DNA of 64,000 nucleotides from Mycobacteriales bacterium. GTDB lineage: Bacteria; Actinomycetota; Actinomycetes; BP-191. The notes under the pieces are model-generated. The model worked only from the letters and a program-made list of their open reading frames with translations, was not told the origin of the DNA and searched no databases. Numbering within the stretch: position 1 is the stretch's first letter; every line of letters starts with the position of its first letter. Positions 1 to 64,000 of this stretch are shown in pieces. Location: the NCBI GenBank assembly GCA_035714365.1, contig DASTMB010000074.1, positions 1-64,000 on the forward strand, given 5' to 3'. A program made the translations under genes and the position numbers.

Positions 1-588
1 CACGGCTTGGCGCGCTGGTCGGCGACGCTGCGCGCGCTGCTGGCGCGCGGCGTCGACGTGCGGGTCGTCACCAGGCCGCCCGCCGAGCAGCCGCGCGCGA
101 CCGCGCTGGTCGAGCAGATGCGCGACGCGGGCGTCGCGGTCGACCTCTGGGCCGGCATGGGCGAGCGGGCCGTCGTGGTCGACGGCGACGTGACCTGGCT
201 CGGCGGCACCGACCTCGGCGCCGACGCGCCACCAGGCCCGGCCTGGCTGCGGGTGAAGGGCGCGCCGCTGCCCGCGGCGCTCGCCGACCTGCTGCGGCCC
301 GCCCGCGCGCCGCGCCGCCCGCTCGGCGAGCCGACCAACCCGCCCTGCGAACGCTGCGACGGCCCGACGGTGCTGCGGCGCGGCGGGGGAGCGGCGGCGT
401 TCGTCTGTGTGGACGGGCGGCACTGCACCGGGCTGCGGCCGGTGTCCGACGAGGACCGCGAGGAGCGCCCGGACAGCGCCGTCGGGCCCTGCCGCCAGCC
501 CGGCTGCACCGGCTGGCTGGTCAAGCGGGACGGCCGCTACGGCGCGTTCACGTCGTGCAGCCGCTACCCGGCCTGCTCAGGCCGGTGA
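1..588 (+). CDS. C-terminal part of a PLD-like protein with topoisomerase-type zinc ribbons (partial)
   Basis: The reading frame is open to the left edge, so only the last 195 or so residues are present. An early stretch (AVVVDGDVTWLGGTDLG) resembles the end of a phospholipase-D-type HKD domain, though the lysine and histidine are not in the expected form. The C-terminal third holds two Cys-containing zinc-ribbon units (CERC...CVDGRHC and CRQPGC...CSRYPAC) of the kind found at the end of topoisomerase I and of some helicases and nucleases. This fits a nucleic-acid-acting enzyme such as a DNA repair helicase/nuclease, but the catalytic part is outside the window. Its stop overlaps the end of the convergent AAA+ gene by 12 bases. 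Confidence 0.6.
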   Translation, partial: HGLARWSATLRALLARGVDVRVVTRPPAEQPRATALVEQMRDAGVAVDLWAGMGERAVVVDGDVTWLGGTDLGADAPPGPAWLRVKGAPLPAALADLLRPARAPRRPLGEPTNPPCERCDGPTVLRRGGGAAAFVCVDGRHCTGLRPVSDEDREERPDSAVGPCRQPGCTGWLVKRDGRYGAFTSCSRYPACSGR

Positions 589-1653
589 CAGCGCCGGCGC
601 GACGTCGTCGCCGGTGAGCGCGCGCAGCTCGCCCTTCGTCGGCTTCTTCACCTCGGACAGCCGCATCGCCTGCGTCTGCACCGCCTGCTCGAACAGCGTC
701 CGCACCGCGCGGGCGTTGCCGAACGACTGGTCCCGCACCGAGCCGGCCAGCAGCGCGCGCACCCGGTCCTTCGCCGACTTCGTCGCCGTGTAGCCGGCCT
801 GGCGGCACATCGTCGCGAAGATCGTGAGCAGCTCCTCGTCGGTGTAGTCGGGGAAGTCGATCGTGCGCGGCATCCGCGAGCGCAGGCCAGGGTTGGTCGC
901 GATGAACGCGTCCATCTCGTCCGGGTAGCCGGCGGCGATGACGACGGTGTCGTCGCGGTGGTCCTCCATCAGCTTCACCAGGGTGTCGATCGCCTCCTGG
1001 CCGAAGCCGCTCGCCGACCCGGCGTCGCGCGCGAGCGTGTACGCCTCGTCGATGAACAGCACGCCGCCGCGCGCCTTCCCGAACGCCTCGCTCGTCTTGA
1101 TCGCGGTCTGGCCGACGTACTCGGCGACCAGGCCGGCGCGGTCGGTCTCCACCACGTGCCCCTTCGGCACGACCTCGAGCGCCGCGTAGATCCGGCCGAT
1201 CAGCCGGGCCACGGTGGTCTTGCCGGTGCCGGGGTTGCCGCGGAACACCAGGTGCAGGCTCATCACCGCCACCGGCAGCCCCGCCGCGCGGCGCATCTTC
1301 TGCACCCGCACCAGCGCCGTGAGCTCCTTCACCTGCTTCTTCACGACCGCGAGCCCGGTGAGCGTCTCCAGCTCCTTGAGCGCGGCCTTCAGCTCCGCCT
1401 CGCCGGAGCGCGTCGTCGTCGGGTCCTTCGCCTTCGGCGCGCCCTCCGCGACCGGCACGCCGGACGTGCCGACCTCGGTCCACCTCCCCTCCAGCGAGAC
1501 CGTCCAGCGCCGGCCGTGCTCGTCGACGCCGACCATGCCGGCGAGCTGCGCGGCGACCTCGTCGGCCTTGGCGGTGCCCTTCTCGACCTTGGCGTGCAAC
1601 GACTCCCAGGTCGCGGCGAGCTCGTACAGCGTCCGCAGCGCGGCCTCGGCCAC
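577..1653 (-). CDS. CbxX/CfqX-type AAA+ ATPase
   Basis: A 358-residue AAA+ ATPase of the CbxX/CfqX group, the family of CbbX Rubisco activase and the EccA ATPase of type VII secretion. It shows Walker A (GNPGTGKTT), Walker B (VLFIDEAYTLA), a sensor/arginine region (LRSRMPRTIDFPDY) and a short helical N-terminal region. Such proteins form hexamers that remodel protein partners; no secretion or Rubisco gene is nearby, so the client is unknown. I chose the GTG at 1653 rather than the more upstream GTG at 1671 because a purine-rich GAGGGGAGAA lies about 8 nt before it. The gene converges on the zinc-ribbon gene with a 12-nt overlap and is divergent from the VWA operon. Confidence 0.85.
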   Translation of the reverse strand: MAEAALRTLYELAATWESLHAKVEKGTAKADEVAAQLAGMVGVDEHGRRWTVSLEGRWTEVGTSGVPVAEGAPKAKDPTTTRSGEAELKAALKELETLTGLAVVKKQVKELTALVRVQKMRRAAGLPVAVMSLHLVFRGNPGTGKTTVARLIGRIYAALEVVPKGHVVETDRAGLVAEYVGQTAIKTSEAFGKARGGVLFIDEAYTLARDAGSASGFGQEAIDTLVKLMEDHRDDTVVIAAGYPDEMDAFIATNPGLRSRMPRTIDFPDYTDEELLTIFATMCRQAGYTATKSAKDRVRALLAGSVRDQSFGNARAVRTLFEQAVQTQAMRLSEVKKPTKGELRALTGDDVAPALSPA

Positions 1654-1693
1654 AGCGCGTTCTCCCCTCACGGCGTCGGGTGGGTCCGGCCAG

Positions 1694-1699
1694 TATCGT
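1694..1699 (+). promoter_or_regulatory. Leaderless-type -10 box of the VWA gene
   Basis: TATCGT lies 7 nt before the GTG at 1707 with no Shine-Dalgarno sequence between them. This spacing is what leaderless actinobacterial transcripts show, with transcription starting at the start codon. Confidence 0.5.
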
Positions 1700-1706
1700 T
1701 CCTGCC

Positions 1707-3518
1707 GTGCCTCAGTCGCGGAGCAAGGCCCCGATGGTCGTCGCCGTCGTCGTCGGCCTGGTGCTCATCGTCGTGGTCCGCGCCGCCCTCGGCGGCGGCA
1801 CGAAGCCGGGCGCGCCGAAGGCGAAGAGGTCCGGCTGCATCCCGCTGACCGTCGCCGCGTCGTCGGAGAAGGCGGCGCTGCTCAAGGCGATCGCCGCCGA
1901 GTACGACGCCGCCGACCGCAAGGTCCAGGACCGGTGCGTCGCCGTCGACGTGTACTCCAAGGCGTCCGGCGGCGCCGCCGAGGCGCTCGCCCGCGGCTGG
2001 GACGACCAGGTCGACGGCGCCCGCCCCGACGTCTGGTCGCCCGCGTCCAGCTCGTGGGCGGTCATCCTGCGCCAGCGCACCTCCGCCGTCGACAAGCCGG
2101 ACCTCGTGCCCGGCGACAAGCCGACCGACCTGCCGCACGTCGCGCAGACGCCGCTCGTGCTGGCCATGCCGCGGCCGATGGCCGAGGCGCTCGGCTACCC
2201 GAAGAAGCCGCTCGGCTTCGGCGACCTGCTCGACCTCGCCCGCGACCCGTCCGGCTGGGGGCGGTACGGCCACCCGGAGTGGGGCGCGTTCCGGCTCGGC
2301 AAGACCAACCCGAACTTCTCCACGTCCGGCCTCAACGCCACCATCGGCTCGTACTTCGCCGCCACCGGCGTCTCCAGCGACCTCACCGCCGCGAACGTGC
2401 AGGACCCGAAGACCGTCGCGTACGTGAAGGGCGTCGAGCAGTCCGTCGTCCACTACGGCGACACGACGCTGACGTTCCTGTCGAACCTCCAGGCCGCCGA
2501 CGACCGCGGCCAGGGCCTGTCGTACATCTCGGCCGTGACGATCGAGGAGAAGTCGGTCTGGGACTACAACGAGGGCAACCCCACCGGCGACCCCAAGACG
2601 CTCGGCAAGCACCGCAAGCCCGGCGTGCCGCTCGTCGCGATCTACCCGAAGGAGGGGACGCTGTTCTCGGACAACCCGTACATCGTCCTCAACGCCCCCT
2701 GGGTCGACGACGCGAAGAAGGCCGCCGCCGCCGACTTCCTCACGTTCCTCCAGTCCGGCAAGCAGCAGCAGCGGTTCAAGGACGCGGCGTTCCGCGACTT
2801 CCAGGGCCGCTCCGGCGACAAGATCGGCCCGCGCAACGGCCTCGACCCGGCACAGCCGAAGATCACGCTCGCGCCCCCTGCGCCGGCCGTGCTCGACCTC
2901 GTGCAGAAGTCGTGGGACTCGCTGCGCAAGCGGGCACGCGTGCTCGAGGTCATCGACGTCTCCGGGTCGATGGGCGAGTCGGTGTCCAGCGCCGGGCGGA
3001 CCAAGCTCGACCTCGCCAAGGCCGCCGCGATCCGCGCGCTCGGCGAGTACTCGCCGGAGGACGAGGTCGGCCTCTGGGTGTTCTCCTCGAACGTCAACGG
3101 CCGGCCCACGCCGTACCAGGAGCTGGTGCCGATCGGCCCGGTGAAGGACAACCGCGCCGAGCTGGCCCGCCGCATCTCCGGGCTGATCCCCAACGGCGGC
3201 ACCGCGCTCTACGCGACCACGCGCGCGGCCGTGGACAACGTGCGGAAGTCGTTCAACGCGGAGCGGATCAACGCCGTCATCTTCCTCACCGACGGCAAGA
3301 ACGAGTACCAGCCGGACCAGAACCTCGAGGGCCTGCTGCGCGACCTGCAGTCGGAGGACGAGTCGGTGGCGGTGCGGGTGTTCACGATCGGCTACGGCGA
3401 CGACGCCGACCTGCCGACGCTGTCGCGGATCGCCGCCGCCTCGCGCGGCGCCGCCTACGACGCGTCCGACCCGGCGTCGATCGACAAGGTGTTCACCAAC
3501 GTGATCTCGAACTTCTGA
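1707..3518 (+). CDS. Membrane-anchored substrate-binding plus VWA domain protein
   Basis: A 603-residue protein with one N-terminal membrane segment (about residues 10-27). A region resembling an extracellular solute-binding protein follows (about 45-380, with SASGGAAEALARG-like and LSYISAVTIEEK stretches), then a von Willebrand A domain (about 410-600). The VWA domain carries a MIDAS-like VIDVSGSMGES, a conserved Thr (GGTALY) and a downstream FLTDGKNE. Such proteins sit outside the membrane and bind metal-dependent partners. It is the first gene of an operon with a coiled-coil membrane protein (4-nt gap) and a PspA homologue. The GTG at 1707 is preferred to an in-frame GTG at 1680 because of the -10 box 7 nt upstream. 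Its ligand is unknown. Confidence 0.8.
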   Translation: MPQSRSKAPMVVAVVVGLVLIVVVRAALGGGTKPGAPKAKRSGCIPLTVAASSEKAALLKAIAAEYDAADRKVQDRCVAVDVYSKASGGAAEALARGWDDQVDGARPDVWSPASSSWAVILRQRTSAVDKPDLVPGDKPTDLPHVAQTPLVLAMPRPMAEALGYPKKPLGFGDLLDLARDPSGWGRYGHPEWGAFRLGKTNPNFSTSGLNATIGSYFAATGVSSDLTAANVQDPKTVAYVKGVEQSVVHYGDTTLTFLSNLQAADDRGQGLSYISAVTIEEKSVWDYNEGNPTGDPKTLGKHRKPGVPLVAIYPKEGTLFSDNPYIVLNAPWVDDAKKAAAADFLTFLQSGKQQQRFKDAAFRDFQGRSGDKIGPRNGLDPAQPKITLAPPAPAVLDLVQKSWDSLRKRARVLEVIDVSGSMGESVSSAGRTKLDLAKAAAIRALGEYSPEDEVGLWVFSSNVNGRPTPYQELVPIGPVKDNRAELARRISGLIPNGGTALYATTRAAVDNVRKSFNAERINAVIFLTDGKNEYQPDQNLEGLLRDLQSEDESVAVRVFTIGYGDDADLPTLSRIAAASRGAAYDASDPASIDKVFTNVISNF

Positions 3519-3522
3519 CCCG

Positions 3523-4380
3523 ATGACGCTCAAGGACGAGGTGCGCGACCCCTGGACCTACGTCATGGGGGCGCTCGGCGGCGGCCTCGGCTGGGCGGTG
3601 CTGGCGGGGATGGGCCCGCCCGGATGGATCGCCGGCGCCGGCGTCGGCGCCGCGGTCGCCGTCACCAAGATCGTCGCGGGCGCGTTCGTCCGGCCGACCG
3701 GCCCGCGCCGGAAGCGGCCGAACGAGCGGCGGCTGCCGGTGCTGACCCGGACGTTCGAGGCGGCCTGGCTGGCGCGCGCCGAGGCGGCGCAGCGCAACTT
3801 CGACCAGATCGCGTCCAGCGTCGAGGAGGGGCCGGTCGCCGAGCGGGTGCAGAGCCTCGGCGACGAGGCGTGCGAGTCGCTGTGGGCGATCCAGCGGCTC
3901 GCCGGGCAGGCGTCGGCGATCCGCGTCGCGCTCGGCCGGATGGACCCCAGGCGGCTGGCGTACGAGCAGGACCGGCTGCGGGCCGACCGGTCCGGCGACC
4001 CGGTCGTGGTGGCGGAGCGGCAGCGCGCGCTCGGGGCGGTGCAGGCGCAGCTCGACGCGTACCAGCGGCTCACCAGCGCGCTCACGGCGGTGCTGGCGCG
4101 GATCGAGTCCGGCTCGCTCGGCCTCGAGGGCCTGGTGGCGCGCCTCGCCGAGGTGGTGGCGTTGACGCAGGCGTCGGCCGTCGGCAGCGGCGACCTCGCC
4201 CAGGTGGACGAGCTGGCCCAGGAGCTGGAGGGGCTGCGCGCGGGCCTGGTCGAGGCGGAGGACGTGTCGACGCGGGCCATGCAGGGGCTGGCGCCGTTGC
4301 CGCAGGCGGCACCGGCCACGACGCAGCAGCCCGTCCCCGGTAGTGTCCCGACCCAGGCTCGCCGCCGCGCGGGCGAGTAG
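3523..4380 (+). CDS. Membrane protein with coiled coil, partner of PspA
   Basis: A 285-residue protein of no family I recognise. Residues about 15-55 are Gly/Ala-rich and hydrophobic (two short membrane segments), followed by an Arg/Lys-rich turn. A long, charged alpha-helical region (about 70-260) with Leu/Ala heptad character is likely a coiled coil, and the tail is Pro/Gln-rich. It starts 4 nt after the VWA gene and ends 22 nt before the PspA gene, so the three are probably co-transcribed. The shared helical character suggests it recruits or holds the PspA homologue at the membrane, but this is inference from context. Confidence 0.65.
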   Translation: MTLKDEVRDPWTYVMGALGGGLGWAVLAGMGPPGWIAGAGVGAAVAVTKIVAGAFVRPTGPRRKRPNERRLPVLTRTFEAAWLARAEAAQRNFDQIASSVEEGPVAERVQSLGDEACESLWAIQRLAGQASAIRVALGRMDPRRLAYEQDRLRADRSGDPVVVAERQRALGAVQAQLDAYQRLTSALTAVLARIESGSLGLEGLVARLAEVVALTQASAVGSGDLAQVDELAQELEGLRAGLVEAEDVSTRAMQGLAPLPQAAPATTQQPVPGSVPTQARRRAGE

Positions 4381-4402
4381 ACCGTCCCCGGAGGACTGAC
4401 AC

Positions 4403-5224
4403 GTGTTCGAACTGCTGAGGCGAGGCTGGTCGTACTTCGTCGCCGCGCTGTCCGGCAAGCTCGACGAGCGGGCCGACCCGAAGATCCAGATCGAGCAGGC
4501 CATCACCGAGGCGAAGCGCCAGCACGAGCTGCTCTCGCAGCAGGCCGCCGCCGTCCTCGGCAACCGGCACCAGCTCGAGATGAAGCTCGACAAGCAGATG
4601 GACCAGGTCGAGCAGATGCAGGGCTCCGCGCGGCAGGCCGTCGTGCTCGCCGAGCAGGCCCGCGCCGCCGGCGACACGGCGAAGGCGGCCGAGTACGACT
4701 CGGCGGCGCAGTCGTTCGCGACGCAGCTCGTCGCCGCCGAGAAGGCGCTGGAGGACCTCAAGCACCTGCACGACCAGGCGTTGCAGGCGTCGGAGAAGGC
4801 CAAGCAGGCCGTCCAGCAGAACGCCATGCTGCTCCAGCAGCGCCTCGCCGAGCGGACCAAGCTGCTCAACCAGCTCGACCAGGCGAAGATGCAGGAGCGC
4901 GTCAACGACGCCCTCAAGTCGGTCTCGCAGCTCGCCGTCCCCGGCAACACGCCGTCGCTGGACCAGGTCGCCGAGAAGATCGAGGCCCGCTACGCCCGCG
5001 CGATGGGCGCGTCCGAGCTCCAGGAGACCTCGGTCGAGTCGCGGATGCTCGAGGTGCAGCGTTCGGCGCTCGACGTCGAGGGCCAGCAGCGGCTCCAGGC
5101 GATCCGCGCGTCGATGGGCCTCACGCCCGCCGCGACCGCGACGCCCGCCGCCGCCGAGACGCCGGCCGAGGCGCCCGCCACCGAGTCGAAGCCGGCCCGC
5201 GCCCGGAGCAAGTCCACCCCGTAG
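4403..5224 (+). CDS. PspA/IM30 family protein
   Basis: A 273-residue PspA/IM30 (ESCRT-III-like) protein. The N-terminal amphipathic helix (MFELLRRGWSYFVAALSG) and the long Gln/Lys/Glu-rich coiled coil up to about residue 190 are typical, followed by an Ala/Pro/Thr-rich tail. Family members bind stressed membranes and oligomerise to keep the membrane intact. A GGAGGA ribosome-binding site lies 7 nt before the GTG start. It closes the VWA / coiled-coil / PspA operon, which may be a membrane-stress module with an outward-facing VWA protein as sensor or anchor. No PspBC, ClgR or PspF homologue is visible, so regulation must be by another route. Confidence 0.88.
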   Translation: MFELLRRGWSYFVAALSGKLDERADPKIQIEQAITEAKRQHELLSQQAAAVLGNRHQLEMKLDKQMDQVEQMQGSARQAVVLAEQARAAGDTAKAAEYDSAAQSFATQLVAAEKALEDLKHLHDQALQASEKAKQAVQQNAMLLQQRLAERTKLLNQLDQAKMQERVNDALKSVSQLAVPGNTPSLDQVAEKIEARYARAMGASELQETSVESRMLEVQRSALDVEGQQRLQAIRASMGLTPAATATPAAAETPAEAPATESKPARARSKSTP

Positions 5225-5253
5225 CGCACCTTCCCGGGCGGGCGGCGCGCTCC

Positions 5254-5259
5254 TACACT
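5254..5259 (+). promoter_or_regulatory. Leaderless-type -10 box
   Basis: TACACT ends 7 nt before the ATG at 5267, with no ribosome-binding site between them, so the small gene downstream is probably read from a leaderless mRNA. Confidence 0.45.
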
Positions 5260-5266
5260 CGCTCGC

Positions 5267-5548
5267 ATGCTGCTCTTCGCGACGCGGCGGTCCTGCTACG
5301 CGATCGACCCCGGGCTGGGCATGCTCATGCAGCTCCCCGGCGGGACCGACTGCGGCCTGCGGCAGGGCGTGTGGCACGCCGTCGTCTACGACGAGCAGCC
5401 GTGCGAGGGGCGCCCGTTCTTCTGCTCGGTGGCGCCGCGCGACGGCGGCGCGCCGGTCGCGATCCGCACCAGCGCGGTCGGCTGGGTGGGGCCGGAGCCG
5501 CCCGTCCCGGCGTTCGCCGAGATCTTCGCGCCGGCGCTGCGCGGCTGA
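5267..5548 (+). CDS. Small protein of unknown function
   Basis: A 93-residue protein I do not recognise. It has no signal peptide or membrane segment, four Cys residues spread along the chain, and a compact mixed composition that could be a single small domain. Support for it being real comes from strong GC bias at third positions and a -10 box 7 nt before the ATG. It lies between the PspA operon and the convergent sensor kinase gene, 43 nt after the PspA stop, with its own promoter. Confidence 0.5.
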   Translation: MLLFATRRSCYAIDPGLGMLMQLPGGTDCGLRQGVWHAVVYDEQPCEGRPFFCSVAPRDGGAPVAIRTSAVGWVGPEPPVPAFAEIFAPALRG

Positions 5549-5607
5549 CACCGACCGCGATCACTGCTGCGCCACGCCGCGCGCACCCGCACGCCGCGCC
5601 GCATTGA

Positions 5608-7653
5608 TCACTGGCGGGTGGGGGTCCCCGTCGTGTTGCGCGCCTCGGGGGCGACGCGGGCCGGCGGGACGGCGGGGGCGTACGGCAGCGTGAAGCCGAT
5701 GCGGGCGCCGCCGTCCGCGCGGTTCGCGGCGTGCACGGTGCCGCCCTGCGCCTCGACGAGCTGGCGGACGATGTGCAGCCCGAGCCCCATGCCGGCGTAC
5801 TCGCGGCGGTCACCGGAGCCGGCCTGGAAGAACCGCGTGAACATCTGCTCGGCGGCGCCCGGCGGGATGCCGACGCCCCGGTCGAGCACCTCGACCACCG
5901 CGTAGCCGTCGCCGCCGCGCACCAGCACCCGGACCTCGCCGCCGCGCGGGCTGTACTTGATCGCGTTCTCCAGGAGCTGGCCGACGACCGGGTCGATGGT
6001 GGTGGGGTCGCCGAGCACGTACGGCAGGTCGTCGGGCACGTCCACGACCACCCGGTGCAGGTCCGAGACGGCGCCGAACCCCTCCGCCGCCGCGCGCACC
6101 GCCGGCTCGACGTCGAACGCCACCTGCTCCAGCGAGAAGCGCGCCACCCCGGCGCGGGCGCCGAGCAGCAGGTGGTTGACCAGGCCGACGAGGGAGTCGG
6201 TGCGGTCGGCGACCGCCGCGAACGCGTCCTCGCGCTCGGTGCGCGAGAGCCGGTCCCAGCTCTGCCGCAGGATCGCGACGTACCCCTTGATGACGGTGAT
6301 CGGCGTGCGCAGCTCGTGCGAGGTGGTGGCGAGGAACAGGTCCTTCGCCTCGTCCAGCGCCTTCGCCTTGGTGACGTCACGGAAGCCGACGACGGTCTCG
6401 CCGACGCCGTCGAGCGGGGAGGTGAGGACCTCGATCCAGCGCCCGTCGGGCAGGTGGTGGTCGGTGGCGACGTGCGGCGGCCCCACGGGGAACGGCAGCG
6501 GTCCGCCGACGACGGTGGTCGCGGGGAGGCCGGTGAGGCGGGCGGCGGCGGCGTTCCAGGAGATGACGTCGCCGCGGGCGTCGAGCACCGCCATGCCGTC
6601 GGCCATGCCGTCCACGACGGCCTGCTCGTGGTCGCGGGCGCGGACGACCTCGGCGTGGGTGGCGGCGTTGGCGAGGGCGGCGCCGGCGTGGCCGGCGAGC
6701 AGCGTCGCGACGTCGACCTCGTCGGGGGAGACGACGCGGCCGGGCTGCGCGAACAGCGCGTAGAGCGCGCCGCGCACCTCGCCGCGGCCGACGCTGGGGA
6801 TGACGAGCAGCGTGTGCAGGCCGGGGACGGCGGCGTTGATCTCGGCCATGAGGTGCGGGTACCGCGTCAGGTCCTGGAGCACGAGCGGCTCGCGGGTGCG
6901 CAGCACCTCGCCGAGCGAGGAGTCGCCGACCGGCCACTCCGCCCCGACCAGCCCGGCCGGCAGCCCCTCGACGGAGACGATGCGCGCGGTGCCGCCCTCG
7001 GCGGCGACGAAGCCGGCCGCGCTCGCGTCGACCAGCTCGCGCGCCGAGTGGCAGATCCGGGCGAGGACGGCGTCCACGTCGAGGTCGGCGTTGAGCTCGC
7101 CGACGAGCGCGGCCAGCCGCTCGACCCGGCTCGCCCGCTCGGCGAGCGCCCGCTGCGCCTCGGCCTGGCGCCGTACCGTCCGGGCGATGGTCTCGCCGAC
7201 GAGCACGCAGACGGGGATCGCGACGCTCACCGACGAGATCGACGCCTTGGGGACGTGCGTGAGCGTGAGCGGGACGACGTACGCCACCGCGGCGACGGGG
7301 GCGAGCAGCCACGACATGCGCGGCGGGTGCGCGATGCCGACCCAGACGAAGATCACGACGAAGTAGACGGCGTAGCTGTACGCGCTGACGCCGCCGTAGC
7401 GGTTCGAGACGGCGATGAGCGCGAAGCCGAGCAGGCCGAGCACGAGCGACGCGCGCGGGTGCCACCGCTGCCACGGCAGCAGCAGGTACGACACGGCGCC
7501 GGTGCCGAGCGCGATCAGCCCGATCGCGTTGAGCAGCGCGATGTCCAGCAGCTCGCTGCCGGGCAGGTAGTTGTTGACGACGGTGAACGCGCCGGCCGCC
7601 ATGAGGAGCAGCCCGGCGGTCCGGCCGCCGTTGCCTGGGGTGGCGGACGCCAT
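5608..7653 (-). CDS. Membrane sensor histidine kinase (MASE-like, GAF, PAS, HisKA, HATPase)
   Basis: A 681-residue orphan sensor kinase. The first 150 or so residues hold about five hydrophobic segments. Then come a coiled coil, a GAF domain (about 190-330), a PAS domain (VVDGMADGMAVLDARGDVISWN, about 340-410) and the HisKA box (TTSHELRTPITV, His near 437). The catalytic ATPase has N box (LLENAIKYSP), G1 (DRGVGIP) and G2 (GMGLGLHI). All catalytic motifs are intact. No response regulator gene is adjacent, so the partner must lie elsewhere. The membrane region could sense a membrane or small-molecule signal and the GAF/PAS pair a cytosolic one. Confidence 0.9.
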   Translation of the reverse strand: MASATPGNGGRTAGLLLMAAGAFTVVNNYLPGSELLDIALLNAIGLIALGTGAVSYLLLPWQRWHPRASLVLGLLGFALIAVSNRYGGVSAYSYAVYFVVIFVWVGIAHPPRMSWLLAPVAAVAYVVPLTLTHVPKASISSVSVAIPVCVLVGETIARTVRRQAEAQRALAERASRVERLAALVGELNADLDVDAVLARICHSARELVDASAAGFVAAEGGTARIVSVEGLPAGLVGAEWPVGDSSLGEVLRTREPLVLQDLTRYPHLMAEINAAVPGLHTLLVIPSVGRGEVRGALYALFAQPGRVVSPDEVDVATLLAGHAGAALANAATHAEVVRARDHEQAVVDGMADGMAVLDARGDVISWNAAAARLTGLPATTVVGGPLPFPVGPPHVATDHHLPDGRWIEVLTSPLDGVGETVVGFRDVTKAKALDEAKDLFLATTSHELRTPITVIKGYVAILRQSWDRLSRTEREDAFAAVADRTDSLVGLVNHLLLGARAGVARFSLEQVAFDVEPAVRAAAEGFGAVSDLHRVVVDVPDDLPYVLGDPTTIDPVVGQLLENAIKYSPRGGEVRVLVRGGDGYAVVEVLDRGVGIPPGAAEQMFTRFFQAGSGDRREYAGMGLGLHIVRQLVEAQGGTVHAANRADGGARIGFTLPYAPAVPPARVAPEARNTTGTPTRQ

Positions 7654-7801
7654 GCGGTGAGTATCGGGCGCGCTCGGCGCCGATGTGGGGGGATCGCCGG
7701 AATGTCCCGGTTCGCCGGGTGTCGCGGCGGCGGCAGGAGCGGGGGAGCGCGGCGGCGAAGCAACGGAGCGTAGGTCCCTCGCCCCTCACCGGAGGAACGC
7801 C

Positions 7802-9154
7802 GTGCGCGTCCGTCCCACGCCCGCCACCGGCCTCGCGCTCGCCGCGCTCGCCGGCCTCGCCGCCGCCGCGCTGTCCGCGCCGCCGAACGCCCTCCCCACG
7901 AGCGCCTCGAAGCGCCCGGAGAAGGCGACGGTCAAGAGCTTCCCGGTGTACGACGCCAAGGGCCGCAAGACCGGCACCGCGAAGTGGCGGCTGACCAAGG
8001 CCGGCGGCAACTGCTGCGAGGTCCTCGTCACGACGACCCGCAGCGGCCGGATCATCGAGTTCGGCGGGACGTACCCGATCTACTCCGACGACCGCGGCGT
8101 GACCTGGACCGAGATCGCGCCGGCCGTGCCGAGCACGTCGAAGATCCCGAACCCCGGCCCCCGGCAGATCGCGGGCGGCGAGGGCACCGTCGTGCAGGCG
8201 CCCGGCGGCGACATCCTCGGCATCGGCTGGGACCCGTACAGCGGCGACCGCCTCCAGTCCTTCTTCTACAGCGCCAAGGAGAAGAAGTGGTTCTACAACG
8301 AGGCGCCCCTGCACGAGCCGTTCTACGACCGTGAGTGGGTCGCGGTCGCCAAGGGCCCGATCACGATCAACGGCACCACGTACCCGTGGGTGGCGCTCGT
8401 CCTGAGCAACGCCAACCGCGAGTTCGTGCTGATGAGCACCGACGGCATCAACTACTTCACGCCCACCCAGCGCGACCTCGACGCGGTCCGCAACACGCGG
8501 GTGAACTCCTACCTGCCGGTCAAGAGCGACCCGGACCTCGACTACACGCAGGAGCAGGCGCAGACCGGGCTCGCGGCGCTGCCGCAGGGCGCGCTGTCGT
8601 TCGACCACGCGCAGGGGTGCAAGACGCAGATCTTCACCGCCGCCGGCTCGTGGTCGTGCTTCACGCTGCCGAACGAGCACGAGCTCGAGGGCCCGCTGCA
8701 CGCCGACTCGCGCGGCTGGCTGCACGAGGTCGTCGCCGACGGCTCGGACGTCGTCTACCGGCTGTCGAAGGACGGCGGGCGGCGCTGGACCGAGCGGACG
8801 TTCCACTACCCGGGCGAGCCGATCGTCAACGGCAGCGACGCGACGTACGACTTCAAGGTCAACGGCAAGCTGGGCATCGCCGTCGTCGCCTCGCACGCCC
8901 GCAAGGCGAACGGCACGTTCCAGGACATGGTCATGAAGATCGACGTCCGCACGCCGACGCCGAAGCTGGAGAAGACCTACTTCGTGGGCGCCGGCAACTT
9001 CGCGTCGAGCGTCGGCCTCGACCCGCTCACGCTGGTGAGCGGCAAGAGCAACCGCGTCGACTTCACGTCGGTGGCGATCCTGCCGGACGGCAAGATCGTC
9101 GTGTCGTTCGCGGACAAGACCTACGACGACCCGGCGGTCGCGGTCCTGCTGTAG
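7802..9154 (+). CDS. Secreted Asp-box (BNR/sialidase-like) propeller protein
   Basis: A 450-residue exported protein: a signal peptide (about residues 1-27, Ala/Leu-rich, cleavage near ALS-AP), then a beta-propeller-like body. Two Asp-box motifs are visible (SDDRGVTWTE and SKDGGRRWTE), the repeat found in sialidases and other six-bladed propellers. The usual sialidase arginine triad cannot be assigned by eye, so an enzymatic role is uncertain. I chose the GTG at 7802 because GGAGGA lies 5 nt upstream and it begins a proper signal peptide; the open frame extends further upstream without a start of equal quality. The gene is single and ends at a shared bidirectional terminator. Confidence 0.8.
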   Translation: MRVRPTPATGLALAALAGLAAAALSAPPNALPTSASKRPEKATVKSFPVYDAKGRKTGTAKWRLTKAGGNCCEVLVTTTRSGRIIEFGGTYPIYSDDRGVTWTEIAPAVPSTSKIPNPGPRQIAGGEGTVVQAPGGDILGIGWDPYSGDRLQSFFYSAKEKKWFYNEAPLHEPFYDREWVAVAKGPITINGTTYPWVALVLSNANREFVLMSTDGINYFTPTQRDLDAVRNTRVNSYLPVKSDPDLDYTQEQAQTGLAALPQGALSFDHAQGCKTQIFTAAGSWSCFTLPNEHELEGPLHADSRGWLHEVVADGSDVVYRLSKDGGRRWTERTFHYPGEPIVNGSDATYDFKVNGKLGIAVVASHARKANGTFQDMVMKIDVRTPTPKLEKTYFVGAGNFASSVGLDPLTLVSGKSNRVDFTSVAILPDGKIVVSFADKTYDDPAVAVLL

Positions 9155-9169
9155 GCCCCGCAACGCCCG

Positions 9170-9205
9170 AAGGGCCGCCTCCCCGTTGCGCGGGAGGCGG
9201 CCCTT
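9170..9205. terminator. Bidirectional hairpin terminator
   Basis: A 14-bp perfect inverted repeat (AAGGGCCGCCTCCC and its complement) with an 8-nt loop lies between two convergent genes. It has a TT end on one side and AA on the other, so it can serve both. Confidence 0.8.
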
Positions 9206-9222
9206 CGTGCGTGCGGAGCGGG

Positions 9223-11649
9223 CTAGCCGATCGTCCAGCGGTCCAGGCAGACCAGGTTGCCGGTGGCGCCGGCGCGGTGCGTGCCGAGCACGACCAGCTT
9301 CACCGTGTGCACCTGGTCGGAGAGGCCGGTGACGGTGCGGCGGACGTTGTACGCGGTGGTCGCCGCCCAGTTGTCGTACGTCGCCTTGAGGACGCCGTCG
9401 ACGTAGAGCGACGCCTTGCCGCGGTTCGGGCCGGTGCTGGTCCACCACGAGATCGACGTGCCGCGGAACTGGAGGGTCGCCTGCTCGTTCGCCAGGTCCG
9501 CGACCGCGAGGAACCCGCCCGACGCCGCCGACACCGGCGCGGAGCGCCAGGAGTAGGTGAGCGTCGGGTTGGCGGTCAGCGTGCTGCCGACCTTGACCGC
9601 GTCGAACGACACGAACGTCCCCGTGCCCTTCGTGCTGCCCTTCTTGCCGGTGGCCACGACGCGCAGCTTGTGCGTGGCCGCGGTCAGCCCCACGATCGGG
9701 CGCGGCACGCGGTAGGTCGTGGTGGCCGCGTAGTTGTTGACCGTCGCCCGCTTGACGCCGTCGACGTAGACGTCGGCGGTGCCCTGGTTCGGGCCGGTCA
9801 CCGTGTACCAGGTGACCGCCGTGCCGGCGAACGTGTACGCGACCGCGGCGTTCGGGAAGTGCTCGGTGACGTAGGTCGAGCCGAGCGCCGCCGATGTCGG
9901 CACCGCGCGCCAGGTGTAGCGGGCGGACGGGCTGACCTCCTGCACCGTGGTGGCCGCGCGGAACGCCGTCGTCTTGGTGGCGACCGCGTTGCCCGCCACG
10001 TCGGCGACGGTCGGGGCCGCGGCCGGGTTGACGACCGCGGTGTAGTGCTGGCCCGCGACGAGCGCGGACTTCGGCTTGAGCGCCGCCGTGCGGACGGCGC
10101 CGCTGGCGCAGTCGACCGCGGCGTTGCCGGCGTCGGCGCAGGTGACGGTCGCCGGCAGGTTGGTGACGGTCGAGGCGACGCGGAGCACGAACGACGCCGC
10201 GCTCACGCCGTGCACGGCCTCGCCGAACGTCGCGACGACCGGGCCGTTGAGCGCGGCCGGCGCGGTGACGGTGACGAGCGGCGCGATGATGTCGATCGTC
10301 CAGCCGTACGTCGTCTGCGCGGTGTTGCCCGCCGCGTCCGTCGCGGTGACGACCAGGCTGTGCGCGCCCGGCACGAGCGAGGAGTACGACTGGCCGTCGG
10401 CGCAGGCGGTCGCGGTCGCGCCGTCGAGCGCGCAGGTGAACGTCACCAGCGCCTCCGTGTCGGTGATCCCGAACGTCGCGGTCGTGGCCTTGGTGACCGC
10501 CGCCGGGCCGGTGACGCTCGGGGCCGGCGGCGGGGTGGCGTCGACCGTCCACGCCCACGGCGTGGCACCGGACTCGTTGGTGGCGGCGTCGCGGCCGAGG
10601 ACGGCGAGCGTGTGCGCGCCGTCGGCGAGCGAGGCCGTCGAGAACGACGAGCCGCAGTCGGCGTAGTCGCCGCCGTCGACCGAGCAGCGGAGCTGCGTCG
10701 CGTCGTGCGCGTCGAACGTGAACGACCCGACGGCCACCTTCGTGACCGCGGCCGGGCCGGTGAGGATCGACGGCGGCGTCGGCGCGGTGGTGTCGACGGT
10801 CCACGCGAACTGCGTGGCCGACGCGGTGTTGCCGGCCGCGTCGCTCGCCTTCACGTCGAACGTGTGCGGGGCCTCGCTGAACGACGAGTAGGACGGGGCG
10901 GTGGTGCAGGCCTCGTACGCGCCGCCGTCGAGCGAGCAGGTGAGCGTCGCGTCCGGGTCGGCCTCGTAGACCGCGAACGTCGCGGTGGTGGCGTTGGTGA
11001 TCGTGGCCGGGCCGGTCGTCACCGACGGCGCCGGGGGCGGCGTGGTGTCGACGGTCCAGGCGCCGCTCGTGGGGGCGCTCTCGTTGCCGGCGCCGTCGAC
11101 CGCGACGACGTCGACCGTGTGGCCGCCGTCGGCGAGGCCGGTGAGCGACAGCGGCGAGGTGCAGGCGGTCGCGGTGGCGCCGTCGACCGCGCAGCGGAAC
11201 GTCGTGCCGGCCTCGGTGTCGCCGAACGTCAGCGTCGCCGACGTGGCCTGCGTCGTGCCGGACGGCACGCCGGACAGCGACGGCGCGGGCGGCGCCGTGA
11301 GGTCGATCGTCCACGCGGCGCTGGTGGCGTTGCCGATGAGGGAGCCGCTGCGGGCGCGGACCCGGAACGTGTGGGCGCCCGCGGCCAGCGACGAGTACGT
11401 CTTCGGGCTGGCGCAGGTGCCGTAGGCGGTCCCGTCGAGCGCGCACTGGAACGTCACGCCGGACATGGCGTCCGTGAACGCGAACGTCGCCGTCCGCGCG
11501 TTCGTCAGCGCGGGCGGCTTGCTGGTGATCGTCGGCGCCGGCGGCTTCTTCTTCGCGGCGGCCCCCGCCGTGCCGGCCAGCGGGCCGGCGACGAGGGCGG
11601 CCGCGCCGAAGGCGGCGGCGGAGCGGAGCAGTACGCGGCGAGTCGGCAT
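9223..11649 (-). CDS. Secreted multi-Ig-repeat protein with two C-terminal jelly-roll-like repeats
   Basis: An 808-residue exported protein. The N-terminus has a twin-arginine-like signal (TRRVLLRSAAAFGAAAL). About five repeats of 90 or so residues follow, each with the pattern TF.CALDG....C....S...L..G.H...V.A.D..GN, the bacterial Ig-like fold often found in adhesins and wall-associated proteins. After a divergent Ig-like unit (about 440-560) come two related domains of about 115 residues (YTWRAVP... and YSWRSAP...). Both contain W-Y/W-T-x-TGPN-x-G and Y-VDG-V, likely beta-sandwich carbohydrate-binding-like units. No enzyme motif is seen. Each repeat has a Cys pair that may be oxidised outside the cell. 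ATG at 11649 follows AGGGGA. One ACA Thr codon is present (9895-9897 on the plus strand). Confidence 0.8.
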   Translation of the reverse strand: MPTRRVLLRSAAAFGAAALVAGPLAGTAGAAAKKKPPAPTITSKPPALTNARTATFAFTDAMSGVTFQCALDGTAYGTCASPKTYSSLAAGAHTFRVRARSGSLIGNATSAAWTIDLTAPPAPSLSGVPSGTTQATSATLTFGDTEAGTTFRCAVDGATATACTSPLSLTGLADGGHTVDVVAVDGAGNESAPTSGAWTVDTTPPPAPSVTTGPATITNATTATFAVYEADPDATLTCSLDGGAYEACTTAPSYSSFSEAPHTFDVKASDAAGNTASATQFAWTVDTTAPTPPSILTGPAAVTKVAVGSFTFDAHDATQLRCSVDGGDYADCGSSFSTASLADGAHTLAVLGRDAATNESGATPWAWTVDATPPPAPSVTGPAAVTKATTATFGITDTEALVTFTCALDGATATACADGQSYSSLVPGAHSLVVTATDAAGNTAQTTYGWTIDIIAPLVTVTAPAALNGPVVATFGEAVHGVSAASFVLRVASTVTNLPATVTCADAGNAAVDCASGAVRTAALKPKSALVAGQHYTAVVNPAAAPTVADVAGNAVATKTTAFRAATTVQEVSPSARYTWRAVPTSAALGSTYVTEHFPNAAVAYTFAGTAVTWYTVTGPNQGTADVYVDGVKRATVNNYAATTTYRVPRPIVGLTAATHKLRVVATGKKGSTKGTGTFVSFDAVKVGSTLTANPTLTYSWRSAPVSAASGGFLAVADLANEQATLQFRGTSISWWTSTGPNRGKASLYVDGVLKATYDNWAATTAYNVRRTVTGLSDQVHTVKLVVLGTHRAGATGNLVCLDRWTIG

Positions 11650-11830
11650 CCGGTCCCCTGCGAGAAGTGGCGAGGTGGGTCCCCCGTGGGCCGAGCCGGC
11701 CCGGGTGTTCCGCCGAGTCTGCCCAGGCGAGTCCGCGTCTGTCCGGCGAACGGCCGAGAAAGTTCACCCGTCCGGGTGTGTGGCGACGTGTCCGCAGGAG
11801 CGGGACCGCGGCGCGCCGAACGTTGCGGGC

Positions 11831-13435
11831 ATGCGACCCCTCACCCGCCTCCTCGGCTACGCCGCCGCCGTCGCGCTGGCCGCCTCGGCCCTCGCCGGCA
11901 CCTCGGCCGCCGCGCCCGCCCGTGCCGGCGACGACGCCGTCGTCGTGGCCGTCATCGACTCCGGCTTCTCGCCGTACCACTGGGACTTCCTCGCGTCGAA
12001 GATGCCGCAGGCACGGACCGCCACGAAGGCGGACGACCTGCCGCTCGACCGGGCGCCGCACACCTGGCTGCGCGGCTTCCCGGAGCCGTCGGCGTTCGGG
12101 ACGTACGCGCCGCTGCGGCTGAGCCTCGACGGCCGCAACGCGAAGACGTCCCAGGCGAAGCTGTTCCAGCGGGACGCCCGCGCGTGGGACTCGGTCGAGG
12201 GGAGCAACCGCTCGGACACGTCGTACTACTGGCTGCCGGGCACGAAGGTGATCGGCGCGATGTCGTTCGGCTCCGGCACCGACACCCCGATCTGGGGCGC
12301 CGGGGCGGTCGAGCACGGCATGGGCACCACCACCGTCTCCGTCGGCAACGTGCACGGCACCTGCCCCGAGTGCCTGCTGGTGTTCCTCCAGGCGAACGGC
12401 GACGACCAGTACGAGGCCGCCATCGAGTGGGCGCTGCGGCAGCCGTGGATCGACGCGATCAGCAACTCGTACGGCGTCTCGGCGACCGGCGTCCTCCGCG
12501 ACCGGGTCTACGCCGGCTCCGACACGGCGTTGCAGAAGACGGCGACCGAGCGCGGCAAGACCGTCTTCTTCTCCTCCGGCAACGGCGTGATGAACGACTT
12601 CGTCACCCCCAACACCACGCTGCTGTCCTCGCAGGAGGGCCCGGACTGGCTGGTCACGGTCGGCGCCACCGACCCGGCCGACGTCGACTACCCCGGCGCG
12701 GGCAAGCCGGCCGACATCGCGGGCATCGGCACCGCCTACCCTTCCGGCTACGGCTCCACGACCGTGAGCGACGGCGCCGACTTCAGCGGCACCTCCAACG
12801 CCACGCCCACCATCGCCGGCACGTACGCCCGCGCGCTGTGGCTGGCCCGGGACGCCCTGTCCGGCCCGTCGCGGGTCCAGAGCGGCGGCGTCGTGGCCCG
12901 GGGCGGCCGGTACGCGTGCGGCGCCAAGCGGCGCGCCTGCGAGCTCGGCGACGGCGTGCTCACGCGGACCGAGCTGGAACGCCGCCTGTTCCAGGGCGCC
13001 ACGCCGACCACCGGCGGCTTCGCCGGGCGCCGCAGGGTGCCGTCCAGCATCCTCGGCGTCGTCCCGGTCCCGCCGCCCGTCGGCGGCACGCCGGTGCCGT
13101 TCGTGACCACGCCGCCGGTCGCCGACAGCCGCCGGTTCTCCGAGGGGTACGGCACCTACCGCGCCCGCCTCGACGGGACCGCGAAGTGGCTCAAGGAGTT
13201 CGAGACGAGGTTCTGGGGGCCGCTGCGCGGCACCGCCCCGGCGCCGGCCCGGCCGGCGGGGGACACCGAGTGGTTCCGCGTCGACTCGTGGTGCCGCCAG
13301 CACGTGTGGGGCACCTGGCGCGGCGGCGCGTACCTCGACGAGACGAGGACGCCGCTCCCGCTGCCCGACCCGGCGACGCCGTCGCGCAACGCCTACCAGG
13401 CCGGCTGCAACGCGCTGACCCGCCCACCGGTCTAG
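11831..13435 (+). CDS. Secreted subtilisin-like (S8) serine protease
   Basis: A 534-residue exported peptidase of the S8 family with a signal peptide (about 1-34) and no obvious long propeptide. The triad is visible: Asp in VVAVIDSGF, His in VEHGMGTTTVSVGNVHG, Ser in FSGTSNATP. The region between His and Ser is longer than usual and the active-site surroundings are divergent (IDSGFSPYH, with EHGMGT instead of HGTHVAG). A C-terminal extension of about 180 residues is rich in Pro and Gly and has two Cys. It is a single gene divergent from the Ig-repeat gene. It differs clearly from the classical subtilase at the right end of the window. Confidence 0.85.
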   Translation: MRPLTRLLGYAAAVALAASALAGTSAAAPARAGDDAVVVAVIDSGFSPYHWDFLASKMPQARTATKADDLPLDRAPHTWLRGFPEPSAFGTYAPLRLSLDGRNAKTSQAKLFQRDARAWDSVEGSNRSDTSYYWLPGTKVIGAMSFGSGTDTPIWGAGAVEHGMGTTTVSVGNVHGTCPECLLVFLQANGDDQYEAAIEWALRQPWIDAISNSYGVSATGVLRDRVYAGSDTALQKTATERGKTVFFSSGNGVMNDFVTPNTTLLSSQEGPDWLVTVGATDPADVDYPGAGKPADIAGIGTAYPSGYGSTTVSDGADFSGTSNATPTIAGTYARALWLARDALSGPSRVQSGGVVARGGRYACGAKRRACELGDGVLTRTELERRLFQGATPTTGGFAGRRRVPSSILGVVPVPPPVGGTPVPFVTTPPVADSRRFSEGYGTYRARLDGTAKWLKEFETRFWGPLRGTAPAPARPAGDTEWFRVDSWCRQHVWGTWRGGAYLDETRTPLPLPDPATPSRNAYQAGCNALTRPPV

Positions 13436-13449
13436 CGACCCCGGACACG

Positions 13450-13486
13450 CGACGAGGCCCCCGCCTGCCGGCGTGGGGCCTCGTCG
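13450..13486. terminator. Hairpin terminator between the subtilase gene and the tRNA pair
   Basis: A 12-bp perfect inverted repeat (CGACGAGGCCCC and its complement) with a 13-nt spacer, followed by TT. It ends the rightward subtilase gene and the leftward tRNA transcript. Confidence 0.8.
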
Positions 13487-13490
13487 TTCG

Positions 13491-13562
13491 TGGGCGATAG
13501 TGGTGTCGAACCACTGGCCTCTACCGTGTCAAGGTAGCGCTCTCCCGCTGAGCTAATCGCCC
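13491..13562 (-). tRNA. tRNA-Val (anticodon GAC)
   Basis: A 72-nt cloverleaf on the minus strand: acceptor GGGCGAT paired with ATCGCCC, anticodon stem CTACC/GGTAG with loop TTGACAC (anticodon GAC), T loop TTCGACA and discriminator A. It lies 1 nt downstream of tRNA-Cys and is likely co-transcribed with it. CCA is not encoded. Confidence 0.95.
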
Positions 13563-13563
13563 G

Positions 13564-13635
13564 AGGCGGAGGCGAGAATCGAACTCGCGTACAGGGCTTT
13601 GCAGGCCCTTGCCTAAGCCACTCGGCCACTCCGCC
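13564..13635 (-). tRNA. tRNA-Cys (anticodon GCA)
   Basis: A 72-nt cloverleaf on the minus strand: acceptor GGCGGAG paired with CTCCGCC, anticodon loop CTGCAAA (anticodon GCA), T loop TTCGATT and discriminator U as expected for Cys. CCA is not encoded. A Cys-Val tRNA tandem is common in actinobacteria. Confidence 0.95.
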
Positions 13636-13976
13636 AGCTCGAGACCCGGAGGCCCCGCTTCGTACAACGACCCCCCGCGCGACGTGCGCCCGGGGGGCAT
13701 CTCGTACGGCGTGGAGTATGCCACAACGCCGCCCACCGCACCCTCCGCGGGCCGGCTGTCACGGTATCTGCGGCGACGCGCCGAAGGATTGCGGCCGGTC
13801 GAGCGTAAACCGGGCGTCGGACGAGGTGGACGACGGCTCCCGGCCCCTTTCGGGGTCCGGGACACCGTTGCCCGTCCTCGCCCGGCTGCCGCGCGGCGTG
13901 CCGTTACCGCGTGGAGGCAGGCCGGTCGCCAGGCCGCCCGGTCCCGAGGTGGGCGACAGGGAGGAGGTGTTGTGGA
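13636..13976 (+). other. 341-nt intergenic region upstream of the ACA-rich peptide gene
   Basis: No convincing gene. The left half must hold the minus-strand tRNA promoter. A strong hairpin is present at 13839-13861 (CCCGGCCCC / GGGGTCCGGG, loop TTT), about 115 nt before the peptide start, and could be a terminator or part of a structured leader. Just before the peptide gene is a GGAGGAGG ribosome-binding site (13961-13968). Confidence 0.5.
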
Positions 13977-14222
13977 ATGAAGGTCGTACGTGCTCTCGTG
14001 CTGGGCGGTGCGGTCGTCGCGGCGCTCGCCGCGACCCCGGCCAACGCTCAGACAGTGCCCGGTTGCGACACGGTGCAGACAGTGCCGTCGTCGATCGGTG
14101 TGACACTCGGTGTCACACTGGACTGCTCCGGCAGTGGCAGTGCGGTCTCCGTGGCGACAGTCCCTGGTTGCGAGCTGATCCAGACAGTCGCCAGCGAGAT
14201 CGCGACAGTGCCCTGCTCGTAG
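13977..14222 (+). CDS. Small secreted Cys-containing peptide rich in ACA codons
   Basis: An 81-residue peptide: Sec signal (about 1-24, ending ATPANA) and a mature part of 57 residues with four Cys and an imperfect internal repeat ([Q/A]TVPGC[D/E]...QTV at residues 25-36 and 60-71). Its codon use is striking: seven of nine Thr codons are ACA (codons 26, 35, 43, 47, 61, 70, 77), against almost none in neighbouring genes. The signal-peptide Thr is ACC and codon 32 is ACG. Most ACA codons are followed by a Val codon. Two in-frame stops (TAGTAG) end it, followed 11 nt later by a hairpin. It lies upstream of the operon with an unusual aminoacyl-tRNA synthetase and tRNA, so ACA here may specify something other than Thr (inference). 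Confidence 0.8.
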   Translation: MKVVRALVLGGAVVAALAATPANAQTVPGCDTVQTVPSSIGVTLGVTLDCSGSGSAVSVATVPGCELIQTVASEIATVPCS

Positions 14223-14233
14223 TAGGTCACCCA

Positions 14234-14251
14234 CGACGGTGAGAGCCGTCG
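14234..14251 (+). other. Hairpin after the stop codon of the ACA-rich peptide gene
   Basis: CGACGG, 6-nt loop TGAGAG, CCGTCG, starting 11 nt after the stop. The same six stem base pairs with a similar position recur inside the longer hairpins after the two leader-peptide genes at 21.5 and 22.0 kb. The rest of 14223-14486 holds no gene that I can support. Confidence 0.4.
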
Positions 14252-14486
14252 GAGCCGGGAGTCACGACCAGCGCGCGGTCCCGACCACCCCGGCCGCGGC
14301 GGGCGCCACCGCCCTCACCACCCACGACAGGAACGTCCCGAGGCACGGGGACGGCGACGTCGTCCGAGGGCCGCCGTCCGCCACCCCGTCCGGCCCGCGG
14401 TATCAGCAGCCGCGGCCGCGACGGCCACCACCGCCCCGCGTCCCCACGCCCCGGGCCGTCCCTACCGCCCCAGGAGTAGCAGCACG

Positions 14487-15650
14487 ATGAGCACCGCCAC
14501 GCCCACGCTGCCCCGGACCCCCCGGCCCGGCGCGCGCGACGATGTCGAGGCGATGATCGGCGACACGCCGCTCGTCCGGCTGCGCCGGATGTTCCCGGCC
14601 GACGGTCCGGCCGTCTACCTCAAGCTCGAGCAGTTCAACCCGGGCGGCAGCGTCAAGGACCGCACCGCGCTCGGCATCATCCGCCACGCCGAGGAGACCG
14701 GCGTGCTGCGGCCCGGCATGACGATCGTGGAGAGCTCGTCCGGCAACACCGCGATCGGGCTGTCGCTGCTCGCGCAGTCGCGCGGCTACCACGTCGTCGC
14801 GATCTGCGACCGGCACCTGCCGGCGGTCAAGCGGGCGCGGCTGCGCGCGTTCGGCGCCGACGTCGTGTTCCTGCCGGACACGCCGCCGGGCATGGACACC
14901 GTGCAGCTGCGCATCCGTCTCGCCGAGCACCTGGCGAACGTGCTCCCGGACGCGGTGACGCTCGGCCAGTACTCGAGCCCGGGCAACGCGCGGATCCACT
15001 ACGAGACCACCGGCGCCGAGATCTGGCGCGACACCGGCGGGCATGTGTCCGCCCTCGTCGCCGCGGTCGGCACCTGCGGCACGATCACCGGCGCCGGGCG
15101 GTACCTGAAGGAGCGCGACCCGTCGGTCTCCGTCGTCGGCGTGGAGCCGGTGGGCTCGGTCGTGTTCGGCGGCGACCACGGGACCTACCTCGTCCAGGGC
15201 GGCGGCCTCAGCTTCGTGCCGAGCATCTTCGACGGCGGCGTCGTCGACACCGGCATCAAGGTCGACGACGCGACGACGTTCGGCTGCGTGCGCGACACGG
15301 CGTTGCGCGAGGGGTGGCTGCTCGGCGGCACCGGCGGGCTGGTCGTCGCCGGCATCCAGCGGATCGCCGAGCGGTACGGCCCGGACGACACCGTCGTCGG
15401 GATCGTCGCGGACTCGGGGGACCGGTACGTCGAGACGCTGTTCGACGAGGACTGGATGGCGGGCCACGCGGCCGGCGCCGCGCCGGTGTCCGCGTGGGCG
15501 GCCCACCCGGCGACCGCCGCGCTGACGCAGGCGCTCGGCTGCAGCGTCAACGCCGTCCCGGCCGACCCGGGGCCGGCGCTCGCGGAGTTCTGCCACACGA
15601 TCGGGTTCGACCCGGCCGGGCTGCCGGTGCCGCCGGAGGGTGCCGCGTGA
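14487..15650 (+). CDS. PLP-dependent beta-substitution enzyme (cysteine synthase / SbnA-like)
   Basis: A 387-residue fold-type II PLP enzyme of the O-acetylserine sulfhydrylase family. The Schiff-base Lys is K57 in NPGGSVKDR; the substrate loop is ESSSGNTAIG and the PLP phosphate loop GTCGTITGAG. It carries a C-terminal extension of about 60 residues (AHPATAALTQALGC...) absent from ordinary CysK. The long forms I know include SbnA, which joins O-phosphoserine to glutamate on the way to 2,3-diaminopropionate, and related enzymes in antibiotic clusters. No SbnB-type dehydrogenase is next to it. It is the first enzyme gene of a five-gene operon and most likely makes a beta-substituted alanine. 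The exact nucleophile cannot be read from the sequence. Confidence 0.8.
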   Translation: MSTATPTLPRTPRPGARDDVEAMIGDTPLVRLRRMFPADGPAVYLKLEQFNPGGSVKDRTALGIIRHAEETGVLRPGMTIVESSSGNTAIGLSLLAQSRGYHVVAICDRHLPAVKRARLRAFGADVVFLPDTPPGMDTVQLRIRLAEHLANVLPDAVTLGQYSSPGNARIHYETTGAEIWRDTGGHVSALVAAVGTCGTITGAGRYLKERDPSVSVVGVEPVGSVVFGGDHGTYLVQGGGLSFVPSIFDGGVVDTGIKVDDATTFGCVRDTALREGWLLGGTGGLVVAGIQRIAERYGPDDTVVGIVADSGDRYVETLFDEDWMAGHAAGAAPVSAWAAHPATAALTQALGCSVNAVPADPGPALAEFCHTIGFDPAGLPVPPEGAA

Positions 15651-16804
15651 GCGGGTACCTCCTCCTCCACTACGACGAGTTCCACACGCCGCTCGGGCTC
15701 GTCTCGCCGCTGCTCACCGGCGACGGCCCGCGCGTCGTGCTGCACGTCCGCGTCGACGACGCCGACGACGGCGGCGCGGCGCCCGCCGAGGGCTGGGTGC
15801 GGGAGCACGTCGACGCGCGGGACGAGTTCGCCGCCGGGTACCTCACCCGCGCGGTCAAGGCGAACGCCGTGTACGAGGGCGGCTACTACCTCTCCGCCGC
15901 GCTGTCCCGCCCGCTGCTCGCCGCGGTGTGCGCGCGCTCGCTGCGCGAGCGCGGCATCGGCGTGCTGGTCCACGGCTTCGCCGGCAACGACCAGCTCCGC
16001 TTCGAGATGGCGGTGCAGGCGCTCGCGCCGGAGACGACGATCGTGTCGGTCGCCAGCCTGCTCGGCAGCCAGAACGACCGCAACGGCGACGGCTACACCG
16101 TCAGCACCAACCTCTGGGGCCGCAGCGTCGAGGCCGGCCCGCTCGCCGACCCCGCGACCCGCCCGCCCGCCGAGGTGTTCGAGCGCGCCGGGGCGGGGTT
16201 CGCCACCGACGTGCCCGCCGCGCTGCACACGGTGTCGTTCGAGCGAGGCGTGCCGGTGGCGTTCGACGGCGTCGCGAGCGGGCTGCCGGACCTGCTGCGC
16301 CGGGTGGAGGCGGCCGCGCGGCCGCACGGCTTCGGCTACACCGACCTGGTCGAGGACGGCGCGATCGCGCTGAAGACCCGTGCGGTCTACGAGTCGCCCG
16401 CCGCGATCGTGCTCGTCGCCGCGCACCGCGACCTGGAGCGCCTCGTCGCGACGCGCGCGCAGAACCGGTTCAAGGCGCTGGTCGACCAGGCGTGGGCCGA
16501 GCTGGTCTACGACGGCTACTGGTTCGACGCGCAGCGGGAGAGCCTGGACGCGTACGTCGACAGCGTGAACCGCTGGGTCACCGGCGACGTCGACCTGCTG
16601 TTCCGGCCCGGCGGCGTGCACGTCGTCGGCCGCCGGTCCCCGCACGGCCTCTACGGCGAGGCCGAGTCCATCTACCGCTTCGGCCAGGACTTCGGCGCGC
16701 GCGAGGCGACCGCGGTCGCCTCCTCGCTGTCGGCCCACATGCGCGCGTCGGTCCGGCGCGGCGCCACCGCACGAGAGAACGGGAACCCCCGATGGAACGC
16801 CTGA
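15647..16804 (+). CDS. Argininosuccinate synthase-like protein lacking the ATP P-loop
   Basis: A 385-residue relative of argininosuccinate synthase, starting with a GTG that overlaps the previous stop (GTGA). Matches along the family are clear: VDARDEF, AVKANAVYEGGYYLSAALSRPLL, GNDQLRFEM, STNLWGRSVEAGPL, FERGVPVAFDG, LKTRAVYESPAA and VVGRRSPHGLYGE. What is missing is the N-terminal PP-loop that binds ATP (SGGLDTS in the family); here the start reads LLLHYDEFHTPLG. The HG.TGKGND loop is shortened to HGFAGND. So ATP-driven adenylation may be lost or altered while the citrulline/aspartate binding fold is kept. In the operon it may act on a ureido or guanidino intermediate. This is inference. Confidence 0.8.
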   Translation: MSGYLLLHYDEFHTPLGLVSPLLTGDGPRVVLHVRVDDADDGGAAPAEGWVREHVDARDEFAAGYLTRAVKANAVYEGGYYLSAALSRPLLAAVCARSLRERGIGVLVHGFAGNDQLRFEMAVQALAPETTIVSVASLLGSQNDRNGDGYTVSTNLWGRSVEAGPLADPATRPPAEVFERAGAGFATDVPAALHTVSFERGVPVAFDGVASGLPDLLRRVEAAARPHGFGYTDLVEDGAIALKTRAVYESPAAIVLVAAHRDLERLVATRAQNRFKALVDQAWAELVYDGYWFDAQRESLDAYVDSVNRWVTGDVDLLFRPGGVHVVGRRSPHGLYGEAESIYRFGQDFGAREATAVASSLSAHMRASVRRGATARENGNPRWNA

Positions 16805-17589
16805 TGTGCCCTCCGACGTACTTCGACGTCGAGTACAGCATCAACCCCTGGATGGACGTCGCGGTGCCGGTGGACAAGGCGCTCGCGGCCGACCAGTGGC
16901 AGCACCTCTACGACACGCTGGTCGAGCTCGGCGACACGATCCACCTGGTGGACGCGGCGCCGGGGCTGCCGGACATGACGTTCTCCGGCGACGCCGGGAT
17001 GGTGTGGCAGCGGACGTTCGTGCCGAGCAACTTCCGCCACCCGGAGCGGCAGGGCGAGGTCGCGCACTACCTGCCGTGGTTCGAGGCGAACGGCTACGCG
17101 ATCCGGCCGATGCCGGACGACGTGGTGTTCGAGGGCCTCGGCGACGTGGTGTTCCACAACGCGCGCGCGTTCGTCGGCCACGGCATCCGCTCCGACGAGC
17201 GGGCGATCGAGGTGCTCGGCGAGGTCGTGCCGCGGCTCGAGGTGCTCGGCTCGCTGGAGATCGTCGACGACCACTACTTCCACCTCGCGATGGCGCTCGG
17301 GTTCGTCGACGACGACACGGTCGTCTACTACCCGCCGGCGTTCACGCCCGAGTCCGAGGTCGTGATCCAGAAGGCGGTCGCGAACGCGATCCCGGTCTCG
17401 GCGGAGGACGCGAACACGTTCTTCGCCTGCAACAACCTCGTCATCGGCGACACCGTCCTCATCGACGACTGCACGCCGGCGCTGCGCGAGGACCTCGGTG
17501 CGTACGGCTACCGCGTCCGCACCGTCCCCATGTCGGAGTTCAAGAAGAGCGGCGGGTCGCTGCGGTGCCTCGTCCTCAGCTTCATGTGA
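16792..17589 (+). CDS. Arginine deiminase/amidinotransferase-fold enzyme (DDAH-like)
   Basis: A 265-residue member of the guanidine-modifying superfamily (DDAH, arginine deiminase, amidinotransferase). It begins with the family signature CPPTYFDVEYSINPWMD, has FSGDAGMV (acidic substrate-binding region), DDHYFHLAMALGF with the catalytic His, and ends with GGSLRCLVLSF, where the Cys is the expected nucleophile. Both hydrolysis of a methylated or plain guanidine and amidino transfer are possible. The ATG at 16792 overlaps the previous gene by 13 nt; an ATG at 16804 (TGATG overlap) is an equally good start and gives MCPPTYF. It is probably used to make or trim the guanidine/ureido group of the operon's product. 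Confidence 0.85.
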   Translation: MERLMCPPTYFDVEYSINPWMDVAVPVDKALAADQWQHLYDTLVELGDTIHLVDAAPGLPDMTFSGDAGMVWQRTFVPSNFRHPERQGEVAHYLPWFEANGYAIRPMPDDVVFEGLGDVVFHNARAFVGHGIRSDERAIEVLGEVVPRLEVLGSLEIVDDHYFHLAMALGFVDDDTVVYYPPAFTPESEVVIQKAVANAIPVSAEDANTFFACNNLVIGDTVLIDDCTPALREDLGAYGYRVRTVPMSEFKKSGGSLRCLVLSFM

Positions 17590-17619
17590 CGGCGCGCTAG
17601 CGCAGGGAGGGCGGGCACG

Positions 17620-19311
17620 ATGAAGGTCCTGGGGGTCAACGCGGTCTACCACGAGACGTCGGCGGCGCTCGTCGTCGACGGCGAGGTCGTGGCCGCGGTC
17701 GAGGAGGAGCGGTTCAACCGGCGCAAGCACGGCGCGGAGGCCCGCGTCGACAACGCCGACGAGCTGCCGCTGGAGTCGATCCGCTACTGCCTCGGCGCGG
17801 CCGGCGTGACGGCGGCCGAGCTCGACGCGGTCTGCTACTCGTTCGACCCGGCGGCACGCCGGCGGCGCAACCAGCTCGACCCGTACGCGGTGCCGGGGAG
17901 CTGGGGCAGCCTCGACGGCGAGGCGGCGTTCCTCGCCGGCCTGGGCCGCGTCGAGCGGGCGCTGTCGGACGCGCTCGGCGAGCCGGTCGGCGACCGGCTG
18001 CGCTGGGTCCCGCACCACCTCGCGCACGCCGCGTCGAGCTACTACGCGTCGCCGTTCGACGAGGCCGCGATCCTCGTCGCCGACGGCATCGGCGAGTACG
18101 ACTCGACGCTGCTCGCGTACGGCTCGGGCGGGCGGATCACGCCGGTGCGGACGTTCTCGTTCCCGGATTCGCTCGGCTTCCTCTGGGAGCGGCTCAGCGC
18201 GTTCCTCGGCTTCTCCGAGTACGACGCCTGCAAGGTCATGGGCCTGGCCGGCTACGGCGACCCGCGGCGGTACGAGGACCTCATGGCGAAGATCGTGCGC
18301 GTCGAGCCGGGGGCGTTCGCGGTCGACGACAACATCACGCAGTTCCGGCAGCCGGTGTCGGAGGAGCTGGCCCGGCTGTTCGGCCCGCTGCCGTCGCGCA
18401 TCGGCCGGGTGCACGAGGACGTCGCCGCCGCGCTCCAGCACGCCACGAACGAGATCGTGCTCTCGCTCGCCCGCAGCCTCTACGACGCCCGTCCCACGCG
18501 CGGCCTCTGCCTCGCCGGCGGCGTGGCGCTGAACTGCACCGCGAACTGGGTGCTCAAGGAGAACGGCCCGCACGAGGAGGTCTACGTCCCGAGCGCGCCG
18601 CACGACGCGGGCACCGCGGTCGGCGCGGCCCTGCACGAGTACCACCGGGTCCGCCCGCGGGACGCGGTGCGGGTGCGGGCCGGCGCGTCGCCGTACACCG
18701 GCCCGGAGTTCGGCGACGCGGAGGTCCTCGCGGCCGTCGAGCGGCACGGGCTGACGGCGGCCCGGCTCGACGACGCGCCGGCCGAGGCGGCCCGGCGGAT
18801 CGCCGCGGGCGAGGTCGTCGGCTGGTTCCAGGGCCGCATGGAGTTCGGCCCGCGCGCGCTCGGCAACCGCTCGCTGCTCGCCGACCCGCGCGACCCGTAC
18901 ATGCGCGACAAGCTCAACGTGAAGGTCAAGCACCGCGAGCCGTTCCGGCCGTTCGCGCCCAGTGTGCTCGCCGAGCGGGCCGCGGAGTGGCTCGAGCTGG
19001 GCCGCCCGTCGGACAGCTACGAGTACATGCTCTACGCCTGCCCGGTGCGCGAGGAGGTCGCCGACCGGATCCCCGCCGTCCTCCACGTCGACGGCACGGC
19101 GCGGGTGCAGCTCGTGACGGCCGGGAGCAACGCGCGGTACCACGCGCTGATCTCGGCGTTCCACGCGCTGACCGGCGTGCCGGTCGTGCTGAACACGTCG
19201 TTCAACGACTCCGAGCCGATCGTCTGCACGCCGGACGACGCGATCGCGACGTTCCTCAAGACCGACATCGACGCGCTGTTCCTCGGCGACCACCTGGTGA
19301 CGAAGCGATGA
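17620..19311 (+). CDS. NodU/CmcH-type O-carbamoyltransferase
   Basis: A 563-residue carbamoyltransferase of the NodU/TobZ family, about the usual length. The N-terminal ATP-grasping half begins MKVLGVNAVYHETSAAL and has VPHHLAHAASSYYASPF with the catalytic His pair and VADGIGEYDST. The C-terminal YrdC-related half has GWFQGRMEFGPRALGNRS and KHREPFRPFAPSV. Family members use carbamoyl phosphate and ATP to carbamoylate a hydroxyl (antibiotics, Nod factors). A GGGAGGG ribosome-binding site precedes the ATG. In this operon it may carbamoylate the side chain of the amino acid intermediate or of the final product. All motifs appear intact. Confidence 0.9.
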   Translation: MKVLGVNAVYHETSAALVVDGEVVAAVEEERFNRRKHGAEARVDNADELPLESIRYCLGAAGVTAAELDAVCYSFDPAARRRRNQLDPYAVPGSWGSLDGEAAFLAGLGRVERALSDALGEPVGDRLRWVPHHLAHAASSYYASPFDEAAILVADGIGEYDSTLLAYGSGGRITPVRTFSFPDSLGFLWERLSAFLGFSEYDACKVMGLAGYGDPRRYEDLMAKIVRVEPGAFAVDDNITQFRQPVSEELARLFGPLPSRIGRVHEDVAAALQHATNEIVLSLARSLYDARPTRGLCLAGGVALNCTANWVLKENGPHEEVYVPSAPHDAGTAVGAALHEYHRVRPRDAVRVRAGASPYTGPEFGDAEVLAAVERHGLTAARLDDAPAEAARRIAAGEVVGWFQGRMEFGPRALGNRSLLADPRDPYMRDKLNVKVKHREPFRPFAPSVLAERAAEWLELGRPSDSYEYMLYACPVREEVADRIPAVLHVDGTARVQLVTAGSNARYHALISAFHALTGVPVVLNTSFNDSEPIVCTPDDAIATFLKTDIDALFLGDHLVTKR

Positions 19312-20945
19312 CGACCAGCGCGGAGCGGCCGGTGCTCGCCGCCGCGACGGAGTTCGCCGACCACGGGTGGGTCGACTCCGTCGCCGCGGCCGAGGGCCGC
19401 TTCGTGCTGCGCAACGCGCGCGGTCGCTGGGACGTGCGCTGCGACGGTGGCGGTCCGGCCGCCGCGCTCACGCGGCTGCGGCCCGAGTCGGCGGTCGAGG
19501 TGAGCGGCCGGCTGGAGCCGGGGGAGGGCGGCGCGGCCGTCGTCCGCTGCGCGCGCCTCGACGTGCGCAACCTCGCGGAGCCGCTGCCGTTCACCCCGGC
19601 CACCCGCGAGGCGGCGCCCGCCGACGTGCGCGCGCGGTACCGGTACCTGGAGCTCCGCGACGACGCGGTGCGCGAGCTGCTCGTCGCCCGGCACCGCGCG
19701 GTGCACGCGCTGTCCTGCCACCTGGCCGACCTCGGCTTCGTCTCCGTCGAGACGCCCCTGCTGGCCGTGCCGTCCGGGAGCGGCGCGCGGGAGTTCACCG
19801 TGCGCGGCACCGGCGACGTCGAGTACGCGCTGCCGCAGTCGGCGCAGGTCTACGGCCACCTGCTCGTCGCCGGCGGCGTCGAGCGGTACTACCAGCTCTC
19901 CCGGTGCTTCCGCGACGAGGACCTCCGCGCCAACCGGCAGCCGGAGTTCACCCAGCTCCACCTGGAGCAGGCGTTCGCGACGACCGACGACGTCGTGCGG
20001 GTCGTCGAGGGGGCGGTGGTGGCGGCGTTCGCGGCGTGCGGGCGCCCGGTCGCGACACCGTTCCCGCGGCTCACCTACGACGACTGCGTCGCGCGCTACG
20101 GCACCGACACCCCGGACCTGCGGCACGAGCCGCTGTTCCGCGTGCTGCCGTGCCGGCTCGACCGCCGCCGGGAGGGGCCGGCCGACCTGTTCTCGGTCGC
20201 GCCCGCCGACGGCGTGGAGCTCACCGCCGACGACTGGGCGGCCGTCGCGCGCGCAGGCGACCGCGCCGGCTGCCGGCTCGCCGGCTACGCGCCGGCCGGC
20301 GCGCCGGACCCGGACGAGGCGGCGCTGGCGTTCCCCGCGCTGCGCGTGGCGCTCGACCTCGCCGACGCGCCGTTCCCCGGCTGCGTCGCGGTCCTCGCCG
20401 GGCCGGCCGCCCGTGCCGCGAAGGTGTGCCGCGCGGTCTACACCGCCTCGCTCGCGCACCCGGCGCCCGGCGGGCCGCGGCCGGCCTGGGTCACGGCGTT
20501 CCCGATGTTCGAGGCGGACGCCGCGGCGCCCGCCGGCGTCGCCGCGGCGAACAACCCGTTCGTCGCGCCGCTGGACGAGGCGGCGTTCCGGGCCGCCCGC
20601 AAGAAGGTGGAGCTGCTCGCGCTGCGCGGGGCGTCGTTCGACCTCGTCGTCGACGGCGTCGAGCTGGGCAGCGGCTCCGTCGTCAACCACCGGCCCGAGG
20701 TGCAGGAGCGGGTGCTCCAGCTCCTCGGGATGCCGCGCGAGGAGGTGCGCCGGCTGGGCTTCCTGCTCGAGGCGCTGCGGTACGGCGCGCCGCCCGTCGC
20801 CGGCTTCGGGCTCGGCGTCGACCGGCTCGTCGCCGCGATCACCGGCGCGCCCGGCATCCGCGACGTCATCGCGTTCCCCAAGACCAAGACCGGCCGCTGC
20901 CCGATGACCGGCGGCGCGGAGAGGGGAGGTGGCGGGCCGAGCTGA
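19308..20945 (+). CDS. Aspartyl-tRNA synthetase paralogue with altered substrate pocket
   Basis: A 545-residue class II aminoacyl-tRNA synthetase of the bacterial AspRS type, its ATG overlapping the previous stop (ATGA). Order: divergent OB-fold (about 15-95), motif 1, motif 2 (RCFRDEDLRANRQPEFTQL), a shortened GAD-like insertion and motif 3 (GFGLGVDRL). Set against E. coli AspRS by eye, ATP-binding residues are kept but residues that read Asp are not: the Lys at 198 is Gly183 (QSAQVYG), Arg489 is Val459 (GSGSVVNH), Asp233 is His (QLHLE), and the HH pair of HHPF is NN (N415-N416). Loss of both cationic residues argues for a neutral or basic substrate. The tRNA-like gene 17 nt downstream is the likely partner. 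Codon 250 (20055-20057) is an ACA. Confidence 0.85.
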   Translation: MTTSAERPVLAAATEFADHGWVDSVAAAEGRFVLRNARGRWDVRCDGGGPAAALTRLRPESAVEVSGRLEPGEGGAAVVRCARLDVRNLAEPLPFTPATREAAPADVRARYRYLELRDDAVRELLVARHRAVHALSCHLADLGFVSVETPLLAVPSGSGAREFTVRGTGDVEYALPQSAQVYGHLLVAGGVERYYQLSRCFRDEDLRANRQPEFTQLHLEQAFATTDDVVRVVEGAVVAAFAACGRPVATPFPRLTYDDCVARYGTDTPDLRHEPLFRVLPCRLDRRREGPADLFSVAPADGVELTADDWAAVARAGDRAGCRLAGYAPAGAPDPDEAALAFPALRVALDLADAPFPGCVAVLAGPAARAAKVCRAVYTASLAHPAPGGPRPAWVTAFPMFEADAAAPAGVAAANNPFVAPLDEAAFRAARKKVELLALRGASFDLVVDGVELGSGSVVNHRPEVQERVLQLLGMPREEVRRLGFLLEALRYGAPPVAGFGLGVDRLVAAITGAPGIRDVIAFPKTKTGRCPMTGGAERGGGGPS

Positions 20946-20962
20946 TGCGCGTGCACGACCGG

Positions 20963-21210
20963 ACCGGAGTGGCGGAACTGGGAAACGCACAGGTCTTGTA
21001 AACCTGCCGCTCGGCATCGGTCGCCGACACGGTGACGACACGTCCTCCGGTGCCCTATGACCGGTGGACCGGCCACGACGGATCAGCATCCGACCGGGCG
21101 GCCTCGGCCGGGCCGTCCGTTGCTGAGGTCGGGTGTCCGTCCACGGCCCTTGTCACCGTCAGGCTGCTGAGACCCGGGCCTTGGGGGTTCGAATCCCCTC
21201 TCCGGTGCCA
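20963..21210 (+). tRNA. tRNA-like RNA, anticodon UGU, with a 176-nt insertion before the T arm
   Basis: The 5' part is a clean tRNA: acceptor ACCGGAG (20963-20969), D arm with stem GCG/CGC, anticodon stem CAGGT/ACCTG (20990-20994, 21002-21006) and loop CTTGTAA, giving anticodon UGU for ACA codons. The 3' part is also clean: T arm with loop TTCGAAT (21183-21199), acceptor CTCCGGT (21200-21206, perfect 7 bp), discriminator G and encoded CCA. Between them lie 176 nt (21007-21182) instead of a normal variable loop. These can form a long rod: 21019-21025 with 21162-21174, 21029-21036 with 21152-21159 (8 bp), and 21037-21041 with 21133-21137. G73 is an AspRS identity base and A1-U72 is unusual for tRNA-Thr. 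It is either a giant variable arm or an insertion removed later. Confidence 0.7.
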
Positions 21211-21246
21211 GACGCGGCCCCGTCCTCCCCCGGGCGGGGCCGCGTC
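21211..21246 (+). terminator. Terminator after the tRNA-like gene
   Basis: An 11-bp perfect inverted repeat (GACGCGGCCCC / GGGGCCGCGTC) directly after the encoded CCA, followed by a short T tract. A close copy lies after the first leader-peptide gene. Confidence 0.75.
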
Positions 21247-21354
21247 GCCGTTTCTCCCTCGCGGACGAAGCCACGGACCCGTCGCGGACGGGACCATCGC
21301 GGGCAGCCGCCCGGCCACCGCGGCCGGGCCGGGAACCGCGAGGGGAGGGACACC

Positions 21355-21531
21355 ATGAACGCACGGACGCTGCGGCTGCGCCGCGAGGCGCTGCACGAGC
21401 TCACCACCGTCGAGCTCGGCCGGGTACAGGGCGCGGGGGTCGTCGACACGACAACCTGCCAGACCACCGAGCTGCTCACGCCGTTCATCGCGACCGGACA
21501 GTCGCAGGACACAACCTGCACGTCGTTCTAG
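21355..21531 (+). CDS. Leader-peptide (RiPP precursor-like) gene 1 with two ACA codons
   Basis: A 58-residue peptide with a charged leader (ARTLRLRREALHELTTVELG) like the leaders of class I lanthipeptide-type and other ribosomal natural-product precursors, then AGVV and a 28-residue core rich in Thr with two Cys. Only two Thr codons are ACA, codons 33 and 53 (21451-21453, 21511-21513), each one codon before a T-C pair. The paralogue downstream has ACA at codon 33 too and again in an Asp-ACA-x-Cys setting, though the cores differ. GGGAGGG lies before the ATG. No lanthionine synthetase or exporter is near, so leader processing must come from elsewhere. The core may receive the amino acid made by the upstream operon (inference). 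Confidence 0.75.
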   Translation: MNARTLRLRREALHELTTVELGRVQGAGVVDTTTCQTTELLTPFIATGQSQDTTCTSF

Positions 21532-21533
21532 AC

Positions 21534-21624
21534 GCGCACCGGCACGCGCGACCGCCGCCCTGCTTCGGCCGGGGGCGCCGCCGCGACGGGATCGGCCCCG
21601 TCGCGCGACCCCGAGGGCGTTCGG
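21534..21624 (+). other. Conserved structured element directly after the stop of leader-peptide gene 1
   Basis: About 90 nt, starting 2 nt after the stop, almost identical to 21963-22048 behind the second gene. It contains a perfect 9-bp hairpin (CGCGACGGG, loop ATCGGC, CCCGTCGCG at 21582-21605) and the block CCGAGGGCGTTCGG. It is better conserved than the peptide cores. Possible roles are mRNA stability or a decoding signal in cis. Confidence 0.6.
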
Positions 21625-21645
21625 AGCGGCCGCGCCACTCTCGTC

Positions 21646-21676
21646 CGCGGCCCCGCCCCTCCCGGGCGGGGCCGCG
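21646..21676 (+). terminator. Terminator between the two leader-peptide genes
   Basis: A 10-bp perfect inverted repeat (CGCGGCCCCG / CGGGGCCGCG) followed by CCGCGTTTCT. It is the copy of the terminator at 21211-21246. Confidence 0.7.
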
Positions 21677-21782
21677 CCGCGTTTCTCCCTCCGCGACGAA
21701 GCCACGCCGTCCCCGCGGTGTGACCCTGGGCGGATCCGCCGGCCCTCGGGGCCGGCCCGGCTGTCGGGAGGGAGGGAACACC

Positions 21783-21959
21783 ATGCAGGCACGCACGCTG
21801 CGGCTGCGGCGGGAGGCGCTGCACGAGCTCACGAGCGAGGAGCTCGGCTCGATCCTCCGCGCGGGCGCCGTCGGCAGCACACCGACGGACACGCTCACCA
21901 CGTCGATCGTCGTCGGGCCGCTCACGCTCGACACACGGTGCGCAACCTCGGTGGGCTGA
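21783..21959 (+). CDS. Leader-peptide (RiPP precursor-like) gene 2 with two ACA codons
   Basis: A 58-residue paralogue of the gene at 21355. The leader (ARTLRLRREALHELTSEELG) is nearly the same; the core differs (AGAVGSTPTDTLTTSIVV...LDTRCATSVG) and has one Cys. The only ACA Thr codons are codon 33 (21879-21881) and codon 51 (21933-21935), the first at the same codon number as in paralogue 1 and the second again as Asp-ACA-x-Cys. Other Thr codons are ACC or ACG. Keeping the ACA codon at fixed places while the surrounding residues change suggests the codon itself, not just Thr, is under selection. GGAGGGAGG precedes the ATG. Confidence 0.75.
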   Translation: MQARTLRLRREALHELTSEELGSILRAGAVGSTPTDTLTTSIVVGPLTLDTRCATSVG

Positions 21960-21962
21960 GCC

Positions 21963-22048
21963 GCGCACCGCACCGCGACGGCCGCCCTGCTTCGGCCGGG
22001 ACGCGCCGCGACGGGATCGGCCCCGTCGCGCGTCCCGAGGGCGTTCGG
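21963..22048 (+). other. Conserved structured element directly after the stop of leader-peptide gene 2
   Basis: The second copy of the element at 21534-21624, beginning 3 nt after the stop, with the same 9-bp hairpin (22007-22030) and loop ATCGGC. Confidence 0.6.
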
Positions 22049-22072
22049 CACGTCGCGGGACCCACGAACCAG

Positions 22073-22103
22073 CGAGGCCCCGCCCGGACCGGGCGGGGCC
22101 TCG
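22073..22103. terminator. Bidirectional terminator
   Basis: A 13-bp perfect inverted repeat (CGAGGCCCCGCCC / GGGCGGGGCCTCG) with a 5-nt loop, between the rightward tandem units and the leftward small secreted peptide gene. Confidence 0.8.
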
Positions 22104-22108
22104 TCGCG

Positions 22109-22318
22109 TCAGTCGCAGGCCCAGGGCTTCCAGGTCGGGTCCGGGACGCCGATGTGCTGCCCGGCGACGTCGATGCCGATCAGCTCCGGCGGCGTGCAGC
22201 AGGGGCCGGGCTCGCCCTCGGCGGGCGGGTTGCAGGCCAGCGCGGGCGCGGTGGCGAACGGCGCGGCGGCGAGGCCGGCGGCCAGCGCGAGCGCGGTGGC
22301 GAGACGGCGGCCGGTCAC
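22109..22318 (-). CDS. Small secreted Cys-rich peptide coupled to a leader peptide
   Basis: A 69-residue exported peptide: signal (RRLATALALAAGLAAAPFATAPALA, about 1-28) and a mature part of about 40 residues with four Cys (ACNPP...GPCCTPP...PWACD). The GTG start overlaps the stop of the upstream leader-peptide gene (GTGA), so translation is likely coupled. It has no ACA codon. The pairing of a cytosolic leader-type peptide with a Sec-exported Cys-rich peptide occurs again on the other strand at 22628-22998. Its function is unknown; a two-component peptide system is one possibility. Confidence 0.6.
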   Translation of the reverse strand: MTGRRLATALALAAGLAAAPFATAPALACNPPAEGEPGPCCTPPELIGIDVAGQHIGVPDPTWKPWACD

Positions 22319-22485
22319 GAGCAGGCCACGTCGAGGCTGAGCAGGCAGCGCAGGCCGGTGACCGGCGTCGTGATGCACGGGTCGGTGAGGCAGACCTGGG
22401 TGTTCAGGCCGGCGCCGCCGACCTGGCCCAGCTCCTCGCCGGTGAGCTCGGCGAGCAGCTCCTTGCGGAGGGTGAGGGTGCGCAT
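22315..22485 (-). CDS. Leader-peptide (RiPP precursor-like) gene 3
   Basis: A 56-residue peptide with leader MRTLTLRKELLAELTGEELGQVGG, the double-Gly type ending common for exported bacteriocin-like precursors, and a core with four Cys and several Thr (NTQVCLTDPCITTPVTGLRCLLSLDVAC). It is related to the ACA peptides in the leader pattern (L.LR.E.L.ELT..EL) but all its Thr codons are ACC or ACG. Its stop overlaps the start of the secreted peptide gene that follows. No modification enzyme lies next to it. Confidence 0.65.
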   Translation of the reverse strand: MRTLTLRKELLAELTGEELGQVGGAGLNTQVCLTDPCITTPVTGLRCLLSLDVACS

Positions 22486-22580
22486 GGGGGCTCCGTTGGG
22501 GAGGGGACGGTGACGCGCGTTCACTTCGACCGCGCCCGCGGCGTTCCTCCCGGGGTGGTGACGCGGCGGCGCGGTGTCCC

Positions 22581-22586
22581 TATAGT
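22581..22586 (+). promoter_or_regulatory. -10 box upstream of the small secreted peptide gene
   Basis: TATAGT about 41 nt before the ATG at 22628. A CAGGAG ribosome-binding site follows, so this would give an mRNA with a short leader of about 35 nt. Confidence 0.4.
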
Positions 22587-22627
22587 CCGGCTCGTCCCGT
22601 TCCGTCCCCGCACCCGCAGGAGCCCTC

Positions 22628-22840
22628 ATGCGCGCTGTCGCGCTCACCCTCGCGTCGGCGGCCGCCGTCGCCGCCCTCGCGGCGCCCGCCGCCCACGCCC
22701 AGCCCCCGGCCCACTGCGACGAGTCGACGGTCGGCGTGCTCTGCCTCGACCAGGGCTCCGACGGCACGATCTACCAGTGCGTCGTGTGGGTCCGCGGCAT
22801 CCGCCCCGAGAACAACCCGACCTGCTTCGCGATCTTCTAG
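22628..22840 (+). CDS. Small secreted peptide with four Cys
   Basis: A 70-residue exported peptide: signal MRAVALTLASAAAVAALAAPAAHA, then a 46-residue mature part with four Cys (HCDE, LCLD, QCVV, TCFA). It is preceded by CAGGAG and by a TATAGT -10 box, and followed after 2 nt by leader-peptide gene 4. It mirrors the coupled pair on the other strand, with the order reversed. No family is recognised and no ACA codon is used. Confidence 0.55.
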   Translation: MRAVALTLASAAAVAALAAPAAHAQPPAHCDESTVGVLCLDQGSDGTIYQCVVWVRGIRPENNPTCFAIF

Positions 22841-22842
22841 CC

Positions 22843-22998
22843 ATGAAGCGCACCCTGTCGCTCCGCAAGGAGACGCTCGCCGAGCTCACCGCCGGCGAGC
22901 TCGCGTCGGTCGCCGGCGGCGTCACGACCGTGGGCCCGAAGTGCCTGCCGGAGACGCTGACGTTCTGCCCCGACTTCTACTGCACGGGCACGGTCTAG
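22843..22998 (+). CDS. Leader-peptide (RiPP precursor-like) gene 4
   Basis: A 51-residue peptide with leader MKRTLSLRKETLAELTAGEL followed by ASVAGG, a clear double-Gly end, and a 25-residue core with three Cys (KCLP, FCPD, YCTG). The leader type matches precursors of lanthipeptide-like natural products. It begins 2 nt after the secreted peptide gene and its stop overlaps the end of the convergent methyltransferase gene by 4 nt. No maturation enzyme apart from that methyltransferase is near. It has no ACA codon. Confidence 0.65.
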   Translation: MKRTLSLRKETLAELTAGELASVAGGVTTVGPKCLPETLTFCPDFYCTGTV

Positions 22999-23582
22999 CG
23001 ACGCCGCGCCGCGAAGCGCATCGCCGTCCCGCCCAGCGCGGGCAGCACGGCGGTGCGCTCCGTGGGCGCCGCCGCCAGCGCGGCGGCCAGCGCCGCCCGC
23101 GACGCGAGCCGGAACGGACTGCGGTCCAGGCGGTGCACCAGCCGACTCGGCGGCGTGTCGACCAGGTCGAGGCCGAGCAGCAGCCCGCCCGGCCGCAGCA
23201 CGCGCACCGCCTCCGCCACGGCGCGTTCCCACGCGCCGACGTGGTGCAGCATCAGGAACGACAGCACCGTGTCGAACGACTCGTCCGCGAACGGCAGCGC
23301 CGTCGCGTCGGCGACCGTCGCGCGCGCCCGCCCGCCGAACGCCGCCAGCGCCCGCGCCGCCACGGCCACCATCGCCGGGTCGTAGTCGCTCGCGGTCAGG
23401 TCGAGGTCCGGGTGGCGGCGGAGCAGCCCGGCCGCCATCGCGCCCGACCCGGCACCCACCTCGAGCACCCGCCCGCGCGGCGCCGCGCCGCGCAGCGCCC
23501 ACGGCAGGACGGCGCGTCCGGCCACCGCGCGCCACGGCGCGCCGCGGCAGAACGCCTGCTCCACCGACGACATCGCGGGCAT
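22995..23582 (-). CDS. Class I SAM-dependent methyltransferase
   Basis: A 195-residue methyltransferase: motif I VLEVGAGSGAMA, acidic residue at the end of strand 2 (TASDYD), motif with VADATALPFADESFD, and post-motif LSFLMLHHV...RVLRPGG of the UbiE/COQ5-like group. It is somewhat short, with the usual seven-strand core only. The ATG at 23582 is preferred; the open frame continues upstream but there it is low-complexity and unlike a protein. Convergent with leader-peptide gene 4. Whether it methylates the peptides or an unrelated small molecule cannot be told. Confidence 0.8.
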   Translation of the reverse strand: MPAMSSVEQAFCRGAPWRAVAGRAVLPWALRGAAPRGRVLEVGAGSGAMAAGLLRRHPDLDLTASDYDPAMVAVAARALAAFGGRARATVADATALPFADESFDTVLSFLMLHHVGAWERAVAEAVRVLRPGGLLLGLDLVDTPPSRLVHRLDRSPFRLASRAALAAALAAAPTERTAVLPALGGTAMRFAARRR

Positions 23583-23746
23583 CAGACGTGCCTGGCTCGC
23601 CGGGGCCGGCGAACGCGGCCGGCATCGGTCGCCATGCCCGCCACCGTACCGGCGTCGCCGGCGCCGTAAGGAACCGCCCCCGGCTCCGTGTAGGGGGAGC
23701 GCGCGGTGTCCCGCCCGCGTACCCCTGCACCCAAGGAGCAACGACC

Positions 23747-24238
23747 ATGCGCCTCGTCCCCCTGGCCGCCGTGCTCGCGGCCACGGCGTCGTTCGCCGTG
23801 CCGGCCCACGCCGGCACGCCGGCGCCGGCCTCGTGCACCGCCGTCGCCCACGGCGTCGTCGCCCCCGCGAACCCGGGTGACCTCGTCGGCAGCGCGGCGG
23901 TGGTGACCTACGGCGCGGAGGTCGTGTGCAAGCGCGACCCGCTCACGACCCCGCCGATCGACCACGCGACCGGCTTCACCGGCGACCTCAGCATCGAGGT
24001 GTTCGCGGCGGACGGCACCATGCTGTGCGCCGGCAACCCGCTGCTGCCGGGCCGGTACAGCTCCCCCTCGTCCGTCCTGGTCATGGCGAACGACAACGTC
24101 TGCGTCGTCCCCGTCAGCAACCCGCACCGGCTCCAGCCGATGACCCTGCACGCCTACTGGGCGACCATGCCGCCGTACATCTGCTGCGCCGGGATCGACG
24201 TCCCCATCACCCCGGCCGGTGCCGGCGTGAAGCCCTAG
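23747..24238 (+). CDS. Secreted protein, paralogue A
   Basis: A 163-residue exported protein with a signal peptide (MRLVPLAAVLAATASFAVPAHA) and five or more Cys in the mature part, ending with a C-C pair near PPYICCAGID. It has AAGGAGC before the ATG. It is about 35-40 percent similar by eye to the next gene: both share CT..A.G.V.PANPG, AAVV...A.V.C..DPL.T, GD.S..V and PPY.CC. The upstream regions also share GCGTACCCCT before the ribosome-binding site. No known domain is recognised. Confidence 0.65.
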   Translation: MRLVPLAAVLAATASFAVPAHAGTPAPASCTAVAHGVVAPANPGDLVGSAAVVTYGAEVVCKRDPLTTPPIDHATGFTGDLSIEVFAADGTMLCAGNPLLPGRYSSPSSVLVMANDNVCVVPVSNPHRLQPMTLHAYWATMPPYICCAGIDVPITPAGAGVKP

Positions 24239-24290
24239 CCGGTCTCGAACGCGCGGCGACCCCCGCGCGTACCCCTACGAAGGAGCCCCC

Positions 24291-24776
24291 ATGCGCATCG
24301 TCCGACTGGCCGTCACCACGGCGGCCGTGCTCGCCCTCTCCGCCGCCGTCCCCGGAGCGACGGCGGCCACGCCCGACCCGCACTCCTGCACGATGCAGGC
24401 CGCCGGCGAGGTCGTCCCCGCGAACCCCGGCAACATCGTCGCCACCGCTGCCGTCGTCAACGTCGACGCGACCGTCGAGTGCACCCTCGACCCGCTGCGC
24501 ACGACCGTGACCGACATGGTCAACGGGTACGGCGGCGACATGTCGCTCGGGGTGTACACGGACACCGGCGTGCAGCTCTGCGGCGCCCCGCTCGCGGTCT
24601 ACCGCTCCACCGGCCCGGTGCTCGTCATGGTGCAGCACCTCGAGTGCGTGCTCGGGGTCGACCAGGCGCTGCGGACCCGCCCGCTGTACGGCCGGGTCGA
24701 CTGGGCGACCAACCCGCCGTACCTGTGCTGCGGGTTCCGCTGGTTCCGGATCAGCCCGGTGGGCAGCACGACCTGA
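24291..24776 (+). CDS. Secreted protein, paralogue B
   Basis: A 161-residue exported protein, tandem paralogue of the gene at 23747, with signal peptide MRIVRLAVTTAAVLALSAAVPGATA. Cys positions and the end motif (NPPYLCCGF) match paralogue A. The spacing of 52 nt and the repeated GCGCGTACCCCT plus AAGGAGC upstream show the duplication included the leader. Function is unknown; secreted beta-sandwich proteins with disulfides are a likely form. Confidence 0.65.
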   Translation: MRIVRLAVTTAAVLALSAAVPGATAATPDPHSCTMQAAGEVVPANPGNIVATAAVVNVDATVECTLDPLRTTVTDMVNGYGGDMSLGVYTDTGVQLCGAPLAVYRSTGPVLVMVQHLECVLGVDQALRTRPLYGRVDWATNPPYLCCGFRWFRISPVGSTT

Positions 24777-24788
24777 GGCCGCCGCGCG

Positions 24789-25472
24789 TCACGCGTCCGG
24801 GCGCTCCGGGGCGCGGTCGGCGAGCCAGGCGAGGAACGTCGCGCTCGACGACGCGAGGCCGGAGAACGCGGGGGAGCCGGGCGGCACGGGCACGTCGTCC
24901 AGGCGCCGGGCCGCGGCGGCGACCACCTCGTCGTACACCTCGGCCGGGCCGTGGTCGCGGACGAGGACGGCCAGCGGCAGCAACGTCTCCGGGCCGACGT
25001 GCGGGTCGGTCCGGAACAGGCCGAGGAAGTGGTCGCGCAGCGCCGGCCCGGCGCAGAGCGGCTCCGCCCAGTGCGCCAGCCCGTCCACGAGGCCGTCGAG
25101 CGGCTCGCCGCGGGTCCAGTCGTCGCCCGCCACGACCCCGGCGAGGTGCACCCGTCCGGTGGCCGGGTCGAAGACGCGCGACTCGGTGCCGCGGAACGGC
25201 CAGAGGCTGCCGTGCGACGGCCGCCCGGGCGGTGACCACGGCACCAGGGCGACCGGTGCGACGCGGTCCAGCGCGACCCCCGCGTGGAGCGCGAGGTACA
25301 CGGACCCGGGCGGGGCGTCGGCGGCGAGCCACCCCTTCAGGGGGGTGACCTCCGCCTCGAAGCCGGCCCACCCGCCGTCGGACCGACGCCACCCCCCGTC
25401 CCGCGCGGCCTCCCCGCCGCGCGGGACGAGTCGTGCCGAGACCGTGTCACGTACCGCGGCCCGAGCCGCCAC
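24789..25472 (-). CDS. Putative immunity protein for the RHS toxin
   Basis: A 227-residue protein without signal or membrane segments, starting 18 nt after the stop of the giant RHS gene, on the same strand, with GGAGG before its GTG. I do not recognise a family. It is Trp- and Asp-rich in the first half (GWRRSDGGWAGFEAEVTPLKGW) and helical near the end. In polymorphic toxin loci the gene directly after the toxin tip usually encodes the cognate cytosolic immunity protein, which is the reason for this call; the sequence itself does not prove it. Confidence 0.5.
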   Translation of the reverse strand: MAARAAVRDTVSARLVPRGGEAARDGGWRRSDGGWAGFEAEVTPLKGWLAADAPPGSVYLALHAGVALDRVAPVALVPWSPPGRPSHGSLWPFRGTESRVFDPATGRVHLAGVVAGDDWTRGEPLDGLVDGLAHWAEPLCAGPALRDHFLGLFRTDPHVGPETLLPLAVLVRDHGPAEVYDEVVAAAARRLDDVPVPPGSPAFSGLASSSATFLAWLADRAPERPDA

Positions 25473-25490
25473 GGTCCACCTCCACCGCCG

Positions 25491-28400
25491 TCATGCCGCG
25501 AGCGCGTAGTTCTCGACGGCGGTGTACGCCGCCGCCGCCATGGCCATCACGGCGGCGGCCTCCTCGATCGCGACCACCGTCGCGGCGGCTGCCGCGAGCG
25601 CCTCGACCGCGACGACGGCGACCGCCGCGACCGCCGCGACCGCGACCACCACGCCGACCGCGACGAGCGTCACCATCATCGGATTCTCCCACCAGGCGCC
25701 GGCGAAGCTGAGCGGCAGCGGCTCGGTCGTCATCCACTGCGGGGACGGGTTCGGCCACGGCTCGCTCTTCGGCTGGCTGAAGTCCATGTACGGGCTCTCC
25801 TCGGCCGGCTTCTGGACCTCACCCGGCATCGGCGTCTTCCGCACCAGGCTCTCCCGGTACTTCTTCGCGCGTTCGTCGTCGACGTAGTTGTAGTACCGCG
25901 CGCCGCTCGGGGCCGCGGACGGCGGCGACACGACGTAGAACGTGCCCTTCCCGACGCGGAGCTGCGACGTCGGGAGCCACTGACCCGGCGAAGCCTGCTG
26001 GCCGCGGAGCTGGAACTCCTTGACGAACCGCTTCGCGTCCCGCTCCGCGGTGCGCCGGCCGTACTCGTTGTAGGGCTTGACCTCCCAGACGTAGTAGTGG
26101 CCGTTGTAGAGCAGCACGATGTCCGGCCGCGGACCCCAGTTGCGGTTGTTCTCCTTGCCGGGGACGAGCGACTTCAGCCGGCAGCCGCGCAGGATGCCGA
26201 TGTCGCGGTCGAACCCGGGGACGGCCGCGCAGAGCTGCGCGCCCTTCGGCAGCGACGCCTGGATCGTCAGCGCGGTGAGGAACACCGCCGCGTCGTGCGC
26301 CTCGGAGCTGCCCTTCGCGTCGGGGATCGGCCCGTCCAGCGGCCGGCCGTGCGGGGCGCCGTCGGAGCCCATCATGCTGAGCCAGTACGTCATCGCCGCG
26401 CACTCGTCGCCGCCGTCGTCGCAGCCCGGCCGGTGCCCGTCGGGGTCGACGAGGTTCAGCGGGTCGCCGTTGACGTACGAGTAGACGTTCCGGGTCAACG
26501 GGTCGTTGCCGACCGAGCCCTTCCCGTCCGGAGCGCTCGTGCGCACGGTGTCCTGCGTGTTGAACGACGCGCGGGCGGGGTCGTAGGTGCGCGACCCCAT
26601 CTGGTAGGTGCCGGTGGTGGCGTCGCGGCGGGCGCCGTGGAACAGCAGCGACGTCGGCGTCGAGCCGGTGGAGCAGGCGTTGGTGGCGCTCTGCCCGCCG
26701 ATCGGGGAGCCGAACGGGTCGTACCGCAGCGAGCAGGCGACCGTCGCCGAGCTCGTCGGCAGCGTCGTGCTGACGGAGCCGCGGGCGTCGTCGGTCAGGT
26801 ACTGCGGCTGCGAGCCGGTCCGCGCCACCGCGGTCGCCACGCCGTCCGGACGGAGCGCGTAGTCGATCGCGCCGCCGCTCGGCGTGGTCTCCTGGGCGAG
26901 CGTCTTGCTCGCCCCGTCGTAGTACAGCGTGGTCGTGCCGGGCGTCGTGGCGCCCGCGCCGGACTCGGTGCGGGTGGTCTGCCGGTCGAAGCCGTCGTAC
27001 GTGTACGCGGTCGTCGACGGCGTCCCGCAGCCGGTGACGGTCTTGACCGTCGCGGTGAGCTGGCGGTCGAAGCCGTCGTACGTGTTCGTCGTGCACTCGT
27101 CGCCGAGCAGCGCGCCGGACGGCGAGTACGTCGAGTGCCGCACCGGCGCCGCGGCGTTCGCCCGGCTCGTGTCGATGCTGTCGTCGGCGTTGTACGTGAA
27201 CCGCGCCGGGTCGGCCGCGGGGCCGTAGGACAGCCGGTTGCCGTCGTGGTCCCACGTCAGCTCGCGGTCGCCCTGCCGGTCCTTGAACTGCGACAGCCGG
27301 CCCGCCGGGTTGTAGCCGAAGCACTGCAGCCCGGTGGGCAGCAGTGACGGCGACTGCGCGCAGTCGAGCGACGGCGAGGTGCTGGTGCCCTGGTTCGCGG
27401 CCACGACGCGGCCGAGACCGTCGTACTGGTAGTCCCAGCGGGAGAGGACGGCGGACGCCGCCCCCGACAGCGTCTGCGACGCCACCGTGTCGTCGGGGTT
27501 GTAGACCCGCGACAGCGCCGCGCCGTTGGGCAGCGAGACGCCCGCGAGCCGGCCGGCGACGTCGTACGACCACGACTGGGTGCCGCCGGCAACCACGTCG
27601 GAGGTGAGCGACGCGAGCTGCCCGCCGTTGCCGTAGGTGTTCGTCGTCAGCACCCGGGCTCCGGTCGCGTCGACGACGTCGGCGCGCGCCACGCGAGCAC
27701 CCGAGCCGTCGTAGGCGAACTGCACGGTCCGCCCGCGCTCGCTGACCGTGCGGGGCGTCCCGTCGAGGTAGAACGTCGCGGTCGTCGTGACCGGCGACCC
27801 GCTCGCCGGCGTGTTCACGACCGAGACCGCGTGCCCCGCCGGGTCGTACGTGTAGGCGATGCTGTCCTGGCCGTTGTGGCCGCTCTGCGTCGCCATCCGG
27901 TCGTCGTCGTAGTACGTGAAGCGCGCGGTGCCCGACGACGCCGTGACGGTGCCGGACGAGTTGCGCATCACGGACAGCTCCGACGACTTGCGGCCGGCGT
28001 TGTCGTAGCCGTACGTCGTGCGCCGCGTGACGGAGCCGTCGGCGGTGAACGGGGTGGTACGGGTCTGGAGCAGGTTGTCGAGCGTGTACGTGTTGACCAC
28101 GGCGACGCCGTTGACGTTGGACGCGTCGTGCGCGTTGGCCGACGGCGACGTCGTCGTCGTGAGGTTGCCGACGGCGTCGTAGGCGTACGTCGTGTGGTCG
28201 CGCGCCGGGTCGGTCGCGCTGGTGCCGGTGCCGTAGACGTCCTTGCGCAGGCCGTCCGTGTAGTAGGACGCCGTGCTCACCCGCACGATCGGCGTCGCCG
28301 GCTGCGGGTCGACCGGGGCGTGGTTGAGCCAGGTCTTGAGCTCGACCGGCTTGCCGTTCGCGTCGTGCCGGTACTCGGTGAAGTGGTTCACCGTCGCCGT

Positions 28401-31400
28401 CGACGTGGGCTCGCCCGCCTTCGACGCGACGAGGCCGTCCGCCGTGTACGTGGTGACGTCCTGGTGGCCCAGGGCGTCCACCGTCTTCACGACCCGCCCG
28501 CTGCCGTCGTACTGGTACGTCGCCGTCACCTGCCGGCCGGTGCCGGTCGGCTGGCTCGGGTCGGGGGAGTTGACCGTGAGCGGCTTGTTGTCGTCGGTGT
28601 AGGTGGTGAGGACGTAGCGGTTGTCGGCGTTGTTCGACGTCGGCAACGTCACCTTCGTGCGGTTGCCGACGAAGTCGTACGCGTAGCGGATCACGCAGAC
28701 GCCGACGTTGCCCGGGTACGCGGGCACCCCGGTGACCGCGTCCGGCGTGGCGCCGGTCGGGCACTGCGAGGTCTGCGTCGTGCTGAGCCCCGGGTCGCTC
28801 GCGGAGGACGCGTCGTAGCGCGGGCTCCACGCCCGGATCACGCGGCCGTCGGCGTCGACGTCGGAGCGCGTCATGAAGCGCGGGTCGGGCGTCGTGGTCG
28901 ACGTCGCGAACGCGCGCGGCTCGAACTGCGCCGTGACGCGGCCCTCGCTGTCGTACATGACCCGGGTGCGGATGTTGCGCCCGCCCTGGGCGTCGGTGAG
29001 GCCGGCCGACTCCGCGAACTTCGACGACGACGCCTGGACGGTGTCGACCACGCGGTTGTCGGCGTCGTACGAGTAGGCCGTGATGCGGCCGAGCGTCCGC
29101 GTGCCGGGGTAGCTCGGGTTGTCCAGGTAGAACGGGGTGTCGGTGTCGATGCGGATGTAGCCGCTGTCGCCGTAGCCGCCCGCGGCCGGCCCGCTGCCGC
29201 CCGCGCCGCCCGTCGCGTAGACGCTGCCGAGGCTGAGGTTCGGCGCGGTGATCCACACGCCGCCACCGGAGCCGCCGCCGCCGGAGCCGCCGCCGCTGCC
29301 GCCGACGCCGGCCGTGATGGAGGTGCCGGCCGCGCCGTCGGCCGAGATCCGGCCCTCGTTGTCGAGCTGGTTGGCGGTGATGTGGATGAAACCGCCGCCC
29401 GCGCCGCCGGCGCCGCCCGGGTTGGTACCGCCCGCGCCGCCGCCGCCACCGCCGGAGCCGAGGTCGGTCGTGTTGCCGGCGTTGAGGTCGGCGGAGCCGT
29501 ACGCGGCGCCGCCGGACCCGCCCGCGCCGCCGCCGGTGGCGGTCGCGCCGTAGCTGCCCGAGTACCGGTGCCCGGCACCGCCACCGCCGCCGCCGTTCAC
29601 CGCGCCCGGCGAGCCGCCGTGGCCCGGACCCTGGCCCTGGCCGTCCGGCGCGGCGACCGTGAGCGACGTGCCGCCCGCGGCACCGGGCAGGCCGCGGCCG
29701 TCCGCGTTGATCCGGCACGAGTAGCAGACGCTGACGGTGCCGGTGGCCTTGATGTCCAGGCGGCCGCCGCCGCTGGTGTACGGCACCGCCACGACGTACG
29801 CGCCGTTGACCAGCGTGAGGTTCCGGAAGTTCTTGCCCGTGGGCATGACGTACGGGTTGCTCGCGCCGTAGACGTTGCCGTCGATGGTGAGGTCGCCGTC
29901 GGCGCCGGTGCCGAGGTCGACCGCGCCGGGACGCAGCACCGACCTGACGTTGCCGACCGAGTCGTACGTGTAGCGCGTGACGTTGGTGACGCCGGTCTCG
30001 CGCGGGACGGACTGCGTCAGCAGCCGGTTGTTGAGGTCGTACGTCGAGGTGGTGGTGGTGCCCTTGGCGTCGGTGCTCGACGTGACGTTGCCGTCGCGGT
30101 CGTAGGAGACGCTCGACGTGAGCGGGGTGCTCGCGTCGCGGTACGTCGTGGTCGTGCGCGCGCGCCCGGCCTCGTCGTACGTCGTGTGCGTGGCGTACGG
30201 GTCGCCGGCCGCGCACGTCGTGGCGCCGCCCTCCGCGAAGCTGCGCGGCGGGCAGGTGCGCAGGACGTTGCCGTCGGCGTCGTACACGGTGTCGGTGCGC
30301 AGCGTCGTCAGGACACCGTCGTAGCGCGGCGCGTCGGTGCGCACCAGCCGGTGCACGGCGTCGTAGCGCAGCGTCGTCACCTGCGCGTCGGCGTCGGTCT
30401 TCGACACGACGTTGTCGACGCCGTCGAACGACTGGAGGTTCGAGCAGACCAGGCGGCCCGCCGGCAACGGCGCGTCGGCCGTCGTCGTCGCGGTCGCGCG
30501 GCAGCCCGGCGGGCGCTGGGCCGGGTCCGTCGGGAACGGCCCGCGGGTGAAGCTCGTGGACACGACGCGGTTGACCGCGTCGTACGACGACACCGTGACC
30601 GAGCCGTTCGGGTCGGTCTTCGACGTCCGGTTGTCGAACGCGTCGTACGTGTAGCTCGTCTGCTTCCCGGCGGCGGCGCTGACGGGGGTCGCGGTCGTGA
30701 GCGGGTTGTTGTTCTTGTCGTACGTCGCGACGACGTCGTAGCTCGTCGAGTTCGCGGTGACGCCGCGCGGCGGGGTCACGCGTTCGGAGTTGCCGTTGCG
30801 GTCGACCTGCGTCTTCGTCCGGTTGCCGATCGGGTCGGCGGCCTCGGTGACGTAGCGCCACGGGTTCGACAGCGAGCCGCGGATCGACTCCGCGTAGCCG
30901 CCCGAGCAGCACGACGACCACGTGGTGGCGGTGCCATAGGTCTGCCTGCGGTCCCAGGTGCGCGCGATGTTGCCCGCCCGGTCGTAGCTGTAGGCGATGA
31001 AGTGGTCGACACCCTGGTAGTCGGACGGGTTGGACGTCGGGTCCGACACCGTCTTCAGCCACCCGCCGGCGGACGTGTTGCCGCTGAGGTCGCGCTCGGT
31101 GTCGCTGTAGTACTGGTACACGTACCTGCCGTACGTCGAGAACCAGTACGTGGTCGCCGTCGACTGCGGCGTGCGCATCGTGACGCGCTGCCCGTAGTCG
31201 TCGTAGGTGTAGTCGGTGAGGGCGGTCGTCGTGCCGTTGAACGGCTCGGTCTTGCTGCAGAGCACGCCGGTGTTGCGCGCGGTGCAGGCGCTGCCCGGGG
31301 CGGTGGTGTTCGGTGCCGTGCCGACGGCGTTGGCCGGGGCGAACGTCGTGCGGTAGTTCGCGAACGACGCGCCCGCGGCGTTGCCGCGCGGCGTCACGGA

Positions 31401-34400
31401 CGCCGTCTGGTCGGTGATGACGTAGATCACCGACAGGCTCTGCGTCGCGTCCGGGCGCGCGGTCGACGTGACGACGCCGCCGGCACCCGGGGTGTCCGTG
31501 GCGGTCTGCGTCGTGCCGTCGGCCTTCACGTACTGCGCGGTGAAGCCGAACGTCGTGTCGAGCGACGCGGGGGAGCCGCCGGTGTTGGCGCGGCGGGCGG
31601 CGAGGAGGTTCCCCTCGTCGTCGTAGAGGAAGTTCGTCACCTCGTCGGGCGTGCTCGCGGTGAACGAGCTGCGGGTGACGCGGCAGACGTTGTTGTCGCC
31701 GGTGGTGGCGGGCTGTCGGCAGCCGGCGGTGTCCCACGTCTTCTGCGTCGAGTGCAGGTAGACGTCCGAGGTCGAGCCCTCGTCGATCTGGCCGACGCGG
31801 CCGGCGGAGTCGAGGCCCTGGTACCGCGTGCGGTGCGTGCCGGTGTCGGCGGTGACGTAGTCGGGCGACGCGAAGTAGGTGATCGTGGACACGGTCCCGT
31901 TGCGGTCGGTGATGCCGGTGACGCGCTTCGGGCCGAGCGTCGCCGGACCGTACGCGAACCGCGACGTGTACCCGCGCGCGTCGGTGACCGAGCAGAGCTG
32001 CCCGGTGCTGGTCGTGGTGGACCCGTCGCAGTTGTCGCCGAAGCCGTCGTAGGTGTACGTGACGTGGTCGCTCGCGACCGCGCCCGAGGTCTCCGGCGGG
32101 TTGACGACCTTGACGAGGTGCTGCGGCGTCGCCGTGTCCAGCTGGTAGCTCGTCACCCGGCCGGCCGGGTCGGTGACGCGCACCTCGGTCGACGACGGGT
32201 AGGCGATCGACAGCTTGCGGCAGGCCGCGACGAGCGACTGCGCGCAGGTCGTGGAGCTGTTGTAGACCGGGCGCAGCGTCGGCTCGAAGACCGTCGTCAG
32301 GCGCCCGAGCGTCGCGCCGGCCAGCGGCAGCGACTCGTACTGGTACCGCAGCTCGACACCGCTCGGGTCGACCACGCTCAGCAGGCGGCCGTTCCACGAG
32401 TACTCGGTGCGCAGCCGGTCCGGCCGCATCGCGGCGAAGCCGAGCACGACGCCCGTCGAGACGCCGCCGCAGCCGGCCGACGAGACGCCGACGTACCGCC
32501 ACAGCGACAGGTGCACGCCCGCGGGGGCCGTATAGGTGCCGTCGACGCAGACGTTGGTGTGCTTCGTGATGTCCAGCGCCTTGGGCAGCAGCGTCCCGAT
32601 CGCGCTGGTCGAGGTCAGCGAGCTCAGCGAGATCGGCGTCGCGAGCGACTTGAAGCGGAACAGGTGCCGGGTGCCGTCGCGGTCCACCAGCGTCACCGCG
32701 AGCGGCGACGTCACGCCCTGCGCGCTCGGCACGGACAGACCGGTGGCGCCGATCCCGAGCCCGCCGAGGTCGTCGACCTGGCCGAGGTTGAGCTGCCAGC
32801 CGGCGCCGATGCCCGCACCGGGCAGCGCGAGCACGCCGGTGTCCTGGCTGTTGTAGGTGCGCCGCACGCCGTAGGAGAGCCGGCCGTGCGCCTGCACCGG
32901 GGTCGAGTCGTTGGCGCTGACGACCAGGTTGCCGTTCGCGACGTTGACGCTCGCGAGCGACTCGGCCGCGACCTGCTCGGCCGCGTAGGACCACCAGTCC
33001 TCGAGGCCCAGCGCCGTGTCGCACACGGTCATGGTGACCGCCGACGTGGAGGCGCCGAACGAGTTCACGGCGCGCGCGGCGTTGGTCGCCGTCGAGCAGA
33101 CGCGGTCGACGCCGGCCGCGACCGCCTTGTAGACGATGTCCCTCGCCCCGAGCCCGGGCACGGTGAAGCTGCCGACGTTGAGCGTCGTCCCCGTGAACGA
33201 GCAGACGGTGCAGGCGGCGCCGTCGATCGTCATCGGGGTGCCGGTCGCGACCAGGCCGGCCGGCACCGCGTCCGTGATGCTGTCGACGACCATCGACGTC
33301 GACGCCGGGTTGCTGACGTGCAGCGTGAACGTCAGCTCCTGGCCGCGGCCGTACGCCGCCGCCACCGGCGACACGCTCTTCACGAGCTGCGGCGCGGGCG
33401 ACAGCGTGACGGTGTTGGAGTTCGCCGACGGCGGGCCGTAGCCGACGCTGTTCGACGCCGTGACGGTCGCGTAGTAGCTGCCGTACGGAACGCTGCTGAA
33501 CGTCGTGGTGAGGCACGTGGCGCACGTCTTCGTGGTCGTCTCGCCGGTGACGGCGTTCCACAGCGTGATCTCGTAGCCGTCCACGGCCGGGCCGCCGTTC
33601 GCGGCCGGCGCCAGCCAGTCGACCTTCACCGACGTGTTCGTCGGGGTGGAGGCGACGACGTTGCGTGGCGCGCCGGGCGGCGGCGACCAGACGATGTCGA
33701 CCTTCGGCCGCTGGTCGGTGATCGGGTCGTTGGGGCCGGAGAACGACGGGCCGCCGATGTTGCCGGTGGCCGGCTCGGACGACAGCCGCTGGCCGATGCC
33801 GTAGTTCGGGTTCGCGGGGAAGAACCCGCTGACCACCCAGTCGTCGACCAGCGCCTTGATGTCGAACGCGATGGCCGTGCGGGTGCCGGGCGCGAACGCC
33901 GGGAGGTCGTAGTAGTACAGGACCGGCCCGGTGGCGGCGGTGGCGGAGATCTGCGTCCACGTGCTGTTGACGCTGTGGTTCTGGCGCAGCGGGTAGTACT
34001 GGATGCGGTAGTTGTGCTTGTCGCACTGGTACTGCGTCGCGTCGAAGCCGAAGCAGCCGTTCTGGAACAGCGTCATCTTGGCGCTGGTGACGAGCGAGTC
34101 CTCCGCGATCTGCGACGTGGAGAACTTGTAGAAGCTGCGCGCCGGGCGGGCGTCGATGTTCCAGACGGTGCCGACCTTCTCGGTCTGCGTCGCCGCGCCC
34201 ATGGCGTTCGGGTTCGTCGACGGCGGGACGTAGCCGATGCAGCCGCCGCGGGTGCCGCCGCAGGCGCTCTCGTGGCCGGAGCTGACCTGGCTGGTCACCC
34301 AGCTCGCGATCTGCGTGTTGCGGTACGCGACGCTCGGGTCCAGCACGACCGGGAACGACTTGTCCGCGAGCCAGTCCGCGTCGACGGACAGCGTCACGTC

Positions 34401-35261
34401 GAAGCCGTCGCCGGCCGCCGTGACCACCTGGTGCGCGCTGCCGGGGGCGACCGGCGGCGTGACGCCCGCCGGCACCTGCTCGTACGCGTACGGCGACGGC
34501 AGCGTGAGGTACGTGTCGGGCGCCACCGGCTTGCTGAAGCGGTACGCCTCCTCGCCGAGCGGGACGAGGGTGCCGAGCGCGCCGGCCGGGTCGGACAGGT
34601 GGAAGTGCCAGGTGCGCCGCGCCTGCGCGTTCGCCAGGACGAGCTGCTCCTTCACGCCGTCGGCGTTGACGTCGAGCAGCAGGTCCGAGCCGGGTGCCAC
34701 GTCGTCGTACGTGACGCGGGTGCCGGACACCGACGGCAGCAGGACCGCCGTGGCGTCGGTCCACGACTCGGTGACGGTGCCGCCGGGCAGCGCGAACGTC
34801 GCGACGTGACCGCTGTCGAGCCCGAACGTCACCGGCACCAGCGACCCCGGGCTCGTCACGAGCCCGCCGGTCAGCGTGCTCAGCGCCGTGTCGATCGTGG
34901 CCCAGCCGGTGGCGGTGGGCTTGAACTGCGGCCCCATGTAGAACTCGCCGCCGATCGTCCCGTCGCCCTTGTGCTTCCAGTGCGTCGAGACGGTCCAGCC
35001 CTCGGTCGGCAGCTCGGGCTCGGTCAGCTCCTGCGCGATGCCGCCCGACGGCGGCGGCGCGGGCTGCGGGTCCGCCTGCGGGGGCGGCAGGACCGCGCTC
35101 GCCGACTCCGGCGACTCCATCGGCGGCGGGAACGACACCGGCAGGTCGATCGGGGTCGTCACCGGTTCCGGGACGTCGGCGTAGGCCGGGGGCGTGGCCG
35201 CCAGGCGGCCACAGACGACTGCTGCCACGACGGCGAGCGAGACGGCGCGGACGGAACGCAC
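25491..35261 (-). CDS. Giant RHS/YD-repeat protein with a PD-(D/E)XK nuclease-like tip (polymorphic toxin)
   Basis: A 3256-residue exported protein. Order: signal peptide (about 1-28); N-terminal domain with conserved Trp/Asp patches (to about 520); fibronectin III (about 525-620); DUF11-like domain (about 620-745); long YD-repeat shell (about 760-2940) interrupted by a Gly-rich insertion (about 1860-2030); the RHS core ending YVNGDPLNLVDPDGH (about 2930-2942). The variable tip follows, with RPDIVLLYNGHYYVWEVKPY, a PD...EVK arrangement typical of PD-(D/E)XK nucleases (about 3045-3060). The last 65 residues are hydrophobic Ala/Val-rich. GTG start with GGAGG 7 nt upstream. Such shells encapsulate and deliver a toxic tip to neighbours. 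No nearby secretion system is seen beyond the Sec signal. Confidence 0.9.
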   Translation of the reverse strand: MRSVRAVSLAVVAAVVCGRLAATPPAYADVPEPVTTPIDLPVSFPPPMESPESASAVLPPPQADPQPAPPPSGGIAQELTEPELPTEGWTVSTHWKHKGDGTIGGEFYMGPQFKPTATGWATIDTALSTLTGGLVTSPGSLVPVTFGLDSGHVATFALPGGTVTESWTDATAVLLPSVSGTRVTYDDVAPGSDLLLDVNADGVKEQLVLANAQARRTWHFHLSDPAGALGTLVPLGEEAYRFSKPVAPDTYLTLPSPYAYEQVPAGVTPPVAPGSAHQVVTAAGDGFDVTLSVDADWLADKSFPVVLDPSVAYRNTQIASWVTSQVSSGHESACGGTRGGCIGYVPPSTNPNAMGAATQTEKVGTVWNIDARPARSFYKFSTSQIAEDSLVTSAKMTLFQNGCFGFDATQYQCDKHNYRIQYYPLRQNHSVNSTWTQISATAATGPVLYYYDLPAFAPGTRTAIAFDIKALVDDWVVSGFFPANPNYGIGQRLSSEPATGNIGGPSFSGPNDPITDQRPKVDIVWSPPPGAPRNVVASTPTNTSVKVDWLAPAANGGPAVDGYEITLWNAVTGETTTKTCATCLTTTFSSVPYGSYYATVTASNSVGYGPPSANSNTVTLSPAPQLVKSVSPVAAAYGRGQELTFTLHVSNPASTSMVVDSITDAVPAGLVATGTPMTIDGAACTVCSFTGTTLNVGSFTVPGLGARDIVYKAVAAGVDRVCSTATNAARAVNSFGASTSAVTMTVCDTALGLEDWWSYAAEQVAAESLASVNVANGNLVVSANDSTPVQAHGRLSYGVRRTYNSQDTGVLALPGAGIGAGWQLNLGQVDDLGGLGIGATGLSVPSAQGVTSPLAVTLVDRDGTRHLFRFKSLATPISLSSLTSTSAIGTLLPKALDITKHTNVCVDGTYTAPAGVHLSLWRYVGVSSAGCGGVSTGVVLGFAAMRPDRLRTEYSWNGRLLSVVDPSGVELRYQYESLPLAGATLGRLTTVFEPTLRPVYNSSTTCAQSLVAACRKLSIAYPSSTEVRVTDPAGRVTSYQLDTATPQHLVKVVNPPETSGAVASDHVTYTYDGFGDNCDGSTTTSTGQLCSVTDARGYTSRFAYGPATLGPKRVTGITDRNGTVSTITYFASPDYVTADTGTHRTRYQGLDSAGRVGQIDEGSTSDVYLHSTQKTWDTAGCRQPATTGDNNVCRVTRSSFTASTPDEVTNFLYDDEGNLLAARRANTGGSPASLDTTFGFTAQYVKADGTTQTATDTPGAGGVVTSTARPDATQSLSVIYVITDQTASVTPRGNAAGASFANYRTTFAPANAVGTAPNTTAPGSACTARNTGVLCSKTEPFNGTTTALTDYTYDDYGQRVTMRTPQSTATTYWFSTYGRYVYQYYSDTERDLSGNTSAGGWLKTVSDPTSNPSDYQGVDHFIAYSYDRAGNIARTWDRRQTYGTATTWSSCCSGGYAESIRGSLSNPWRYVTEAADPIGNRTKTQVDRNGNSERVTPPRGVTANSTSYDVVATYDKNNNPLTTATPVSAAAGKQTSYTYDAFDNRTSKTDPNGSVTVSSYDAVNRVVSTSFTRGPFPTDPAQRPPGCRATATTTADAPLPAGRLVCSNLQSFDGVDNVVSKTDADAQVTTLRYDAVHRLVRTDAPRYDGVLTTLRTDTVYDADGNVLRTCPPRSFAEGGATTCAAGDPYATHTTYDEAGRARTTTTYRDASTPLTSSVSYDRDGNVTSSTDAKGTTTTSTYDLNNRLLTQSVPRETGVTNVTRYTYDSVGNVRSVLRPGAVDLGTGADGDLTIDGNVYGASNPYVMPTGKNFRNLTLVNGAYVVAVPYTSGGGRLDIKATGTVSVCYSCRINADGRGLPGAAGGTSLTVAAPDGQGQGPGHGGSPGAVNGGGGGGAGHRYSGSYGATATGGGAGGSGGAAYGSADLNAGNTTDLGSGGGGGGAGGTNPGGAGGAGGGFIHITANQLDNEGRISADGAAGTSITAGVGGSGGGSGGGGSGGGVWITAPNLSLGSVYATGGAGGSGPAAGGYGDSGYIRIDTDTPFYLDNPSYPGTRTLGRITAYSYDADNRVVDTVQASSSKFAESAGLTDAQGGRNIRTRVMYDSEGRVTAQFEPRAFATSTTTPDPRFMTRSDVDADGRVIRAWSPRYDASSASDPGLSTTQTSQCPTGATPDAVTGVPAYPGNVGVCVIRYAYDFVGNRTKVTLPTSNNADNRYVLTTYTDDNKPLTVNSPDPSQPTGTGRQVTATYQYDGSGRVVKTVDALGHQDVTTYTADGLVASKAGEPTSTATVNHFTEYRHDANGKPVELKTWLNHAPVDPQPATPIVRVSTASYYTDGLRKDVYGTGTSATDPARDHTTYAYDAVGNLTTTTSPSANAHDASNVNGVAVVNTYTLDNLLQTRTTPFTADGSVTRRTTYGYDNAGRKSSELSVMRNSSGTVTASSGTARFTYYDDDRMATQSGHNGQDSIAYTYDPAGHAVSVVNTPASGSPVTTTATFYLDGTPRTVSERGRTVQFAYDGSGARVARADVVDATGARVLTTNTYGNGGQLASLTSDVVAGGTQSWSYDVAGRLAGVSLPNGAALSRVYNPDDTVASQTLSGAASAVLSRWDYQYDGLGRVVAANQGTSTSPSLDCAQSPSLLPTGLQCFGYNPAGRLSQFKDRQGDRELTWDHDGNRLSYGPAADPARFTYNADDSIDTSRANAAAPVRHSTYSPSGALLGDECTTNTYDGFDRQLTATVKTVTGCGTPSTTAYTYDGFDRQTTRTESGAGATTPGTTTLYYDGASKTLAQETTPSGGAIDYALRPDGVATAVARTGSQPQYLTDDARGSVSTTLPTSSATVACSLRYDPFGSPIGGQSATNACSTGSTPTSLLFHGARRDATTGTYQMGSRTYDPARASFNTQDTVRTSAPDGKGSVGNDPLTRNVYSYVNGDPLNLVDPDGHRPGCDDGGDECAAMTYWLSMMGSDGAPHGRPLDGPIPDAKGSSEAHDAAVFLTALTIQASLPKGAQLCAAVPGFDRDIGILRGCRLKSLVPGKENNRNWGPRPDIVLLYNGHYYVWEVKPYNEYGRRTAERDAKRFVKEFQLRGQQASPGQWLPTSQLRVGKGTFYVVSPPSAAPSGARYYNYVDDERAKKYRESLVRKTPMPGEVQKPAEESPYMDFSQPKSEPWPNPSPQWMTTEPLPLSFAGAWWENPMMVTLVAVGVVVAVAAVAAVAVVAVEALAAAAATVVAIEEAAAVMAMAAAAYTAVENYALAA

Positions 35262-35532
35262 GGTGCTACCTCCACGAGCGGGGCTTGGTGCCTAGCCGGG
35301 AGGGGTTGGTGCGCGCGCGGCCGGCGGAACGAGGTGCCCACCCTGGTACACCGACCGCGACGACGACATAGCACGGCGTGATGGTCTTGGGACGTTCCGC
35401 CCGGCCACGGGTGGCCCGGTGTGACTACCGCCGGCACCGTCCGGGGCGGTGCCGGCCGGGCCGAAGTCCCGCGCCGGAGCGGGACCTTCGGCGCCCCGCG
35501 GCCGCTCGCCACCGGCCGCCGCTCGCCGCGCC

Positions 35533-35538
35533 TACGAT
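35533..35538 (+). promoter_or_regulatory. Leaderless-type -10 box of the PP2C gene
   Basis: TACGAT ends 6 nt before the GTG at 35545, with no ribosome-binding site. A decayed copy of this promoter and start lies at 43329-43394. Confidence 0.5.
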
Positions 35539-35544
35539 CCGCGG

Positions 35545-36837
35545 GTGGACACGAGCGCGCGGGGGAACGAGGCGCTGGGCCGGCTGCTCGACACCGCGGA
35601 GGACGCGCCGCCGGTGCAGGCGGTCGAGGCGGTGACCCGCGAGCTGGGCCGGGCGCTCGGCGCCACGAGCGTGTCGTTCCTCATCGCCGACCTCTCGGGC
35701 CGGTCGCTGGTGCGCCTCGCGCACCTCGAGCCGGGCGGCGGTGCGGACGGCGCCGGCCGGCAGGAGGGCGAGGAGTCCGCGACCGAGCTGCCGTTCGACG
35801 GCGGCCCCGCGGAGCAGGCGTTGCGCACGCAGACGGTCCAGGTGGTCCCCGCGACGGCGGGCGGCGAGTGGACGGTGTTCGCGCCGGTGACCGAGCGCGG
35901 CGAGGCGCTCGGGCTGCTCGAGCTGACGCTGGCCGGCGAGCCCGGCGACGGGGACGTCGCCAACGTCCTCCGCACCGCGCACGCGCTGGCGTTCGTGCTC
36001 ATCGCGAACCGCCGGCACACCGACATGTTCGAGTGGGGGCAGCGGACCACGCCGTTCACGCTGCCCGCCGAGATCCAGCGGCGGCTGCTGCCGTCGGCGT
36101 TCACGTGCGAGGCCGGCGCGTTCACGCTGTCGGCGTGGCTGGAGCCGGCCGCCCACGTCGGCGGCGACACGTTCGACTACAGCCTCGGCCGAGACGCGCT
36201 GGTCCTGTCGGTGACGGACGCGATGGGCCACGGCGTCAGCAGCGCGCTGACCGCGACGTTGTGCGTCGGCAGCCTGCGGAACACCCGCCGGCGCGGCGCC
36301 GGCCTGGTCGAGCAGGCGGCCGCGGCGAACGCCGCGCTGTTCGCGCACACGGACGGCCTGGGGATCGAGGCGTTCGCGACGGGCGTGCTCGGCTCGCTCG
36401 ACCTGGCGAGCGGCGCGTTGTCGCTGCTGAACGCCGGCCACGTCGCGCCGTACCTCGCGCGCGGCGACACGGTGTCCGCCGTCGCGCTGCCCGACGGGCT
36501 GCCGCTCGGGCTGTTCGAGGACGCGCGGCACGAGCAGTCGTCGCTGCGACTCGAGCCGGACGACCGGCTGGTCTTCGTGACCGACGGGATGATCGAGCGC
36601 CAGGCGGCGGCCGTCGACCTGGTCGCCGAGATCCGGCAGACCAGGGCGCTGCACGCGCGGGAGACGACGCGCTACCTCGCCGACGCCGTCCTCGCGGCGA
36701 CGGGCGGGGAGCTCGCCGACGACGCGACGCTGCTCGTCCTGGACTGGCACGGCGGCCACGGCGGACGGGGTGCGGACCGCACCACCGCGGGGGGCGCCGA
36801 CCCCGCGCGGGCGAGCAGCGGGACCGCGGCGGACTGA
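35545..36837 (+). CDS. GAF-like plus PP2C (SpoIIE-type) phosphatase
   Basis: A 430-residue cytosolic protein: an N-terminal GAF-like sensor (about 20-165) and a C-terminal SpoIIE/RsbU-type PP2C phosphatase (about 175-400). Metal-binding signatures are visible as HVGGDTFDY, VTDAMGHG and VTDGMIE plus DDATLLVL. Such enzymes dephosphorylate anti-anti-sigma factors and so release sigma factors. The frame is open upstream to 35449, but the GTG at 35545, 6 nt after a -10 box, is preferred. It converges on the GGDEF/EAL gene with 3 nt between the stops. Confidence 0.85.
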   Translation: MDTSARGNEALGRLLDTAEDAPPVQAVEAVTRELGRALGATSVSFLIADLSGRSLVRLAHLEPGGGADGAGRQEGEESATELPFDGGPAEQALRTQTVQVVPATAGGEWTVFAPVTERGEALGLLELTLAGEPGDGDVANVLRTAHALAFVLIANRRHTDMFEWGQRTTPFTLPAEIQRRLLPSAFTCEAGAFTLSAWLEPAAHVGGDTFDYSLGRDALVLSVTDAMGHGVSSALTATLCVGSLRNTRRRGAGLVEQAAAANAALFAHTDGLGIEAFATGVLGSLDLASGALSLLNAGHVAPYLARGDTVSAVALPDGLPLGLFEDARHEQSSLRLEPDDRLVFVTDGMIERQAAAVDLVAEIRQTRALHARETTRYLADAVLAATGGELADDATLLVLDWHGGHGGRGADRTTAGGADPARASSGTAAD

Positions 36838-36840
36838 GAC

Positions 36841-38715
36841 CTAACGGCGCCGCGGAGCGGGCAGGTGCAGCAGCCCCGGCGGGTGCGCCCACAGCCGGGC
36901 GCTGAGCTCCTCGAACGTCAGCGCCGGGGCGTAGTGGAAGCCCTGCGCGGACTCGCAGCCGATCGCGACGACGGCGTCGTGCTGCGCGGCGGTCTCCACG
37001 CCTTCGGCGGTGACGCTCAGCCCGAGGGCGTGCGCGAGCCTGGTGACCGCCGCGACGATCTCGCTGCCGGTGTGCTGCTCGCCGATGTCGGCGACGAACC
37101 CCTGGTCGATCTTCACGATGTCCACCGGGAAGCGGCGCAGGTAGTTCAGCGAGGAGTAGCCGGTCCCGAAGTCGTCCAGCGCGAGCCGCACGCCGAGGCT
37201 CTTGAGGTCGGCGAACACCGTCGTGGCGCGCGCGCTGTCGTCCAGGAACATGCCCTCGGTCATCTCCAGGATCAGGTGCGACGGCCGCATCCCCGTGCGG
37301 TCGAGCGCCGCGGCGACGGTGTCGCGGAACCCGGGGCCCATGAGCTGGCGCACCGACACGTTCACGGCCAGGTCCAGGGGCGTGTCCGGGTGCTCCCGCA
37401 GCCAGCGCATGTGGTCGCGGCAGCCGCGGTCGAGGACCCACGCGCCGATGTCGACGATCAGCGAGCTCTCCTCGGCGATGCCCACCATCGCGGGAGCCGG
37501 AACGGCGCCGCGGCTCGGGTGGGTCCAGCGCAGCAGCGCCTCGACGCCGGTGACCTCGCCGCTGCCGGCGCGCACGATCGGCTGGTACGACACCGCCAGG
37601 GCGTCGTGGGAGAACGCCGCGCGGAGGTCCTGCTGGAGCGCCCGGAGGTCGGCGGACCGGTGGGCCTCGGTCAGGTCGATGACCTGGTGGGCGCCGCCGC
37701 CCTTGCGCTTGGCCTGGTACATCGCGATGTCGGCGTCGCGGACCAGGTTGCGGGTGATGTCCTCCGCGTGGCCGGAGAAGGCCATGCCGACGCTGGCGCT
37801 GATGCTGATCTCGACCTGCGTGGTGCCCCCGTCCGCCACCACGAACGGCGTGGTGAACGCGCTGTCGATGCGGTTCGCGAGCTCCTCGATGTCGGAGGCG
37901 GCGCGCAGGTCCTCGCACAGGATCACGAACTCGTCGCCGGAGACCCTGGCCAGGGTGTCGCCGGGGCGCAGCAGGGTGGACAGCCGCGCCGCCACCGCGA
38001 TGAGCAGCGCGTCGCCGACCGGGTGGCCGTACGTGTCGTTGACCTGCTTGAAGCCGTCGAGGTCCGCGAACAGCACCGCGGCCTCGGTGTGCGAGCGGCG
38101 CGCGCGGTCCGCCGCGTGGGCGAGGCGCTGCTGGAGCAGCACCCGGTTCGGCAGCCCGGTGAGGGCGTCGTGCAGCGTGCTCGCGCGGAGGCGGTCCGCG
38201 GCCTCGCGCGCGTCCTGGCGGGCCTGCGCGTTCAGCAGGTAGGCGGCGGCGACGTCCGCGAGCGTCTGCGCCGCCGCCATGTCGTCCGGCGCCAGCGGGC
38301 CGGGGGTGTCGCGGTACAGGTCCAGCGCGCCGAGCCGGCCGTCGTCGTGCCGCAGCGGGAACGTGAACACCGCGGCCACCCGGGCACCCGCGGCGGCGGC
38401 CGAGAACTCCGGGAAGCGCGGGTCGGTCAGGAGGTCCGGGATGCTGACCGCCACGCCGGTCTGGTACGCGACGACGCAGGGACCCCGGCCCGTCTCGGTC
38501 TGCAACGTCTCGAACTCCAGGGCGGCGTCGTTCGAGGCGGCGACGTAGTGCGGGTTCTTCCCGGGGGAGATCAGCGTCACGCCGGCGGCGGTGACGGGCA
38601 GCACGTCGACGATGCGTTCGACCAGGCGGTCGAGGATCGCCTGGATGGGGAAGTCGGTGACCATGGTGCGCGCGAACTCGCTCAGCACCGCTGAGAGCTG
38701 CCGCTCCTGTGTCAT
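36841..38715 (-). CDS. GAF-GGDEF-EAL cyclic-di-GMP protein
   Basis: A 624-residue protein with a GAF domain (about 20-165), a GGDEF domain (about 200-360) and an EAL phosphodiesterase domain (about 370-615). The cyclase motif reads SGDEF and is preceded by an intact inhibitory RxxD site (RPGD). The EAL domain has GVEALLRW, NVSVRQL, EMTEG, DDFGTGYSSL and VKIDQ, so hydrolysis of cyclic-di-GMP is likely. Its N-terminus (VLSEFARTM...IQAILDRLVERIV) is closely related to that of the PP2C gene at 41569, showing a shared sensor module. It has no membrane segment. Confidence 0.9.
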   Translation of the reverse strand: MTQERQLSAVLSEFARTMVTDFPIQAILDRLVERIVDVLPVTAAGVTLISPGKNPHYVAASNDAALEFETLQTETGRGPCVVAYQTGVAVSIPDLLTDPRFPEFSAAAAGARVAAVFTFPLRHDDGRLGALDLYRDTPGPLAPDDMAAAQTLADVAAAYLLNAQARQDAREAADRLRASTLHDALTGLPNRVLLQQRLAHAADRARRSHTEAAVLFADLDGFKQVNDTYGHPVGDALLIAVAARLSTLLRPGDTLARVSGDEFVILCEDLRAASDIEELANRIDSAFTTPFVVADGGTTQVEISISASVGMAFSGHAEDITRNLVRDADIAMYQAKRKGGGAHQVIDLTEAHRSADLRALQQDLRAAFSHDALAVSYQPIVRAGSGEVTGVEALLRWTHPSRGAVPAPAMVGIAEESSLIVDIGAWVLDRGCRDHMRWLREHPDTPLDLAVNVSVRQLMGPGFRDTVAAALDRTGMRPSHLILEMTEGMFLDDSARATTVFADLKSLGVRLALDDFGTGYSSLNYLRRFPVDIVKIDQGFVADIGEQHTGSEIVAAVTRLAHALGLSVTAEGVETAAQHDAVVAIGCESAQGFHYAPALTFEELSARLWAHPPGLLHLPAPRRR

Positions 38716-38856
38716 CGCACGTCCCGGCCCGCGGAGAACCTGCCCGCATGGTCTGGACGGGGTCGCCTCGAGGAGGAGACATCACCGAGTGTAACCCGCA
38801 CGGCCGGTGCGGCCCCCTGTCCGGTACGTCTGATTCGCGGGCGTATGGGCAACCCC

Positions 38857-39621
38857 TCAGGACGGCGGGACGGACAGGGTGTCCAGGGCGATGGCGCCGC
38901 GGGTGACGGCGTAGGCGGTCTCGGTGAGCTTGAGGTTGTGGTCGCGGGCGTACCGGCGCAGCGACTCGAACGCCGTGTCCATGTCGACGGCGAACCGCTC
39001 GGCGAGCACGCCCTTCGCCTGCTCGATGACGACGCGGCTGTTCAGCGCGTGCTGGAGCTGCTCGGCCATCGCCGAGCTGCGGTGCGCGGAGCGCCGTTGC
39101 AGGATGCCGATGGTCGCCACGTCGGCGAGCGCCTGGGCGAGGCGCTGGTCCTTCGCCGACACCGGCTCGGCGCGGGCGTGGAAGACGTTGAGCGCCCCGA
39201 TGACCTGGTCGCGCAGCCGCATCGGCATCGCGGCGACGGAGCCGAAGCCGGCCGCGAGCGCGGCGGGGACGAACCTCGGCCAGCGCGCCCGCTCCGCGTC
39301 GAGGTCCGCGCAGGCGACGGAGGTCCCGGTCCGGACGCAGTCCAGGCACGGCCCTTCGTTGGTCTGGAGCTGGAAGACCTCCAGCAGCCGGATCTCGTCG
39401 CTGGACGAGGCGACGACCGCGAGGTTGCCCTTCTGGTCGTCGAGCAGCAGCCCGGCGGCCTTGACGCCGAGCAGGTCCACGCAGGCGCGGGTGAGCTGGT
39501 CGAGCAGGTCGACGACGTCGTAGTCGTCGACGAGGGTGTCGGCGAGCAGCACGAAGATGTCGGCGAGCGCCTGCTCCCGGTCCGCGACGGCGGGCCCGCG
39601 GGTGACGTCGTCGTCGGTCAT
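38857..39621 (-). CDS. GAF-ANTAR regulator (third gene of the coupled operon)
   Basis: A 254-residue protein: GAF sensor (about 30-175) with the common LQTNEGPCLDCVRTG stretch, followed by an ANTAR RNA-binding domain (about 190-245: VIEQAKGVLAERFAVDMDTAFESLRRYARD). ANTAR domains bind paired hairpins in leader RNAs to prevent termination. The ATG overlaps the previous stop (ATGA) and AGGAGG precedes it. The RNA target is unknown. Confidence 0.88.
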   Translation of the reverse strand: MTDDDVTRGPAVADREQALADIFVLLADTLVDDYDVVDLLDQLTRACVDLLGVKAAGLLLDDQKGNLAVVASSSDEIRLLEVFQLQTNEGPCLDCVRTGTSVACADLDAERARWPRFVPAALAAGFGSVAAMPMRLRDQVIGALNVFHARAEPVSAKDQRLAQALADVATIGILQRRSAHRSSAMAEQLQHALNSRVVIEQAKGVLAERFAVDMDTAFESLRRYARDHNLKLTETAYAVTRGAIALDTLSVPPS

Positions 39622-40331
39622 CGTTCCTCCTTCGAGAAGCGCAGACGGCGTTCCACGACGTCGGTCGCGACGGCCACCAGTGGCTGCTCCGCGGCGAATG
39701 CCCGCGCGCGCAGCATCGCGAACGCCTCCTCCGTGGTGACGCCGAGCTGCACCTGGAGCATCCCGGTGGCCTGGTGCACCTGGAGCTGGTAGGTGGAGCG
39801 CGCGTCCGGGTCGTCCGCGAACGGGTCGTCGCGGCCGAGGTCGAGGTCCAGCAGCGCGAGCGCGGCGACGTCGGCGGCCATCGACGCGGCCGTGACGTGG
39901 TCGCCGTCGAGGTCGCCGCCCGCGTCCCGGTAGAGGTCGAGCGCGCCCACGCCCATGACCCCGATGCGCAGCGGGAACGCGAACACCGCCCGCACGCCGG
40001 CCGCCGCCGCCCCCTCGGTGAACGCCGGCCACCGCCCGGCCACGGCGTCGTCCGGCCCGGCGAGGTCCGGGACGAGGACGGGGGCGCCCGAGCGCACCGC
40101 GTCGAAGGCCGGCCCCTCGCCGAGGGTGAACTGGAGGTCCTCGATCCGCGCGGACACGTCGTCGGTCGCGTAGACGACGCCGCGGTTGCCGGCCGCCGTC
40201 ATCATCGAGATCCCGGCGCCGGTGACGTCGAGCGTCTCGACGCAGAGGGTGCAGATCCGGCGTGGCCGGTCGGCGCGTTCGGCGGCCGTCGCCGCCAGCC
40301 GCCGCGCCCAGCCCTCCCGGTCCACGGTCAC
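39618..40331 (-). CDS. GAF-ANTAR regulator (second gene of the coupled operon)
   Basis: A 237-residue protein: GAF (about 15-160) and ANTAR (about 175-230: VHQATGMLQVQLGVTTEEAFAMLRARAFA). It starts with GTG overlapping the stop of the PP2C gene (GTGA) and its stop overlaps the next ATG, so all three proteins are likely made together. The N-terminus has a Cys pair (ICTLC) that may respond to redox or be incidental. Confidence 0.87.
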   Translation of the reverse strand: MTVDREGWARRLAATAAERADRPRRICTLCVETLDVTGAGISMMTAAGNRGVVYATDDVSARIEDLQFTLGEGPAFDAVRSGAPVLVPDLAGPDDAVAGRWPAFTEGAAAAGVRAVFAFPLRIGVMGVGALDLYRDAGGDLDGDHVTAASMAADVAALALLDLDLGRDDPFADDPDARSTYQLQVHQATGMLQVQLGVTTEEAFAMLRARAFAAEQPLVAVATDVVERRLRFSKEER

Positions 40332-41569
40332 GTCGCCAGGACGGCGAGGGCCGCCACGTCGTCGGCGAGGCCGCCGTCGCAGAAGGTCAGGACGGTGCCG
40401 ATGACCGTGTCGACGACGGCGTGCGCGTCCGCGCGGCTGCGGGCGAGCAGGTCGCGCAGCCGCGCGTCCCCGAACTGCTCGGTGCCCCGGCGGGCCTCCG
40501 GCACGCCGTCGGTGTAGACGAGCAGCAGGTCGCCCGGCGCGAGGTGGAGCCGGCGTTCCTCCAGGTTCGCGTCGGGCCCGCAGCCCAGCAGCCCGCCGGG
40601 CGGCTCGACCACCTCCACCGTGCCGTCGGCGCGCCGGAGCAGCGGCGCGGGGTGCCCGCCGCGCACGAGGGTCGCCTCGACCCCCTCCGGTGTCGCCCGG
40701 GTGGTCAGGTAGACGCAGGAGAGGAACCGTTCGGGCTCTCCCTGGCCGAGCACGACGTCGTTCAGCCCGGCCAGCACCAGGCTCGGGGACGGCTGGAGCC
40801 CGGCGAGGGTACGGACGGTGTAGCGGGCCAGGCCGGCCAGCGTGGCGGCGCGCGCCCCGTGGCCGACCACGTCGCCCATGACGACGCCCCACCGCCCCGC
40901 CGGGAGCTCGAAGACGTCGTAGAAGTCGCCGCCGACGAGCATCACGCCGCCGCCGGCGAAGAAGCGGGCCGCGACGTCGAGGCCCGGCACGGTCGGGAAC
41001 TCGGGCGGCAGCAGGCTCTCCTGCAACGTGGCCGCCAGCTCGGTGCTCGCCCGCGCGCCCTCGCGCGCCGCGTGCCGCGCCTGGGCGTTGAACAGGTAGG
41101 CGGCCGCGACGTCGGCGAGCGTCTGTGCGCCGACGAGGTCCGCCTCCGGCAGGTCGAGCGGCTCCTTCGCGTACAGCTCGAGCGCGCCGAGCTGCCGGTC
41201 GTCCAGGCGCAGCGGGAAGCCGTAGACGGCGCCCAGCCCCGCCCGTGCCGCCGCCGGCGAGAACCGCGCGAACGTCCTGTCCCGCGCCAGGTCCCGGACC
41301 GCGACGTGCCGGCCGGTGCGGTACGCCTGGAGGCACGGCCCCTCCTGGAGCTCCATCTGGAGCGCCTCGACCCCGCGGATCATCTCGTCCGACGCGGCGA
41401 CGAAGCGGTGCTCGACGTCGCTGTCCATCAGCAGCACCCCGGCGCCGTCGACCGGGATGACCTCGACGATGCGGTCGACCAGGTGGTCGAGGATCTTCTG
41501 GATGGAGAAGTCGGCCGTCAGCGTCCGGGCGAACTCGACCAGGACCGTCGTGAGCCGCTGCTCGTCCAC
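40328..41569 (-). CDS. GAF plus PP2C (SpoIIE-type) phosphatase (first gene of the coupled operon)
   Basis: A 413-residue protein: GAF sensor (about 15-170) and SpoIIE-type PP2C domain (about 190-405) with LVGGDFYDVF, VMGDVVGHG, LVYTDGVPEAR and DDVAALAV. It heads an operon with two GAF-ANTAR genes. I chose GTG at 41569 since it aligns with the start of the GGDEF-EAL relative; the frame continues upstream by nine codons. Together these proteins could couple partner-switching control of a sigma factor with antitermination. Confidence 0.87.
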   Translation of the reverse strand: MDEQRLTTVLVEFARTLTADFSIQKILDHLVDRIVEVIPVDGAGVLLMDSDVEHRFVAASDEMIRGVEALQMELQEGPCLQAYRTGRHVAVRDLARDRTFARFSPAAARAGLGAVYGFPLRLDDRQLGALELYAKEPLDLPEADLVGAQTLADVAAAYLFNAQARHAAREGARASTELAATLQESLLPPEFPTVPGLDVAARFFAGGGVMLVGGDFYDVFELPAGRWGVVMGDVVGHGARAATLAGLARYTVRTLAGLQPSPSLVLAGLNDVVLGQGEPERFLSCVYLTTRATPEGVEATLVRGGHPAPLLRRADGTVEVVEPPGGLLGCGPDANLEERRLHLAPGDLLLVYTDGVPEARRGTEQFGDARLRDLLARSRADAHAVVDTVIGTVLTFCDGGLADDVAALAVLAT

Positions 41570-41885
41570 CGCTTCCCCGTTTCGCCGACACGGCAATGTG
41601 ACGTGTGCCGCCGAGGTCCGGAGCAGCGAGTACGCGAGCCCGACCCTACGCTCGTACCGGCGGCGGCCGTGCCGGTTCGGTCACGTCCGTCCGGCTCGGC
41701 CGCGGAGGGGCTCCGCGAGCGCGCGGAGCCCGGGCCGTCCGCCTGGGCGCGCAGGGCGGTCCGCCGGAGTGCCGGGGGGCGGCCGGTCTCCGCGTGCGGC
41801 ACGGGTGGGTGACGGGGGCTCGTTCCGGTTCGCGACGGCGCAAATCGGACGTAACCACCCGTCGGCGCGGGTGGTCGTACCGGGC
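41570..41885 (+). other. 316-nt divergent intergenic region
   Basis: No gene is supported. The right end holds a perfect 8-bp inverted repeat (ACCACCCG at 41854-41861 and CGGGTGGT at 41868-41875) with a 6-nt spacer, 10 nt before the ATG at 41886. It may be an operator or a hairpin that limits translation. The left part must hold the promoter of the PP2C-ANTAR operon. Confidence 0.45.
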
Positions 41886-43400
41886 ATGACCCGACGTGCG
41901 ACCGTTGTCCTGGCCGTCCTGCTCGGCGTGCTGGCGCCCGCCGTCCCCGCCTCCGCCGCCGCGTCGATAATGATCGCCGGCCGGGTGCTGGACGAGGCCG
42001 GCCACCCGGTCGCCGGCGCGACCGTCGCCGGCAGCGTCGACATCGAGTACACGGCATGGCAGTCGTTCGTCAACGGCATCGGCGACGTGCTGGCCTGCCT
42101 GGTCTCCCTCGGCTTCGCCTGCGACCCGTTCGAGACGGACCGCGTCCGGGTCACCGCCAGGACCGACCGGAACGGCCGCTACGTCCTGCGCTACGACACG
42201 GCGTGGACGCTCGCGGGCAACGCCGTCCACGACGTGGAGGTCACCGCGCCGGTGCTCGTGCGCGGCACCGCGCCGGCGACGACGACGGCGGACGTCGCGT
42301 ACGCGCGCGGCGGGACGCTGCCGGCGTTCCGCGTCTGGCTGCGCGGCGCGGCGCTGGACCCGGCGCGCGGGACGCGGCGCCGGCTCCGCGCCGGCGTACC
42401 CGGCGCGCTCGGACGCCCCGTTCACCCGCCGGCGGTCGAGCTGGTGCAGGGGTGGGCGACCGTGTGGTCGTACGGCCAGGTCGCGCACGACCGCGACGTC
42501 GACGCGCGCGTCGCCGAGGCGGGCACGACGGGCACCCGGTCGTCGGTCACGGCCAGGGCCGGCGCGCTCGTGGTCAGGTACCGCTCCGGCGTACGGCCGG
42601 TCGGCACGACCGTGCGGCCGCTCTCCCGGGGGCGCCGGTGCTACGACGACGACCACGGGCTGCGGCAGGAGATCGACGACTGCCCGCTGACCGACGGCCG
42701 GCTCGGGTACCCGCCGGCGCGCTTCAGCCTGAACGAGTTTGTCGTGGACCTCGGCGGGCTCACGAAGCCGGACGCGTACATCGCCCGCGGCTGCGCGATC
42801 AAGGCGGTCGCGGCCTCGGTGGAGGGTGTCGTGTTCCTTGACGTCGCGACGACGCAGCACGAGCGCGGCGTGCACACCGGCAGCCCCGAGCTGCCCGTGC
42901 GGTACGTCCGCCTGACGCTGGGGTGGTGCAAGCCGACGGAGCTGTCGGTCTTCGGCTCGGCGGTGATCCTGATCGGTGCGCCCGCGCGGCTCCCAGGCGC
43001 TGCTCGCCGGCCTCGCCCGTTACCGGGCGCCGGGGGTTCGCGGCCGGGCTCGGCCCGGTGCCGCGGGGCCGACGACGCCGCGGCGGCGCAACGGCGGCAG
43101 CACGGCGGGCGGGTTACGGCGTTCCGGCAGCTCGGCGAGCAGGTCCTTCGTCGCGGCGGCGATGCGTTCGACCGCGCGGTCGAGCGCCGCCTGGGTGGTC
43201 GCCGAGGGCGCGGAGATCGCCGCGACCTTGCGGGCGTACTGGAGTGCGGCGGCGGCGATCTCGGTGTCGGTCGCGGCGGGCTCGAGGCCGCGCAGCGGCG
43301 TGATGTTGCGGCACATGCCGTCGAGCGTACGGCGCGCGGGCTGGACAGGAGCGCCCGCGGCAACGAGGCGCTGGGCCGGCTGCTCGACACCGGCGGCTGA
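41886..43400 (+). CDS. Secreted protein with Cna-B-like start and read-through C-terminus
   Basis: A 504-residue open frame with a signal peptide (about 1-27), then a carboxypeptidase-regulatory/Cna-B-like stretch (AGRVLDEAGHPVAGATVAGSV...NGRYVLRYD). A central part with a few Cys follows, to about residue 365 (ELSVFGSAVILIGAP). Beyond that the sequence turns into low-complexity Arg/Gly/Ala that is antisense to a DUF2277 gene and ends inside a decayed PP2C start. The true stop has probably been lost, and only the first 370 or so residues look like a normal protein. No enzyme function is visible. Confidence 0.5.
   Translation: MTRRATVVLAVLLGVLAPAVPASAAASIMIAGRVLDEAGHPVAGATVAGSVDIEYTAWQSFVNGIGDVLACLVSLGFACDPFETDRVRVTARTDRNGRYVLRYDTAWTLAGNAVHDVEVTAPVLVRGTAPATTTADVAYARGGTLPAFRVWLRGAALDPARGTRRRLRAGVPGALGRPVHPPAVELVQGWATVWSYGQVAHDRDVDARVAEAGTTGTRSSVTARAGALVVRYRSGVRPVGTTVRPLSRGRRCYDDDHGLRQEIDDCPLTDGRLGYPPARFSLNEFVVDLGGLTKPDAYIARGCAIKAVAASVEGVVFLDVATTQHERGVHTGSPELPVRYVRLTLGWCKPTELSVFGSAVILIGAPARLPGAARRPRPLPGAGGSRPGSARCRGADDAAAAQRRQHGGRVTAFRQLGEQVLRRGGDAFDRAVERRLGGRRGRGDRRDLAGVLECGGGDLGVGRGGLEAAQRRDVAAHAVERTARGLDRSARGNEALGRLLDTGG
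43020..43316 (-). CDS. DUF2277 family protein
   Basis: A 98-residue protein matching the DUF2277 family, which starts MCRNI.PLR..EP.AT..EI..AALQ.VRK (here MCRNITPLRGLEPAATDTE and AAALQYARKVAA). The function of the family is not known. The ATG at 43316 gives the family start; the longer frame upstream is not used. It lies entirely opposite the C-terminal read-through of the secreted protein gene, one reason to think the other frame is not real there. Confidence 0.85.
   Translation of the reverse strand: MCRNITPLRGLEPAATDTEIAAAALQYARKVAAISAPSATTQAALDRAVERIAAATKDLLAELPERRNPPAVLPPLRRRGVVGPAAPGRARPRTPGAR
43329..43394 (+). pseudogene. Decayed copy of a PP2C gene start
   Basis: About 54 nt match the promoter/start of the PP2C gene at 35533-35598 at roughly 85 percent: the -10 TACGAT has become TACGGC and the GTG start CTG, followed by RSARGNEALGRLLDT against TSARGNEALGRLLDT. 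A stop follows four codons later. It is a remnant of a related PP2C gene or of a small duplication. Confidence 0.6.
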
Positions 43401-43440
43401 CGCGCGTTCTACCGTGGGTGACGACAGCACTACCGCCCGC

Positions 43441-43446
43441 TACCCT
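43441..43446 (+). promoter_or_regulatory. Leaderless-type -10 box
   Basis: TACCCT ends 7 nt before the ATG at 43454. No ribosome-binding site lies between. Confidence 0.45.
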
Positions 43447-43453
43447 CGCCGCC

Positions 43454-45328
43454 ATGCCTTCCCCGCGCCGTCTCGCCGCCGCCGTCCTGCTCGCCGCCCT
43501 CGCCACCGGCGCCGCCCCCGCGTACGCCTCGGGCGGGTCCATCGCCGGCACGCTCACCGACGCCACCACCGGCCAGCCCGCCGACATGGCCTGCGTCCAG
43601 GTGTGGCGGATCGTCGCCGACGAGGGCTGGGCCGAGCAGGTGCAGACCGACCACTGCACCACGGCCACCGGGCAGTACGCGTTCACCGGCCTCCAGCCCG
43701 GCACGTACGCGGTGAACGCGTACGGCGGGTTCTGGCAGCAGCAGTTCGCGTACGGCACGACCGACCTGTGGGCGGCCGACCGGTTCACCGTCACCGACGG
43801 TGGCGCCGTGACGGTCGACCTGCCGATCCAGCCCGCCGGCGTGATCGAGGGCACCGTCACCGACGCGGTGACCGGTGACCCCCTCAACGGCGTCTGCGTG
43901 CTCGCCGAGGGTGCCGGCGGCAGCGGCGATGCCTGCACCGACGGGGACGGCTACTACCACGTCAACGGCCTCGCGCCGGGGGGCTACACGCTCTGGTTCA
44001 GCGACTCGTCCGGCGAGCACCTCGGCGAGTTCGCGCACGACGCCGCCGACCGGGACGCCGCGACGCCGGTCACCGTCCTCGCGAACGAGAGCGTCCAGGT
44101 GGACGAGGACCTCGCCCGCGCCGGCGCGATCACCGGCACCGTCACCGACGCGATCACCGGCGCTCCGCTCGACGGCATCTGCCTCACCGCCGCCGAGTAC
44201 GCCACCGGCGTCGGCGCCGCCGGCTACGGCTGCACCGACGCCACCGGCGCGTACCGGCTGGGCGGCCTGCCCACCGGCTCGTTCCACGTGTACGCCGAGG
44301 ACGGGACCGGGGCGCACCCGCTCACCTACCACCCGGCCACCACCGACCCGGCCGCCTCCGTCGCGGTGGCCGTCACCCAGGGGCAGGACACCGCGGGCGT
44401 CGACGTCGCCATGCCGCGGCCGGCGTTCCTCAGCGGCACCGTCACCGCCGCCGCGACCGGTGCGCCCGTCGCCGGCGTCTGCGTGTTCGCGCACCGCGCC
44501 TCCGACCTGCACGGCGTCGGCACGCACGACTGCACCGACAGGTACGGCCACTACACGATCGGCGGCCTGCCCGGTGGCGACGTCAAGGTCGAGTTCCGGC
44601 CGCCGTACCGCGGCGACCTGCTGCCGCAGTGGGCGTACGGCCAGCCGACCGCCGCCACCGCCGCGACCGTCGGCACCGCCGTCGGCCGGACCACCACCGG
44701 CGTCGACGCCGCGCTCGTCCGCAGCGCGCACCTCGCCGGCCGGGTCGTCAACGCCCTCACCGGCGCGCCCGTCGCCGGCGTCTGCGCCACCGTCGGGGTC
44801 TACGACCACCGCGCGGCCGAGGCCACCGGCACCGAGACGGCGCCGTCGTGCACCGGCGCCGACGGCCGGTACGAGATCACCGGCCTCACGACCGGCTCGT
44901 ACCGGGTCGAGCTCTACGACCTCAACGCCGCGTGGGCCTGGCAGTTCTACCCGGGGAAGACCGACCGCGCCTCCGCCACGCCCATCGCCGTCACGGCCGG
45001 GGCGACGACGACCGTCGCCGACGCGCGCGTCTCGCCCGCGGGCCGGATCGAGGGCGTCGCGCTCGACGCCGCCGGCCACCCCGCCGCGGAGGTCTGCCTC
45101 GACGCGTTCACGGCCACCACGCGGAACCCGTTCGGCACCGGCGCCTGCACCGGCGCCGACGGCCGCTTCACGCTGTCCGGGTTCCCGACCGGGAGCGTCA
45201 AGGTGCACGTGCTCGGCGGCGGCGCCTGGCCGGAGGAGTGGGCGGTCGACAGGACGTCGTTCGCCACGGCCACGGCCGTCCCGACCGTCGCCGGGGGAGT
45301 CACGCCGTTGCCGCTCAGCGTCGGCTGA
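43454..45328 (+). CDS. Secreted protein with six or seven Cna-B/carboxypeptidase-regulatory-like repeats
   Basis: A 624-residue exported protein: signal peptide (about 1-26), then six to seven repeats of about 85-95 residues, each with G.I.GTVTDA.TG.P..GVCV, a second Cys, DG.Y.I.GLP.G.Y.V and a closing TDRA.AT.V.V. These are transthyretin-like beta-sandwich units found in surface proteins and stalks. Each repeat has a Cys pair that probably forms a disulfide. There is no LPXTG or membrane anchor, so it is released or bound by others. No ACA codons were seen despite high Thr content. Confidence 0.85.
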   Translation: MPSPRRLAAAVLLAALATGAAPAYASGGSIAGTLTDATTGQPADMACVQVWRIVADEGWAEQVQTDHCTTATGQYAFTGLQPGTYAVNAYGGFWQQQFAYGTTDLWAADRFTVTDGGAVTVDLPIQPAGVIEGTVTDAVTGDPLNGVCVLAEGAGGSGDACTDGDGYYHVNGLAPGGYTLWFSDSSGEHLGEFAHDAADRDAATPVTVLANESVQVDEDLARAGAITGTVTDAITGAPLDGICLTAAEYATGVGAAGYGCTDATGAYRLGGLPTGSFHVYAEDGTGAHPLTYHPATTDPAASVAVAVTQGQDTAGVDVAMPRPAFLSGTVTAAATGAPVAGVCVFAHRASDLHGVGTHDCTDRYGHYTIGGLPGGDVKVEFRPPYRGDLLPQWAYGQPTAATAATVGTAVGRTTTGVDAALVRSAHLAGRVVNALTGAPVAGVCATVGVYDHRAAEATGTETAPSCTGADGRYEITGLTTGSYRVELYDLNAAWAWQFYPGKTDRASATPIAVTAGATTTVADARVSPAGRIEGVALDAAGHPAAEVCLDAFTATTRNPFGTGACTGADGRFTLSGFPTGSVKVHVLGGGAWPEEWAVDRTSFATATAVPTVAGGVTPLPLSVG

Positions 45329-45401
45329 GCGTTGCCGGTAACGGGTCGACCGGCACGGCCGGTACTCTCGCGGCCGGCGCAGGATCGTTACGGGGGTACG
45401 C

Positions 45402-46679
45402 ATGCAGGACCGCGTCGCCGACCGCGACTACACGCGGTCGGCGTTGTTCGTCGACTTCGACAACATCTACAGCAGCATCAGGGAACGCGACCCGGACGCG
45501 GCGCAGCGGTTCGCCACGCATCCTCAGCTCTGGGTCGCGTGGTTCGAGGAGACGCTGGGGCCGGTCGGCCCGCGCGCCACCAACGACACCCGCCGGGTGC
45601 TCCTGCAACGGAACTGCTACCTCAACCCGACGGTGTTCGCTCGCTTCCGCGGGCACTTCACCCGGGCGGGGTTCCGGGTGGTCGACTGCCCGCCGCTGAC
45701 GCAGCAGGGCAAGAACAGCGCCGACATCCACATCGTGCTGGACGCGCTCGACGTGCTGGCGCACCCGACGTACTACGACGAGATCATCGTGCTGAGCCTC
45801 GATGCCGACTTCACTCCGCTGTTCCTGCGACTGCGCGCGTACGACCGGCGAGTGGTCATGCTCGGCAGCGGTCCGGCGGCCGGGGCGATGCGCAGCGCGT
45901 GCGACTACGTGATCCCGGACGAGATCTTCTTCGAGGAGGCGCTGGTTCCCCCTGTCCAGCCCGTGGCTGCGAGCGCCACGCTCGCGAAGCCCGCGTCCGC
46001 CCCCGCGCCCGCGCCCGCGGCTACCGAGATGGGCGACCGGGTTCGCGCGCGCATCGTCGCCGTGGTCGCCGCCAGCCCTGCCCCGATCTCCGGGGCCGGG
46101 CTCGGCGCGCTGCTGACGAAGGAGTTCGGCCCTGCGCTGCGCGAGAGCAAGTGGCTCGGCACGGGGACGTTGAAGGCGCTGGTGACGGGGCTGGAGTCGC
46201 CGACACTGACCTGGAACCCCGTGCAGACGGGGTACGTCGGCGATCCGGCGAGGCACGTCCTGCCGGCGCCCGACGTGGACGGCTGGACCGCCGGTGCCCA
46301 TGGTGGCCGGGTGCGGGTCGTCGAAGAGGTCAGCCGCGTGATCGACCTGCCGCGGCTCGGCCGGGAGCACTGGCGGCGCGTGCTCGTGGCGGTGGCGGAG
46401 GCGCTGTCGGCGCCGGACCTGCCGGGACTCGCCGCGCGCGAGCACGCTGCCGTCGAGGCCGCCGGAGCCGTCGCGAGCACGGTCCGGTACGTCGTGGAGG
46501 GTCTGCGCGTCGGGGAGTACGGCCTCGACGCGCGGCGGCACGAGCCGGCGGCGGTCGCGACGGCCTTCGCCGGCAGCGTGGCGCACCTCGCGCAGGCGGC
46601 GCAGGTGCCGTTGGAGCCCGCCGAGAAGCGGGTGCTCGTGGACTGGGTGTCGGGCGGGCTCGCGACTCGCATCGACTGA
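45402..46679 (+). CDS. NYN-domain (PIN-like) putative RNase
   Basis: A 425-residue protein. The N-terminal NYN domain (about 12-180) shows the acidic PIN-like site: ALFVDFDNIYSS, KNSADIHIVLDAL, IIVLSLDADFTPLF. Next comes an Ala/Pro linker (about 190-205) and a winged-helix-like unit (about 210-270: ARIVAVVAASPAPISGAGLGALL), then a helical tail. Such proteins cut or bind RNA. Its codon use is less GC-biased than that of neighbours, including one ACA Thr codon (46203-46205), a hint of more recent acquisition. It starts with ATG after GTTACGGGGGTACGC, without a strong ribosome-binding site. Confidence 0.8.
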   Translation: MQDRVADRDYTRSALFVDFDNIYSSIRERDPDAAQRFATHPQLWVAWFEETLGPVGPRATNDTRRVLLQRNCYLNPTVFARFRGHFTRAGFRVVDCPPLTQQGKNSADIHIVLDALDVLAHPTYYDEIIVLSLDADFTPLFLRLRAYDRRVVMLGSGPAAGAMRSACDYVIPDEIFFEEALVPPVQPVAASATLAKPASAPAPAPAATEMGDRVRARIVAVVAASPAPISGAGLGALLTKEFGPALRESKWLGTGTLKALVTGLESPTLTWNPVQTGYVGDPARHVLPAPDVDGWTAGAHGGRVRVVEEVSRVIDLPRLGREHWRRVLVAVAEALSAPDLPGLAAREHAAVEAAGAVASTVRYVVEGLRVGEYGLDARRHEPAAVATAFAGSVAHLAQAAQVPLEPAEKRVLVDWVSGGLATRID

Positions 46680-46718
46680 GCGGACGGCGAGGAACCCGTC
46701 CCGGGGCGGTATGCGTGG

Positions 46719-46791
46719 AGCGGACGACGGGATTCGAACCCGCGACCCTCACCTTGGCAAGGTGATGCTCTACCAGCTGAGCCACGTCCGC
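46719..46791 (-). tRNA. tRNA-Gly (anticodon GCC)
   Basis: A 73-nt cloverleaf on the minus strand: acceptor GCGGACG paired with CGTCCGC, anticodon loop TTGCCAA (anticodon GCC), T loop TTCGAAT, discriminator U. CCA is not encoded. Confidence 0.95.
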
Positions 46792-46857
46792 ATGCGTTGT
46801 GCGGCCGTCACTGTAGCGTCCGCGCCGCGTCGCCTCAAACGCGCAAGGATGGGCGCC

Positions 46858-47790
46858 GTGACGACCCGCCCGGAGGACCCGCGCTGGCCGCGCGCGGCCG
46901 CCTGGCTGGCGGCCGGCCCGGGCACCCGGCCGGTGGACCTGGCGGTGCTCGGCATCCCGACGTACGCCACGTCGATCAGCGGCAGCGGCGCCCACGCGAC
47001 GCCGAACGCCGTCCGCCGCACGCTGGGCAGGCTGTCCACCTGGTGCCCGAGCCGCGGCGTGGACCTGGCGGAGGCGGTGGCCCCGCTGGACCTGGGCAAC
47101 GTGGACGACCCGGACCTGGGCGACGAGGGGGAGTGGCGGGCGCGGACGGCGGCGGCGTCGGCGGCGCGGAAGGCGACGCTGGTGCTGGCGCTCGGCGGCG
47201 ACAACGCCCTCACCGCGCCGCTCGGCGTCGGCGCGCTGGGCGACCTGACCAACGCAGGCCTGGTCACGCTGGACGCCCACCACGACATCCGCGAGGGCCG
47301 CAGCAACGGCTCCCCGGTACGCCGCCTGCTCGACGCGGGCCTGCCGGGGGAGCGGGTGGTGCAGGTGGGGCTGGCGGACTGGGCGAACAGCCGCTCCTAC
47401 GCCGACGAGGCGCACGCGCGGGGGCTGACGGCGATCTCGCGGCAGCAGGTGGCCGACCATGGCATCGACGCGAGCATGCGCCGGGCGCTGGACGTGGCGG
47501 GCGAGGGCGGCGGGCCGGTGCTGGTGGACCTGGACCTGGACGTCTGCGACCGGGCGGTGGCGCCCGGCTGCCCGGCGAGCCTGCCGGGCGGGCTGAGCGC
47601 GCACGAGGTGCTGCACGCGGCGTACCTGGCGGGCAGCGACCCGCGGGTGAAGGCGGTCGACGTCACCGAGGTCGACGCGACGAACGACCCGGACGAGCGC
47701 ACGGTGCGCCTGGCGGCGTTGTGCGTGCTGGAGGTCGCGGCGGGGCTGGCGGTCCGGCTCGGCCGGGCGACCGGCCGGCCACCCCGCTAG
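46858..47790 (+). CDS. hutG: Arginase/agmatinase-fold enzyme, probable formimidoylglutamase (HutG)
   Basis: A 310-residue ureohydrolase-fold protein. Metal-site motifs: LALGGDNALT (family GGDH, here Asn), LDAHHDIREG (intact), and VLVDLDLDVCDRAVAPG (family SxDxDxxDP). Nearby hutH, hutU and hutI favour the last step of histidine degradation, hydrolysis of N-formimidoylglutamate to glutamate. Agmatinase or guanidinobutyrase remain possible. GTG at 46858 is preferred, with AAGGA 8 nt upstream; an in-frame ATG at 46849 is an alternative. Its end touches the convergent LVIVD gene without spacing. Confidence 0.7.
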   Translation: MTTRPEDPRWPRAAAWLAAGPGTRPVDLAVLGIPTYATSISGSGAHATPNAVRRTLGRLSTWCPSRGVDLAEAVAPLDLGNVDDPDLGDEGEWRARTAAASAARKATLVLALGGDNALTAPLGVGALGDLTNAGLVTLDAHHDIREGRSNGSPVRRLLDAGLPGERVVQVGLADWANSRSYADEAHARGLTAISRQQVADHGIDASMRRALDVAGEGGGPVLVDLDLDVCDRAVAPGCPASLPGGLSAHEVLHAAYLAGSDPRVKAVDVTEVDATNDPDERTVRLAALCVLEVAAGLAVRLGRATGRPPR

Positions 47791-49221
47791 CTAGAGCCCG
47801 AGCCGGGTCTCGCGCTCGAAGCAGAAGTACGTGCGGCCCTTCGGCTGCGACGCCCGGTCGCGCAGCGCGCGGAACAGCGCCTGCTGCGGCGTGAGCCACA
47901 GGCCCGGCGAGACCTTCGGCCTGGCCTTGCGGTCGTACTTCACGACGTCCATGCCGCGCGCGGTGTCGCCGGTGTAGACGTAGCCGCGGTCGTCGATCTT
48001 GGCGCTCCAGGTGTCGCTGTCGGCGACGCCCCAGTTGGCGAGGCGCTTGATGCCGGTGCCGGCGGCCTGGCCGTTGGCGCCGGCGGAGACGCCGGAGAGG
48101 CCGGAGATGTCGAGCACCTGGATGCCCTGTGAGTACCAGCCCATGACGAGCGTCTTGCCGTCGGGCGCGAGGCGCATGACGTGCGCGGTGCAGCGGTAGA
48201 CGGTGGGGCCGACACCGACGACGTTGGGGCGCGGGCCGGGGTCGGTGGTGGCGAACGCCTCCGGGATGAAGTACGCGCCGACCTTGACCGGCACGGCGGG
48301 GTTGGAGATGTCCCACACGTGGATGCCGCCGCCGGGGCAGGAGAGGTTCCCCTCGGCGCCGACGAACTCGTCGGTGACGAGCAGGTACTTGCCGTCGGGG
48401 GTGGGGTCGGCCTGGTGCGCGAAGTTGATGGCGGGGTCGGCGACCCGGCCGAGGATCGTCGGCTCGGTCGGCTTGGTGGTGTCGAGGATGACGGTGACGC
48501 CGCCGAAGCCGGCGGCGACGAACGCGCGGGTGCCCTTGGCGTTGAACGTGATGTCGTGCGGGCTGTCGCCCGGCCCGAGGGTGAACGTCGACAGCAGCCG
48601 CGGCTTGCGCGGGTTGGCGACGTCGACGACGTAGACGGGCTGGAGCGTCGTGTACGCGTCCGGCGAGAGCGACTCCGACTCGCTGATGTAGAGGATCGGC
48701 TTGGTCGGGTGGACGGTCGTGTTGTGCGCGCCGGTGGCGAGCGGGAGGAAGCCGACGGCGCGCGGGTGCGCCGGGTCGGCGAGCTCGACCACGACGACGC
48801 CGGTCTTCGGCGCGATGCCGCCGAGCTGGGTCCAGCAGTCCTTGCGGCCGTCGACGTCGAGCTTGGCGTTGAAGTCGACGGCGAGGAACGCGCGCGTGCC
48901 CTGCACCTGGATGTCGTTCTGCGAGGTGTTGCAGGGGAGGAAGCCGGTCACCTTCGGCTTGGCCGGGTTGGTGACGTCGACGACCCGCAGGCCGGGGGAG
49001 GTCGTGGGGTTGTAGTTGTTCTGCGCGCCCGCGACGACGTAACGGCGGCCCTTGATGCGGGCCAGCTCGAGGTCGGTGCCGCCGCGCCACTGGAGGTGCG
49101 CGACCGGCTTCATGTTCGAGCTGGCCGAGACGCGGGCGGGCGGGACGGCGGTGCCGGTGGCGGGCGTGGCGAGCGCGAGCGCGCAGCCGAGGACGACCAG
49201 CCGGGAGGGGGACAGGCGCAT
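47791..49221 (-). CDS. Secreted LVIVD-repeat beta-propeller protein
   Basis: A 476-residue exported protein: signal peptide (about 1-26), then repeats with G..V.D(V/I)(T/S)NP..P...G, the LVIVD propeller pattern (RVVDVTNPAKP, VVVELADPAHP, YVVDVANPRKP, HVWDISNPAVP and others). Several loops carry His/Asp residues (GDSPHDITF, TGAHNTTVH), which may bind metal. No catalytic motif is clear. It stands between the HutG-like gene and an LPXTG gene and has no visible link with histidine degradation. Confidence 0.8.
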   Translation of the reverse strand: MRLSPSRLVVLGCALALATPATGTAVPPARVSASSNMKPVAHLQWRGGTDLELARIKGRRYVVAGAQNNYNPTTSPGLRVVDVTNPAKPKVTGFLPCNTSQNDIQVQGTRAFLAVDFNAKLDVDGRKDCWTQLGGIAPKTGVVVVELADPAHPRAVGFLPLATGAHNTTVHPTKPILYISESESLSPDAYTTLQPVYVVDVANPRKPRLLSTFTLGPGDSPHDITFNAKGTRAFVAAGFGGVTVILDTTKPTEPTILGRVADPAINFAHQADPTPDGKYLLVTDEFVGAEGNLSCPGGGIHVWDISNPAVPVKVGAYFIPEAFATTDPGPRPNVVGVGPTVYRCTAHVMRLAPDGKTLVMGWYSQGIQVLDISGLSGVSAGANGQAAGTGIKRLANWGVADSDTWSAKIDDRGYVYTGDTARGMDVVKYDRKARPKVSPGLWLTPQQALFRALRDRASQPKGRTYFCFERETRLGL

Positions 49222-49291
49222 GGGAAGCAGATACGCCGCGCGCGCCGCGAGTCCTGCGCGGGACCTGCCGCGGGACCTGCCGCCGGACGTG

Positions 49292-49331
49292 CCGCGGGGC
49301 CGCCTCCGGCGAACGGAAGGCGGCCCCGCGG
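49292..49331 (-). terminator. Hairpin terminator of the LPXTG gene
   Basis: A 14-bp inverted repeat (CCGCGGGGCCGCCT / AGGCGGCCCCGCGG) with a 12-nt loop just downstream of the leftward LPXTG gene. Confidence 0.75.
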
Positions 49332-49341
49332 GTCGTGCGGG

Positions 49342-50046
49342 TCAGGCGGAACGGCGCCCCGCGAAGGTGGCGCCGCCGCCGACGACGAGCAGGGAGACGG
49401 CGGCCAGGAGCAGGCCGGTCGTCTCGCCCCCGGTGAACGGGAGCGTCCCCTGCGCGGTGCCCCCGGCGACGGACGGGCGGGTGAGCCGGGTCCCGAGGAC
49501 CTCGGGCGCGAACGCGCCCTGCGCACCCACGGTCACGGCCTCGGTCGCCGCCGCCGGAGCGGCCTTGACCAGCGCCGTGCCACGCACCGCCGCCACGGCC
49601 ACGGGGGCCGGGGCGGGCGGGGCGACCGTCACCGTACGGGGCGCGACAACGACGCTCGGGGCGGCCGTCGGCGCGAGCGCCGTGCAGCCGGTGTGAGCGG
49701 GGTTGGAACGCCCGATGCCCGCGTTGCCGTCGCACTCGTACCCGTTGTTCGAGTCCGAGCCGTTCGGGCGCTGGCCGTACGGGTTCTTGTCGTCGGCCTT
49801 GCCGACGCAGCCGGCACAGGGCCGGCCGGTGGCCTTGCCGCCGCCGTTGCCGTTCCGCGACGGCGAGCCGTCGCGGGTGGAGCAGTAGTTCCCGCAGTCG
49901 GCGTTCGCGCTGTGCGAGGCCTTCGTGCGGTCGTGCTTGCCGTGGCCGCCCTCGGCGGCGTTGGCGGTGGTGCCGGCGACCGTGACGAGGAGCGTCCCGG
50001 TCAGCAGGACCGTGGCGATCCTGCGCACTGCGGTGGTGACGTTCAC
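49342..50046 (-). CDS. LPXTG-anchored cell-wall protein
   Basis: A 234-residue surface protein: signal peptide (about 1-30), a Cys-containing domain (about 45-120) with CGNYCSTRDGSPSRNG, CAGCVGKADDKNP and a CDGNAGIGRSNPAHTGC stretch known from actinobacterial wall proteins. A Pro/Ala/Val linker follows, then a sortase signal (LPFTGG, hydrophobic segment, RRSA). Sortase would attach it to peptidoglycan. ATG at 50046, with a weak GGGAG upstream. The leader between 50047 and about 50230 is long and GC-rich and may be structured. Confidence 0.88.
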   Translation of the reverse strand: MNVTTAVRRIATVLLTGTLLVTVAGTTANAAEGGHGKHDRTKASHSANADCGNYCSTRDGSPSRNGNGGGKATGRPCAGCVGKADDKNPYGQRPNGSDSNNGYECDGNAGIGRSNPAHTGCTALAPTAAPSVVVAPRTVTVAPPAPAPVAVAAVRGTALVKAAPAAATEAVTVGAQGAFAPEVLGTRLTRPSVAGGTAQGTLPFTGGETTGLLLAAVSLLVVGGGATFAGRRSA

Positions 50047-50251
50047 TGCGGAACTCCCGTCCGGTCTGCCGCGGTGGTGCGGCGTCGTGGGCGGGTCGGT
50101 CTCGCCACTGGCTCCCCGTACGGTCTAGGCGACCGCTTGTCTCCGTGCGCTGGGTTGCGTCGGTGAGGTCCGTACGGATCGTCGCTCCCTGCCTGACGAG
50201 CGGCGCTCGTCACAATCCGTAACGACGTTCGGTACAGCGAGTTACGAAGGT

Positions 50252-50257
50252 TAGGGT
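50252..50257 (+). promoter_or_regulatory. Leaderless-type -10 box of hutH
   Basis: TAGGGT ends 8 nt before the GTG at 50266; no ribosome-binding site is present. Confidence 0.45.
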
Positions 50258-50265
50258 CTTCTGTC

Positions 50266-51798
50266 GTGGCCGACGTGGTGGTGACCGGGGACCCGCTGAC
50301 CCCGGAGGACGTGCTCGCGGTGGCGCGCGGCGGGGCCGGCGTGCGGCTCGACCCGCGGGCGCTCGACGCGCTGGCGGCGGGGCGGGCGGTCGTGGAGCGG
50401 CTCGCGGCCGCCGACCGGCCGGCGTACGGCGTCTCCACCGGCTTCGGCGCGCTGGCGACGCGGCACATCCCGGTGGAGAGCCGGGCCCAGCTCCAACGCT
50501 CCCTCGTCCGGTCGCACGCGGCCGGGATGGGCGACCCGGTGGAGCCGGAGGTCGTGCGGGCGATGATGGCGCTGCGGCTGCGCACGCTCTGCACGGGGCG
50601 TACCGGCGTCCGTCCGGTCGTGGCGGAGACCCTCGCCGCGCTGCTGAACACCGGCGCCACCCCGGTCGTCCCGGAGCACGGCTCGCTGGGGTGCAGCGGC
50701 GACCTGGCGCCGCTCGCGGCGGTGGCGCTGGCGCTGATGGGCGAGGGGTCCTGCCATACAGACGGCGAGGTCGTGCCGGCGGCCGAGGTGCTGCGCGCGG
50801 CGGGCGCGGAGCCGGTGGTGCTGGCCGAGAAGGAGGGCCTCGCCCTCATCAACGGCACCGAGGGCATGCTCGGCATGCTCGTGCTGGCGCTGGACGACCT
50901 GGCGGCGTTGCTGACGGTCGCGGACGTCGGCGCGGCGATGAGCGTGGAGGCGCTGCTGGGCACCGACCGGGTGTTCGCGGCCGACCTCCAGGCGCTGCGG
51001 CCGCACCCGGGCCAGGCGGCGAGCGCCGCCAACCTGCGGGCGCTGCTCGCCGGCTCGCCGATCGTCGCCTCGCACCGGGAGGGCGACACGCGGGTGCAGG
51101 ACGCGTACTCGCTGCGCTGCTCCCCGCAGGTCCACGGCGCCGCCCGCGACACGCTGGCGCACGCCCGCGCGGTCGCCGAGCGGGAGCTGTCCGCCACGAT
51201 CGACAACCCGGTCGTGCTGCCCGACGGCCGGGTCGAGTCCAACGGCAACTTCCACGCCGCGCCCGTCGGCTACGCCTGCGACTTCCTCGCCATCGCGGTC
51301 GCCGACGTCGGGTCGATCGCCGAACGCCGCACCGACCGGATGCTGGACAAGGCGCGCTCGCACGGGCTGCCGCCGTTCCTCGCGGCGGACCCGGGCGTCG
51401 ACAGCGGGCTGATGATCGCGCAGTACACGCAGGCGGGCATGGTCGCGGAGAACCGCCGCCACGCCGTGCCGGCCAGCGCCGACAACGTCCCCACGTCGGG
51501 CATGCAGGAGGACCACAACTCGATGGGCTGGGGCGCCGCGCGCAAGCTGCGGCGCTCGGTCGCGAACCTCCGGCGCATCCTCGCCGTCGAGCTGGTCGTG
51601 GCGGCGCGGGCGCTGGACCTGCGGGCGCCGCTGGCGCCGGCCGCGGGGACGGGCGCGGCCCGCGACGCGCTGCGCGCGGTGGTCCCCGGCGTAGGGCCGG
51701 ACCGGTGGCTGGCGCCGGAGCTGGCCGCGGCGGAGGAGCTGCTGCGTTCGGGCGCGCTGCCGGCGGCGGTCCGCGCGGCGGGGGTGGAGCTCGCGTGA
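50266..51798 (+). CDS. hutH: Histidine ammonia-lyase
   Basis: A 510-residue member of the MIO-type ammonia-lyase family, the first step of histidine degradation (histidine to urocanate). Signatures: [21 protein letters not shown] (the MIO triad is Cys-Ser-Gly rather than Ala-Ser-Gly), [16 protein letters not shown] and [10 protein letters not shown]. The length is as usual. Its GTG start lies 8 nt after a -10 box, suggesting a leaderless mRNA. The gene has one ACA Thr codon (50758-50760, after CAT), both rare here. Confidence 0.95.
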
Positions 51799-52421
51799 AG
51801 TTCGACCTGGAGCGGACGCACGAGCTGGCCGCGCTGTTCGAGGTGCCGCGGGCGGAACGCGGGGACGCGTGGGCCGACGCGTTCTTCGCGGCCGTGCCGG
51901 ACGCGTCGCTGGCGGCCGGCGACCCGCAGGTGATCGGCGGGCCGGACGGCTTCCCGTACTTCCGGCTGCGGTTGCCCGACGAGGGGCCGTTCGAGACGTT
52001 CTGCGTGACGCACGTCCTCGACGCCTGCCTGGAGAACGGCTTCGGCATCGTCGTGACGGCGGCGGGGCCGCAGCCGGAGTGGGTGTTCACGTACGGCGAC
52101 CTGTGGTCGTTCGCGTCGACGGGCAGGTTCGTCGTCTCGACGGGCGAGACGACGACGCTGGAGGCGCCGCGGCAGGTGCTGGTCGGCGCGCCGAGCGACA
52201 CGACGCTGCCGGCGTACGCGCGGGGGGCGTTGCGCCGCGCGCTGGCGGCGCAGGGCGTGACCGACCCGCTCGTGTTCCTGGTGCACGCGCCGGGCAACGA
52301 CCCGGAGCAGGCGTTCGCGTTCCGGCCGCTGCCCGACCCGCAGGCGCTGCTGTGGTACCTGCCGCGGCACTACGCGCTCATGTCCGCCCCGGACGACTGG
52401 GCCGAGGGCGAGCCGCTCTGA
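51795..52421 (+). CDS. Protein of unknown function coupled to hutH
   Basis: A 208-residue cytosolic protein that starts with GTG overlapping the hutH stop (GTGA). I do not recognise the family. Visible features: a mixed alpha/beta composition, [12 protein letters not shown] and [18 protein letters not shown] stretches, no signal or membrane segment. Tight coupling with hutH suggests a helper or regulator of histidine degradation, but nothing in the sequence shows a mechanism. Confidence 0.65.
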
Positions 52422-52428
52422 GCGGCGC

Positions 52429-52434
52429 TAGCCT
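52429..52434 (+). promoter_or_regulatory. Leaderless-type -10 box of hutU
   Basis: TAGCCT ends 7 nt before the ATG at 52442, in the 20-nt gap behind the previous stop, so hutU can be transcribed on its own. Confidence 0.45.
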
Positions 52435-52441
52435 GTCGCGC

Positions 52442-54124
52442 ATGCACGGAGCGCGGGTGGTGAGGGCGCCGCGCGGCGCCGGGATGTCTTGCCGTTCGTG
52501 GGGTGCCGAGGCGGCCCTGCGGATGCTGCACAACAACCTCGACCCCGAGGTGGCCGAACGCCCCGACGACCTCGTCGTCTACGGCGGCAACGGCCGCGCC
52601 GCCCGCGACTGGCGGTCGTTCGACGCGATCGTCGAGACGCTGCGCACGATGGCGCCGGACGACACGCTGCTCGTCCAGTCCGGCAAGCCGGTGGGCGTGG
52701 TGCGGACGCACGAGTACGCGCCGCGCGTGCTCATCGCGAACTCCCTGCTCGTCCCGCGCTGGGCGACGCCCGAGCACTTCCGCGACCTCGAGGACCGCGG
52801 CCTGATCATGTACGGCCAGATGACGGCCGGGTCGTGGATCTACATCGGCACGCAGGGCATCCTCCAGGGCACGTACGAGACGTTCGCGGCGGTGGCGCGC
52901 CAGCACTTCGGCGGGTCGTTGCGCGGGCGGCTGGTGCTGACCGCGGGGCTCGGCGGGATGGGCGGCGCGCAGCCGCTCGCGGTCGCCGGCAACGGCGGCG
53001 TCGCGCTCGTCGTGGAGGTCGACCCGGCGCGCGCGGAACGCCGCCGCGACAACGGCTACCTCGACGTCGTCGCCTCGTCGCTGGACGAGGGGCTGCGGCT
53101 CTGCGCGGACGCCGTCGCCGAGGGGCGGGCGCTGTCCGTCGGGGTCATCGGCAACGCCGCCGAGGTGTTCCCCGAGCTGCTCCGGCGCGGAGCGCCCGTC
53201 GACGTCGTCACCGACCAGACGTCGGCGCACGACGCGCTCAACGGCTACGTCCCGGCCGGTCTCACCCTGGACGAGGCGGCGGAGCTGCGGCGGGAGAAGC
53301 CGTCGGAGTACGTCGACCGGTCGCGCGCGTCGATGGCCGACCACTGCCGGGCGATGCTCGGCTTCCAGGCCGCGGGCGCGGTCGTCTTCGACTACGGCAA
53401 CGGCCTGCGCGGCCAGGCGCTCGACGCGGGCGTGACCGAGGCGTTCGACTACCCGGGGTTCGTGGCGGCGTACGTGCGGCCGCTGTTCTGCACCGGGACG
53501 GGGCCGTTCCGCTGGGCCTGCCTCTCCGGCGACCCGGCCGACCTGGCGGCGACCGACGAGGCGGTGCTCAAGGCGTTCCCGGACAACGACCCGCTGCACC
53601 GGTGGATCGCGTTCGCGCGCGAGCGCGTCGTGGGCCAGGGGCTGCCGTCGCGGATCTGCTGGCTCGGCTACGGCGAGCGCCACGTCGCCGGGGAGGCGTT
53701 CAACGACCTGGTCGCCCGCGGCGTCGTGTCGGCGCCGGTCGTCATCGGCCGCGACCACCTCGACGCCGGCTCGGTCGCGTCGCCGGAGCGGGAGACCGAG
53801 GCGATGCTCGACGGCACCGACGCCGTCGCCGACTGGCCGGTCCTCAACGCCCTGCTGAACACCGCCTCCGGCGCCTCCTGGGTGTCGGTCCACCACGGCG
53901 GCGGCGTCGGCATCGGCAAGTCGATCCACGCCGGCGTCGTCGTCGTCGCCGACGGCACCGACACCGGCCGCGACCGGCTGGAACGCGTCCTCACCAACGA
54001 CCCCGGCACCGGCGTCCTGCGGCACGCGGACGCCGGCTACGACACCGCGCTGGACACCGCGCGCGACGTCGGCATCCGCATCCCGCTGGAGCCCGGGACG
54101 GGCGCGCCCGCCTGGCAGCGGTGA
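52442..54124 (+). CDS. hutU: Urocanate hydratase
   Basis: A 560-residue urocanase, the second step of histidine degradation (urocanate to imidazolonepropionate, with NAD as electrophile). It has family hallmarks [94 protein letters not shown] and [13 protein letters not shown], so it is complete. It ends with a 4-nt overlap into hutI. Confidence 0.97.
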
Positions 54125-55302
54125 CGTCGCTGCTCGTGCGCGGCATCGGCCGGCTGCTGCCGATGGCCGGGCCGTCCTGGGCGGTCGAGGACGCGGCGGT
54201 GCTGGTGCGTTCCGGGCTCGTGGCGTGGGCCGGCCCGGAGGCGGCGTTGCCGGCCGGGCTCGGCGACGTGCCGGAGCTGGACGCGGGCGGGGCCTGCGTC
54301 GTGCCGGGGTTCGTCGACGCGCACACGCACGCGGTGTGGGCGGGGTCGCGGCGGCGCGACTTCGCGGAGCGGCTGGCCGGCGTGCCGTACGGCGACATCC
54401 TCGCCCGCGGCGGCGGCATCCACTCCACGGTGCGGGCGACGCGTTCGGCATCGACGGAGGAGCTGGCCGCGCTGGCGGGGGAGCGGGTCGCCGCGATGCG
54501 CGCGACCGGCACCACCACCGTCGAGGTCAAGAGCGGCTACGGCCTCACCCGCGACGACGAGCTGCGGCTGCTCGCGGTCGCGCGCGGGCTGGACGGCGTG
54601 CGGGTCGAGGCGACGTACCTGGGCGCGCACGCGGTGCCGCCGGACCGTTCGCGCGAGGAGTACGTGGCCGAGGTGGTCGCGACGCTGCCGGACGCGGCGG
54701 CGGCGGGGGCGCGGTGGTGCGACGTGTTCTGCGACGAGGGGGCGTTCACGGTCGAGGAGGCGCGGCGGGTGCTCACCGCCGCGCGCGAGGCCGGGTTCGG
54801 GCTGCGGGTCCACGCCGACCAGCTCGCCGCGATCGGCGCGACCGAGCTCGCCGCCTCGTTGGGCGCGGCCAGCGCCGACCACCTGGACCACCTGACGCCC
54901 GCGGGCGCCGCCGCGCTCGCCGCTGCCGGCGTGGTCGGCGTGCTGCTGCCCGCCTGCGCGCTGACGATGCGGCACGGGCGCTGGGAGGCGGGGCGGCTGC
55001 TCCGCGACGCCGGCGCGACCATCGCGCTCGGCACCGACTGCAACCCCGGCACGTCGTGGTGCGAGTCGATGCCATACGCGGTCCAGCTCGCCTGCCTGGC
55101 GTACGGGCTCTCGGTGGAGGCGGCGTTCCGCGCGGCGACGCTGGGGTCCGCGCGGTCGCTGCGGCGGCCGGACGTCGGGCACCTCGCGGTCGGCGCGCGC
55201 GGGGACCTGGCGGTGCTGGCGGCGGAGCACGAGGCCGACCTGGTCGCCCACCTCGGCGCCCGGCCGGTCAATACCACCGTCGTGGGCGGGGTCGTGTGCT
55301 AA
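54121..55302 (+). CDS. hutI: Imidazolonepropionase
   Basis: A 393-residue amidohydrolase that opens the imidazolone ring to N-formimidoylglutamate, step three of histidine degradation. Metal site and substrate motifs: [46 protein letters not shown] and [11 protein letters not shown]. It starts with a GTG overlapping the hutU stop (GTGA). Its stop codon TAA forms part of the -10 box of the next gene. Confidence 0.96.
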
Positions 55303-55305
55303 CGT
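55300..55305 (+). promoter_or_regulatory. Leaderless-type -10 box of the antitoxin gene
   Basis: TAACGT, overlapping the hutI stop codon, ends 6 nt before the ATG at 55312. Confidence 0.45.
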
Positions 55306-55311
55306 CGGCAC

Positions 55312-55551
55312 ATGCGAGTGCACATGATGCTGGACGACGCGCTGGTCGCGGAGATCGACCGCGTCGCGGGGGCCAGGGGCCGGAGCGCCTTCATCGCGAA
55401 GGCGATCGACAAGGCCCTCGAGGAGGAACGGCGCTGGACCGGCATCCTCGACAGCCTCGGCTCCATCGCCGACACCGGCCACGAGTGGGACGAGGACCCG
55501 GCGGCGTGGGTCCGGGCGCAGCGCCGGGCCGACCCGCGCGCGGTCGGGTGA
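55312..55551 (+). CDS. Ribbon-helix-helix antitoxin (VapB-like)
   Basis: A 79-residue protein with an N-terminal ribbon-helix-helix (MRVHMMLDDALVAEIDRVAGARGRSAFIAKAI) and an acidic/aromatic C-terminus (WDEDPAAW) that would bind the toxin. It is 4 nt upstream of a PIN-domain toxin gene. Such antitoxins neutralise the toxin and repress their own promoter, here likely the -10 box at 55300. Confidence 0.82.
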   Translation: MRVHMMLDDALVAEIDRVAGARGRSAFIAKAIDKALEEERRWTGILDSLGSIADTGHEWDEDPAAWVRAQRRADPRAVG

Positions 55552-55555
55552 GCGC

Positions 55556-55945
55556 GTGGCGTTGCTGCTCGACACCACCGTCCTGATCGACGCCCTCCGC
55601 GGGCGGCCCGCCGCGCAGCGGCTCGCGGCACTGCGGGAGCACGGCGAGGTGCCGTACTTCTGCGCGGTCAACGCCGACGAGCTGATGCGCGGCGTGCGGG
55701 TGGAGGAGATCGGGCGCGCGGCCGTGCTGATGGCGTCGTTGCGGACGGCGCCGATGAACTACCTCGCCGGCGCCCTGGCCGGGACGTGGCGCCGGGAGTT
55801 CGCGAAGCAGGGCATCACGCTCCACCAGAGCGACTGCCTCGTCGCCGCCGCCGCGGTCGGGGTGCACGCGACGATCGCGACCGGCAACCCGGAGCACTTC
55901 CCCATGGACGGCGTCACCGTGGAGCACTGGCCCGTCGGGGAATGA
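55556..55945 (+). CDS. PIN-domain toxin (VapC-like)
   Basis: A 129-residue PIN-domain RNase. Acidic residues of the site: Asp in LLDTTVLIDAL, Glu in VNADELMRG, Asp in HQSDCLVAAAA, with TGNPEHF near the end. VapC-type toxins cut tRNA or rRNA when the antitoxin is lost. It directly follows its antitoxin gene and starts with GTG. Confidence 0.85.
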   Translation: MALLLDTTVLIDALRGRPAAQRLAALREHGEVPYFCAVNADELMRGVRVEEIGRAAVLMASLRTAPMNYLAGALAGTWRREFAKQGITLHQSDCLVAAAAVGVHATIATGNPEHFPMDGVTVEHWPVGE

Positions 55946-56065
55946 CCGAACTCCCGACATCCGGGCGTGACGCAGCGTGTCCATTCCGGTACGGTTCGCC
56001 GCGCGTTACGCGGGACCGGGGGCAACGGGCGTCCGGCCCGCGCCCCTACCGCAGGAGTTCTCACC

Positions 56066-57325
56066 ATGACGCGACCAGCCCAGCGGCTCGCGTTCGTGCT
56101 CGCCACGGCAGTCGTGGCCGGCACGACCACCCTCACCGGAACGGCCCTCGCCGACCACGACAGCTGCAACAGCGGCCACGACATGGGTGCCGCCACCTCC
56201 GGCACCGTCACGTCCGCCGCGCGCGACGACTGGTGGCAGTCCACCAGCCTCGCGTCGCGCACGATCACGCTCCAGCCCGCTGGCGGGGACGCCGACCTCT
56301 ACGTCACCGACGCGAGCTGCGGCACCGTCCTCTGCTCCAGCACGCAGGGCGGCGACGCGACGGACAGCTGCACGGTCGCCGTGCCCGGGACCGTCAACGT
56401 CCGCGTCTCCTACTACTACTCCGTGTCCGGCTCGGTGCCGTACACGCTGACGGCCACCCCGCCGCCGGTGAACCCGGTCGCCACGACCGGCTACCCCTCC
56501 GACGACTGCGCCCGCGGCGTGGCGGGCGCGCACGACGTGGTCTCCGGCTTCGCCGGCAACACCTACGTCACGCTGCGCACGGAGCAGCGGGCGGACGGGC
56601 AGACGTGGGTGTGCGCCCGCGCCGACGCCGGCGCCACCTCGTTCGGCGGCAAGATCGTCGTCGGCGGCGTGGTCCCGCCGCGGCTCGTGGACGTCGACGC
56701 GCAGGCCGGCGCCTGCGCGACCGGCGCCAACTACACCAAGGTTGCCGACCTGCCGGGGGTCGCCACCCTGGAGACCGCGAACGGCCCCACGGGCGACACC
56801 TGGGTCTGCCTGCGCGCGCCGCTGGTGTCCCAGCGGGTGATCGTCTACTCCGCCCAGAGCAGCGGCCAGCTCCCCGTGAAGCTTTACCTCGACGCCCCTG
56901 GCCGGCACGCCCCCGAGCAGCCGGCGTCGGACCTGCCGTCCGGTGACTGCCAGCGCGCCGCGTCCGGCACCACCACGCGCGTCGTGGACCTCCTCAGCGA
57001 GGGCTCGCGGGCGTACGCCTACACCAACGTCGACGGCCTCACGGCGCGCGTCTGCGTCGGTGCGCCGGGCGGCGGCCTGCTCACGGTCACCGGAGCGACC
57101 GTGCCGAGCGTGACGCCGGTGTACTCCTGGGAGGACTGGGCGGCGGAGTGCCCACAGTACGTCGGCGCCGTCGCCGGTACCGAGCTGTGGACGGGCCGGA
57201 GCGGCGACTCCACCGCGGTCTGCGCCGTGCGCAACGGCTCGCTGCTGCTGGGCGAGCGCGTCACCACGGGCGGCCTGCCGGCCGTGTCGTGGCAGCCGGA
57301 CCACCCGGGGCCGGTCGTCGTCTGA
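56066..57325 (+). CDS. Secreted protein with a pre-peptidase-C-like domain
   Basis: A 419-residue exported protein: signal peptide (about 1-30), then a PPC-like beta domain (about 40-130: ARDDWWQSTSLASRTITL, GGDADLYVTDASC, VRVSYYYSVSGSVPYTLTATP), followed by two or three Cys-containing beta repeats without a known family. Ribosome-binding site GGAG precedes the ATG at 56066. No anchor or enzyme motif. It ends at a clear terminator. Confidence 0.75.
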   Translation: MTRPAQRLAFVLATAVVAGTTTLTGTALADHDSCNSGHDMGAATSGTVTSAARDDWWQSTSLASRTITLQPAGGDADLYVTDASCGTVLCSSTQGGDATDSCTVAVPGTVNVRVSYYYSVSGSVPYTLTATPPPVNPVATTGYPSDDCARGVAGAHDVVSGFAGNTYVTLRTEQRADGQTWVCARADAGATSFGGKIVVGGVVPPRLVDVDAQAGACATGANYTKVADLPGVATLETANGPTGDTWVCLRAPLVSQRVIVYSAQSSGQLPVKLYLDAPGRHAPEQPASDLPSGDCQRAASGTTTRVVDLLSEGSRAYAYTNVDGLTARVCVGAPGGGLLTVTGATVPSVTPVYSWEDWAAECPQYVGAVAGTELWTGRSGDSTAVCAVRNGSLLLGERVTTGGLPAVSWQPDHPGPVVV

Positions 57326-57344
57326 CCCACCCGTAGCAACGTCG

Positions 57345-57375
57345 AACGCCCCCGGGCGGGAGGTCCGGGGGCGTT
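57345..57375. terminator. Bidirectional hairpin terminator
   Basis: An 11-bp perfect inverted repeat (AACGCCCCCGG / CCGGGGGCGTT) between the convergent secreted-protein and SsgA-like genes. Confidence 0.8.
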
Positions 57376-57394
57376 CGGCGTGCGTGGGGGAGCG

Positions 57395-57829
57395 TTACGC
57401 GTCCGGCTCGGTCCACAGCAGCAGCGCGAGCTCGGCGTCGACGTCGAGGTACTGGCTCTCCGAGCCGGTGGGGACGGCGGCGTAGGAGCGGGTGAGGAAC
57501 TCCACCAGCTCGGTCAGCGACGCCTCGAACAGCGCCTCGCCGGACGGGCTGCACAGCGAGAGGCAGACGGCGGCGGCGCCCTGCGAACGGGTCGGCCAGA
57601 CCTTGACGTCGCCCTCGCCGACGAGGCGAGTGACGCCGTCGGTGAGGAGCTGGCGGGCGAAGCGCCACTCGACGGTGCCGCGCTCGCCACCGGTGTGGAA
57701 CGTCACCTGCACCGCGAACGGGTCGGCGGCGTCGTAGGTGATGGAGGCCAGGACCGGCAGGGCGGGGCTGCCCGGGACCACGAGGCGCAGGTCGAGGTCG
57801 GCGGTGACGGCGGCGGGACGGGTGCTCAT
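57395..57829 (-). CDS. SsgA-like cell division/sporulation regulator
   Basis: A 144-residue SsgA-like protein. Family traits are the central W-x-F-x-R-x-L-L (WRFARQLLTDGV), a preceding F-x-x-G-x-x-x-T/V stretch (FHTGGERGTVEW), GDVKVWP and the acidic C-terminal region (ESQYLDVDAELALLL). Such proteins position septa or modify wall growth in morphologically complex actinobacteria. ATG at 57829 with GGGCTGACCCCACCG upstream lacking a strong ribosome-binding site. Confidence 0.85.
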   Translation of the reverse strand: MSTRPAAVTADLDLRLVVPGSPALPVLASITYDAADPFAVQVTFHTGGERGTVEWRFARQLLTDGVTRLVGEGDVKVWPTRSQGAAAVCLSLCSPSGEALFEASLTELVEFLTRSYAAVPTGSESQYLDVDAELALLLWTEPDA

Positions 57830-58041
57830 CGGTGGGGTCAGCCCTTTCGCTGGCCGGGTCTGGGTACGCCAGGAGAACGACGCGCCGCCCCGGTGGTGAC
57901 GCGTCCGGTCCAGCACGACCCCCATACCCGGACAAGCCGGGAACGACGCACCCCGAGGTGCGCGTCCCCGGGGCAGGTCGTAGGGTCGCGCCCATCCGTT
58001 CGGCGCCCTGCGGCGAACGTTCTAGCGTGAGGACGGCGGTC

Positions 58042-58632
58042 ATGGCCACGGCACGGGGGTACGACGCGCTCGAGGACGCGGCCCTCGTGGCACTCGTCGC
58101 CGACGGCGACGGCTCCGCGCTGGAGTCGCTGTACGCCCGGTACGGCCGCCCCGCCTACGCCCTGGCCCGCCGCATCCTCGCCGACGAGCAGCTCGCCCAG
58201 GACGTGGTGCAGGAGGTGTTCCTCACGGTCTGGCGCGACCCGCGGCGGTTCGACGCGACGCGGGGCGGGTTCTCGTCGTGGCTGCTGACGATGACCCACC
58301 ACAAGGCGGTCGACGCGGTCCGCCGCGAGGAGAACCTCCGCAAGCGCCGCGCGTCCGCCGACGCGCTGGACCTCGCCGAGTCGCGCGAGCCGCAGGTGGA
58401 CGACGAGGTGTGGGGGATGATCCGCCGCGACCGGGTGCGCGGGGCGCTGGCCGAGCTGCCGGACCCGCAGCGCGAGGCGCTGGCGCTGGCGTACTTCGGC
58501 GGCTACACCCAGCGCGAGATCGCGAAGCTGACGGACACGCCGCTCGGCACCGTGAAGACGCGGATGCTGGCCGGGATGAAGCGGATGCGCGGCGCCCTCC
58601 AGGTGCCGCTGGACGAAGGGAGGGGGGTGTGA
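58042..58632 (+). CDS. ECF sigma factor (SigK-like)
   Basis: A 196-residue ECF sigma factor: region 2 (LESLYARYGRPAYALARRIL...AQDVVQEVFLTVWRDP) and region 4 (LPDPQREALALAYFGGYTQREIAKLTDTPLGTVKTR). It overlaps by 4 nt a zinc-binding anti-sigma factor gene of the RskA type, so the two form a stress-responsive pair. The upstream GGCGAACGTTCTAGCGT could be its own promoter. Confidence 0.92.
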   Translation: MATARGYDALEDAALVALVADGDGSALESLYARYGRPAYALARRILADEQLAQDVVQEVFLTVWRDPRRFDATRGGFSSWLLTMTHHKAVDAVRREENLRKRRASADALDLAESREPQVDDEVWGMIRRDRVRGALAELPDPQREALALAYFGGYTQREIAKLTDTPLGTVKTRMLAGMKRMRGALQVPLDEGRGV

Positions 58633-59393
58633 CGACCGGACACGGGCAGTGGGAGGAGCTGGCGGCCGGCCACGCCCTCAACGCCCTGGAGCCCGAGGAG
58701 GAGCACGCGTTCCTCGACCACCTGCGCGGCTGCGACCGCTGCCGCCGCGACCTGGCGGCGTTGCGGGAGGTCGCCGGGGAGATGGCGTGGGCGGCGGAGC
58801 CGGCCGAGCCGCCGGCGGCGCTGGGGCGCCGGATCATGGAGGCGGCCGCGGCGGAGCGCCCGGCGCCGTTCGCGCCCGCGGCGCCGCGCGCGCTGCGGCA
58901 GCGCCGGGTCTGGCAGCCGACGGTCCGGCCCGCGATGCTCGCGACCGCCGCCGCGGTGGTCGCCGCGCTCGGCCTCGCGACGTGGAACCTCGCCCTGCGC
59001 GCCGACAACGCCGCGAAGCGCGACGCGCTGGGCCGCCGCACCGCCGCGCTGTCCTGCCTCGCCGCGCCGGAGACGCGGAAGTTCGAGCTGCGCTCCCCGA
59101 ACGAGCCGCGCGGCGCCGCCTGCCTCGCCGGGGACCGGGCGTACCTCGTCGTGGACCGGATGGAGCCGAACGACGCGGCCCGGTCGGTCTACGTGCTCTG
59201 GTGGCAGGACGCGAAGGCGGCGATGCACCCGGTGGAACGGTTCGACGTGACGGGGACGCGGGCGGCGGTGTTCGAGCTGCCGCTGACGGTCGCGCCGGCG
59301 GACGTGCGCGCGGTGGCCGTGTCGCTGGAGCCGGGCCGCGGGCTGCCGTCGGTGCCGACCCGCCAGATCGCGTCGGGGGCGGCCGTCGGCTGA
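58629..59393 (+). CDS. Membrane anti-sigma factor (RskA-like, zinc-binding)
   Basis: A 254-residue anti-sigma factor: N-terminal zinc-binding anti-sigma domain with HxxxCxxC (DHLRGCDRC), a helix pair, one membrane segment near residues 100-120 (MLATAAAVVAALGLATWNLAL) and an extracytosolic RskA domain (about 130-250) with VLWWQDAK-type conserved Trp. It starts with GTG overlapping the sigma gene. Release of the sigma factor may be by oxidation or proteolysis. Confidence 0.9.
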   Translation: MTTGHGQWEELAAGHALNALEPEEEHAFLDHLRGCDRCRRDLAALREVAGEMAWAAEPAEPPAALGRRIMEAAAAERPAPFAPAAPRALRQRRVWQPTVRPAMLATAAAVVAALGLATWNLALRADNAAKRDALGRRTAALSCLAAPETRKFELRSPNEPRGAACLAGDRAYLVVDRMEPNDAARSVYVLWWQDAKAAMHPVERFDVTGTRAAVFELPLTVAPADVRAVAVSLEPGRGLPSVPTRQIASGAAVG

Positions 59394-59407
59394 CCGCGCG
59401 TGGGAGC

Positions 59408-60103
59408 ATGCGCGGCATGGCCGACGCCGCGACCGACGCTGACCCGACGCCGCCGACCGACCCGTACGCGGGGCTCCTCAAGGAGCTGCGCGGCCCCGTC
59501 GCGTCGATCCAGAGCTACGTCCGCACCCTCATCGCGCGGGACGAGGAGCTCGCCCCGGCGGCGCGCGCCACGATCCACCAGGTGATCCTCCAGCAGGCGC
59601 AGCGGCTGGACGGGTTCGTCGACGACGTCGTGCTCTACGTGCGGCTGCTCTCCGGCGGCGTCGCCACCGAGACGGAGCCGCTGATGGTCGCGGCGGTGGT
59701 CGAGGAGGTGCGCCACCAGCTCGGCGAGCCGGACCGCGTCGAGGTCACCGGCGACGTCGTGCTGCACACCGACCGCGCCGCCCTCGCCGCGGCGTTGCGC
59801 CGCCTGGTCCGCAACGCCCTCGTCTACGGCCCGCGCAACGGCACCGTCGCCGTCGACGTGCGCGCCCGCGGCGACGCGGTCGAGGTCACCGTCGGCGACA
59901 GCGGCTTCGGCATCCCGGACGAACGCCGCGACGAGGCGCTGCGGCCGTTCGCCCGCGCGCTGCACCCGGACGAGCGCCGCAAGGACGGCGTCGGCCTCGG
60001 CCTCGCCGTCGCCCGGGAGCTGGTGGCGCTGCTCGGCGGCGAGGTGCTGCTGCGCGACAACGACCCGGGGCTGCTCGCGGTGGTGCGGCTGCGCGCCGTG
60101 TAG
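59408..60103 (+). CDS. Histidine kinase-like ATPase lacking the phospho-acceptor His
   Basis: A 231-residue soluble protein with a dimerisation helix pair and a HATPase domain. The H box reads KELRGPVASIQSY where kinases have SHELRTP, so the phosphorylated His is replaced by Lys. The ATPase boxes are present: N box LVRNALVYGP, G1 GDSGFGIP and G2 GVGLGLAVARELV. It may be an ATP-binding regulator rather than a phospho-donor. It starts 14 nt after the anti-sigma gene and probably belongs to the same operon. ATG at 59408 or 59417. Confidence 0.8.
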   Translation: MRGMADAATDADPTPPTDPYAGLLKELRGPVASIQSYVRTLIARDEELAPAARATIHQVILQQAQRLDGFVDDVVLYVRLLSGGVATETEPLMVAAVVEEVRHQLGEPDRVEVTGDVVLHTDRAALAAALRRLVRNALVYGPRNGTVAVDVRARGDAVEVTVGDSGFGIPDERRDEALRPFARALHPDERRKDGVGLGLAVARELVALLGGEVLLRDNDPGLLAVVRLRAV

Positions 60104-60119
60104 CATCGTCGCGGTTCGC

Positions 60120-60191
60120 GGGCGTATAGCTCAGTGGGAGAGCGCTTCGTTCACACCGAAGAGGTCCCTGGTTCGAAACCAGGTACGCCCA
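60120..60191 (+). tRNA. tRNA-Val (anticodon CAC)
   Basis: A 72-nt cloverleaf: acceptor GGGCGTA paired with TACGCCC, anticodon stem CTTCG/CGAAG with loop TTCACAC (anticodon CAC), T loop TTCGAAA, discriminator A. CCA is not encoded. It lies 16 nt after the kinase-like gene. Confidence 0.95.
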
Positions 60192-60392
60192 CCGCGTTCG
60201 AGAGAGTCCCCCGGAAATGTCGAAGGCGCGCCCCCCGCGGACGCGCCCCCGACCACACCCGCGTGACGCGGGCTTGCCTGTCCGTGCGCACCCCGATCCA
60301 GCGGTAGGGACGCCAGCAGGCGGCGGTCGGAGCGCGTTTCCCCGCGAAACGCGCCCGGCCGACACCCTCTACACGGTGGAGGGCGGGAATGA

Positions 60393-60575
60393 TTACAGGT
60401 CCGGGATGATCGATCCCCACACCCGCCCGTCGGGGGGGCAGGCACGTAAGTCGTGCTCGTAAGGAGGAACATCCACCTGGTAGGTGTAGCAGTCCATGGC
60501 CGGAGCGGCGACACTATGGACCGGCCACGCCGAAGCGGCGGCGGCGACGGCGACACCGAGGAGTAGGCGGCGCAC
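60393..60575 (-). CDS. Small secreted protein
   Basis: A 60-residue exported peptide: signal MRRLLLGVAVAAAASAWPVHS-VAAPA and a mature part with two Cys (MDCYTYQVDVPPYEHDLRACPP), aromatic-rich. CTGGAGG lies 6 nt before the GTG. It is transcribed away from the sigma-like gene. No family is recognised. The 200 nt downstream to the tRNA-Val gene hold no gene I can support. Confidence 0.6.
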   Translation of the reverse strand: MRRLLLGVAVAAAASAWPVHSVAAPAMDCYTYQVDVPPYEHDLRACPPDGRVWGSIIPDL

Positions 60576-60603
60576 GATGAACCTCCAGGAGGCTGAGGGG
60601 GCG

Positions 60604-61536
60604 ATGGAAGCCTCACGTGACGACGCGCCGCTGATTACCCCGGCGTTCGAGACGGTCTGGCCCGACGTCGAACGCCGCCTGCGGGGGATGCTGCACCGGC
60701 GCGGGCTGGACCGCGCCTCGGTGGACGACGTGGTGCAGGAGGTCGCGCTGCGCGCGCTGGCCAACCACGTGACGTACGCCTCCGCGTCGGACCTGCTGCG
60801 CTGGGCGGCGCCGGTCGCGTGCAACCTGCACGTCGACCTGGTCCGCCACCGCGCCCGGCTGCTGGAGCCGCCGGAGGCGGAGGAGCACGCGGCGGCCGAC
60901 GACGTGGCGCGGGAGGTGGCGCACCGGATCGAGCTGCAACGCGCGTTCCGCGGCATCGCGGCGCTCCGCCCGGCCGACCGCGAGGCGATCATCGAGGCGG
61001 TCACCGAGCACGCGGCGCCGTGCTCGCGCAAGGAGGCGGTCCGGCTCGCCGTGCGGCGGCACCGGGCGCGCAGCCGGCTGATGCTGGTGCTCGAGCAGCT
61101 CGCGGCGTGGGTCGCCGGGGTCCGGGCGTTGCGGCCGGGGCGGCGCGCCGTCGCGGTCGCGGCGCTGGCGCCGGTGGCGGCGGTGCAGCTCGTGGTGGCC
61201 TGGCACGTGCCGTCCGCGGCGGGCGGCTCGGCGGTGCGGCCGGCGACGGTCGCGCCGGTGGTCGTGCGGCCGGTCGCCGTCACCCACGAGCTGACGGCGG
61301 CACGGCGCGCCACGGCCGCGGCGCACGCGCCGACGGCCGCCGTCGCGCCACGGCGTGCCACGACGACCACCGTACGTCCGGCGGCGCCGCACCGGCCGCC
61401 GATCGTCAAGGTGAGCGGGCCGCGCGGCATCGGCGCGCAGGCGGGCACCGACCCGCGCCGCCCGGACGACCACGTGCTCTGCACGGGCTTCCACGGCCTG
61501 CCCGACGACGCCCTCAGCGAGGTCTGCGTCCTGTAA
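60604..61536 (+). CDS. ECF sigma-like protein with a C-terminal membrane segment
   Basis: A 310-residue protein. Residues about 15-90 match sigma region 2 (MLHRRGLDRASVDDVVQEVALRALANHV). A region resembling a weak region 4 follows (about 120-165), then one membrane segment (AVAVAALAPVAAVQLVVAWHV, near 180-205) and a Pro/Arg/Thr-rich tail outside or at the wall that ends with a Cys pair. The combination of sigma region 2 with a membrane anchor is unusual. A GGAGG lies 12 nt before the ATG at 60604; an ATG at 60577 is also possible. Confidence 0.65.
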   Translation: MEASRDDAPLITPAFETVWPDVERRLRGMLHRRGLDRASVDDVVQEVALRALANHVTYASASDLLRWAAPVACNLHVDLVRHRARLLEPPEAEEHAAADDVAREVAHRIELQRAFRGIAALRPADREAIIEAVTEHAAPCSRKEAVRLAVRRHRARSRLMLVLEQLAAWVAGVRALRPGRRAVAVAALAPVAAVQLVVAWHVPSAAGGSAVRPATVAPVVVRPVAVTHELTAARRATAAAHAPTAAVAPRRATTTTVRPAAPHRPPIVKVSGPRGIGAQAGTDPRRPDDHVLCTGFHGLPDDALSEVCVL

Positions 61537-61597
61537 TCACCGCCGCGCGCACGCGTGTACCTCCCGTGTACGGGGGCCTCGTGCGGGCGGAGCCACG

Positions 61598-61885
61598 GTG
61601 GCGGCGGTACGGCTGAGCGTGCTGGACCTGGACAGACGGATCGCCGTCGTCCGGGTGAGCGACGACGGCGACCCGTCGTTCGTGCACGTGCTGCGCGGCA
61701 CGCTGGCCGCGATGATCGACGACGCGAGCTGGCACATCGTCGTGGCGTTCATGGACGAGGAGCCGCCGCGCCCGGCGGTCGTCGCGGTGCTGGACCAGGC
61801 CCGCCGGTGGGCGGGCGACGCGGGCTGCCGGCTCTCGGTCACCACGCTGCGTGACCTGTCGTGGGTCGCCAAGAACGATCCGTGA
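61598..61885 (+). CDS. Small cytosolic protein, STAS-like
   Basis: A 95-residue protein with an alternating beta/alpha pattern (VRLSVLDLDRRIAVVRVSDDGDPSF, WHIVVAFMDEEPP, DQARRWAGDAGCRLSVTT) that resembles a short STAS domain of anti-anti-sigma factors. The phosphorylated Ser of such factors cannot be assigned. It starts with GTG and lies 61 nt after the sigma-like gene. Moderate support only. Confidence 0.5.
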   Translation: MAAVRLSVLDLDRRIAVVRVSDDGDPSFVHVLRGTLAAMIDDASWHIVVAFMDEEPPRPAVVAVLDQARRWAGDAGCRLSVTTLRDLSWVAKNDP

Positions 61886-61947
61886 CCTAAGCCCCTGTCC
61901 CGAACGGCACCGCGGGAGCACACTGGGCACGTCGGAAGGACGGGCCC

Positions 61948-62424
61948 GTGCTCCAGGTGCTCAGTGGTGTCGCCCAGGTGACGGTGGCGCTGCCCGGTCC
62001 CGGCGGCGTGACCCTGTACGCGCAGAAGCGCGCGGGGGAGCGGACGCCGCGGGTGGTGGCCGAGGCGTACGACCACGCCGGGCTGGTCGTCGCGGGCGAG
62101 CTGTCGGTCCTCGACGTCAACCAGGCGCTCACGTCGTTGCGGATCAAGGGGGAGCAGGGGCGCCGGCTCGCGCTGCGCGACGACGGTCGCGGCCACGGCG
62201 GGTACCTCGACCTGGTCACCGGCGGCGGCGACGCGACGCTCGTGGCGACCGGCCCCGGCGACCGGCGCGCGGAGTTCACGACGACGGCGACCGCGCTCGC
62301 CGAGTCCGTCGGCAGCGTGCTGCGGCACTACCTCGCGCTGACCCGGTCCGGGCCGCCGCCGACGATCGTGCTGCCGGACGCTCAGCCCAGCGCGCGCGCC
62401 GCGTTGATCCGGCCGGTGCCGTAG
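61948..62424 (+). CDS. Protein of unknown function
   Basis: A 158-residue cytosolic protein without a recognised family. Beta-rich start (LQVLSGVAQVTVALPGPGGVTLYAQ), a Gly-rich middle and a helical end; it ends with a Pro-rich tail that overlaps the convergent subtilase gene by 43 nt. GGAAGGACG lies before the GTG at 61948, which supports translation. Confidence 0.5.
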   Translation: MLQVLSGVAQVTVALPGPGGVTLYAQKRAGERTPRVVAEAYDHAGLVVAGELSVLDVNQALTSLRIKGEQGRRLALRDDGRGHGGYLDLVTGGGDATLVATGPGDRRAEFTTTATALAESVGSVLRHYLALTRSGPPPTIVLPDAQPSARAALIRPVP

Positions 62425-63569
62425 TACGGGTCCCGGCCCTTCGCGCCGCGATCGTCCGCCGTGCGCATGATCCGGTCCTTCACCTGCGCCGGCGTCCAGT
62501 CCGGGTGCTTCGACAGCAGCAGCGCCGCCAGCCCGGAGACGAACGGCGCCGCCATCGACGTGCCGGACAACGACGCGTAGGAGCGCTTGCCGGTGCGCGG
62601 GTCGTAGTACGTCGACAGGACGTTGACGCCGGGCGCGCTGACGCCGACGTAGGGCTGGTGCGTCGAGAAGACGGCGGCCCGGTCGGCCGAGTCGGTGGCG
62701 CCGACGGCGAGGACGCCGTCGCAGTTGGCGGGCGTGTTGGTCTTGTTGCCCTTCTTCGCGCCGTTGCCGGCGGAGACGACGGGCAGCCCGCCCTTGCCGA
62801 GCGCGTAGTCGACGGCCTGCTGCATCACGAACCCGCACGGCGCGCCCTCGGCGCCGAGGCTGAGGTTGAGCACGTGCGCGCCCGCGTCGGCGGCGCTGAG
62901 CATGCCGAGCGCGATGTCGCAGTCGCTGCCCGCGCCGTCGGCGGCGAGCACCTTCACCGCGAGCACCTGCGCGCCCCACGACATCCCGGCGACGCCGGTC
63001 CTGTTGTGGGTGCCGGCGGCGACGATGCCGGCGACGTGGGTGCCGTGGCTGTTGTCGTCGGTGGGGTCGTCGGTGTTGTCGACGACGTTCTTCCCGGCGC
63101 TGACGTGCCCGATCAGGTCGGGGTGGCGCAGGTCGACGCCGGTGTCGAGGACGGCGACGACGACCGGGTGGCCGGTGCCGATCTCGCGGTCCCATGCCTT
63201 CATGGCGCCGACCTTGTACAGGCCCCACTGGTACGGCAGGTACGGGTCGTTCGGCTGCCGGGACGCGGTGAACACCCGCTCCCGCTGGACCGGCACGCCG
63301 GCCGCGGCGAGCGTGGTCGCGGCCGCGTCCCGCGCCGCCACCGACCCGAACGCCGCCTCGGTCACCCGCAGCCGCCGGATGCCGCCGACGACCCGCCCGC
63401 CGAGCGCGGGGACGCGCGCGGCGGCGGTGTCGGGCAGCAGCAGCCGCGTCGGGGCGAGCTTCGGCACGGCGTAGCAGAAGCCGGGCAGGAACGCCTGCGC
63501 CGGAGCCGCCACGAGCGCCCCGCCCGCGACCGCCGCCGCGACGAGGACCGCGCGTACCCGCCTGCTCAT
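62382..63569 (-). CDS. Secreted subtilisin (S8) protease
   Basis: A 395-residue subtilase with signal peptide (about 1-27), an I9-like propeptide region (about 40-115) and a classical triad: Asp in VVAVLDTGVD, His in NSHGTHVAG, Ser in LSGTSMAAP, plus oxyanion Asn in VSAGNG. It starts with an ATG overlapping the stop of the Pro-rich membrane protein gene (ATGA), so the two are coupled. The order subtilase after a Pro-rich membrane protein is reminiscent of mycosin genes, but no ESX gene is in view and there is no C-terminal membrane helix. Confidence 0.93.
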   Translation of the reverse strand: MSRRVRAVLVAAAVAGGALVAAPAQAFLPGFCYAVPKLAPTRLLLPDTAAARVPALGGRVVGGIRRLRVTEAAFGSVAARDAAATTLAAAGVPVQRERVFTASRQPNDPYLPYQWGLYKVGAMKAWDREIGTGHPVVVAVLDTGVDLRHPDLIGHVSAGKNVVDNTDDPTDDNSHGTHVAGIVAAGTHNRTGVAGMSWGAQVLAVKVLAADGAGSDCDIALGMLSAADAGAHVLNLSLGAEGAPCGFVMQQAVDYALGKGGLPVVSAGNGAKKGNKTNTPANCDGVLAVGATDSADRAAVFSTHQPYVGVSAPGVNVLSTYYDPRTGKRSYASLSGTSMAAPFVSGLAALLLSKHPDWTPAQVKDRIMRTADDRGAKGRDPYYGTGRINAARALG

Positions 63570-64000
63570 GTGCCCACCTCCCGGACGCGCGACCGGCGCC
63601 GCCGCTGTTCCAGTACGACGGAGGCCATGACGAAACCTGCCACCGCCCCCGGCAGCGACGACGGCGGGTCGGTCCGCCGCGCCCGGAACTCCTTCACGTC
63701 GGACGCCTGCTCCGCCGCCTCGACCTCCTCCTGGCGCTCGGCCGCGGCACCCGGCTGGCCCAGCGCGCCGGGCTGCGCGCCCGGGTGGCCCTGGGCGAGC
63801 GGCTGCGGCTGCGACGCGGGCGGCGGCGGCTGCGGCGGCGCGACCGGCAGCGGCGGCGGGGGCGCCGCCACGACCGCCGCGTCGGGCACCGCCTGCAACG
63901 GCGGCACGATCGGCCGCGGCGGCAGCGGCGGGCGCGCCACGGGGTCCAGCGGCGCGACGAACGTCGTCACCAGCGCCGAGCCGAGCCCGCGCGCCGGGCG
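63566..64000 (-). CDS. Proline-rich membrane protein (partial)
   Basis: The frame is open to the right edge, so the N-terminus is outside the window. The visible 144 residues begin with ALVTTFVAPLDP, continue as a long Pro/Ala/Gln linker, then a charged stretch (AAERQEEVEAAEQASDVKEFRARRTD), a short hydrophobic segment (SLPGAVAGFVMASVVL) and a basic end (EQRRRRSRVREVGT), as in a type I or C-terminal membrane anchor. It is coupled to the subtilase gene and may be its partner at the membrane. Function is unknown. Confidence 0.6.
   Translation of the reverse strand, partial: RPARGLGSALVTTFVAPLDPVARPPLPPRPIVPPLQAVPDAAVVAAPPPPLPVAPPQPPPPASQPQPLAQGHPGAQPGALGQPGAAAERQEEVEAAEQASDVKEFRARRTDPPSSLPGAVAGFVMASVVLEQRRRRSRVREVGT

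Follow-up and report, generated by a model that had tools for sequence, protein, structure and literature searches.

A putative natural genetic-code expansion cassette with a giant-arm tRNA(UGU) beside ACA-bearing leader-peptide genes in a Mycobacteriales bacterium

The window analyzed here is a stretch of 64,000 nt from a Mycobacteriales bacterium (assembly GCA_035714365.1, contig DASTMB010000074.1, positions 1-64,000). Within it, five genes that overlap or are separated by short gaps span 14487-20945, the last of which encodes an aminoacyl-tRNA synthetase. A tRNA gene with an extremely long variable arm starts 17 bases 3' of the synthetase gene, and this operon and its tRNA lie 144 bases upstream of twin leader-peptide genes, A1 and A2 (Table 1).

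Table 1. Coordinates of the operon, the tRNA, the proposed target genes and the comparison ORFs in the window.
Feature	Coordinates	Strand	Remarks
ORF S	13977..14222	+	81 aa, 4 Cys, upstream of operon; proposed target
PLP enzyme, cysteine synthase/CBS/SbnA group	14487..15650	+	PF00291 E 2e-64
Argininosuccinate-synthase-like protein	15647..16804	+	N-terminus LL.YD..HTP
Arginine dihydrolase/DDAH-like enzyme	16792..17589	+	conserved Cys (GGSLRC)
O-carbamoyltransferase (NodU/TobZ/NovN-like)	17620..19311	+	PF16861 + PF02543
AspRS-derived class II aminoacyl-tRNA synthetase, altered amino-acid pocket	19308..20945	+	PF00152
tRNA gene, 248 nt	20963..21210	+	tRNA-Leu-like body, G73, encoded CCA, giant variable arm
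Anticodon TGT (UGU), reads ACA	20997..20999	+
Variable arm, 176 nt, predicted long hairpin	21007..21182	+	-100.0 kcal/mol alone
Leader-peptide gene A1	21355..21531	+	58 aa; ACA at 21451-21453 and 21511-21513; proposed target
Leader-peptide gene A2	21783..21959	+	58 aa; ACA at 21879-21881 and 21933-21935; proposed target
Related leader-type ORF (comparison)	22315..22485	-	0 ACA/8 Thr codons
Related leader-type ORF (comparison)	22843..22998	+	0 ACA/9 Thr codons

A scan of a genome collection revealed at least two orthologous operons among the best 80 loci listed. The first (locus L049) is in the uncultured Paraburkholderia sp. 'Vmac symbiont' (CALNWS010000101.1) and has the same gene order as the window. 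The second (L050) is in Breoghania corrubedonensis DSM 23382 (NZ_QAYG01000004.1), where the order is argininosuccinate-synthase-like gene, DDAH-like gene, carbamoyltransferase and synthetase, with the PLP gene inverted downstream. The proteins of the two loci are 38-64% identical to those of the window, with values of 46-52% for the PLP enzyme, whose nearest solved protein is the CBS Rv1077, and 58-64% for the DDAH-like enzyme. The N-terminal ATP loop of argininosuccinate synthase has the sequence SGGLDTS; all three argininosuccinate-synthase-like proteins have LL.YD..HTP in its place. A solved 'nitrile synthetase' (9lei) is a further match of the window protein of this family (E 8.9e-21). Based on the enzyme families alone, our guess is that the operon product, here called X, is a serine-derived amino acid of the ureido or guanidino type, and its identity remains unresolved.

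The synthetase matches models of AspRS (NF001750, 349 bits; TIGR00459, 323 bits) and a solved AspRS (E 4.8e-112), so that a class II AspRS fold is evident from its sequence. It is 40-43% identical to the other two cluster enzymes and 36% identical to the AspRS of its own genome. Class II motif 2 (FRDEDLR) is kept and motif 3 is present. In E. coli AspRS there are two residues, K198 (the Lys of QSPQ-L-F-K) and R489 (the Arg of GGGS-x-R-I), that we take to bind the aspartate carboxylate. Among 81 loci, comprising the best 80 scan matches listed and the host AspRS, the K198 equivalent was Lys in 75 of 77 readable rows and the R489 equivalent was Arg in 76 of 78. The only exceptions at either position were L049 and L050, both with Gly at the first and with Val or Leu at the second; the window synthetase has Gly and Val, respectively. 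A His pair before a PF motif was found in at least 60 of the 81 loci with a loose pattern; the corresponding residues of the cluster enzymes are NN, NS and CH. In family, in motifs 2 and 3 and in having a G73 tRNA, the cassette synthetases resemble bacterial AspRS, from which they differ by the loss of both the K198 and R489 equivalents. As the class II motifs are intact and the pocket residues are lost, we infer from the sequence that the enzyme is built to charge a tRNA, probably with an amino acid other than aspartate.

The tRNA has an acceptor stem of ACCGGAG/CTCCGGT, a D-stem of GCG/CGC, an anticodon arm of CAGGT-CTTGTAA-ACCTG and a T-arm of GGGGG-TTCGAAT-CCCCT. By its core, the closest host tRNA is a tRNA-Leu. 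That the gene is a broken housekeeping tRNA was rejected, because the same genome has five tRNA-Leu genes at other places. A similar tRNA lies 3' of the synthetase gene in both orthologous operons. The three have in common the body and G73, and have variable arms of 176, 208 and 210 nt and the anticodons UGU, CUA and CUA in the window, Paraburkholderia and Breoghania, respectively; the tRNA of Breoghania measures 282 nt. RNAalifold recovered the cloverleaf from the three sequences unprompted. Of its 20 pairs (7 in the acceptor stem, 3 in the D-stem, 5 in the anticodon stem and 5 in the T-stem), 4 show compensation on both sides: two in the acceptor stem (1-72 and 5-68) and one each in the anticodon stem and the T-stem. 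The window gene was reported by neither ARAGORN nor Rfam RF00005, presumably because of the variable arm. A 2007 survey cautioned that atypical tRNAs may escape tRNA finders (PMC1914089), and ARAGORN missed all three here (0/3), including those of both orthologous operons.

A synthetase clearly derived from AspRS and a giant-arm tRNA that keeps G73, like tRNA-Asp, would also be expected if the dedicated pair inserted a canonical residue such as Asn, Asp or Ser at its codon (ACA or TAG), with the four other enzymes making a different compound. We regard this as unlikely. None of the three synthetases has kept the residues that contact the carboxylate of Asp, the four enzymes accompany the pair in all three operons, and there is little reason for a costly cassette to insert a residue that has codons of its own.

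The twin genes were the subject of the original prediction, which held that each contains exactly two ACA codons, that every other Thr codon is ACC or ACG, and that the second ACA lies within Asp-ACA-x-Cys. All of this was borne out by our codon counts: ACA accounts for codons 33 and 53 among the 13 Thr codons of A1, and for codons 33 and 51 among the 10 of A2, with all four within the core region. The description of ACA as rare also held. In a background sample of 51,877 codons from 86 long, GC3-rich ORFs (the window and 12 further stretches of its own genome), ACA was 27 of 3,988 Thr codons (0.68%) and 0.05% of all codons, or approximately one per 1,900 codons. The chance of at least two ACA among the Thr codons is 3.4e-3 for A1 and 2.0e-3 for A2. 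With the two genes pooled, ACA (four copies) is the most over-represented codon, with P 1.8e-5 among synonyms and P 5.0e-7 over all codons.

Like mersacidin-type lanthipeptide precursors, the twins have a leader of the form LxLxxExLxELTxxEL. The match of A1 to the Mersacidin family model (PF16934) is weak, at 21.9 bits and below the cut-off of 27.6, and A2 has no match. Unlike in mersacidin-type lanthipeptides, there is no lanthipeptide synthetase among the operon genes, and the core contains ACA codons.

A third proposed target, ORF S, has what appears by eye to be a signal peptide (MKVVRALVLGGAVVAALAATPANA) and an SD-like sequence (GGAGGAGG) 5' of its ATG. ACA makes up seven of its nine Thr codons (codons 26, 35, 43, 47, 61, 70 and 77), all of them downstream of the probable signal peptide, so that in S, A1 and A2 ACA is restricted to the region after the leader or signal. 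The enrichment in S has P 2.3e-14; this value is post hoc, as S was picked after its ACA codons had been seen. Support for S as a gene is limited: its coding score, calculated for a form with a longer start, is slightly negative, a simple gene caller made no call, and among 393 genomes of its class no homologue was convincing (apart from S, the top score was 22.9 bits, E 4.7e-4). Scanning its own genome for S-like genes with a sequence pattern gave no match, but the gap in the pattern was too short to recover S itself. When all codons were ranked by over-representation, ACA took first place in each of S, A1 and A2 on its own, and did so in no comparison set (five sets, drawn from six small ORFs nearby). 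Two ORFs elsewhere are richer in ACA (14 and 12 copies), and were rejected as shadows of large genes based on strongly negative coding scores. The synthetase gene itself has a single ACA, at codon 250, which is aligned with Thr or Ser in the orthologues.

Each of the seven Cys residues in S, A1 and A2 sits 2-4 residues after an ACA (product of exact permutation probabilities 0.0014, with the 2-4 window set after looking). X may consequently be placed to react with a nearby Cys, and the spacing would fit a ring or cross-link between the two. Such a reaction cannot be general, because the Breoghania product described below has no Cys.

In Breoghania, the next ORF after the CUA tRNA (L050:11937-12158), preceded by the Shine-Dalgarno sequence AGGAGGTGA, has 16 in-frame TAG among 73 codons and a terminal TAA. 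With x for TAG its product would read MALxMVxMARTVATxLExARTTxLVGVxLVxAAxATQALHMxKQAxGAxVDVxKVxMERAxAVxALQAxQGKK. All 16 in-frame stops are TAG, whereas among all triplets of the locus TGA (1.43%) is approximately four times commoner than TAG (0.36%), and 12 of 13 long ORFs at the locus end in TGA and one in TAG. Both other frames on the plus strand are open, and an antisense ORF exists that would require 16 CTA among 28 Leu codons. There was no signal of helical periodicity in the positions of the 16 TAG. Other TAG-dense frames without TAA or TGA were noted among the 80 loci (L123, at least 10 TAG in 70 codons; L097, at least 8) and set aside, as in our judgement they look like out-of-frame readings of AT-rich DNA.

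UGU accompanies ACA in the window and CUA accompanies TAG in Breoghania, so that anticodon and enriched codon vary in step. The original prediction had argued for selection on the codon in the twin genes, and this gains support from three sides: the tRNA that closes the cassette just upstream has the anticodon for ACA, UGU; no codon is more over-represented than ACA in A1 or in A2; and in Breoghania a changed anticodon accompanies a changed codon in the adjacent gene.

The same observations bear on whether the tRNA serves translation at all. Peptide aminoacyl-tRNA ligases are reported to use aminoacyl-tRNA in RiPP clusters (PMC11962472), and a variable arm of this size would be unusual in a tRNA that serves the ribosome. 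The aminoacyl-tRNA could in principle be an activated donor, for PEARL-type tail addition or other tRNA-dependent biosynthesis, with the codon matches incidental. We consider this unlikely, as a ligase-like gene is absent among the five operon genes, and as the anticodon would then be free to drift, yet it matches the ACA-rich genes here and the ORF with 16 TAG in Breoghania.

In the Paraburkholderia symbiont, the evidence for TAG is limited to one TAG in an ORF of only five codons after the CUA tRNA (L049:7334-7351, ATG GCA CTT TAG GAT TAA). This ORF has a strong Shine-Dalgarno sequence, and its start (AGGAGGTGAGTAGAATG GCA CTT TAG) matches that of the TAG-rich gene of Breoghania. Each genome contains a single copy of the shared start pattern, and that of Breoghania also a single copy of a reversed control pattern. 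Possible readings of the ORF are a very small peptide, the remnant of a gene or an assembly collapse.

So short, leader-peptide-like an ORF, together with the great rarity of ACA and the rejection of the tRNA gene by automatic finders, could be taken to mean that ACA is a slow codon by which the peptide genes are timed or regulated (attenuation), and that the tRNA is decayed or is a regulatory tRNA-like element. This explanation seems to us very unlikely. A comparison of the three genomes shows compensatory changes in the core of the tRNA, S has seven ACA in its mature part and none in its leader, and the 16 in-frame TAG are left unexplained.

We hypothesize instead that the locus is a natural genetic-code expansion cassette for a non-canonical amino acid, X, and consider this likely, in the absence of any transcript, expression, charging, peptide or mass data. 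The four operon enzymes would make X, and the AspRS-derived synthetase, its pocket changed, would attach it to the giant-arm tRNA(UGU) dedicated to this purpose. During translation, X would then be placed at ACA in the probably secreted product of ORF S and in the cores of A1 and A2. In Breoghania and the Paraburkholderia symbiont, the cassette has a CUA tRNA, and X would hence be inserted at TAG. A dedicated synthetase lies beside a dedicated tRNA at three loci, with enrichment of the cognate codon in associated genes for ACA (S, A1 and A2) and for TAG (Breoghania). The operon, the tRNA, the anticodons, the codon enrichment and the loss of pocket residues are established at the level of sequence; the charging of X, the decoding of ACA and TAG, the identity of X and its being non-canonical are inferred.

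Use of ACA in this way would be cheap, as the codon is nearly unused in this GC-rich genome and is in effect semi-vacant. The genome has an intact-looking ordinary tRNA-Thr(UGU) that would compete for ACA, so decoding may be a mixture of X and Thr. With approximately one ACA per 1,900 codons, ambiguous reading would cost little. By wobble, U34 of the giant-arm tRNA might in addition read ACG, which is a common codon and for which the tRNA-Thr(CGU) present in the genome would compete.

The cassette appears to be rare. A profile of the DDAH-like enzyme scored 536-543 bits for the three orthologues vs. at most 234 bits for other family members. With it, an orthologue was found only in the source genome itself in each set of genomes sampled: for the window, 1 of 393 genomes in its class and 1 of 3 in its order; for Breoghania, 1 of 397 in its order and 1 of 87 in its family; and for the Paraburkholderia symbiont, 1 of 399 in its order and 1 of 144 in its genus. 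Among the matches listed, tblastn of plasmids and phages with the synthetase gave only ordinary AspRS, and plasmids searched with the DDAH-like protein gave only ordinary DDAH. In viral contigs, the alignment of the DDAH-like proteins gave matches of at most 38% identity, and that of the synthetases a single ordinary AspRS fragment with the Lys kept. This rare, patchy presence in three distant bacteria suggests that the cassette has spread by horizontal transfer.

Of known systems, the one the cassette works like is that for pyrrolysine (pylTSBCD), in which the genes for biosynthesis are clustered with those of a class II synthetase and a tRNA that are both dedicated to the amino acid. The cassette clusters the same three kinds of component, and two of the three found have a CUA anticodon and TAG. 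It differs from the pyrrolysine system in the UGU anticodon, sense codon ACA and giant variable arm of the window tRNA, and in that the synthetase is derived from AspRS and not PylS (no PylS model was among the matches listed). The operon families (PALP, argininosuccinate-synthase-like, DDAH-like and carbamoyltransferase) are unrelated to PylB, PylC and PylD. The selenocysteine system comprises tRNA-Sec, a tRNA with a long variable arm, SelABD and SECIS, and uses the UGA codon with conversion on the tRNA. The cassette shares with it a dedicated long-variable-arm tRNA for an extra amino acid. Unlike in the selenocysteine system, charging is predicted to be direct, by a dedicated synthetase, the codons are ACA or TAG and not UGA, and the window anticodon is UGU and not UCA; the tRNA-Sec model (RF01852) gave only a weak, partial match to the window tRNA (20.5 bits vs. 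a cut-off of 47). By the features tested, the cassette is neither of these systems.

To our knowledge, selenocysteine and pyrrolysine are the only natural additions to the code. Our best reading is that the cassette is a third, independent of both and in the window acting via a rare sense codon. According to the 2007 survey, searches based on stop codons gave no candidate 23rd amino acid, and the case of a sense codon was left "as an open problem" (PMC1914089). We found no such system in the literature, as represented by open-licence PMC papers. That X is an undescribed 23rd encoded amino acid, carried between distant bacteria by a mobile, codon-switching cassette (amber twice, ACA once) in what would be the first case in nature of a sense codon serving an extra amino acid, is in our estimation probable, with considerable room for doubt. 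If true, this would be a third, independent code expansion, a route for reassigning codons gene set by gene set, and a synthetase/tRNA pair ready for engineering.

Three further features of the window were noted. Two pairs of genes, each with a small, secreted-looking, Cys-containing ORF beside a leader-type, RiPP-like ORF and without ACA, lie at 22109-22485 and 22628-22998. On the minus strand, an ORF of 3256 residues (25491-35261), apparently by eye a secreted protein of the RHS/YD-repeat type, has 0 ACA among 400 Thr codons. Also on the minus strand, at 50086-50198, is a match to the c-di-GMP-II-GAG riboswitch at the gathering threshold (47.7 bits).
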